From Burkholderiales bacterium (GTDB lineage Bacteria > Pseudomonadota > Gammaproteobacteria > Burkholderiales > UBA11063): a DNA stretch of 35,520 nt. Under the pieces are notes generated by a model. It was given only the letters and a program-made list of their open reading frames with translations. It had not been told where the DNA came from and searched no databases. Of the stretch, positions 1-35,520 are shown piece after piece. The translations under genes and the position numbers were made by a program. The stretch lies in contig JAIEPY010000038.1 of assembly GCA_019748155.1 (NCBI GenBank), forward strand, positions 1 to 35,520, read 5' to 3'. Numbering within the stretch: the stretch's first letter is position 1; every line of letters begins with the position of its first letter.

Positions 1-60
1 TTTGGGTTTAAAAGTCCAAATGAGATGGTAGCTCAAGAGATTGCCTCTTGGTGCACCTGA
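1..60 (+). CDS. Possible 3' end of an upstream gene (partial)
   Basis: Frame 1 is open from the window edge to a TGA at 58-60 and reads ...SPNEMVAQEIASWCT. The other two plus-strand frames close within the first 30 bases. Nineteen open codons are weak evidence in AT-rich DNA. I do not recognise the peptide. A 6-bp hairpin (34-50) lies inside it, so the stretch could instead be non-coding leader of dnaK. Confidence 0.35.
   Translation, partial: FGFKSPNEMVAQEIASWCT
34..50 (+). other. Small hairpin upstream of dnaK
   Basis: CAAGAG (34-39) pairs with CTCTTG (45-50) around a 5-base loop. It is followed at once by the palindrome GGTGCACC (50-57), and CACCT (54-58) can pair with AGGTG (76-80). No T-tract follows, so it does not look like a terminator. 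It may be a structured 5' leader of dnaK or chance structure inside an upstream gene end. Confidence 0.3.
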
Positions 61-128
61 TTTCTGCGGATGCAAAGGTGAAAATCTCTTCTTAGAGCTG
101 GCAAATCCAAATTTAAAAAGGAAATAAT

Positions 129-2057
129 ATGGGTAAAATTATCGGGATTGATTTAGGTACTACTAATTCATGTGTGGCTGTTATTGAAAATGGACAACCA
201 AAAGTTATTGAAAATGCAGAAGGTGCGCGTACAACTCCTTCAATTATTGCATATACCGATGGTGAAACTTTAGTTGGTGCACCTGCAAAACGTCAAGCAG
301 TTACAAATCCGCGTAATACCATTTATGCTTCAAAACGTCTGATTGGTCGTAGATTTGAAGAAAAAGAAGTACAAAAAGATATTAGCTTAATGCCGTTTGA
401 AATCATGAAAGCACCTAATGGTGATGCATGGATTAAAGTTAATGATAAAGAATTAGCGCCACCACAAATTTCTGCTGAAATTTTGAAAAAAATGAAAAAA
501 ACCGCCGAAGATTATTTAGGTGAAGCAGTAACTGAAGCGGTTATTACTGTTCCGGCATATTTTAATGACAGCCAACGTCAAGCTACTAAAGATGCAGGAC
601 GGATTGCTGGTCTTGATGTTAAACGGATTATCAATGAGCCAACTGCAGCTGCGCTAGCCTTTGGTTTAGCTAAAAAAGAAGGTAAAGATCGTAAGATTGC
701 GGTTTATGATTTGGGTGGTGGTACATTTGATGTCTCAATTATTGAAATCGCCGATGTTGATGGTGAGAGCCAATTTGAAGTATTGTCAACTAATGGTGAT
801 ACTTTCCTTGGTGGTGAGGATTTTGATCAACGTTTGATTGAGCACATCGTATCTGAATTCCAAAAAGAACAAGGTATCGATCTTAAAAAAGACGTTATGG
901 CATTACAACGTTTGAAAGAAGCAGCAGAAAAAGCTAAGATTGAATTATCTTCAAGCGCACAAACTGAAATTAATTTACCGTATGTGACTATGGATGCAAC
1001 TGGTCCTAAACATTTGGTAATGAAAGTTACTCGTGCTAAATTTGAATCATTAGTTGATGATTTGGTAAATGCAACGATTGAACCATGTCGCGTAGCGCTA
1101 AAAGACGCTGGTTTATCTGCATCCGATATTGATGATGTAATTTTAGTTGGTGGTCAAACGCGTATGCCACGTGTACAAGACAAAGTGAAAGAATTCTTTG
1201 GTAAAGAGCCACGTAAAGATGTGAATCCGGATGAAGCGGTTGCAGTTGGTGCAGCGATTCAAGGTTCGGTATTGGCAGGGGACCGTAAAGATGTATTATT
1301 ATTGGATGTGACTCCATTATCACTTGGTATCGAAACTATGGGTAATGTGATGACTAAGTTGATCAATAAAAATACGACGATTCCTACTAAAGCATCACAA
1401 GTATTCTCAACAGCAGCAGATAATCAACCTGAAGTTACGATTCATGTCTTGCAAGGTGAGCGTCAAATTGTGACTGGTAATAAATCATTAGGTCAATTTA
1501 ACCTTGGTGGTATTGCACCAGCTCCACGTGGAACACCACAAATTGAAGTGACTTTTGATATTGATGCCAATGGTATCTTGCACGTATCGGCTAAAGATAA
1601 AGCAACTGGTAAAGAAAATAAAATTACTATTCAAGCTAGTTCTGGTTTATCTGAAGCTGAAATCGAGCAAATGGTTCGTGATGCCGAAGCTCATGCTGAA
1701 GAAGATAAAAAAGCAGCTGATTTGGTGCAAGCACGTAACCATGCTGATGGTATGATTCATAGTGTGAAAAAATCATTAGCTGATTATGGTGATAAGATTG
1801 ATGCTGCTGAAAAAGAAAAAATTGAAGCGGCTATCAAAGCAGTTGAAGAAGCGATTCAAGGTGATGATAAAGAACTTATCGAAGCCAAGACTCAGGAACT
1901 GATGACTGCATCGCAAAAAATCGGTGAAATGATGTATGCTGATCAAGCCGCCCAAGCTGGTGCAGGTGCGGAAGCTGGAGCTGAACACGCTGCTGGTCAA
2001 GCTCCGAAGGACGAGGTGATCGATGCGGAATACACTGAAGTTAATGACAAAAAATAA
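129..2057 (+). CDS. dnaK: Molecular chaperone DnaK (Hsp70)
   Basis: DnaK is the ATP-driven Hsp70 chaperone of the cytoplasm, working with DnaJ and GrpE. The 642-residue product is full length for the family. It has the N-terminal phosphate-binding motif [10 protein letters not shown] (about residues 5-14), the second phosphate loop [11 protein letters not shown] (about 195-205), an adenosine-motif region (LVGGQTRMP), the substrate-binding beta domain ([10 protein letters not shown] onward) and an Ala/Gly-rich tail ending in an acidic VIDAEYTEV motif. The ATG is preceded by an AAGGA ribosome binding site at about 7 bases. No grpE or dnaJ lies in the window: dnaK is followed by its own terminator and then a restriction operon. 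No sigma-32-type promoter is visible in the 128 bases upstream. Confidence 0.98.
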
Positions 2058-2073
2058 TCATTAATAATATATT

Positions 2074-2114
2074 AAAATAAAGCCTGGGTTTTTGTAGCCT
2101 GGGCTTTATTTTTT
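2074..2114 (+). terminator. Rho-independent terminator of dnaK
   Basis: An 11-bp perfect stem (AAAATAAAGCC at 2074-2084 with GGCTTTATTTT at 2102-2112) encloses a 17-base loop and runs into a T-tract, just after the dnaK stop. It isolates dnaK from the hsd operon downstream. Confidence 0.9.
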
Positions 2115-2218
2115 AATTTGCATAAATTGAAAGCAATAGATCTTTACCAAAAAATGCTGAGTTGCTTATGCATTATTTTGCTGATTAGTTAATGAAAACT
2201 TAATTTGGGAATCCATAT

Positions 2219-4933
2219 ATGGAAATAAATCAGAATCCAGAGCAGTTAGCACGAGACAATATTGATAAACAGTTGCGTAATGCGGGCTGGGCAATTCAGC
2301 ACAATAAAAAGATTAATTGGAGCGAAAGTCCTGGCATTGCGATTAAGGAGTGCCAAACTTCAGCGGGTCCTGCGGACTATGTTCTGTTTGTTGATAGAAA
2401 ACCAGTTGGTGTAATTGAGGCTAAACAAGAAGAAGCTGGGCAAAATATTTCAACAGTTGAAGAACAGTCTTATGGTTATGCTAATGCCAAATTAAAGTAC
2501 CTAGATAATGAGCCATTAAGATTTATCTATGAAGCAACAGGGGTTATTACCAGATTTACCGACTTGCATGATCCCAAACCAAGAGCTAGAGAGATATTTA
2601 GCTTTCATACACCACAAATGTTGTCGAATTGGTCAAAACAGCAAAAAAGTTTAAGAAATCGGTTTTTTGATATCCCAGAATTAAGTCCAGATGGTTTCAG
2701 ACCTGCTCAAATTAAAGCCATTAAAAATCTTGAAGATTCATTCCGGCAAAATAAGCCACGTTCGCTTATCCAGATGGCAACTGGTGCTGGTAAAACCTAT
2801 ACCGCTGCTTCTTTTATCTATCGGTTACTCAAGTTTTCCAAAGCTAATCGGATATTATTCCTTGTTGATACTAAAAATCTTGGTGAGCAGGCCGAACAGG
2901 AGTTTATGAAATTTGTTCCGCAGGATGATAATCGGAAATTTACTGAACTTTACAATGTCCAACGACTTAATTCTGCTTATATTGCCAGTGATGCACAAGT
3001 CTGTATAAGTACTATACAACGCCTATATTCGATATTAAAAGGTGAAGATCTTGATGAAATGGCTGAAGAAGAAAATCCGAATGAATCAAGTTGGCAAACA
3101 AAAGAACCATTACCAGTCGTGTATAATCAGAAATATGGGATTGAAACCTTTGATTTCATTGTCATAGATGAATGTCATCGTTCAATCTATAATTTATGGC
3201 AGCAGGTGCTAGATTATTTTGATGCATTTCTTATTGGCTTAACTGCAACACCAGATAAAAGAACTTTTGGCTTTTTTAATGAAAATGTGGTTAGTGAATA
3301 TACTTATGAAGAATCCGTCGCTGATGGGGTTAATGTTCCTTACGATGTATTTATGATCGAGACTGAAATCACCAAAAATGGTGCAAAAATTGATGCAAAA
3401 GAACTTATCGAAAAGCGTGAGAAATTAAGCCGTAAAAAACGCTGGGAAAGATTGGATGCAGAAGAAATCTACACTTCTAACAAATTAGATAGGGATATTG
3501 TTAACCCGAGCCAAATCAGAAATATTATTAAAGCATATAAAGACAATCTGCCTAAAATATTCCCCAATCGTCTGGATGAACATGGTGTAGCCGAAGTACC
3601 TAAAACGCTTATTTTTGCTAAAACAGATTCACATGCCGATGATATTATCAAAATTGTTAAGGAAGAGTTTGGCGAGGGGAATGATTTTTGTAAGAAGGTT
3701 ACTTATAAGATAGATGAAGATCCCAAATCAGTAATTAATCGTTTTAGAAATAACTATAATCCGCGAATTGCTATCACTGTGGATATGATTGCTACCGGAA
3801 CCGATATTAAGCCGCTGGAAGTTCTTTTATTTATGCGCGATGTTAAAAGTACCAATTATTTTCAGCAAATGATTGGGCGTGGTAGCCGAACCATTAGCGA
3901 TGATGATTTACAAAAGGTATCCAGACAGGCAAAAGTAAAAACCCATTTCGTAGTCGTCGATGCAGTGGGTGCGACCAAATCCAAAAAAACCGATTCGCGT
4001 CCCTTAGAGAGAAAGCCCTCAGTACCAATGAAAGATTTATTGGGAGCTGTACTTATGGGAGCAGTTGACGAAGATCTATTTACTTCATTGGCTAATCGGT
4101 TAATCCGTCTTGATCGCCAAATTACGCCGCAGGAAAAAGAAAAGATTACTGAATTAAGTGGCGGAAAAACTATCAATGCCATTATTAAAGATTTACTCAA
4201 TGTTTATGACCCGGATATCCTTGAAGTCACACCACAAAAAGAACTTATTAAGGAAGTACAACTAAGCTTCAATGGCGAGCTAAACGAATATCTTGAAAAT
4301 ATCCGTAAACTACATGAACAGATTATTGACGTAGTGAATCTGGATACGCTATTGCTGGCAGACTGGGATAAAGATTCGGTTGATAAAGCCAATGAGATTA
4401 TTGGCGAATTTAAAGATTATATTGAAGCCCACAAAGATGAAATAACTGCGCTTAGGATTTTTTATAATGAGCCGCATAGAAGGCGTGAACTAACCTCCAA
4501 AATGGTAAAAGACTTACTGGAAAACCTCAAAGCTAATAAGCCAAGGTTAATGCCAAGTATTGTTTGGGAAGCTTACCGCTTATTGGAAGAAACCACGCCG
4601 CAATCACCTAAAAGTGAGATAATCGCGCTTGTTTCTATCCTTAGACGGCTAACTGGACTAGATAGCAAACTTACTGGCTATGACCTGACTATTGATAAAA
4701 ACTTCCAGAAATGGGTTTTTGCTAAGCAGGCGGGAAGCTTGAAATATAATGCACAGCAGATGGAATGGCTACGCATGCTAAAAGAACATATCGCGACCAG
4801 TTTTCATCTCGAGGTAGAAGATCTTGATTATACTCCATTTGATGCTCAGGGTGGCAGAGGTAAAATGTGGCAACTTTTCGGCGATGATATGAACAGTATA
4901 ATAGATGAATTAAATGAGGCATTGGCTGCATAA
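2219..4933 (+). CDS. hsdR: Type I restriction enzyme R subunit (HsdR)
   Basis: HsdR is the ATP-dependent translocase/endonuclease of a type I restriction-modification complex (R2M2S1) that cleaves unmodified foreign DNA away from the recognition site. The 904-residue protein shows the expected order: an N-terminal PD-(D/E)xK nuclease (D53 ... E67-A-K69), a helicase domain with Walker A ATGAGKT (K192), DEAH-like box DECH (317-320), motif III LTATP and motif VI around IGRGSR, then a helical C-terminal region. The start is an ATG with a GGGA ribosome binding site about 8 bases upstream. The next gene, hsdS, begins directly after the TAA, so the two are co-transcribed. All key motifs are intact. 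Confidence 0.95.
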   Translation: MEINQNPEQLARDNIDKQLRNAGWAIQHNKKINWSESPGIAIKECQTSAGPADYVLFVDRKPVGVIEAKQEEAGQNISTVEEQSYGYANAKLKYLDNEPLRFIYEATGVITRFTDLHDPKPRAREIFSFHTPQMLSNWSKQQKSLRNRFFDIPELSPDGFRPAQIKAIKNLEDSFRQNKPRSLIQMATGAGKTYTAASFIYRLLKFSKANRILFLVDTKNLGEQAEQEFMKFVPQDDNRKFTELYNVQRLNSAYIASDAQVCISTIQRLYSILKGEDLDEMAEEENPNESSWQTKEPLPVVYNQKYGIETFDFIVIDECHRSIYNLWQQVLDYFDAFLIGLTATPDKRTFGFFNENVVSEYTYEESVADGVNVPYDVFMIETEITKNGAKIDAKELIEKREKLSRKKRWERLDAEEIYTSNKLDRDIVNPSQIRNIIKAYKDNLPKIFPNRLDEHGVAEVPKTLIFAKTDSHADDIIKIVKEEFGEGNDFCKKVTYKIDEDPKSVINRFRNNYNPRIAITVDMIATGTDIKPLEVLLFMRDVKSTNYFQQMIGRGSRTISDDDLQKVSRQAKVKTHFVVVDAVGATKSKKTDSRPLERKPSVPMKDLLGAVLMGAVDEDLFTSLANRLIRLDRQITPQEKEKITELSGGKTINAIIKDLLNVYDPDILEVTPQKELIKEVQLSFNGELNEYLENIRKLHEQIIDVVNLDTLLLADWDKDSVDKANEIIGEFKDYIEAHKDEITALRIFYNEPHRRRELTSKMVKDLLENLKANKPRLMPSIVWEAYRLLEETTPQSPKSEIIALVSILRRLTGLDSKLTGYDLTIDKNFQKWVFAKQAGSLKYNAQQMEWLRMLKEHIATSFHLEVEDLDYTPFDAQGGRGKMWQLFGDDMNSIIDELNEALAA

Positions 4934-7080
4934 ATGAGAAAAGATTGGATTGGATGTACGCTTGAAGATGTTTTAACGTTAAAAAATGGATTTGCATTTA
5001 AAAGTGATAAATATATTGAGAATGGAACTCCTGTAATAAGAATTTCAGATATAAACGATGCTATTGTGGAAACAACAAATGCTAAAAAAGTTCAAGCTCA
5101 AGAGAAGTATGAAAATTACTTAGTTGAATTTGGCGATATATTGATAGCTATGTCAGGTGCAACAACCGGCAAATTTGGCATTTATAAAGAAACTAGAAAA
5201 GCATATCAAAATCAACGAGTTGGAAATTTTAAATTACATAATAATAACTTTATTAATAAACATTACATTTATTATTTACTCTATGCGCTTAGAAGACAAA
5301 TCGAAAAAGATGCTTACGGTGGTGCGCAGCCAAATATATCATCAAAAAAAATTGAAGCTATGCAAATTACTTTAGCGCCGCTTCTTGAGCAGAAAGCGAT
5401 TGTTGCTAAAATTGAGCAACTTTTTTCTGAATTGGATAACGGTATAGCAAACCTTAAAGCAGCTCAAGCCAAACTTAAAGTCTATCGCCAAGCAGTTCTC
5501 AAAAAAGCCTTTAGTGGTGAACTAACTAAAGATTGGCGCGGAAAACAAACTAACCTCCCAACGGCTGAAGATTTAATTGAACAAATAAAGCAAGAGCGTG
5601 AAGAGCATTATAAACAACAACTCGAGGAATGGCAACAAGCCGTAAAAAATTGTGAAGATAATGGTCAGCAGAGTGATAAACCTCAAAAACCTCAACGATA
5701 TAATCCTATGATTGATAGAGATAATCAAACAGGTTTAATGCACATAGAGTTACCAAAAGGTTGGGGGTATTATAAGCTTGGTGAAGTCTACGAAGTATTT
5801 ATAGGCTCAACACCCAGTAGAAAAGAACAAGCATATTGGAACGGTAATATCAATTGGGTTAGTAGTGGTGAAGTAGCATTTAATAAAATAATGAAGACTA
5901 CAGAAACAATAAGTGCATTAGGTTTGAAAAAGACATCTACTAATTTACATCCTATTGGCACTGTATTGCTAGCAATGATTGGAGAGGGTAAAACTAGAGG
6001 ACAATCAGGGATTCTCGCAATTGAAGCTTGTCATAATCAAAATACTGCCGCACTAAGAGTTAACCAAAAATACTTGTCATCACAATTATTATATAATTTT
6101 TTTTATTATACCTACCAAGAAACAAGACGCATAGGGTCGGGAAATAACCAAAAAGCGCTAAATAAGAGTATAATTTCTAATATGTTTATACCTTTAATGT
6201 CATTTGAAGAACAAAACCAAATTGTTCAGGAAATGGAATCCGCCTGAGTGTTTGCGATAAAATTGAAGAAACTATTGAAAATGCGCTGAGTAAGTCGGAG
6301 GCTTTACGCCAAAGCATCCTTAAGAAAGCTTTTGAAGGTAGATTGTTATCTGAAGCAGAACTGGAAAATATCCGCAATCATCCAGATTACGAGAGTGCCC
6401 ATGCATTACTGGCTAGAATCAAGCAAGAAAAAGATCAAGCTTCGCAAATTTCTCTACCAAAAAAAACATCAAAACCAAAAGTATCAACGGATATTCATGC
6501 CGGTCTGATTGCCAAGATTATTAAAGCGCATCAGGATAATGGATATATGGAAAAACTATCTCATGTTAAATGTGAAAAAATTGCTCATCTGGTGGAGTAT
6601 CATATTGACGTAGCATTAGGTCGTGAGCCAGTCAAAGATGCTGCTGGACCAGATGATTATCCACATTTGAAAAAAGTTGAGCATCGTGCTATAAAAGCTG
6701 GATATTTTTCTGTTCATCAACAAGCAATAGGACATAGCTATCTTGCTGGGAGAAATATTGATAAAGCAATCAGAAAATTTGAGGAAAGTATAGAGGAGTC
6801 GCAGTATGATAAAGTTAATGACTTGATAACTCTATTTTTAAAATTTAATCTGGAACAATCAGAAATCGTTGCTACGCTTTATGCCGCGTGGAATAATCTG
6901 CTATTAGGTGGGAAAGACCCAGATGATGAAGAAATAGTCTATGAGGCAAGAGAAAACTGGTCAAGCCGGAAGTTGAACATAGATCGGGATAGGTTTTTTA
7001 AAGCTTTAGAATGGATGCGTCAAAAGGATATTTCATTGGTTCCTCGTGGCGCTGGTTTAATAGTTAGCAAACATTCATAA
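4934..7080 (+). pseudogene. hsdS: Type I specificity subunit HsdS, frameshifted, with C-terminal extension
   Basis: HsdS gives a type I system its DNA target through two target-recognition domains separated by helical conserved regions. The first 437 codons carry TRD1, the central conserved region (about residues 160-195, ending LKKAFSGELTKDW) and TRD2, then stop at a TGA at 6245-6247. The +1 frame continues the protein from 6241 without a break: RLSVCDKIEETIEN, then the second conserved repeat ILKKAFEGRLLSEAELENI. One missing base between 6240 and 6241 (expected ES-RL) explains the split. Restored, the product would be about 715 residues, longer than usual for HsdS because of a C-terminal extension of about 200 residues. 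Whether the frameshift is real, phase-variable, ribosomally bypassed or a sequencing error cannot be told here. It lies immediately after hsdR. Confidence 0.85.
6241..7080 (+). other. Out-of-frame C-terminal part of HsdS plus appended helical domain
   Basis: This frame is open from 6241; the first usable start codon would be the TTG at 6343. Its first 60 or so residues are the normal HsdS C-terminal conserved repeat. After a Lys/Pro/Ser-rich linker (QISLPKKTSKPKVS) comes an additional domain of about 190 residues, predicted mostly helical, with conserved-looking blocks KLSHVKCEKIAHLVEYH, DYPHLKKVEHRA and QSEIVATLYAAWNNLLL, ending in WMRQKDISLVPRGAG. I do not have a named family for this domain. 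Because it is fused to the specificity subunit, it probably binds DNA or another subunit (inference). Confidence 0.6.
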
Positions 7081-7096
7081 TTATGGAGTGATGGTT

Positions 7097-7969
7097 ATGG
7101 CAAAATTTGAGAAAGCATATAGTAAAACTCTTGATAAAGAAGTAGAAGCAGGAGAATATAAGCGGTGTGGTATAAATGAGACTGATGATTTGGAGTGTAT
7201 TGAATGTCGTAAATTAACAGCTGACAAACCCGCTATTTTGCATACAAAGCAACGAGTTTCGAAAAGTGGCACAACGATATTTTATGCAACTAACCCTAAA
7301 TCACCGCACCATAAAGAATGTTCACACTTTGCGCAGTTTACGGATGAAGAGATAATACAGTTGTTGACTTTGGAAACGCCAACTCCAGAACAACTACGGG
7401 CAAAAGATGATTTAATAAGACAAGCATTAGAGGCAGGAATAAGAAAACACAGTATTAAACCAAAAGACAAAAGTGGTGAAGATAATTTATCTAAAGATGT
7501 TGATGCTCCAAGCGAATCTAAATCTCATAAAAAAGGCGTGCAAGGTAATAAGAAAAAATTGTATATAGAACCAATGGCTATTTCAAAAATCGATAATGAT
7601 GCAGACTGTTTTGATCGATTAGTGCGTATCCATGGAAAAGTAATTATAAACGTAGAAAATGATATAAAAACAATAAACCATGGTGGAGTTGAGAAAAGTT
7701 TTACTAATAAGATAATAAAATTTTTGAAAAAAGATGGTAAAGTAATATTTTCTACATATATCGGGGAGTATGATGCAAATTATTTTGGAGTAGACCCGAC
7801 TGAAGAAGGTGATTTTTCAGCAATTTTCTCTGGCGTAGGTAAATTGGTAATTAAACCTATAAATGGTTATGATTTTATTAATTTTGAAAGTTTTATTCAT
7901 AAATACTTAACTAGAAGAGAATTTATATTTAAAGATTTATTGAAAGTTGGAAATGTCGGAAGCAAATAA
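7097..7969 (+). CDS. Hypothetical accessory protein inside the type I RM operon
   Basis: I do not recognise this protein (290 residues from the ATG at 7097, chosen because GGAG at 7085-7088 lies 8 bases upstream; in-frame GTG 7088 and ATG 7091 are alternatives). The N-terminal part has paired Cys/His motifs, ECIEC (about residues 35-39) and HHKECSHF (about 70-77), which could form a zinc site and recall the Cys/His pattern of CoiA-like N-termini (weak analogy). The middle (about 120-160) is a charged Lys/Ser/Asp linker. The C-terminal half is beta-rich (VIINVENDIK ... KVIFSTYIGEY). It starts 16 bases after the hsdS frame ends, and its last 17 bases overlap hsdM, so it is translationally embedded in the restriction operon. 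An accessory or regulatory role in restriction is an inference from position only. Confidence 0.75.
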   Translation: MAKFEKAYSKTLDKEVEAGEYKRCGINETDDLECIECRKLTADKPAILHTKQRVSKSGTTIFYATNPKSPHHKECSHFAQFTDEEIIQLLTLETPTPEQLRAKDDLIRQALEAGIRKHSIKPKDKSGEDNLSKDVDAPSESKSHKKGVQGNKKKLYIEPMAISKIDNDADCFDRLVRIHGKVIINVENDIKTINHGGVEKSFTNKIIKFLKKDGKVIFSTYIGEYDANYFGVDPTEEGDFSAIFSGVGKLVIKPINGYDFINFESFIHKYLTRREFIFKDLLKVGNVGSK

Positions 7970-9437
7970 TACTGCAAGTGTAATCAGTAAAGTATGGGGC
8001 TTTGCTAGTATGTTACGTGATGATGGCGTTGGTTATGGCGATTATCTGGAACAATTAACTTACCTTTTATTTTTGAAAATGGCAGATGAATATAGTAAAC
8101 CGCCATATAATAGAAAGTTGAGTATTCCAGTTGGTTATGGTTGGGAAAGCTTAACTGAAAAGCGTGGAGCCGAACTAGAAATTCACTATAGTGATCTTTT
8201 AAGAGTACTTGCCAATGCTAAAGGAGTACTTGGGCAAATTTTTACCAAAAGCCAGAATAAGATTCAAGATCCGGCAAAGCTTTATAAAGTCATTGACATG
8301 GTTAATAAAGAAAACTGGTCAATGTTTGGTGCAGACTTAAAGGGTAAAATTTATGAAGGATTACTGGAGAAAAATGCTGAGGATACCAAAAGTGGTGCTG
8401 GGCAGTATTTTACTCCGCGGGCACTTATTCGGGCAATGGTAGAATGTATTCGACCAGCACCCAATAAAACAATTATTGATCCTGCTTGTGGTACTGGTGG
8501 ATTTTTTCTGGCTGCATATGATTATATTGTCCAGAATCATGATTTAGACCGTGAGCAAAAGGAGTTTCTAAAAAATAAGACTTTCTATGGTAATGAAATA
8601 GTTGCTAATACCCGTAGAATGGCATTAATGAATATGTTCCTACATAATATTGGTGAGATTGATGGTGAAAGCCTAATTTCGCCTAATGATGCACTGATTG
8701 CTGATGATGGCATAAGGTTTGATTATGTTTTGGCAAATCCACCGTTTGGTAAAAAGAGCTCAATGACTTTTACCAATGAAGATGGTGATCAGGATACCGA
8801 AGATTTAGTTTATAACCGACAGGATTTTTGGGCAACAAGTTCAAATAAGCAATTAAATTTCCTGCAACATATTAAAACTTTGCTTAAGATTAATGGACAG
8901 TCCGCGGTGGTGTTACCAGATAATGTTCTTTTTGAAGGTGGATCAGGTGAAACAGTCCGTAAGGAGTTAATGAAGACAGTAGATCTTCATACAATACTGA
9001 GGCTTCCTACTGGTATTTTTTACAAGCAGGGTGTAAAAGCAAATGTGTTATTTTTTGACAATAAACCAGCAAGTAAAGATGCTTGGACAAAAGAAATCTG
9101 GATATACGATTTCAGAACCAATATCCATTTTACGTTAAAAAAAGACCCGATGAAATTTGAGGACATACAGGATTTTATCAAGTGCTATAACCCAGCTAAT
9201 AGGTATATTCGTACCGAAACTTATAGTAGTGAAAATCCTGAAGGTCGCTGGCGAAAATTTACATATGAAGAAATAATTACTTGTGACAAAACCAGTCTAG
9301 ATATTTTCTGGCTTAAGGATAAGAGCTTAGCTGATTTGGATAATTTGCCAGATCCAGATATTCTGGCTAATGAAATTATGGAAGATTTGGAAGCTGGGCT
9401 TGAAAGTTTTAGAGAAGTTGTTAATTTAGTTCATTAG
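7953..9437 (+). CDS. hsdM: Type I DNA adenine methyltransferase subunit (HsdM)
   Basis: HsdM transfers a methyl group from S-adenosylmethionine to the N6 of adenine in the target chosen by HsdS, protecting host DNA. The 494-residue protein has the N-terminal helical HsdM domain (about 5-140), the SAM-binding motif I DPACGTGG (D176-G183) and the catalytic motif IV NPPF (N262-F265). The ATG at 7953 is preferred over the in-frame TTG at 7947; it overlaps the upstream accessory gene by 17 bp. hsdM comes last here rather than between R and S. All catalytic motifs are intact, so methylation would depend on whether any functional HsdS is made from the frameshifted gene. Confidence 0.95.
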   Translation: MSEANNTASVISKVWGFASMLRDDGVGYGDYLEQLTYLLFLKMADEYSKPPYNRKLSIPVGYGWESLTEKRGAELEIHYSDLLRVLANAKGVLGQIFTKSQNKIQDPAKLYKVIDMVNKENWSMFGADLKGKIYEGLLEKNAEDTKSGAGQYFTPRALIRAMVECIRPAPNKTIIDPACGTGGFFLAAYDYIVQNHDLDREQKEFLKNKTFYGNEIVANTRRMALMNMFLHNIGEIDGESLISPNDALIADDGIRFDYVLANPPFGKKSSMTFTNEDGDQDTEDLVYNRQDFWATSSNKQLNFLQHIKTLLKINGQSAVVLPDNVLFEGGSGETVRKELMKTVDLHTILRLPTGIFYKQGVKANVLFFDNKPASKDAWTKEIWIYDFRTNIHFTLKKDPMKFEDIQDFIKCYNPANRYIRTETYSSENPEGRWRKFTYEEIITCDKTSLDIFWLKDKSLADLDNLPDPDILANEIMEDLEAGLESFREVVNLVH

Positions 9438-9459
9438 ATCCAATGAAAGAGAAGCAAAA

Positions 9460-9534
9460 ATGACAAAAATCAAAAATTTAAACTATTTAACCGCTCATAA
9501 AGCAGAGCTTGGAAAACTATTACAAACTACTTAA
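9460..9534 (+). pseudogene. Short remnant resembling a nucleotidyltransferase N-terminus
   Basis: A 24-codon open frame starts with an ATG behind GAGAAG and reads ...NLNYLTAHKAELGKLL before a TAA. The pattern resembles the first residues of small MNT-type nucleotidyltransferases (YL..HK.EL), but the GS-motif catalytic core is absent. It may be a decayed antitoxin-like gene or a chance peptide. It sits 22 bases after hsdM. Confidence 0.3.
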
Positions 9535-9604
9535 TAAACTGAGAATCATATAAAATTAATCAAGCGGAAGCAAAGCCAAAATGATAGATACATAATAACA
9601 TAAG

Positions 9605-10366
9605 CTAGATTAAATTAACTTGTCTAAGTAAATCTTGTTGCTGCAGTAATTGCTCAATTGGTGCATCAGCAACAATCTGGTGTTGCTCATTAAACAGTAT
9701 TCCACGTGTGCTTAATTCACTTAGCAGATTTAGATTATGGGTGCTTATAATTAATGTTTTACCAGCTTGATGCAGCTGTTGCAATAGTCCAACTAGCCAG
9801 TGCTGAGTTTTTGGATCGAGCGCATTGGTAGGTTCGTCTAGAATCAAGACTCTGGGATTAAGTAAGAGTACCGCAGCAATGGCTACTTTTTTCTTCTCGC
9901 CGCCACTGAGTTTGTATGGCGTTTTATTCAATAGGTGCTCAATTGATAGCAATTTGGCAATCTCATTAATGCGGAGTTTAATTTGATCAGGGGTGTAATC
10001 CATTTGAAGTAAGCCAAAAGCAAGTTCTTCAGTCACACTATTGCAAAAGAGTTGCACATCTGAATCTTGAAAAATAAAACCAATTTGCCGATGATAGTTT
10101 ATTGCAAATTCGTCTTGTTGCAACATCTGTGCATTAACCAGCTCTCCGAAGGCGCGAAAGCTTCCTATCGTAGGTGAGAGTAGCCCTGAGAGTATTTTGA
10201 GTAAGGTTGATTTGCCACAGCCATTGGCACCTAGTATACTAACTGCTTCACCTTGGTAAATCGTAAAATTAAGATTGTCTAAAATTTTATCACTATCAGG
10301 ATAGCTAAATTCCAGATGCTCTAGTTCAAAAAGAATATCATTGCTTATCAAGAAACTTTGCTCCAC
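9605..10366 (-). CDS. cbiO: ECF transporter ATP-binding protein (CbiO/NikO type)
   Basis: This is the ATPase that powers uptake of Co2+ or Ni2+ with CbiQ and CbiM at the inner membrane. The 253-residue protein has Walker A GANGCGKS (46-53), a Q-loop (FQDSD), the ABC signature LSGGEKKK, Walker B VLILDEPTNALD and the switch histidine in STHN, all intact. The longest frame starts at a GTG (10366) without an obvious ribosome binding site. A TTG at 10351 is an attractive alternative: GGAG lies 9 bases upstream, and it overlaps the cbiQ stop as TTGA. Either way cbiO overlaps the end of cbiQ, indicating translational coupling as last gene of the operon. Confidence 0.93.
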   Translation of the reverse strand: MEQSFLISNDILFELEHLEFSYPDSDKILDNLNFTIYQGEAVSILGANGCGKSTLLKILSGLLSPTIGSFRAFGELVNAQMLQQDEFAINYHRQIGFIFQDSDVQLFCNSVTEELAFGLLQMDYTPDQIKLRINEIAKLLSIEHLLNKTPYKLSGGEKKKVAIAAVLLLNPRVLILDEPTNALDPKTQHWLVGLLQQLHQAGKTLIISTHNLNLLSELSTRGILFNEQHQIVADAPIEQLLQQQDLLRQVNLI

Positions 10367-11271
10367 GCTAGTAAAATCAGCAGAATTATACCGTTATTTA
10401 TCATAAAAATGTAGTCGATTTTACTTAATTGTAAGCTTTTGAGGCTAACTATTTTATGCGAAAATCCCCGAGCGCGCATAGCTGTAAAAATTTCAGTCGC
10501 CAAATAATTGGATTTAATGAAGAGTAGAGCCATTGAATGCCCGATAAAGCGTCTGTTTTCGCGATGATCTAATCTACCAACCGTTCGTAGAAACCGTGCT
10601 TCATTCATTTGTAGTGCACAGTTTGCCAACAAAAAAATATAGCGATAAGTCATGGTTAAGATTAGGATGAAGCTTACCGGGATTTTCATTAGTGTCAACC
10701 CTTTACAAAGATCATTCCAATGAGTCGTGGTTAAAAGTAAATAGACCAGCGAGAGGCTACAGCCACTACGTACTACCATCATAGTTACTGAGTGTAGCCC
10801 ATGATCGCTAATATATAATCCATGATTCAACCAATTACTATTTGGACTAGCGGCAATTAGCATTAACAATGGTTTGCCGGGTATCAAAGTATTAAATAAA
10901 GCAGGTATCGAACAGACCAGGATAAAAACAGGAATTATTAGCCAAGTGCGTTTAATTAATTTAGACAGTGAAACCTTGCTCAGGTGAGCGTAAACCAGCG
11001 TGATAGCCAATAAAGTTAATGGGATGGTTAGTTGGTGACTAAGGTTAATAATAATTATGAATACCACAGTAATTAGTAATTTAGCTCGAGGGTCGATTGC
11101 TTGTAAGAAACCTTTTAGATTTGCGCAGCGGCTAAAATAAATTTCATCGTTAAATATTTTGCTTAGATGATTAATGCTTCGGCGTAGAAAGTTTAGTCGT
11201 TGCGGAGCACTATATGATGAACTCCGCTCATTATTTAAGAGCCATTCAGGGATAAATTCCTTGTGACACAT
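10348..11271 (-). CDS. cbiQ: ECF transporter transmembrane protein CbiQ
   Basis: CbiQ is the T component that couples CbiO ATP hydrolysis to the metal-binding CbiM in the inner membrane. The 307-residue product has a hydrophilic N-terminus of about 60 residues followed by several membrane segments (about 65-110, 120-145, 170-190, 205-235, 285-305). The family region after the second half, with RARFLRT-like ...EARFLRTVG and ATEIFTAMRARGF, matches the A-x-x-x-R-G coupling helices that contact the ATPase. It starts 10 bases after the cbiM stop. The N-terminal extension before NLKGFLQAIDPRAK is a little longer than in many homologues. Confidence 0.92.
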   Translation of the reverse strand: MCHKEFIPEWLLNNERSSSYSAPQRLNFLRRSINHLSKIFNDEIYFSRCANLKGFLQAIDPRAKLLITVVFIIIINLSHQLTIPLTLLAITLVYAHLSKVSLSKLIKRTWLIIPVFILVCSIPALFNTLIPGKPLLMLIAASPNSNWLNHGLYISDHGLHSVTMMVVRSGCSLSLVYLLLTTTHWNDLCKGLTLMKIPVSFILILTMTYRYIFLLANCALQMNEARFLRTVGRLDHRENRRFIGHSMALLFIKSNYLATEIFTAMRARGFSHKIVSLKSLQLSKIDYIFMINNGIILLILLAWSKVS

Positions 11272-11281
11272 GGTGTGAGTA

Positions 11282-12304
11282 CTATTTGCCAGTTTTGCTT
11301 AGGCGATTAGTAAGAAAAATCAAGCCGGTGATTAAGCTAACACCTATTATTGCGGACAGAATATAACCCGCGGACTGAGGTATTGCACCTTCACCAAGTG
11401 TTGGTAGTGAATAATCAGGTAATATCGCGTGCCATAAATCTGCAGTTTTAGCCATGCCCCTTGGGATATAGCCAATTAGCTGCTGTACCTCTTCTAATCC
11501 CCATTCACCATATGCACTACCACTGGCAAGAAGTCCTAGCGGTGTTAAACAAATAGCGAGAACTGCGGTAATAATCAGCGTCTTATTGCGACTTAGCCAG
11601 CTGCTTGCAACGGCGTCATTTGGTGTCTTACTTATTTGATTTAGAAGGTGTGGCGCAAATTTAACCACATAACTCAGCGCTAATGTGCAGATTATTCCTT
11701 CAAGTATTCCGGCAAATAGTAAATGCACAAACATCATTGCTGGTAGCGTAACTCTTAGCGGATAAAACCCATATAAAGGAGTTCCATCTGCCGAAGTAAA
11801 TAACATTGGTTGAACGCCCATTTCAACAGCAGTTGCTAATGCGGCAATATTAATTCCAACATAACTAGCTATAAAAATTGCAAGCAAATTGCGCCGAGAA
11901 CCTAATGCGCTCGCACCAGAGATTAGCTTATAAATAGCATAACCACACACAGGCATCAAAACCGCCATATTCAAACAATTTACGCCAATTGCCAAAACTC
12001 CGCCATCACCAAAAATAAATGCTTGAATTATTAATGTAGTTGAGACGGCTAAAATTGCGGCCCATGGCCCAACTAAAATGGCGACTAAAACAGCGCCTAC
12101 TGCGTGAGCTGAACTTCCACCCACGATTGGGATATTGAACATCATGATAACGAAACTAAATGCAGCACAAAGTGCGATAGTTGGGATAGATTGCTGATTA
12201 CGGACTAACTTAACTTTACGAAATGCCAGATACCAAATTGCACTCATCACGATAAGCGCAGGAACAGTTGTTTGTGGGCTAAGATAGCCATCAGGAATAT
12301 GCAT
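11282..12304 (-). CDS. cbiM: ECF transporter substrate-binding permease CbiM/NikM with fused C-terminal domain
   Basis: CbiM/NikM binds the divalent metal and is the first gene of this Ni2+/Co2+ uptake operon. I start it at the ATG 12304, not the longer TTG frame (12319), because the family coordinates the metal through the N-terminal Met1 and His2 (MHIPDG) and a GAAGG ribosome binding site lies upstream. A His falls at position 67 (SSAHAVG), the other known ligand. Membrane helices fill residues 10-220. The C-terminal third (about 235-340: two more helices flanking a GEWGLEEV loop) resembles the fused CbiN/NikN-like (PDGLE-type) domain, so no separate cbiN is needed. Nickel versus cobalt cannot be decided from the sequence. 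Confidence 0.93.
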   Translation of the reverse strand: MHIPDGYLSPQTTVPALIVMSAIWYLAFRKVKLVRNQQSIPTIALCAAFSFVIMMFNIPIVGGSSAHAVGAVLVAILVGPWAAILAVSTTLIIQAFIFGDGGVLAIGVNCLNMAVLMPVCGYAIYKLISGASALGSRRNLLAIFIASYVGINIAALATAVEMGVQPMLFTSADGTPLYGFYPLRVTLPAMMFVHLLFAGILEGIICTLALSYVVKFAPHLLNQISKTPNDAVASSWLSRNKTLIITAVLAICLTPLGLLASGSAYGEWGLEEVQQLIGYIPRGMAKTADLWHAILPDYSLPTLGEGAIPQSAGYILSAIIGVSLITGLIFLTNRLSKTGK

Positions 12305-12327
12305 GCCAAATGCCTTCAAAATAAGTA

Positions 12328-12368
12328 TTAGGTCAAAAATTACTTGTTGAAACCTAGTGCGTTAGGTC
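12328..12368 (-). promoter_or_regulatory. Direct repeats and hairpin in the cbiM leader (candidate operator)
   Basis: TTAGGTC occurs at 12328-12334 and again at 12362-12368 (plus-strand reading), 34 bases apart, about three helical turns. The second copy also forms a hairpin ACCTA-(6)-TAGGT at 12352-12367. Both lie between the likely cbi transcription start and the cbiM start codon, where a metal-dependent repressor could act. No match to the canonical NikR site or to a cobalamin riboswitch was seen. Confidence 0.35.
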
Positions 12369-12396
12369 GATGTTAGAGAGTATTGTTAATATTACG

Positions 12397-12405
12397 ATTA
12401 TATCA
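12397..12405 (-). promoter_or_regulatory. Extended -10 promoter for the cbiMQO operon
   Basis: On the minus strand the sequence TGATATAAT is a perfect extended -10 (TGnTATAAT). No good -35 is visible upstream. It leaves a leader of roughly 85 bases before cbiM. Confidence 0.55.
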
Positions 12406-12498
12406 TTTAGGTATAAGCTGAGTTTATATTTTACCATAAAAAGCCTTGTTTTGCTAAGTGTCATTTAATAGAGTGAGTGTTATTTATGTATAAGAGCT

Positions 12499-12527
12499 GA
12501 ATAATAATATTCTGGTTTTGTTATAAT
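12499..12527 (+). promoter_or_regulatory. Extended -10 promoter with overlapping palindrome for the murein-sugar operon
   Basis: TGTTATAAT at 12519-12527 is a perfect extended -10 about 45 bases before the kinase ATG. The inverted repeat GAATA-ATAA-TATTC (12499-12512) covers the -35 position and could be a repressor site, though AT-rich sequence makes chance palindromes common. Confidence 0.55.
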
Positions 12528-12571
12528 TATGCTTATTTTTATGTAACTTTTTAGTTGTATTGTTAAGGCAT

Positions 12572-13501
12572 ATGAAAAAAATATTTTGTATTGGTGAGTT
12601 GTTAGTTGATTTTATGGGGCAAAGTTCCCAAGGTCTTGTTAAAAGTAATCAATTTGCCAAGTTCGCAGGCGGTGCTCCGGCCAATGTTGCTGCGGCAGTC
12701 AGTAAACTTGGTGGCCAGGCAGTATTTATGGGGCAGGTTGGGCAAGATAGCTTTGGCGAATATTTATTAGCTGCATTAGCTGAACTGGGAATTGATACCC
12801 ATCTTTGTAAGCGTGAGGGCAAAACAACTCTGGCATTTGTTGCGCTGGATGCTCATGGTGAACGTGATTTTGAATTTTATCGCGGGAGTGATGGCGATTA
12901 TCAATTTGCTGAGTTTGAAGTAGATAATCTAAATTCTGAGGATATTGTTCATTTTGGTTCCGCTACTGCTTTAATGGGTGGGCGTTTGCGTACTAGCTAT
13001 TTCCAATTACTTGAAATGGCAGATGCTAATAAAAATTTCATTAGTTTTGATCCCAACTATCGTGAAGATTTAATTAGTGCTGATATGATGGCAAATTATT
13101 TGCATGATTGCAAAACTTTTATCTCTTATGCCGATGTAGTTAAGCTCAGCGAAAGTGAAGCACAGTTAATCAGCGGTGAAGATGATCTGGATAAGGCGCT
13201 GGCTTATTTACAATACGTTGGAGCTAAAACTGTGATTGTAACTCTGGGAGCAAAAGGTAGTATGATTGCCAATGCTCAGGGAACTAGATTGATTCCCTCG
13301 CGTAAAATTACACAAGTTGACAGCACTGGTGCGGGCGATGCGTTTGTTGGTGCATTACTTTTTAAATTAGCCCAACATTCAGAGCCAAATTGGGATGCTT
13401 TTGTGGCTTTTGCTAATTTGGTCGGCGCATTTAGTTGTACCAACTATGGCGCAATTAAATCTATGCCAACTATGCGTCAATTTCTTGAATTTATCAACTG
13501 A
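12572..13501 (+). CDS. PfkB-family sugar kinase (fructokinase-like)
   Basis: A ribokinase/PfkB-type ATP-dependent sugar kinase of 309 residues. It has the N-terminal sugar-binding signature GGAPANVAAAVSKLGG (about residues 31-46) and the C-terminal PfkB signature DSTGAGDAF with catalytic Asp256. Overall it is closest to ScrK-type fructokinases (GELLVDF start, FVALDAHGERDFEFYRGSD). The ATG 12572 is chosen over TTG 12560 because AAGG precedes it by 3 to 4 bases and homologues begin near MKKIFCIGE. As first gene of the murein-sugar operon it might phosphorylate a sugar released or imported by this pathway. That role is inferred from position; an ordinary fructokinase activity is equally possible. 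Confidence 0.9.
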   Translation: MKKIFCIGELLVDFMGQSSQGLVKSNQFAKFAGGAPANVAAAVSKLGGQAVFMGQVGQDSFGEYLLAALAELGIDTHLCKREGKTTLAFVALDAHGERDFEFYRGSDGDYQFAEFEVDNLNSEDIVHFGSATALMGGRLRTSYFQLLEMADANKNFISFDPNYREDLISADMMANYLHDCKTFISYADVVKLSESEAQLISGEDDLDKALAYLQYVGAKTVIVTLGAKGSMIANAQGTRLIPSRKITQVDSTGAGDAFVGALLFKLAQHSEPNWDAFVAFANLVGAFSCTNYGAIKSMPTMRQFLEFIN

Positions 13502-13512
13502 GAATAGTAATC

Positions 13513-14880
13513 ATGAAAATTAAATATTTACTGTTACTAATCAGTGGACTATCCATTTCATCAGTTATGGCAGAGAGCCAGTGCAATTTTTTTGCCGCAA
13601 GTGGCTCAATTGCCAAGTCTGCTCTTTTAACGCAAGGCAAGCCTGAGAGTTATGGCTTTGATTCTAAGAAACTTGCACTGGTTGATCAGCAAATTAATCA
13701 GGATGTAAAAAATGGTTTCCCCGGTGCGGCATTATTGATTATCAAAGATGGACATGTGATTAAACAAAATGTTTATGGCTCAAGTCTAAAATATGATTTA
13801 AAAACTGGTAAACCATTAGCTAAGCCAATACCTGTAGAGTGCAATACTTTATTTGATTTAGCATCAAATACAAAAATGTATGCTACCAATTATGCAGTAA
13901 TGCATTTGGTTGCAGAAAGTAAGCTGGACATTGATAAACCAATTAGTTTTTATTTACCCGCATATAAAGGCTGCGATAAGAATGGGCAATGCCGTGAAAC
14001 TAGAACCGTTCGCGATTTACTGACGCATAGCGCTGGTTACATGCCTAGTCCACAATTTTATAATCCACAGGCCATTGCACAATACGGAAATGGTCTGTAT
14101 TCACAAAATCGCCTCACCACTGAATCAACCATCTTAAATAAACTTCCTTTTGAGCGCGCGCGCGGAGGTAAACCTGTCTATAGTGACGTGGACTTTATGT
14201 TGCTGGGAGTGATCATTGAAGCAATAAGCAAACAATCATTAGAGCAATATGTTGCACAAAGTATTTATCAGCCATTAGGGCTAACATCTATTACATTTAA
14301 TCCTTTGCTGAATGGTTATAGCCATAAATCGTGTGCAGCAACTGAGGTTGATGGTAATACACGCGGTGGCAGTATTAAATTTCCAAATATTCGCACGATT
14401 CCAATTCAATGCCAGGTTCATGATGAAAATTCCTATTATTCAATGGGTAGTGTTTCCGGGCATGCTGGATTATTTGCTAATTTAGCGGATATGGCGGTAT
14501 TGATGCAGCTTGCGCTAAACAATGGAAGCTATAATAAGGTGAGGTTATGGACTCCTGCAGTTGAAACACAATTTATTGCACCCATGGCTAGCGATGATAC
14601 CTATGGTGTTGGTTGGCGAAGGGCAGGAGCAAAAAGTAATTATGCTCCATTTGGACACTATGCGAGTAATCAAGCGTTTGGGCATACCGGCTGGACTGGC
14701 ACGCTAACCCTGATTGATCCCAAGTATGATTTGGCAATTGTGTTATTAACTAATAAAAAACATAGCCACTACAAAGATGGTAAATTTGCAGGCGATAGCT
14801 TTGCTACAGGTAGTTATCATCAGATTGTTGATTTAATTTATCAAAGCTTAGATGCCACCGCAAAAAATGTTACATATTAA
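13513..14880 (+). CDS. Secreted serine beta-lactamase-like hydrolase (YfeW/PBP4B type)
   Basis: A 455-residue class C beta-lactamase-fold enzyme with a Sec signal peptide (MKIKYLLLLISGLSISSVMA). The active-site triad motifs are present: SxxK as S118-N-T-K121, YxN as Y223-S-D225, and the KTG equivalent H391-T-G393. The LFDLASNTKMYAT context and overall length match E. coli YfeW (PBP4B), a D-Ala-D-Ala carboxypeptidase/esterase encoded beside murP, the same neighbour as here. It likely trims peptidoglycan peptides or a related ester in the periplasm. It starts 11 bases after the kinase stop, with only a weak ribosome binding site (GAGAA). Confidence 0.88.
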   Translation: MKIKYLLLLISGLSISSVMAESQCNFFAASGSIAKSALLTQGKPESYGFDSKKLALVDQQINQDVKNGFPGAALLIIKDGHVIKQNVYGSSLKYDLKTGKPLAKPIPVECNTLFDLASNTKMYATNYAVMHLVAESKLDIDKPISFYLPAYKGCDKNGQCRETRTVRDLLTHSAGYMPSPQFYNPQAIAQYGNGLYSQNRLTTESTILNKLPFERARGGKPVYSDVDFMLLGVIIEAISKQSLEQYVAQSIYQPLGLTSITFNPLLNGYSHKSCAATEVDGNTRGGSIKFPNIRTIPIQCQVHDENSYYSMGSVSGHAGLFANLADMAVLMQLALNNGSYNKVRLWTPAVETQFIAPMASDDTYGVGWRRAGAKSNYAPFGHYASNQAFGHTGWTGTLTLIDPKYDLAIVLLTNKKHSHYKDGKFAGDSFATGSYHQIVDLIYQSLDATAKNVTY

Positions 14881-14905
14881 TTAAATTTTAAAAAAGGTTA
14901 TTATT

Positions 14906-15190
14906 ATGAGTTTTAATCCACAAGTAGTGGCAGATCAGATTTTTGAATTAACCAGCATTGCAGGTATTAAGACTACTGCAATTTGTATGACACGTTTTCG
15001 CCTTAACCTAAGAGACTATAACAAGATTGATTTAGCCGCATTAAAATCTCTTGATGGGGTTGCTGATGCGGTGATTGTTGATGAGCAATTACAAATTGTA
15101 ATGGGGCTGGGTAAAGTAGTTAAGGTCTATGAGTGTTTTAAACCTTATTTGGAAAACGACGCTGTGATCTTAGCAGAAATTAAGCGCTAA
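14906..15190 (+). CDS. Stand-alone PTS EIIB domain protein (glucose/sucrose family)
   Basis: A 94-residue phosphocarrier: the EIIB domain of the glucose-type PTS family with its phosphorylated cysteine, C27, in ICMTRFR, and the typical LQIVMGLGKV near the end. It is a close paralogue of the EIIB domain at the N-terminus of the next gene: both begin with FNP.(Q/V)..(A/V)..QI.(D/E)L and keep CMTR(L/F)R. It has a good AAGG ribosome binding site and ends 11 bases before murP. It may offer a second phosphotransfer route to the EIIC domain, or act as a sensor/regulator; both are inferences. It has no membrane segment. Confidence 0.9.
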   Translation: MSFNPQVVADQIFELTSIAGIKTTAICMTRFRLNLRDYNKIDLAALKSLDGVADAVIVDEQLQIVMGLGKVVKVYECFKPYLENDAVILAEIKR

Positions 15191-15201
15191 AAGGAAGGTT
15201 C

Positions 15202-16620
15202 ATGGAAAATCAAAGTAAAGCTGTTGCATTTAATCCTGAACAAATAGCGCAACAAATTTGGGACTTAGTATCACCACATGGTATAACTGCGGTTGAAATC
15301 TGTATGACACGCCTGCGGATTACACTAAAACATAAAGAGTTAGTCGATATTGCCAAAATCAAAGCAATTTCTGGAGTGCTGGGCGTAGTTGATACACCAG
15401 ATCAGCTTCAGATCATTATAGGTCTGGGTAAGGTGAATCAGGTTAATGAAAAATTCCAGATTTTGCTAAATGCGGCACCAGTTGCGACGCCAGATGTCGC
15501 GGTGGTTAGTGAAACTAAGGCAAATGATGCTGGTTCATTAAAAGAAAAATTAAAACAAAAAAATTCGACACCATTCAAGAACTTCTTGAAAAAATTAGCC
15601 AATATTTTTATCCCGATGATTCCAGCTTTTATCGGTTGTGGTCTGGTACTTGGGATTGTTAATGTTTTGACTAAATCGCTAAGCCCTGAAACCTTGGGAG
15701 GAATGCCATTTGACCAAACTACGGTTGGTGCTATTCTCAAATTAATTGGTGGTGGAATTACTTTTGGTCTGGCGCTGTTTGCTGGGTTAAATACATCCAA
15801 AGAGTTTGGTGGTACGCCGATTTTGGGTGGTGTGCTAGCGGCAGTATTAACCATGCCAGGTTTATCGGCAATTACCGTTTTTGGTGAACAAGCAACTCCT
15901 GGTCGAGGTGGGGTTATTGCGGTGCTTTTTGTGGCAATTTTTGCCGCTTGGCTGGAAAAACGACTGCGTAAAGTAATTCCGGTGGCGCTGGATTTATTCG
16001 TAACTCCGACCTTAGTTTTGCTTATTTCTGGATTCTTAGCTATTTTTATTTTACAACCAATCGGTGGCGTAATTTCTGATGCAATAACCAATGGCTCCAA
16101 ATTAGCGGTAGATCATGGCGGTCCGGTAGTTGGATTTATTTTAAGTGCGGCATTTTTACCATTAGTTATGACCGGATTACATCAAGGACTTACTCCGATT
16201 CACGCTGAGTTAATTAAGACCACTGGCTCGACAGTTTTGCTGCCGATTCTAGCGATGGCAGGAGCGGGTCAAGTTGGTGCGGCATTGGCGGTGTGGTTAA
16301 AAACTAAAAATCAAAAACTAATTCATATTATTAAATCTGGTATTGTTGTTGGTTTCCTAGGCGTTGGTGAACCATTAATCTACGGCGTAACTTTACCATT
16401 GTTTCGTCCCTTTTTAGCGGCGTGTATCGGTGGTGGTTTGGGTGGTGCTTTTGTGGCAACTTTCAAACTAGGTGCAACAGGAATTGGTATTTCTGGCTTG
16501 CCTTTAACGTTATTAATTCATAATGGAATGCTATTATATCTACTGGGTATTTTGATTGCTTATGTTGGTGGATTTATTGCTACTTTGATCGTCGGTTTTG
16601 ATGATAGTGTAATTGAATAA
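15202..16620 (+). CDS. murP: PTS EIIBC component, MurNAc type (MurP)
   Basis: An inner-membrane PTS permease that phosphorylates its sugar during uptake. The 472-residue protein (E. coli MurP is 474) has an EIIB domain with phospho-cysteine C34 in EICMTRLR (1-90), a Lys-rich linker, and an EIIC domain of about ten membrane segments (120-470) with GVGEPLIYGVTLP, the family's conserved substrate motif. Assignment to MurNAc uptake rests on similarity to MurP and on the neighbours YfeW and MupG; other sugars of the glucose/sucrose family cannot be excluded. No EIIA domain is fused, so a Crr-like EIIA from elsewhere must supply phosphate. Confidence 0.9.
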   Translation: MENQSKAVAFNPEQIAQQIWDLVSPHGITAVEICMTRLRITLKHKELVDIAKIKAISGVLGVVDTPDQLQIIIGLGKVNQVNEKFQILLNAAPVATPDVAVVSETKANDAGSLKEKLKQKNSTPFKNFLKKLANIFIPMIPAFIGCGLVLGIVNVLTKSLSPETLGGMPFDQTTVGAILKLIGGGITFGLALFAGLNTSKEFGGTPILGGVLAAVLTMPGLSAITVFGEQATPGRGGVIAVLFVAIFAAWLEKRLRKVIPVALDLFVTPTLVLLISGFLAIFILQPIGGVISDAITNGSKLAVDHGGPVVGFILSAAFLPLVMTGLHQGLTPIHAELIKTTGSTVLLPILAMAGAGQVGAALAVWLKTKNQKLIHIIKSGIVVGFLGVGEPLIYGVTLPLFRPFLAACIGGGLGGAFVATFKLGATGIGISGLPLTLLIHNGMLLYLLGILIAYVGGFIATLIVGFDDSVIE

Positions 16621-16658
16621 GCATAAATTTAGCTTTAGTAATAGTGAAGAGGCTTTTA

Positions 16659-18095
16659 GTGAATAGATTGTTTAAATTTGGTCTGCTATTAGGCATGGTT
16701 AGCTTTGTGTCGGCAACCGAACTGATTAATATTTTTCCAATGGAAAGCTATAATCAAGATGTTTCCGCTTGGATTAAGCCTGATGCACCAGATTATAAAC
16801 AATCACTGCTAAGTGAGGACTATCAGAAACTACGGCTGCAGGAGTTTTATCAGCATTATTATAGTAGTGCTGAAAGCGATTTATCACCGTGGAGTCGCAA
16901 TTATGTTAACAGTCAATTAGTTCAATCAGAAAGCATTAATATCATCCAGACTGAGCGCCAGATTTTGGCTGGTTTTAATAATCCTATTGATGTCAAAAAA
17001 ACTGCTTATGGTGAAAATTATTTACCATATAAAGCGGCATGGTTTGCCAAAGTTGGGCGTAATATGGGTTTGGATAAGCCGATAGAGTTATCATATGCTG
17101 ATAATAAGCGTGCCATTGCGGTGGATAATCTATTGGTTCGTACGCTTCCAACCAGTGATCCATTATTTTATAGTAACAAGATTGCTGGTGAAGGATATCC
17201 TTTTGATAACCTTCAGGAAACTGCCGTTTTTATTGGCATGCCACTTTATGTTATCAAACAAAGTGCAGACAAAGAATGGAGTTTAGTTATTGCTTCAGAT
17301 GATGTTGGCTGGGTTCGTACTTCTGGCATTGCGATGGTTGATGATAAATTTATTGCTACTTGGCAAAAAGCTGCTCGCAAAAATATAGTGGCAACAATTG
17401 CACAAAATTCGTTGATTGATGCTAGTGGTGTTTTCCGTGGTATGGCATATAATGGTGGTACTTTTCCGTTGGTGAATAAAAGTGAGTCCGTTTATAATAT
17501 ATTAATGCCTGTGGCAGATTTAAAACGTAATGCACAGATTATTAAGGTTAAAATTGGTCAATCTGATGGAGTTGTTATGCCGTTGAAATTAACTCCGGAA
17601 AATATAGCCCGGATTATGCGTAATCAAATTGGCAAGCAATACGGCTGGGGCAGTATGTTTTTTAATTATGATTGTTCGGCAGAAACCAAAGCTCTCTTTG
17701 CGCCATTTGGTATTTATTTGCCGCGTAATTCTGGCTTTCAGTCATTAGCTGGTAAAACCGTGATTTTGGATAATTTATCTAGTACTGAGCGTGAACAATA
17801 TTTATTAAAAAATGGACATAAATTCTTAACATTAGTACAAATCCCGGGGCATATTCTACTCTATATCGGTAATTATGCTAACCCCAATTCAGCACAACAT
17901 GAATCGGTCGCAATGAGTTATCAGAATATCTGGGGCATGAAAACTAGCGCCAATGATACACGCTATGTTATTGGTGGCTCAGTGCTTTTACCGCTATTAG
18001 CACAATATCCTGAACAAGCTGATTTAATGTCTTTTTATGACAGTACACGATCCAAATTTAGACTAGTATATCTCGATCAATTTCCTGAAAATTAA
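16659..18095 (+). CDS. Secreted SH3/NlpC-P60 peptidoglycan endopeptidase
   Basis: A cell-wall cysteine peptidase of the C40 family, expected to cleave gamma-D-Glu-diamino acid bonds in stem peptides. The layout matches the multidomain NlpC/P60 family with an N-terminal stabilising region (about 20-120), bacterial SH3 domains (about 140-310) and a catalytic C-terminal domain with C339 in YDCSAET and the histidine in IPGHILLYIG. A signal peptide (VNRLFKFGLLLGMVSFVSA) is present. I prefer the GTG at 16659, with AAGAGG 6 bases upstream, over the GTG at 16644. Between murP and mupG it fits generation of importable muropeptides or sugars. Confidence 0.88.
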   Translation: MNRLFKFGLLLGMVSFVSATELINIFPMESYNQDVSAWIKPDAPDYKQSLLSEDYQKLRLQEFYQHYYSSAESDLSPWSRNYVNSQLVQSESINIIQTERQILAGFNNPIDVKKTAYGENYLPYKAAWFAKVGRNMGLDKPIELSYADNKRAIAVDNLLVRTLPTSDPLFYSNKIAGEGYPFDNLQETAVFIGMPLYVIKQSADKEWSLVIASDDVGWVRTSGIAMVDDKFIATWQKAARKNIVATIAQNSLIDASGVFRGMAYNGGTFPLVNKSESVYNILMPVADLKRNAQIIKVKIGQSDGVVMPLKLTPENIARIMRNQIGKQYGWGSMFFNYDCSAETKALFAPFGIYLPRNSGFQSLAGKTVILDNLSSTEREQYLLKNGHKFLTLVQIPGHILLYIGNYANPNSAQHESVAMSYQNIWGMKTSANDTRYVIGGSVLLPLLAQYPEQADLMSFYDSTRSKFRLVYLDQFPEN

Positions 18096-18115
18096 TATTT
18101 GTGAGGCAATGACAT

Positions 18116-19201
18116 ATGGCTAAAGGTATTTCAGTATTTTTGGGGCTTGATTGGAGTTTGGAAGATAATCTGGAATATCTAACGCAAGCAGCACAAGCTG
18201 GATTTAGCCGTGTATTTACTTCATTGCATATTCCTGAAGCTAATTATTCACAGCTAATCTCCGAATTTAAGCAAATATTAGACCTGGCAACTGGGCTAGA
18301 TATGGCAGTAATTGCCGATATTTCACCTAATGCCTATCAATATTTGCAAGTTGAAGCACATGATTTAGCGGCATTTAAAAAAATAGGCTTGGCTGGTATC
18401 CGTTTGGATTACGGTTTTGCACCTGAATTAATTGCAAGCTATACCAATAATGATGCTGGTTTATTAATTGAACTCAATGCTAGTACCATGAGCGCAGAAT
18501 TTATGCAACAAATCATGAGTGCCGGAGCTAATGCCAAAAATATCTCGGCGTGTCATAACTACTATCCACGACAAAATACCGGGATATCTCTCGAATCACT
18601 CCAGCGTAAAAACCAAATTTTTCATCATTATAATGTCCCGGTAAGTGGGTTTATTGGCTTGGCAACTGGACGACGTGGACCGCTTTATGAAGGTTTGCCA
18701 ACACTAGAGTTTACACGTAGTTTTGCACCACAAGTCAGTGCGCAGATACTTTTAGCTGCTGGTATTGACCATGTATTTATTGGTGATGCACAGGCAGATT
18801 TACCAGCTTTACAGCGCCTCGGAAAACTTACGCCAGATATCATTGAATTGGACGTAGCTGACTATCTGCCAAATCCAATTTATAGTGAATTATTTCAGCA
18901 GATTCACACCAATCGTCCTGATGCTGCTGCAGATATTATCCGTTCGCAGGAAAGCCGCCTGATGCTTCTGGAAAATAATGTTATTCGTCGTGAAGTGCTG
19001 GCAGAAAACTGTGTGGTGCGCAATAAAGGAAGCATTACCATTGATAATATTGCCTATGGGCGCTATAGTGGAGAACTACAAATTTGTAAACGCGACTTGG
19101 CTGCCGATGAACGGGTTAATGTGATTGGGAGAATTAACGATGATAGTTTACATTTGTTGGATTATATCGGTGACAACCAAAGATTTAAACTAGTGATTTA
19201 G
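18116..19201 (+). CDS. mupG: 6-phospho-N-acetylmuramidase MupG (DUF871 family)
   Basis: A cytoplasmic glycosidase of the family formerly called DUF871. The characterised Staphylococcus aureus member MupG splits MurNAc-6-phosphate-GlcNAc delivered by MurP. The 361-residue length, the start GISVFLGLDWSLEDNLEYL, a TIM-barrel part (about 1-240) and a C-terminal cyclophilin-like part (about 245-361, with ENCVVRNKGSITIDNIAYGRYSG) all match. No signal peptide. The ATG follows GTGAGG at 9 bases. It closes the operon. Its product MurNAc-6P would need MurQ, not found in this window. Confidence 0.9.
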   Translation: MAKGISVFLGLDWSLEDNLEYLTQAAQAGFSRVFTSLHIPEANYSQLISEFKQILDLATGLDMAVIADISPNAYQYLQVEAHDLAAFKKIGLAGIRLDYGFAPELIASYTNNDAGLLIELNASTMSAEFMQQIMSAGANAKNISACHNYYPRQNTGISLESLQRKNQIFHHYNVPVSGFIGLATGRRGPLYEGLPTLEFTRSFAPQVSAQILLAAGIDHVFIGDAQADLPALQRLGKLTPDIIELDVADYLPNPIYSELFQQIHTNRPDAAADIIRSQESRLMLLENNVIRREVLAENCVVRNKGSITIDNIAYGRYSGELQICKRDLAADERVNVIGRINDDSLHLLDYIGDNQRFKLVI

Positions 19202-19290
19202 TGAGGTTTTATTACTCAAATGGTTATGAATTTAATCCAGATTGTTTCTTAGGTTATGAAGTGCTGATCTATCAAAATAAACAAAATTCA

Positions 19291-19319
19291 TTTATAACTA
19301 TCTTTATATGCGATATAAT
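19291..19319 (+). promoter_or_regulatory. Putative promoter of the AAA ATPase gene
   Basis: A perfect -10 TATAAT (19314-19319) lies 45 bases before the ATG, with only a poor -35 (TTTATA at 19291). The gap after mupG (163 bases) suggests independent transcription. Confidence 0.4.
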
Positions 19320-19364
19320 ACTATATAAATTATGTTTAGTTGTAAATATATTGGAGTGATTAAT

Positions 19365-20435
19365 ATGTCAAAAGGTCATTTTATCAACAGGAAAGATGAA
19401 TTAAAAAACCTTACCCATGGATTAAAACGAGGCAAAGACTATATTTTGATTGCTCCTCGCAGATTTGGTAAAACAGCATTAGCTAAGAAAACTCTAGAAG
19501 AAATTAAACAGGACCCTAATTATCTAATCATTCATATTGACTTGATGTTTTATTCTGGCGGTAGCATAAAGAGTATAGCTGAAGGAATTATAAATAAATG
19601 TTTAAATGCCTTGGGAATTAGTGGCAAAATTCGTCAATTATGGCGCCAAGTAGATTTTTCAATAAATTTGAAACTCAATTATAAGGATTTAGAATTAGAG
19701 CCAGTTATTCAATTGTTTAAAGATGGTAGTGGCGAAGATGAATGGAGATTGCTTGAGGAAGCACTGGAATTACCTGAAAAAATTGCCAAAAAAAGGAACA
19801 AAAAGGTCGTTGTGTTCTATGATGAATTTGGAGAGATAGACTATTTTTCCGAACGGGCAGTCAAAGTATTTAGGTCAGTGTTACAGCATCATGAAGAGGT
19901 TAACTATTTATTTGCGGGTAGCCAAGAAACACTGATGAATAAGATTTTTCTAGATAAGTCAGGTGCTTTTTATCGGTTTGGAGAGCTGATTTATTTAAAA
20001 GAGCTAACCAAGTCTGACGTGTTTAGTTATATTGCCGAGACTTATCCATCGATTAACCCAGAAGTTATTTATGAAATGTTGGATTTATTAAATGGGCATC
20101 CCTATTATACCTCTTTAGTATTAGAGCATTTTATATCTAACCCAGAAATATCTCAAGATGTAAATAGTTTTTATCAATACATAAGAACAGTACTAATTCC
20201 ACAAGAGGAAGCTTATTTAGAGCTGCAAATTTTGAAAATTAAAGAACGAGTAAATGCTTTGGATGTTATGCGTATCCTATCACTGAAACTCAGCCCATAT
20301 AAAGAATTGCAGCTAAAAGAACAGCAAGTATACAGTACGTTACGCGTATTAGAAGTCGGTGGATATATTCGGAAAGAGAGCCGAGGTATCTATACAATTA
20401 CTGATCCATTATTGGAGTTTTTTCTAAGAGACTAG
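19365..20435 (+). CDS. AAA ATPase, archaeal-type family (ATPase_2-like)
   Basis: A 356-residue stand-alone P-loop ATPase of the kind called 'ATPase domain predominantly from Archaea'. It begins with the family's INRKDEL element and has Walker A APRRFGKT (30-37), Walker B VVVFYDEFGEID (acidic D153-E154), a sensor-like FAGSQE and a C-terminal winged-helix-like region (about 270-356, with YIRKESRGIYTITDPLLEFFLRD). The ATG 19365 with TTGGAG 8 bases upstream is preferred to the ATG 19332. Substrate and role are unknown. Such genes are frequent in accessory and mobile regions, and this one sits next to a restriction-modification system. Confidence 0.82.
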   Translation: MSKGHFINRKDELKNLTHGLKRGKDYILIAPRRFGKTALAKKTLEEIKQDPNYLIIHIDLMFYSGGSIKSIAEGIINKCLNALGISGKIRQLWRQVDFSINLKLNYKDLELEPVIQLFKDGSGEDEWRLLEEALELPEKIAKKRNKKVVVFYDEFGEIDYFSERAVKVFRSVLQHHEEVNYLFAGSQETLMNKIFLDKSGAFYRFGELIYLKELTKSDVFSYIAETYPSINPEVIYEMLDLLNGHPYYTSLVLEHFISNPEISQDVNSFYQYIRTVLIPQEEAYLELQILKIKERVNALDVMRILSLKLSPYKELQLKEQQVYSTLRVLEVGGYIRKESRGIYTITDPLLEFFLRD

Positions 20436-20512
20436 GGTTTTTAACGAATTTCTCTAATCGTATATATAAATAAAAATCAGCGTATAAATACTGTATGGTA
20501 GATAATTGGTTG

Positions 20513-20541
20513 TTGAGTTCTGAAAACTATATTAGTATAAC
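20513..20541 (+). promoter_or_regulatory. Putative promoter of the type II RM block
   Basis: TTGAGT (20513-20518), a 17-base spacer and TATAAC (20536-20541) form a good sigma-70 promoter, 75 bases before the first small gene. Confidence 0.45.
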
Positions 20542-20616
20542 CAATTGTTTAGAATGGTGATTCAGGCTGTGGTAGAATATTGCTTTGTTATTAATTTTTG
20601 GTAATTGGAGAAATCT

Positions 20617-20937
20617 ATGCAATCACACATATATATTGATGAAGCTCTAGAATGCTTAAAAGAAAGTAAAAACATTCAGCTTTTTACTGAAGATATGCAA
20701 GATGAAATAACTTCATTTTGTGACCAAGTAGATTTAGATGAAAGTTATATATTTGCAGATCTTATTTTAAATGAAAAAATAGAAATTAATTGGGAGGTTC
20801 TTGAAGAACAAGTTAGTCAAGATGAGATTAGATTTGTATTGCCATTACAAGTAGCAGAAAAACAGCTCAAACGTTCAGTCTATGATATCTTAAACTCAAA
20901 CAAGTTAATTCATCAAGATGGCTTAAGTATAATGTAG
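20617..20937 (+). CDS. Small acidic protein of unknown function upstream of a type II RM pair
   Basis: I do not recognise this 106-residue protein. It starts at an ATG with TTGGAG 6 bases upstream (the longer frame from TTG 20605 uses the ribosome binding site itself as codons). It is strongly acidic (about a quarter Asp/Glu), predicted mostly helical, with no Cys pair, signal peptide or clear helix-turn-helix. The C-terminal third is more basic (KQLKRSVYDILNSNK). It lies 63 bases before the methylase, downstream of a promoter that may serve all three genes. Its position is where a controller (C) protein might be, but it does not look like the usual HTH C proteins. Confidence 0.7.
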   Translation: MQSHIYIDEALECLKESKNIQLFTEDMQDEITSFCDQVDLDESYIFADLILNEKIEINWEVLEEQVSQDEIRFVLPLQVAEKQLKRSVYDILNSNKLIHQDGLSIM

Positions 20938-21000
20938 TTGTTGGGTAACATATTGTATTAAATACATTATTAGATAACAGTCTAATTGATAAGTAAATAA

Positions 21001-21840
21001 ATGAAGAAAAATAAATTAGTATCACCAATCTTTAAGTGGGTAGGTGGTAAAAGGCAGTTATTGCCTGAAATAATAAAGCATCTCCCAAAAATGAGTGGGT
21101 ATACTTACTATGAGCCATTTGTTGGCGGTGGAGCGGTGTTATTTGAATTGCAACCTAATAAAGTAGTTATTAATGATTCTAATGTTGAGCTAATGAATGC
21201 ATATGCAGTTGTTAAAGATTACGTTGAAGAGTTAATTGAAGATCTTAAAAAACATAAAAATGACGCAGATTATTATTATAATTTGAGACTGTTGGATCGA
21301 GCACCACTATTCTATCATCAGTTGACAAATATTGAAAAAGCTTCACGGATGTTATATTTGAATAAGACGTGCTTTAATGGTCTATTTAGAGTTAATAGTT
21401 CTGGTGAATTTAATTCTCCATTTGGTAACTACAAAAATCCTAATATTGTTAACGAAGTTACTTTAAGAGCAGTTAGTAATTATTTGAGTGCTGTTAATAT
21501 AGAATTTAGAGTCGGAGATTTTGAAGCTGCTTTAGATGGTATTAGAAGAAACTCTTTTGTTTACTTTGACCCACCGTATGATCCTATATCAACGTCTTCA
21601 AATTTTACTGGATATACATCAAGTGGATTTGGTAAAAATGAACAAATTAGACTAAAACTATTATGTGACCGATTAACTTTACAAGGGATAAAGTTTATTT
21701 TATCTAATTCAGCCACTGAGTTTATAAAAGATTTATATAAAAGTTATACTATTGAGATAGTTCACGCCAGAAGGTCAATAAACTCCAATGCTTCTTTAAG
21801 AGGCGAAATTGATGAGGTTTTAATAAAAAACTATGAGTAA
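21001..21840 (+). CDS. DNA adenine methyltransferase (D12 class, Dam/DpnM-like)
   Basis: A 279-residue N6-adenine methylase of the alpha (D12) group. It shows the N-terminal FKWVGGKRQLLP (11-22), SAM-binding YYEPFVGGGAVLFEL (about 37-51), the motif VVINDSN, the catalytic DPPY (190-193) and the C-terminal region LSNS. The family includes Dam and DpnM/MboIA, which modify GATC; the target here is not proven. It lacks a clear ribosome binding site. Its last 8 bases overlap the next gene, so it is the modification half of a type II system. Confidence 0.92.
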   Translation: MKKNKLVSPIFKWVGGKRQLLPEIIKHLPKMSGYTYYEPFVGGGAVLFELQPNKVVINDSNVELMNAYAVVKDYVEELIEDLKKHKNDADYYYNLRLLDRAPLFYHQLTNIEKASRMLYLNKTCFNGLFRVNSSGEFNSPFGNYKNPNIVNEVTLRAVSNYLSAVNIEFRVGDFEAALDGIRRNSFVYFDPPYDPISTSSNFTGYTSSGFGKNEQIRLKLLCDRLTLQGIKFILSNSATEFIKDLYKSYTIEIVHARRSINSNASLRGEIDEVLIKNYE

Positions 21841-23119
21841 ATTAAGTAAAAATGATATTGCATGGCAGCAAATTTTTGATAAATACGACATAATTGAGAA
21901 AGTTCAACAGAATGGACAGTTTGAAATAACGGCTACTGCAATAAAAGGTATAAGTGGGCGAGAGGCTCGCTTAATGGCAAAATTTGATAATAGAGCAAAT
22001 TTACCAAGATTATTTCAAAAATATCATTTATCAATTTTACCTATTACTCGTGGTAGCTACGTTATTGCACCATTCGAAACGTATCAAGATTTTCCGACAG
22101 ATATGCACGGTGTTGAAACTATCTATATCCAATTTCCAGAGCACATTGAAAGCATAGACCCAAATAATATTACAAGTGAAACAGCTGCAGTCAATAGTGC
22201 ATTTTTGTCTGGAATATTGGCTAATTTTATAGACGACGATGAAGAGCTTATTCCAACGGTAAATGGGCGAATGAGTTCTAATAGCTTTTCATTTAAAATA
22301 AATAATGTATTAACTAAAAAACAAATGCCAATTTATGTGCAAAATTCGCAAATTGAGATTGATGTAGCATATGAGGGTGTTTCTACATTATCATTAATTG
22401 AGGTAAAAAATAATATTGCAGATGATTTTCTTGTCAGACAGCTGTATTACCCTTATAGACGTTGGCAAGAACAGCTTAGAAAACAAGTAAAAACAATCTT
22501 TGTTGTTTACACTAATAATTCATTTTTCCTTTATGAGTATATCTTTAATTCTATTGATGATTATAATTCAGTAAAATTAAATAAAATGAGGAAGTATTGT
22601 TTTGAACCACTAGATATTGGTATAACAGATATTGAGAAAATAATATCTAATACTTGTGTTATGAGTGAGCCTACTAATGCTCCTTTTCCTCAGGCAGATA
22701 GTTTTGCGAGAGTTATCAACCTATGCGAGCTTTTGCAAGAAGATAGTTTGACAAAAGAGGAAATTACCATAAATTATGATTTTGACATGCGTCAAACTGA
22801 TTATTATTTTAATGCGGGTAAATATTTAGGATTGTTTGAGTTATCAAATGAGCAAATATGTTTAACTGAAACAGCCACTAAAATATTAACTTTAGCGCCA
22901 CGGGCTAAGCAGCTTGAATTTGTAAAATTAATAATGCAGCATGCGCCATTTAGGATGGTATTAGAAAAACATTTGAAAACGTCTCAGCCTCCGACTAAAG
23001 AAGAGGTTATAGAGATAATGAAAATGTGTAATTTGAACAGGATCGGGGATAAAACATATGAGCGAAGATCCTCAACTGTTATTGCGTGGGTGAATTGGAT
23101 TTTAGATTTAGCTAGATAG
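21833..23119 (+). CDS. Type II restriction endonuclease, PD-(D/E)xK fold
   Basis: A 428-residue protein partnered with the adenine methylase. A nuclease core is visible at D177 (IEIDVAYEG) ... E190-V-K192 (LSLIEVKN), followed by the helix LVRQLYYPYRRWQEQ, a pattern typical of PD-(D/E)xK enzymes. The N-terminal part (about 1-130) is probably target recognition. The C-terminal part (about 290-428, with TKEEITINYDFDMRQTDYYFNAGKYLGL and RRSSTVIAWVNWIL) looks like winged-helix DNA-binding modules. The start ATG overlaps the methylase stop (ATGAGTAA), ensuring coupled expression. It should cut the same unmethylated target; sequence specificity is not readable. Confidence 0.82.
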   Translation: MSKLSKNDIAWQQIFDKYDIIEKVQQNGQFEITATAIKGISGREARLMAKFDNRANLPRLFQKYHLSILPITRGSYVIAPFETYQDFPTDMHGVETIYIQFPEHIESIDPNNITSETAAVNSAFLSGILANFIDDDEELIPTVNGRMSSNSFSFKINNVLTKKQMPIYVQNSQIEIDVAYEGVSTLSLIEVKNNIADDFLVRQLYYPYRRWQEQLRKQVKTIFVVYTNNSFFLYEYIFNSIDDYNSVKLNKMRKYCFEPLDIGITDIEKIISNTCVMSEPTNAPFPQADSFARVINLCELLQEDSLTKEEITINYDFDMRQTDYYFNAGKYLGLFELSNEQICLTETATKILTLAPRAKQLEFVKLIMQHAPFRMVLEKHLKTSQPPTKEEVIEIMKMCNLNRIGDKTYERRSSTVIAWVNWILDLAR

Positions 23120-23171
23120 AATATACGTTAGATATTAAGTTTATATATTTTTTAGAATACGGATTTGAATT

Positions 23172-24605
23172 GTGGAGACTAATTTAATTATTATTGCAGC
23201 GAGCGCTGGTGGTGTAGCATTGATTGTGATTATCAGCTTATTGCTGGTATTTAGTCGTCTTAAAGGTGCTAATGATAATAAAGAACAGTTAAATGAGCTT
23301 AATCAGCAGTTATTCACGCTCAACACCGATTTTACTAAACTCACTGCCGATTATGAACATGCTAAACAAGAGCAACAGCGCATTACTCTGCAATTAAATG
23401 AAGCGCTACAAACCAGCCGGGCATTGGAGGAGAACAGTCGTAATATTCAGCATGATAATCTTCAGTTAAGCAATGACAAATCAAGGCTTGAAGTTGAAAA
23501 TGAGCACTTAAAAACTGCTTATACCCAGTTAGAAAAGATGCTGGCTGAACTCAAGCTACAAATGAATAGTGAATTTACCAATCTGAAAAACTTAGCGATT
23601 AACGAACTCAAAGAGCGGGCAGATAATTCCCTGCGTGATATCAGTAAAGAAAATGTAGTTTTACCATTACAGGAAAACTTAAAAGATTTACAGCAGAAAA
23701 TCAATGAGCTGGCATTTCAGACCAAAGAAATTAACCGTAATTCTGAAGGTTTAAATCAGCAAGCACAAAATTTAGCTTTGGCTCTGACTAAAGACAGCAA
23801 GAAAAAAGGTGAATTTGGTGAGATGATTTTGGCAAATATTCTCGAAAGTGTTGGACTACAACAGCATATCAGCTATACCGAACAAGCGCAAATTAGCTTA
23901 GATGACAAACGTTTGATTCCGGATGTGATTATTAACTTGCCACACAACAAGGCGGTGGTAGTTGATAGTAAAAATATTATAAAACGCTATTATGAGAGCA
24001 TTGTAAATGATGAAGATAAAAGTAAGGCAATCTTTGATGCTATCAAGCTCACGATTAAAAATCTAAGTAATAAAGATTATCTCAGTGCAGTTGAAGCTTC
24101 GATTGGTAAAGCGGTGTTTGATTATGCGATCATGTTTATTCCTAATGAGGGATTATTTTCCTTAATTATCGAAGAAGACCAACGTTTAAGCGGAACTTTG
24201 TTGCGCGAAGCATACCAGCAAAAAGTCTTTATTGCCGGACCTTCGACGCTACTAGTTTTGCTGGGAATGATTGAGCGCTCATGGGATGTTTATCAGATTG
24301 AGGAACGTGCTGAAAACATCATTAGTCTATCTCGTGAACTTAGTGATAAATTTAAAATTAGTTTACAGCGGATTGCGGACTTGGGGCAATCAATTCGGAG
24401 TTGTGGTAATAAATATGATGAAGTGGTTAAGTCACTGGATAATGGTACAGCTGCCAGTGCTTACAGTAAGTTAGAGAAATTAGCTCAGCTTTCCGGAGAA
24501 AAAGTTCAATTAGCCAAGCCTGTTGAAGTTGGTGAGGTGATACCCAGGCTACCCAGCTCTGCCCGTGATGAAGAATGTAGCTCAGTCCGAAGAACACATT
24601 TATAA
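23172..24605 (+). CDS. rmuC: DNA recombination protein RmuC
   Basis: RmuC limits certain recombination events at inverted repeats; its exact biochemistry is poorly known. The 477-residue protein has an N-terminal membrane anchor (LIIIAASAGGVALIVIISLL), a long coiled coil (about 30-185, rich in Gln/Leu/Glu) and the conserved RmuC nuclease-like domain (about 195-425: KKKGEFGEMILANILESVGL, IPDVIINLPHNKAVVVDSKN, AIMFIPNEGLFSL, FIAGPSTLLVLLGMIERSW). E. coli RmuC is 475 residues. The start is a GTG, since no ATG fits. It is followed by a strong bidirectional terminator. Confidence 0.95.
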   Translation: METNLIIIAASAGGVALIVIISLLLVFSRLKGANDNKEQLNELNQQLFTLNTDFTKLTADYEHAKQEQQRITLQLNEALQTSRALEENSRNIQHDNLQLSNDKSRLEVENEHLKTAYTQLEKMLAELKLQMNSEFTNLKNLAINELKERADNSLRDISKENVVLPLQENLKDLQQKINELAFQTKEINRNSEGLNQQAQNLALALTKDSKKKGEFGEMILANILESVGLQQHISYTEQAQISLDDKRLIPDVIINLPHNKAVVVDSKNIIKRYYESIVNDEDKSKAIFDAIKLTIKNLSNKDYLSAVEASIGKAVFDYAIMFIPNEGLFSLIIEEDQRLSGTLLREAYQQKVFIAGPSTLLVLLGMIERSWDVYQIEERAENIISLSRELSDKFKISLQRIADLGQSIRSCGNKYDEVVKSLDNGTAASAYSKLEKLAQLSGEKVQLAKPVEVGEVIPRLPSSARDEECSSVRRTHL

Positions 24606-24655
24606 TTGCGATGAATTAGGTGACTAGATTTTTATTTTGTTGCTCATTTGTTTAA

Positions 24656-24681
24656 AAGAAAAGTCCTTGCGGACTTTTCTT
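24656..24681. terminator. Bidirectional terminator between rmuC and ggt
   Basis: A perfect 11-bp stem (AAGAAAAGTCC / GGACTTTTCTT) with a 4-base loop TTGC lies between the convergent genes. T-rich tracts leave the stem on both strands, and the right arm touches the ggt stop codon. Confidence 0.9.
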
Positions 24682-26444
24682 AGTTAGCGATAGCTAATCC
24701 TTCACGGCGTGGGTCAGCTGCGCCACTCCAGCCATCATTAGTACGAATTATATTGGTTTCACCACTAACTAAATCACTTCTAACCACCGATTCACCCAAG
24801 GCATTTAGCTTATCTAGTTGTGCACTGAATATTGAATCACCATTTTCTAAAACTGGTACTGCATTGGCTGCACAGAGATTAGGTGAGGAGGATGCTTCAG
24901 CTGCTGATTTTTTGAAGTCTAAGATTTGAATCAGGTTTTTGGCAACATAACAAATAATCTGACTACCGCCAGGAGAACCAGTTAGTACTTGCAAATTATG
25001 CTCCTTATCAAAAACCATCGTTGGAGCAATTGACGAACGAGGACGTTTACCAGCTTCAACGCGATTGGCAACTGGTTTACCAGATGCATCGGTTGGTGCT
25101 AACGAGAAATCGGTTAATTCATTATTTAAGAAGAATCCATTGGTAAAGAGATGGCTACCAAATTGATGCTCAACCGTTACGGTCATTGTAACCGCATTGC
25201 CATCTTTATCCACAATAGATAATGATGTGGTTCCATGAGCTTTTGGACTATTATCTGCAACGTATTTAGGATCAGCGCCGTATGGCTTGCCGGGCGCAAC
25301 TGGTGTTATTAGTGCTGCCGATTCATTAATTAGTTTTGCACGCTCATCCAAATATTTATTATTCAGTAACCCTGTGATAGGTTGTTTAACAAAATCAGGA
25401 TCAGCAAGATATTGATTACGATCGGCAAAAGCTAATTTACTTGCTTCATAGAAATTATAAACCCAATTTATATCTGTGAATGCACTTTCTCCTGTTTGAG
25501 TATAATTGCGAGCATAGATAGCCAATAATTCTTGGACTGTAACTCCACCACTTGATGATGGAGGCACGGAGCAGATGTCATATTGATCGCGATAAGTACT
25601 GCATACTGGTTCCTTAACCTGTACTTTATATGCACTGAGATCTTTAGCACTCATTAGCTTTTTATTCGCGCTTTTATTTACCGTTTCAACAATCTCATGA
25701 GCAATTTTGCCAGTATAAAACTCCTGCGGATTTTTGGCAATTATTTCTAATGTATCCGCATAAGCAATATTGCTAACTTTATCGCCAATTGGTTTTACTT
25801 CGCCTTGAGCGTTAAAATAAACTTTGGCAACTTGTGGATTATGTTTTAAGATATCCTGATCACTTTGTAATAAACCGTAGAGTCTTGGACTCATCGGGAA
25901 GCCATTACGGGCTAGAGTGATAGCGGGTGTTAATAATTTATTCCATGCTAGTTTTCCATTTTGTTGATGCATCTTATAAAATAAAGCAACCTCGCCAGGA
26001 ACACCAACTGAGAGTGGACTTAACATTGCCGATTCAAAATTTATTGGTTTAGAGGTTTTGGGGTCGATAAACCACTCTGCTGTAGCGCTTAGTGGGGCAA
26101 CTTCACGCCCATCAAAAGCTAGTAGTTGTTTGGTTGGTTTGTGCATGGTAGCTAAGGGCGTAGCCTCCGCCGCCAATTCCTGAGGATTGTGGTTCAGTTA
26201 ATCCCAGAACAAACGCTGCAGCAATTGCGGCATCTGTTGCATTGCCACCTTTATCAAGCATTTGTTGAGCGGCTTTGCTTGCCCACGGATTATTGGTGAC
26301 TATCATTGAATGTTTACCAGTAAGCAATGGCTTTTCAGTTTTAGCGGTTGCGACTTCTGGCGCTACAGGCTGGGAGGCAGTAGCATTAGCGAATAGCGGA
26401 ATTATACTGCTTAATACAAGCAGTGCAATTTTATTCTGTTTCAT
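24680..26444 (-). pseudogene. ggt: Gamma-glutamyltranspeptidase, frameshifted
   Basis: Gamma-glutamyltranspeptidase is a periplasmic N-terminal-nucleophile hydrolase that self-cleaves and hydrolyses glutathione. The first 110 codons (signal peptide MKQNKIALLVLSSIIPLFANA, then the conserved GGNATDAAIAAAFVLGLTEP and GIGGGGYAL) are in one frame, which ends at 26112. The rest (KQLLAFDGREVAP ... to the end) is in another frame, open from 26176. Removing one copy of a duplicated 4-bp unit at 26130-26137 restores a continuous 586-residue protein (E. coli Ggt is 580), with the nucleophile Thr at about residue 404 (HGTTSLSIVD) and the PGGSQI substrate loop. As written it is inactive. It follows ackA by 17 bases and has an AAGGA ribosome binding site. 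Confidence 0.9.
26130..26137. repeat. Tandem TTGG duplication that breaks ggt
   Basis: TTGG occurs twice in a row (plus-strand reading) within a low-complexity stretch TTGTTTGGTTGGTTTG. One copy fewer brings the two halves of ggt into frame as HAQT-KQLLAFDG, the expected sequence. This fits slipped-strand mispairing. Confidence 0.8.
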
Positions 26445-26461
26445 ATTTATCCTTGGTATGG

Positions 26462-27673
26462 TTATAATAGTTCCTGAGTTTCTTTAGCGATCATTAATTC
26501 TTCATTAGTTGGAATTAGTAACGCTTTAACCGTAGAAGCTTCACTGCTAATAATTCGCTCCTGACCACGAACATCATTTTTTTCAGAGTCGATACTAATT
26601 CCCAGAAATGAGATACCATCAATGATTTTAGCACGAGTTACTTTATCATTTTCGCCTAATCCGGCAGTAAAAATAATTGCGTCAACACCATTCATTGCTG
26701 CAGCATAGGCACCGATGTATTTTTTTACATTATAAGTGAATACATCTAACGCTAACTGAGCGCGCTGATTGCCTTGTTCTGCTGCTGATTCGATATCACG
26801 AAAATCGCTACTAACTCCTGAGAGACCAAGAACACCAGATTTTTTATTCATCAGATTGTCAATTTCATCGACATTAAGCTTCATTTCATGGGAAATGAAA
26901 GCAATTATACTTGGGTCAAGGTCACCACAGCGCGTACCCATAGTTAAACCAGCCAGCGGCGTAAAACCCATGCTGGTATCAACGCTTTGTCCGTATTTAA
27001 TAGCTGCAACTGAAGCACCATTGCCAAGATGACAGCTGATTAATTTTAGCTGACTTAGTTCTTTACCAAGTAATTTTGCAGCACGCCCAGCTACGTATTT
27101 GTGTGAAGTACCATGAAAACCATAGCGACGAACTTTATGTTCCTGATAAATTTCATAAGGCAGTGAATACATAAATGCTTCAGCAGGCATGGTTTGATGA
27201 AATGCAGTATCAAAAACTGCAACCATTGGTGTATTTGGCATTAATTCTTGGCAGGCTTTAATTCCGGTGATATTAGCTGGATTATGTAGTGGAGCTAGTT
27301 TTGCACATTCCTCCAAGGCCTCCATTACAGTTGCATCAATAATTACGGATGCAGCATATTTTTCCCCGCCATGTACGACACGATGTCCCACGGCATTGAT
27401 TTCTGTCATTGAGTCAATCACACCCATTATCTCACAACATAGCACTTTGGTTACACAGGCTACGGCACTTTTGTGATCGGTGATTGGGGTGCCATTGGCA
27501 AGTTGTTTTTCTGAGTCAATGACAAACTTATCCTCACCTTTACGATGAGTTAAAACAGCACCTGACAGACCAATTCGTTCTACCAATCCACTGGATAAAA
27601 CGCTCTCAGTCGTGGTTTCAATTAACTGATATTTTAAAGATGAGCTGCCGCAGTTTAGAACAAGTATTTTCAT
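26462..27673 (-). CDS. ackA: Acetate kinase
   Basis: AckA interconverts acetyl phosphate + ADP and acetate + ATP in the cytoplasm. The 403-residue protein has the family start [16 protein letters not shown] with the catalytic-site Asn and Ser residues, the motif [12 protein letters not shown], the signature [11 protein letters not shown] and the nucleotide site [19 protein letters not shown]-type region followed by FTAGLGEND. It has a strong AGAGGGA ribosome binding site. No pta gene is adjacent; ggt follows instead. In this window it could use acetate released from N-acetyl sugars only indirectly (inference). Confidence 0.97.
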
Positions 27674-27709
27674 GAGTATCCCTCTGTTATAAAATAAACC
27701 TAGGCGGTT

Positions 27710-27715
27710 ATTATA
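27710..27715 (-). promoter_or_regulatory. -10 element of a putative ackA promoter
   Basis: On the minus strand a perfect TATAAT lies about 37 bases before the ackA ATG. It is part of an imperfect inverted repeat (GTTATAA...TTATAAC, 27686-27717). No good -35 is visible. Confidence 0.35.
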
Positions 27716-27747
27716 ACGCAGTTCTTACTCTAGAAACTAAATTAACC

Positions 27748-28506
27748 TTATTTAATTTGCTGTTGTTGATAGCAGTCGCGGATTTGCTGATGAAGATAGT
27801 TTGCAAGTAGTTCGCGATCAGCAAAATCTGCAGCAGCAACAGGAGGGAGTACTGTAACATGGATTGTTAATCCTTGCAGTCGCAGAGTATTCATTACAGT
27901 TTTCATCCAGCCAACTTTAGCAAAGGAAACTTCACGTGCCAAACGATTATTATTTTTACGGTAGCTAAGTACTACTGGAAAAATTTTACTATTTGCCATT
28001 CTGGCGGCTTCCAGAAGTGGCGCTTTAAACGGTAAAACTTCTTTACCTACGCTGGTTTTCCCCTCAGGGAAAAGCCCGATACTGGCACCTTCTCGGAGAA
28101 GTTGCGCAACGTGTTGATTAATGTTAATCAACTCTTTTTTGTTTTTCCGATTGATGAAAATTGTGCCACCAGCCTGAATTACTCGATTCAAAATTGGCCA
28201 CTGTAGCATTTCTATTTTACCGATAAATTGCACAAAGCAGGTACGGTACATGACAACCGTATCCATCCAGGAAATATGATTTGCTACAACCATCGAGTTT
28301 TTCATATCTTGATTTGATAGTGGATAGCCGTGAAAGTAGAGCTTGGCGCCAGTTGATGCGATCAGGCACCGAGTCCAGATCATGCGAACCTGTTGACGGA
28401 CAAAAGATTTTGAAAATGGGTATATAATCAATACAGCTAAGACCATAATTGCCATACTGGCTATTACAGCACTAAAACGCAGCCAGGCTACGGTACTACG
28501 AATCAT
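27748..28506 (-). CDS. plsC: 1-acyl-sn-glycerol-3-phosphate acyltransferase
   Basis: PlsC adds the second acyl chain to lysophosphatidic acid at the inner membrane, making phosphatidic acid. The 252-residue protein has an N-terminal membrane segment (about 10-32), the acyltransferase box H77-x4-D82 (VANHISWMD), the GTIFIN region (about residue 113) and the glycerophosphate-binding block GLFPEGKTSVG. It stands between the Rieske gene's terminator and ackA, with its own spacing. Related acyltransferases acting on other lipids (for example ornithine lipids) cannot be excluded. Confidence 0.92.
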   Translation of the reverse strand: MIRSTVAWLRFSAVIASMAIMVLAVLIIYPFSKSFVRQQVRMIWTRCLIASTGAKLYFHGYPLSNQDMKNSMVVANHISWMDTVVMYRTCFVQFIGKIEMLQWPILNRVIQAGGTIFINRKNKKELININQHVAQLLREGASIGLFPEGKTSVGKEVLPFKAPLLEAARMANSKIFPVVLSYRKNNNRLAREVSFAKVGWMKTVMNTLRLQGLTIHVTVLPPVAAADFADRELLANYLHQQIRDCYQQQQIK

Positions 28507-28647
28507 TAAAAACTGCTTTCACAAGAAATAGAATAATTTATATTAAATAACTAATTGAATCCTGCCAGCGGGCACTTAATCTTAGAACTAGTTATTTTAG
28601 CTTAAACTTGCAATAATTTCTAGCGAAATCACCTATTATTCGCAGTT

Positions 28648-28679
28648 ATAAAAAAGCAGAGAAATTATTTACTCTGCTT
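28648..28679 (-). terminator. Rho-independent terminator of the Rieske oxygenase gene
   Basis: On the minus strand AAGCAGAG (28672-28679 complement) pairs with CTCTGCTT (28654-28661 complement) around a 10-base loop and is followed by six or more Ts, 15 bases after the stop codon. Confidence 0.88.
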
Positions 28680-28693
28680 CTGATATTTCAAAT

Positions 28694-29815
28694 TTAATGT
28701 TTAAGAGTATTTTGAGCATTACTAAATAGTGATGATTGCGTAAATACTAGACTGTTTGACAATTCACGAGCTAAAAATTCATGAAAATGACGCATTCCTT
28801 CTTCAGTTGGTAGTTGATATGGTCCAGAATCCTCTTTACCTTGGTGGTAGAGTGATTTTCGTCCTTCATGCATCCGATAGCAGATTTCATCATCTTCCTT
28901 GGCAGTTTCAAAATAAACTTGTTGTTGAATTGCTACATACTCTTCATCAAAACCTAAAATTTCATCGGGATAATAAAATTCAGTAATCACGCGGCATTTT
29001 TCTGGAGCTACTGGTTCTACTACTGAAATAACGATACATTTAGGATAACATTCAATCATGATATTGGGGTAGTACGCCATCCAGATTGCGCCATATTCAG
29101 GAATTTGTCCATTATGTACATCCAGAACTTTTTTACTCCAGTCATTGTAGAGTTTACTTCCACCTCTGGACAACTGATTTTTAGTCGGAACAATTTGTAA
29201 ATGATGCCAATCACCAAAATTCCAGCTTAGATTTGCACAATCAACAAAATTACCTAAACCAGGGTGGTATGGATCAACATGGTAGTCTTCAGCATAAACC
29301 TCCATGAAGGTTTTCCAATTAAAGTCGTAATCAGTAACAACTGTATTACTGTATTGATAATTTTCAAAATTAATGTATTTACCAAAGTTCCCAAGATTTG
29401 CCAAGTCATGGTGAATGTCACGATTGTTTTTAAATAGTAGCCCGTTCCAGTTAATCAGTGCTGCAACAGTGAGATTCTTGCATTGCGGGAGCTCTGGGAA
29501 AAGAGGTGCCCCAACTAGCATTCCTTGTGAATTATATGTCCAACGATGCAAATCACAGACTATATGTTGGCTATTACCATGACCTTTCATCATAATTGCT
29601 TGGCGATGGCGACAAATATTATCAATTAGCAGATGCTCATTCCCATTATTGTAAATAAGTTTACTATGATCAAGCCATTCAATTGAGCGGTAATCATATT
29701 GATTAACGGCCATAAGCTGATGAGCTATATATTGTGGAGCTTGTGAAAATAGTTTGGCTTGTTCAATATCAAAGTATTGTTGTTCAAAATAACTGGCTAA
29801 AGAAGGTGTGTTCAT
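28694..29815 (-). CDS. Rieske-type non-heme iron oxygenase, alpha subunit
   Basis: A 373-residue two-domain oxygenase. The Rieske [2Fe-2S] site is C68-R-H70 and C87-D-L-H90. The catalytic domain has the iron ligands H179 and H184 in EDYHVDPYHPG, and the third, acidic ligand probably in KEDDEICYRMHEG near the C-terminus. Members of this fold hydroxylate or demethylate aromatic, quaternary-amine or other substrates and need electrons from a reductase. No ferredoxin, reductase or beta subunit is nearby, so the substrate is unknown. It has its own AAAGGA ribosome binding site and terminator and appears monocistronic. Confidence 0.88.
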   Translation of the reverse strand: MNTPSLASYFEQQYFDIEQAKLFSQAPQYIAHQLMAVNQYDYRSIEWLDHSKLIYNNGNEHLLIDNICRHRQAIMMKGHGNSQHIVCDLHRWTYNSQGMLVGAPLFPELPQCKNLTVAALINWNGLLFKNNRDIHHDLANLGNFGKYINFENYQYSNTVVTDYDFNWKTFMEVYAEDYHVDPYHPGLGNFVDCANLSWNFGDWHHLQIVPTKNQLSRGGSKLYNDWSKKVLDVHNGQIPEYGAIWMAYYPNIMIECYPKCIVISVVEPVAPEKCRVITEFYYPDEILGFDEEYVAIQQQVYFETAKEDDEICYRMHEGRKSLYHQGKEDSGPYQLPTEEGMRHFHEFLARELSNSLVFTQSSLFSNAQNTLKH

Positions 29816-29985
29816 AAATTTCCTTTCTAATCTAAATTAAACCGTAGTTCAATTTAATTTAACACCAGAAGATAACCATGAAACGGAAAAAATTTCCTGA
29901 TAAAGGGAATATTTTACCCCATTTAATCAGTTATGGGCAAGGTTGTGTCAAGACATAAGCTGTCTTTTGGAGATTATTTAAGTAT

Positions 29986-30022
29986 AAAAAGAGGTAGCTA
30001 TAAAATAGGCTACCTACTTTTT
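29986..30022 (-). terminator. Rho-independent terminator of malQ
   Basis: AAAAAG-AGGTAGC pairs with GCTACCT-(bulged A)-CTTTTT around a 10-base loop, 14 bases past the malQ stop. The minus strand leaves the stem through a T-tract. Confidence 0.85.
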
Positions 30023-30035
30023 GAAGTTGATTTTA

Positions 30036-31502
30036 TCAGATACGTGAACTGTTTCTTATTATGTTTGAAATATGATCCGTTTCTGATTTTAATCCTTCAA
30101 AATTTGCTAGTTTCCATTCCCAATTTGGTGCTCCAACGCTGCCTGGCGTATTTAATCTTGAGCTATCATCTAAACCAATGATATCCTGAGCTGGGAAAAT
30201 AACATATTCTGCTTGGTAATTCACTATGTAGGCAAGGATTGCTGATTTAATATTTTCATCACTAACCTGGAAATATTCGCGAAGAGCGTGACGTTGCTCA
30301 TCGCTTAGACTATTGTACCAGCCCATTAGGGTGCTATTGTCGTGTGTTCCGGTATAAACAATAGTATTGACCGTTTTTTCAAGGGCTGAATTATCCAGAT
30401 GTGGTTCAAAAATAAACTGAAATATTTTCATCCCTTTGAGATTATAGTGATCACGTAAATCTAAAACTTCTTTCCGTAAATCTCCAAGATCCTCGGCAAC
30501 GATTTTAATCTCAGGTAATTCACGGTAAATTGTATCAAAGAGGGCATAACCTGGTGCTTCAATCCATTCACCTTCAACCGCGGTTGGGCAACTGGCTGGA
30601 ATTTTCCAATAAGTATCAAATGCTCTGAAGTGATCAATGCGAATAATATCAAAAGCGGTAGCATTGCCAGCTAAGCGCTCAATCCAGAACTTAAATCCGT
30701 TAGCTTCTAATGCTTTCCAATTATAGAGTGGATTTCCCCAGCGTTGTCCAGTAACTGAGAAATAATCAGGTGGTACACCTGCAATAAACGTTGGCTGCTG
30801 ATTTTCATCAAGTAAAAATATATCTTGATTTTCCCATACGTCAAGTGAATCCATGCCAATATAAATCGGAATATCACCCATGATCTGAATCCCTAGGCTG
30901 TTGGCATAGTGTTTTAGCGCAAACCATTGGCGATAGAAGATAAACTGTAAGAACATTTCATAGTCGATTTGGTCTTGAAATGGAGTTAGGTCTAAAGCCT
31001 TATCCTTAATCCAGTTTTTATGTGCAACAGGCCAATCTGTCCAGATTTTTAAATTATTAGCTTTTTTAAGCGTCAAAAATACAGCATAATTTTTTAACCA
31101 TGGAGTAGTCGTGGTAAATTGCACGTACTCAGCACGTAGTTTGTTACTTGCTTTAAAGTTGGCAAAAGCTTTACGCAACATCAATTCTTTATGTTTACGT
31201 ACTGCTTGATACTCAATTGTAGTTGGTTTATCCGAATTAAATTTGATGAGATCTGCAGGAGTAAGCAATTCATCTTCGCTTAGGCGGTCAAGACTTATAT
31301 ATAGCTCATCTCCGGCAAACGATGAATAAGCCTGATAAGGTGAGTTACCATAGCCAAGTGGGTTAAGCGGCAAGACTTGCCAAATCTTAAGCTGCATTTG
31401 ATGAATAATATCAACAAACTTATAAGCCTCTGTACCAAAGTCACCAATTCCATAGTTAGATGGAAATGATCCTACTGGCATTAGTATCCCTGCTGATCTC
31501 AT
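30036..31502 (-). CDS. malQ: 4-alpha-glucanotransferase (amylomaltase)
   Basis: MalQ (GH77) transfers alpha-1,4-glucan segments between maltodextrins, releasing glucose. The 488-residue protein is the short bacterial type, starting RSAGILMPVGSFPSNYGIGDFG. It has the nucleophile D290 (RIDHFRAF), the acid/base E337 (VAEDLG) and the third acid D388 (YTGTHDN). An AGAGGG ribosome binding site precedes the ATG. It begins 17 bases after the phosphorylase gene, so the two form an operon that breaks down maltodextrin or glycogen in the cytoplasm. Confidence 0.96.
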   Translation of the reverse strand: MRSAGILMPVGSFPSNYGIGDFGTEAYKFVDIIHQMQLKIWQVLPLNPLGYGNSPYQAYSSFAGDELYISLDRLSEDELLTPADLIKFNSDKPTTIEYQAVRKHKELMLRKAFANFKASNKLRAEYVQFTTTTPWLKNYAVFLTLKKANNLKIWTDWPVAHKNWIKDKALDLTPFQDQIDYEMFLQFIFYRQWFALKHYANSLGIQIMGDIPIYIGMDSLDVWENQDIFLLDENQQPTFIAGVPPDYFSVTGQRWGNPLYNWKALEANGFKFWIERLAGNATAFDIIRIDHFRAFDTYWKIPASCPTAVEGEWIEAPGYALFDTIYRELPEIKIVAEDLGDLRKEVLDLRDHYNLKGMKIFQFIFEPHLDNSALEKTVNTIVYTGTHDNSTLMGWYNSLSDEQRHALREYFQVSDENIKSAILAYIVNYQAEYVIFPAQDIIGLDDSSRLNTPGSVGAPNWEWKLANFEGLKSETDHISNIIRNSSRI

Positions 31503-31519
31503 GTTAATCCCTCTTAAAT

Positions 31520-33793
31520 TTAGTTTAAATCAATTTTCCAGATATCTTGGTTGTAATCACGAATCGTACGATCTGAACTAAAGTATCCTGCCTTAGCGAT
31601 ATTAACTAAGCTCATTCTATTCCATTGTTCACGATTTTCATAGTCAGATAACATTTGATCCTTGGTTTTAATATAGTCCACAAAATCAATTAAGGTCATA
31701 TACCAATCTTTGGTAATTAACTCATGATGTAATTGGTCTAGACGTTCTTTTGTTCCAATTGCCAACATTCCTGGTGAATTAATAAAGTCTACTGCGCGTT
31801 TAATTAGTAGATCATAGAAGTAGTAATCCCAAGAATGATAACCATTGGTGCGGTATAGTTCAATAATTGTATTGCTATCCTTACCAAAGGTATAGATATT
31901 ATCGGGACCGACTAATTCAGCAATCTCAACATTGGCTCCATCCATGGTTCCAATGGTAACGGCACCATTGAGCATAAATTTCATATTCCCTGTACCGCTG
32001 GCTTCTTTCGATGCCAATGAAATTTGCTCTGAAATATCGGCTGCCGGAATCAGTTTTTCCGCAACAGTTACGTTATAATTTTCGACAAACACTACTTGTA
32101 AGTGTGGGCTAACTTCAGGATCGCTATTGATTAATTGTTGTAAGCATAAAATCAAATGAATCACATGTTTAGCGATAGTATAAGCTGGAGCAGCTTTACC
32201 TCCAAAAATAACGGTTAATGGACGGCTAGGCAGTTTTCCTTCTTTAATTTCCAAATATTTATGAATAACATATAACGCATTCATTTGCTGGCGCTTATAT
32301 TCATGAATCCGTTTAACCTGTACATCAAAAATCGACTGCGGATTTAGTTTAATCCCGGCAGTAACTTTAATGTATTCAGTAAATTGTTGTTTTTTAGTTT
32401 GTTTAATAAGGTCTATTTGAGAGAGTACATTACTATCATTGGTATAACTCATTAGTTTATCTAATTCAAGTGAATTAAATTTAAAATCATTGCCAATAGT
32501 TTTAGCTAAAAAGTCTGTTAACTCACTATTAGATTGCATTATCCAACGTCTAAAAGTAATTCCATTGGTTTTATTATTAAATTTATTTGGATAGATGTCA
32601 TTAAATTGCTTTAATTCACTATTTTTTAAAATTTTGGTATGTAATGCAGCAACCCCATTAACACTAAAGCAATAGTGAATATCAATTCTAGCCATATGTA
32701 CACGACCATCTTGGTCAATAATATCAACCGATGGATCTGTATATTGTGCTTTAATCGCAGTATCTAGATATTTGATAATGTTAATAATTGCCGTTGGCAC
32801 AACTTTTTCGAGGTAGGATAGAGGCCATTTTTCCAATGCTTCAGCTAAAATCGTGTGATTAGTATAGGCAACACTGCGTTTAACAATTGCAGTAGCTTGC
32901 TCTAGGGGTAACCCTTTCACCAATAACTGACGAATTAATTCAGGGATTACTAAAGTTGGGTGGGTATCATTAATTTGAATGACTACATGTTTGTCGAGTT
33001 CTGCATAATCATAGCCTTTGGCATCCATTTCAGCAAAGATAAGATGTACCGCATTGCTTACCATAAAGTATTGTTGAAAAATACGTAACAAATGCCCAGC
33101 TTGATCGCTATCATCTGGATATAAAAACAAAGTCAAATTCTTGGCAATGTCGTTTTTATCAAACGCAATTCCGTCATGTACAATCGAGGTATCAATACCT
33201 TCAATATCAAATAGGCTTAATTTGTTAACCGAGCCACGATAGCCAACTACATCAAATTCATAAAGACAAGATTTAACCGTAAAATTAGTAAATTGGATAT
33301 CATAGCTGATATCAGTTTTATTCAACCATCCAGCATCTTCAATCCACGGATTAGGCTGTTCGCTTTGCAGATTATTACTAAATTTCTGCTTAAATAAGCC
33401 ATAATGGTAATTAAGTCCAATTCCACGTCCAGGAATTCCTAAAGTTGCAATTGAGTCAAGAAAACATGCCGCTAAACGTCCAAGTCCACCATTACCCAAT
33501 GATGGTTCTGGCTCAATTTCCTCAATTGTGCTTAAATGCTTGCCATGCTCTTTAAGTAAGTTATTAACATGGTGATATAAGCCAAGGTTAATCAGATTAT
33601 TGGAAAGCATTTTTCCAATTAAAAATTCACTAGAGATGTAGTAAATTTTACGTGAACCATCGAGTTGTGGGCGAGTTGAGGTTTGTTGTTTTAGGTATTC
33701 AAGAAGGGCATAATATAAATCGCGATCTGATGCATCGCTTAGAATACAGTTTAATTTTGTTTCTAAAGCTTGTTGAATTATTTCTTTTTCCAT
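31520..33793 (-). CDS. glgP: Glycogen/maltodextrin phosphorylase
   Basis: A PLP-dependent GT35 enzyme that phosphorolyses alpha-1,4-glucans to glucose 1-phosphate. The protein is 757 residues from the ATG at 33793; the longer TTG frame from 33808 adds five codons including the region where a GGAA ribosome binding site lies. It shows EPSLGNGGLGRLAACFLDS, the glucan/phosphate region VKRIHEYKRQQMNALYV, and the PLP lysine K605 in GTGNMKFMLNG. It is about 40-60 residues shorter than E. coli MalP/GlgP, matching the compact phosphorylase form of other bacteria. Whether it prefers glycogen or maltodextrin is not decidable; the MalQ partner favours maltodextrin. Confidence 0.95.
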   Translation of the reverse strand: MEKEIIQQALETKLNCILSDASDRDLYYALLEYLKQQTSTRPQLDGSRKIYYISSEFLIGKMLSNNLINLGLYHHVNNLLKEHGKHLSTIEEIEPEPSLGNGGLGRLAACFLDSIATLGIPGRGIGLNYHYGLFKQKFSNNLQSEQPNPWIEDAGWLNKTDISYDIQFTNFTVKSCLYEFDVVGYRGSVNKLSLFDIEGIDTSIVHDGIAFDKNDIAKNLTLFLYPDDSDQAGHLLRIFQQYFMVSNAVHLIFAEMDAKGYDYAELDKHVVIQINDTHPTLVIPELIRQLLVKGLPLEQATAIVKRSVAYTNHTILAEALEKWPLSYLEKVVPTAIINIIKYLDTAIKAQYTDPSVDIIDQDGRVHMARIDIHYCFSVNGVAALHTKILKNSELKQFNDIYPNKFNNKTNGITFRRWIMQSNSELTDFLAKTIGNDFKFNSLELDKLMSYTNDSNVLSQIDLIKQTKKQQFTEYIKVTAGIKLNPQSIFDVQVKRIHEYKRQQMNALYVIHKYLEIKEGKLPSRPLTVIFGGKAAPAYTIAKHVIHLILCLQQLINSDPEVSPHLQVVFVENYNVTVAEKLIPAADISEQISLASKEASGTGNMKFMLNGAVTIGTMDGANVEIAELVGPDNIYTFGKDSNTIIELYRTNGYHSWDYYFYDLLIKRAVDFINSPGMLAIGTKERLDQLHHELITKDWYMTLIDFVDYIKTKDQMLSDYENREQWNRMSLVNIAKAGYFSSDRTIRDYNQDIWKIDLN

Positions 33794-33887
33794 AAAGTTA
33801 ATTTCCAAATAAAAATTCTTATCATTAGTTTTTGATATTGGTTTGAGATAGTGATTTTAACACTGATACTCAGATTTACCAAGGCTT

Positions 33888-33897
33888 ATTTGCAAAT
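33888..33897. promoter_or_regulatory. Palindrome upstream of glgP
   Basis: ATTTGCAAAT is a perfect 10-bp palindrome, flanked by a second imperfect inverted repeat (CTACA...TGTAG, 33900-33916), in the 167-base gap between the sugar symporter gene and glgP. It is a candidate operator for the maltodextrin genes, with no known consensus to support it. Confidence 0.25.
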
Positions 33898-33960
33898 GAC
33901 TACATAATATTTGTAGCCATTTTTATAGAAGATTTATTTTTCAAATAATTTAAAATAAAG

Positions 33961-35271
33961 CTATTTTACGAAGCGTACGCTAAAACCAGCAAGTAACATA
34001 GAAACACCAGCCACACCAAGCATAATAACTGCTTCGCCACCAACCAAGGATAAGATGGCGCCACCTAAGATACCAGCGGCTATTTGTGGAATAGTAATTG
34101 TAGCATTAAATATTCCCATATAAACCCCCATTTTATCGGCTGGTAATACTGCTGACAAAATTGCATAAGGCATTGCTAATATTGCCGCCCATGCAATTCC
34201 AATACCGATCATCGAAATTAACAGCAGATGTTTATCATGAATGAAAACCATCGACAACAGTCCTAAACCGCCAAGAATTAGTGACCACATGTAGACTGAT
34301 TTACGTCCGAAGCGATTCGCTAGTTTAGTCATAAACATAGCATAAATTGCTGCAAATAAGCTATAGGCTGCAAAAATTACACCAACCCAGTTACCCGCTT
34401 CATTAAATGCTGCAGAGGTCGAATCTGTAGCCGCAGTATGCCAAACATTTCCTGCAATTCCAGATGTAGTATAAACCCACATCATAAAGAGTGCAAACCA
34501 TGAAAAAAATTGAACTATTCCCAATCTAATCATTGTTGGGGGCGTTTCTTTTAATAGTTGTAGAAATGAGGTTTTAATTTTGGGTTTATTGTTATCAAGA
34601 TCGTGATACTGCGCATACTCTTGAGGTGGATATTCTTTAGTAGTAAATGCAGTCCATAATACGGACAATAATAAGCAGCCTCCACCAAAATAAAACGACC
34701 AAATAACTGTAGGAGCTACTTTTTGACCTGCTTCAGGTACATTTGCTACGCCTGTCCAATTAAGGATAAAAGGTAACAATGAACCAATTACCGCTCCGAC
34801 ATTAATTAAAAAACTTTGGATTGAATAACCTAGATTAAGTTGTTCTTCGGATACCATGTCTCCAACCAGTGCTCTAAATGGTTGCATGGTAATATTAAAA
34901 GCAGTATCCATAAATAAGAGCATAAATGCGCCAAAAAGGACAGGGTAGATAAACGAAGCAAAATGTTCAGAATTGGGCATAAAAAACATCGCTAATGCAG
35001 AAATAATTGCGCCAAGTAAAATAAATGGAACTCTCCGCCCCATTCGTGTCCAGAGTTTATCACTGGATAAGCCGACAATCGGTTGAACGATCAAGCCAGC
35101 AACTGGAGCCGCTAACCAAAAATAACTTAAATGTTCAACATTGGCTCCCAGTGCCGATAAGATACGGCTGGTATTACCGCTTTGGAGTGAATATCCGATT
35201 TGGACACCTAAAAAACCAAAACTAATATTAAACACTTGCCAGAAACTAAGTTTGGGCATTTTGAGCTTCAT
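33961..35271 (-). CDS. Major facilitator sugar symporter, SLC45/sucrose-maltose type
   Basis: A 436-residue inner-membrane transporter with about 12 membrane segments. The loop after helix 2, SDKLWTRMGRRVPF, matches the SD(R/K)...GRRRPF signature of the SLC45/plant sucrose transporter branch of the major facilitator superfamily, which includes bacterial maltose and disaccharide symporters. The cytoplasmic loop between helices 6 and 7 is charged (EYPPQEYAQYHDLDNNKPK). The ATG 35271 has AAAGGTGG 8 bases upstream and is preferred to GTG 35283. As first gene before glgP and malQ it probably brings in maltose or maltodextrins with protons. Confidence 0.9.
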   Translation of the reverse strand: MKLKMPKLSFWQVFNISFGFLGVQIGYSLQSGNTSRILSALGANVEHLSYFWLAAPVAGLIVQPIVGLSSDKLWTRMGRRVPFILLGAIISALAMFFMPNSEHFASFIYPVLFGAFMLLFMDTAFNITMQPFRALVGDMVSEEQLNLGYSIQSFLINVGAVIGSLLPFILNWTGVANVPEAGQKVAPTVIWSFYFGGGCLLLSVLWTAFTTKEYPPQEYAQYHDLDNNKPKIKTSFLQLLKETPPTMIRLGIVQFFSWFALFMMWVYTTSGIAGNVWHTAATDSTSAAFNEAGNWVGVIFAAYSLFAAIYAMFMTKLANRFGRKSVYMWSLILGGLGLLSMVFIHDKHLLLISMIGIGIAWAAILAMPYAILSAVLPADKMGVYMGIFNATITIPQIAAGILGGAILSLVGGEAVIMLGVAGVSMLLAGFSVRFVK

Positions 35272-35395
35272 AATTCTTACCACCTTTATTAATCTGGGCT
35301 ACTTTAAATAGCACTGTTAAATTTGTGGTTGCATTTTAACATAATCTAAGCCTGCCTAATTCATGCTTATGCTACAAATGTATGCTGCAGCGCAT

Positions 35396-35424
35396 TATTT
35401 ATTATTTAAAATATTCTAAGTCAA
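35396..35424 (-). promoter_or_regulatory. Putative promoter of the maltodextrin genes
   Basis: On the minus strand TTGACT (35419-35424) followed after 17 bases by TAAATA (35396-35401) gives a strong -35 with a weak -10, about 125 bases before the symporter ATG. A GCTGCAGC palindrome (35384-35391) lies just downstream. Confidence 0.3.
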
Positions 35425-35453
35425 AGCCGCAAAATAGTTTATGTTATCTGATG

Positions 35454-35519
35454 TTACGCAGCATGAGCTAAACTTTCAAATTCAGCGAGCTGCAGTTTAA
35501 TTAGTTGTAATTCATTTAG
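35454..35519 (-). CDS. 3' end of a minus-strand gene (partial)
   Basis: The minus strand is open from the window edge to a TAA at 35454 and reads LNELQLIKLQLAEFESLAHAA, an amphipathic helix typical of a protein C-terminus. Twenty-one codons only. Family not recognisable. Confidence 0.5.
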   Translation of the reverse strand, partial: LNELQLIKLQLAEFESLAHAA

Positions 35520-35520
35520 C

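Follow-up and report, generated by a model that had tools for sequence, protein, structure and literature searches.

Which sugar is taken up by a PTS operon that also encodes MupG, a kinase and two predicted exported proteins, and where would this sugar come from? The operon lies in a window of 35,520 nucleotides (assembly GCA_019748155.1, contig JAIEPY010000038.1; the window is the whole stretch of DNA analysed). The source genome is an Aquella; the host is a freshwater Gram-negative bacterium. Judged from sequence comparison, the locus probably encodes PTS uptake and splitting of MurNAc-containing sugars in an Aquella species, and the operon would have grown stepwise.

Layout of the operon

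Six co-directional open reading frames were found on the + strand at 12572-19201, separated by gaps of 11, 25, 11, 23 and 20 bases. The features are:

12519..12527, + strand: candidate extended -10 promoter element (TGnTATAAT), 5' of the first gene, weak
12572..13501, + strand: PfkB-family kinase, fructokinase type (PF00294, 2.6e-66)
13513..14880, + strand: PBP4B/YfeW, predicted exported serine peptidase-like protein (PBP4B equivalog, 485 bits)
14906..15190, + strand: free EIIB, 94 aa, putative partial duplicate of the EIIB domain of MurP
15202..16620, + strand: MurP, PTS EIIBC (groups in the tree with mur-locus transporters)
16644..18095, + strand: four-domain NlpC/P60 endopeptidase, DvLysin/PnpA type (matches to 3m1u and 6sqx; start possibly at 16659)
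18116..19201, + strand: MupG, 6-phospho-N-acetylmuramidase family (MupG_N and MupG_C over cut-off)

The six genes, their families and their close spacing had been named in the first-pass annotation and were confirmed by the open reading frames and by profile searches. For PfkB the mechanical reading frame opens at 12560; the ATG at 12572 was adopted. The NlpC/P60 gene perhaps starts with the GTG at 16659, since this codon is preceded by GAAGAGG. The TGnTATAAT element is kept upstream of the operon in the window and in the genomes G005, G002 and G008. It was not among the sites called by a simple sigma-70 scan, which indicates that it has no good -35. Within 12200-19400, 10 terminator-like sites on both strands (shuffled mean 6.3, sd 2.1) and 24 promoter-like sites (25.2 in shuffled sequence) were counted, none of which was accepted as real. 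No Rfam match was found within the window.

The order PfkB-PBP4B-EIIB-MurP-MupG is repeated in the sister genome G005 with protein identities of 76-97%; thus, the layout is not due to chance. PfkB-PBP4B-MurP is the core common across the 23 genus genomes.

MurP adjoins PBP4B/YfeW here as it does in the murQ-murP-yfeW operon of E. coli with its divergent murR. In contrast to E. coli, MurQ is unlinked, no MurR was seen, and PfkB, the free EIIB, NlpC/P60 and MupG are added. MupG and MurP are found in one cluster, as in the mupG-murQ-murP-murR operon of S. aureus (PMC6262408) and in the mur loci of Aerococcus, Lacticaseibacillus and Collinsella. Compared with these S. aureus-like loci, the cluster lacks murQ and murR, contains PBP4B, PfkB and the endopeptidase, and belongs to a Gram-negative host. 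The earlier proposal of a MurNAc-sugar PTS salvage operon mixing the enteric murP-yfeW pair with a MupG of the Gram-positive type is supported by the mur loci read.

Transporter, MupG and partner enzymes

MurP contains an EIIC domain (119.7 bits) and its own EIIB domain (23.5 bits, below the cut-off of 27). The full protein scored equally with the models for MurP (293.2 bits, cut-off 516) and for a sucrose transporter (293.1 bits, cut-off 559.3), passing neither; these scores alone do not decide the identity of the transporter. In a tree of 21 rows, 12 Aquella and mur-locus rows were separated from nine rows of sucrose, beta-glucoside and trehalose type with a support of 100/100, the E. coli MurP being a long branch in this tree. 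The best match in the plasmid collection (47.8%) is a protein adjoining murQ, and a match in Collinsella sits in a murQ-murP-mupG cluster.

The free EIIB scored 20.8 bits with the Pfam EIIB model, under the cut-off of 27, and its best NCBIfam match was MurP (1.8e-12). It groups with the EIIB domains of Aquella MurP proteins (support 97/94) and is present in two genomes, this one and G005, with Cys27 retained in both and a dN/dS of 0.146. On its sequence it is a conserved duplicate of the EIIB domain of MurP.

Both domains of MupG were recognized (MupG_N 250.2 bits, cut-off 24, 2.5e-74; MupG_C 111 bits, cut-off 24.4, 4.8e-32), and the structures 1x7f (3e-54) and 2p0o (2e-48) were matched. Eleven positions are common to the Aquella rows and the MupGs of mur operons and are missing from three other DUF871 proteins. 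In an unrooted tree of 11 rows, which did not contain the S. aureus MupG, one split (91/88) put the Aquella rows and the non-mur DUF871 rows together on one side, and the identity is 36% to a Listeria DUF871 protein versus 34-35% to mur-operon MupGs. Of the genus genomes, 5/23 contain MupG, against 0 of 368 other genomes sampled from the class, which suggests that it was acquired. In G002 and G008 it is located apart from MurP. A literature search on MupG in Pseudomonadota listed no paper devoted to the subject; in three of the papers listed the name MupG occurs once each.

Profile searches of the genome identified MurQ and NagA over their cut-offs; these two, a GlcNAc-type EIICB and EIIA are all encoded away from the operon. 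EIIA is available from an EIIA-HPr-EI fusion and an EIICBA. MurQ is located on contig C112 and the operon window on C115, murQ thus lying outside the operon. The local absence of MurQ and EIIA, as described before, was hereby verified, and their absence from the whole genome, named as an argument against the proposal, was not observed. No MurR regulator (RpiR type) and no RpiR layout was detected among the five SIS matches in the genome, which were read as two GlmS, a KdsD-like protein, MurQ and a 199-aa DiaA/GmhA-like protein. AnmK, ROK and BadF kinases had no match in this genome; thus, MurP is the only source of MurNAc-6P found. Orthologs of MurP and MurQ occurred together in six of the 23 genomes, MurP only in one, MurQ only in two and neither in 14 (Fisher p 0.0017, uncorrected for kinship).

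The kinase and the putative exported proteins

Fructokinase was the best NCBIfam model for PfkB, with 202 bits under its cut-off of 450, so the curated level for a fructokinase was not reached; the best model, the best structures and the nearest plasmid homologs are all of the fructokinase type. Among its nearest matches in the plasmid collection are kinases from a sucrose operon and from a GH32 operon (Ilyobacter, Citrobacter), with which it shares about 43% identity and common motifs. In contrast to these, the Aquella kinase has PBP4B as its operon partner, and 11 positions invariant in eight Aquella rows are absent from five references. Close orthologs were found in 8/23 genus genomes, with a dN/dS of 0.014 versus G005, and are missing in 2/7 MurP-bearing genomes. 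They lie together with PBP4B in G001 and G006, both without MupG, and also in G003 and G011 (incomplete genomes in which MupG was not found). G004 possesses MurP and MupG without a close PfkB. A scan of viral contigs with PfkB found no relative.

PBP4B exceeded its equivalog cut-off (485.1 versus 385 bits; Beta-lactamase domain 7.6e-54) and shows 44% identity with E. coli YfeW across 425 aa; the motifs SxxK, YSD and HTG are retained. Its neighbours on plasmids gave no lead. The endopeptidase showed SH3_6 (64 bits), NLPC_P60 (26.9 bits, cut-off 23) and a c-clip (N_NLPC_P60) of 22.6 bits, just short of the cut-off of 25.4; the SH3b1 and catalytic domains exceeded their thresholds, and SH3b2 had no Pfam match. 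DvLysin (3m1u, 8.8e-54) and PnpA (6sqx, 6e-49) share its domain order, and Cys344, His403 and Asn428 align with the catalytic residues of PnpA. By domains (c-clip, SH3b1, NlpC/P60) and aligned residues it belongs to the DvLysin/PnpA type; unlike both, it sits in a sugar-uptake operon. Signal-like N-termini, read by eye, suggest that PBP4B and NlpC/P60 are possibly exported, perhaps to the periplasm only. The targets of enzymes in these two families are stem peptides rather than glycan; hence, neither would yield a MurNAc disaccharide. No glycan-cutting enzyme is among the six operon genes.

The first-pass annotation had regarded the endopeptidase as dedicated to this operon, which does not hold for the genus. 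NlpC/P60 matches occur in 16/23 genomes, at five other loci whose surroundings were read they do not adjoin murP, and G005 has no match. Among the genomes read, only one contains NlpC/P60 in the MurP operon. Two relatives hold the gene at a diaA-gabD site, from which it is gone here.

Origin of the sugar and proposed function

A repurposed sucrose or fructan PTS operon, with a sucrose-type EIIBC, a fructokinase, and a DUF871 protein and hydrolase of other function, would fit the tied transporter scores and the relatives of the kinase. We consider it very unlikely: the transporter tree opposes it, sucrose-6-P hydrolase and LacI are both missing from the operon, PBP4B and MupG are neighbours, and A. 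oligotrophica P08T, with PfkB-MgtC-PBP4B-MurP, was reported sucrose-negative (PMC6612550). Sucrose was set aside on tree and gene content, the fructokinase-like kinase notwithstanding. If the substrate is MurNAc, periplasmic PBP4B and NlpC/P60 may trim turnover fragments of the bacterium's own wall, from which MurP recovers the sugar. The periplasm is the default destination of signal-bearing proteins in Gram-negative bacteria, and the N-termini are signal-like. MurP and MupG act in this way in S. aureus (PMC6262408), but Gram-negative turnover products are mainly anhydro-sugars (PMC5061867) and AnmK is absent here, which leaves own-wall recycling a tentative but quite possible explanation. 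The attack of an exported NlpC/P60 on other bacteria, with import of their sugars by MurP, was favoured in the first-pass annotation and appears rather unlikely to us. For PnpA, a homolog of the endopeptidase, export by type II secretion and cleavage of the walls of two Vibrio species are described (PMC7860986), and the known substrate of MupG, MurNAc-GlcNAc, is a turnover product of a Gram-positive (PMC6262408). However, among the genomes read the endopeptidase lies in one MurP operon only and is absent from G005, and neither exported enzyme cuts glycan.

The MurNAc reading rests on the gene families, the MurP tree, the mur-locus matches, PBP4B following murP in E. coli, MurQ, EIIA and NagA in the genome, the MurP-MurQ co-occurrence, the order in G005, the 11 MupG positions and the biochemistry of MurP and MupG established in S. 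aureus (PMC6262408). Against it we counted the tie of the models, the tree side and identity of MupG, the long E. coli MurP branch, the lack of MurQ and MurR in the operon, MupG apart from MurP in two genomes and PfkB missing in two of seven. PTS import of MurNAc or MurNAc-GlcNAc followed by MupG and MurQ is likely. The EIIA-HPr-EI fusion would pass phosphate to MurP, which would bring in both sugars as 6-phosphates; MupG would split MurNAc-6P-GlcNAc and MurQ would convert MurNAc-6P to GlcNAc-6P and D-lactate, from where NagA would continue. Beyond the cytoplasm, PBP4B and NlpC/P60 may shorten the peptide stems; the free EIIB is probably a relay of phosphate or a competitor for it, and PfkB would act on a hexose. 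Starting from the common core, the operon seems to have grown in steps: MupG was probably acquired, the free EIIB would be a partial duplicate that arose before the lineage parted from G005, and NlpC/P60 may have joined by relocation or been lost from the sister's operon.

The further-reaching idea of a self-contained MurNAc-GlcNAc catabolic operon of a Gram-negative, with a horizontally acquired MupG, a fructokinase-derived PfkB turned GlcNAc kinase for the second product of MupG and the free EIIB as new phosphate relay for MurP, is improbable in our view. The lack of ROK and BadF matches was counted for PfkB as GlcNAc kinase; PfkB-PBP4B in MupG-less genomes, the MurP and MupG of G004 without a close PfkB, and the nearest homologs in sucrose and GH32 operons were counted against it. 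The step handling this second product was left open in the S. aureus study of 2018 (PMC6262408), and PfkB is a candidate, open to testing, for the GlcNAc kinase that would follow MupG. With this operon, the MurP-MupG route known from Gram-positives would extend to a Gram-negative water bacterium, including a sugar-cleaving enzyme hitherto described chiefly in Gram-positive bacteria, and the growth of an operon by acquisition, domain duplication and relocation may be visible inside one genus.

Gene order and surroundings of the operon

The coordinates and gene calls of the first-pass annotation were borne out by open reading frames and domain matches.

12572-19201, + strand: putative six-gene operon with PfkB kinase, PBP4B/YfeW, 94-aa EIIB, EIIBC transporter, NlpC/P60 endopeptidase and MupG (open reading frames and domain matches)
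Upstream of the operon, opposite strand: cobalt-transport set with cbiM, cbiQ and ABC ATPase (domain matches)
Downstream of the operon: ATPase_2 gene (domain match)

The intergenic gaps are, in operon order, 11, 25, 11, 23 and 20 bases. A candidate extended -10 element 5' of pfkB is kept in four genomes; it is absent from the list of a simple promoter scan.

Elsewhere in the window, type I restriction-modification genes R, S and M lie at 2219-9437, and two reading frames between S and M (6343-7080, 7088-7969) matched no Pfam family at 0.001. At 21001-23119 a D12-class adenine methyltransferase adjoins a DUF6996/DUF6997/DUF7226 protein, perhaps as a restriction pair. The gamma-glutamyltranspeptidase at 24680-26444 (- strand) is split into two overlapping frames, by either a sequencing error or a broken gene; in the sister genome G005 it is a single 602-aa frame.

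Identity of the transporter, MupG and the free EIIB

The EIIBC transporter scored 293.2 bits with the MurP model and 293.1 bits with the sucrose model, each under its cut-off. Hence, the models do not separate MurP from a sucrose transporter. In a tree of 21 rows, seven Aquella and five mur-locus transporters split at 100/100 from nine sucrose, beta-glucoside and trehalose-type rows; the tree was flagged for long branches, E. coli MurP included. The top match in a plasmid collection, 47.8% identical, adjoins murQ in Priestia, and one Collinsella match belongs to a murQ-murP-mupG locus. A. oligotrophica P08T (G001) carries PfkB-MgtC-PBP4B-MurP. An excerpt of the description of P08T reports sucrose as negative and the remaining GEN III substrates as unused (PMC6612550); if fructose and trehalose are both on that plate, the strain is also a non-user of these two sugars.

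The domain scores of MupG are strong. Eleven positions are common only to five Aquella and three mur-operon MupGs when compared with three non-mur DUF871 proteins. In the unrooted tree the Aquella rows are grouped with the non-mur rows (91/88), and their identity is 34-35% to mur-operon MupGs and 31-36% to non-mur proteins. With S. aureus MupG outside the comparison set, the name is based on the protein family, the gene neighbourhood and the 11 positions.

The free EIIB clusters among the EIIB domains of Aquella MurP (support 97/94) and its active cysteine is retained in both genomes carrying the gene. The dN/dS values are 0.146 for the free EIIB, 0.028 for MurP, 0.014 for PfkB and 0.137 for the adjacent cbiQ. 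Judged from sequence, the free EIIB is under constraint; it could act as relay or competitor.

Distribution of the operon genes in the genus Aquella

PfkB orthologs with at least 50% identity occur in eight of the 23 genus genomes. PBP4B follows directly 3' in four, an MgtC gene intervenes in two, and the contig stops at PfkB in two. The two genomes in which the MgtC-family gene separates PfkB from PBP4B are G001 and G006 (L042 11506-12015, L043 12744-13253). MurP orthologs (at least 74% identity) were found in 7/23 genomes and in none of 38 genomes from other families of the order. PBP4B precedes MurP in six of the seven, with the free EIIB between them in the window and G005.

MupG is present in five of the 23 genomes, directly 3' of MurP in G004 and G005, 3' of NlpC in the window and with different upstream neighbours in G002 and G008. 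Judged by N-termini, the genes preceding MupG in G008 (L021 7789-14832) resemble FGGY kinase, GntP permease, FAD oxidoreductase and sodium-solute symporter; no MurP ortholog was found in this 87% complete genome. Outside the genus, no MupG was found in a sample of 368 further genomes of the class. According to an excerpt of the S. aureus study by Kluj and colleagues, MupG occurs mainly in firmicutes and in a few Fusobacteriales, Chlamydiales and Spirochetales (PMC6262408). Close relatives on named contigs belong to Neisseriales/Burkholderiales metagenome assemblies (three loci). The simplest explanation is that MupG was gained by transfer; no donor was found. The absences are soft, since several genomes are incomplete (completeness 52-100%).

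The NlpC/P60 endopeptidase was proposed to be dedicated to this operon, which the genus does not support. Matches occur in 16/23 genomes, partly as pieces only; in all five other loci read (G001, G002, G006, G008, G009) the gene is not adjacent to murP, and G005 has no match. It is flanked by diaA and gabD in G002 and G008; these adjoin directly in the window's genome, with no NlpC/P60 in between. The gene was either relocated, in one direction or the other, or dropped from the sister's operon. The structures nearest to the endopeptidase are those of DvLysin and PnpA. In the excerpt of the PnpA paper, both are specific for the gamma-D-Glu-mDAP bond, and secreted PnpA cuts walls of two Vibrio species, not of several others (PMC7860986). 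The suggested use of foreign walls was likewise not supported; given this activity of secreted PnpA, the idea is possible, though unproven.

Partner genes and proposed pathway

MurQ and EIIA, noted as missing locally, were both placed elsewhere in the genome. MurQ lies on another contig, C112 (412.8 bits, equivalog cut-off 302). EIIA was found twice, once as part of an 838-aa EIIA-HPr-EI fusion adjoining a GlcNAc-type EIICB and once within a glucose-type EIICBA. NagA scores over its cut-off. Nothing resembling an RpiR-type MurR was seen among the genome's five SIS matches.

ROK, BadF and AnmK had no match in the window's genome, with 9, 11 and 4 of the 23 genus genomes matching, respectively. 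In G005, AnmK lies near MurQ, flanked by CoA-transferase and sugar transporter; this block is missing at the corresponding place in the window's genome (L134 3861-7734 versus L016 8696-11816). Thus, MurP is the sole source of MurNAc-6P for MurQ that was found. Ten of the 23 genus genomes combine a BadF-type kinase over its cut-off with MurQ matches that are weak only (L098 616-2199, L099 4205-5722); these matches are frames of about 500 aa, and a GKRP-type SIS domain was identified in the single frame scanned. The eight genomes with a true MurQ ortholog had no BadF match.

The operon PfkB is fructokinase-type. Among its closest homologs (about 43%) are kinases from one sucrose operon and one GH32 operon, and 11 positions are constant across eight Aquella rows and different in five references. 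Since an excerpt on S. aureus calls the fate of GlcNAc after MupG unclear (PMC6262408) and the genome has no ROK or BadF match, PfkB is a candidate for acting on the released GlcNAc. However, PfkB and PBP4B occur in genomes without MupG, and G004 has no close PfkB ortholog.

Gene families, neighbourhoods and partner genes were read directly from the sequence. The six-gene set was confirmed, and its interpretation as a PTS pathway for MurNAc sugars is good. PBP4B and NlpC/P60 would trim peptides outside the cytoplasm, MurNAc and MurNAc-GlcNAc would be imported by the PTS, and MupG and then MurQ would act next.
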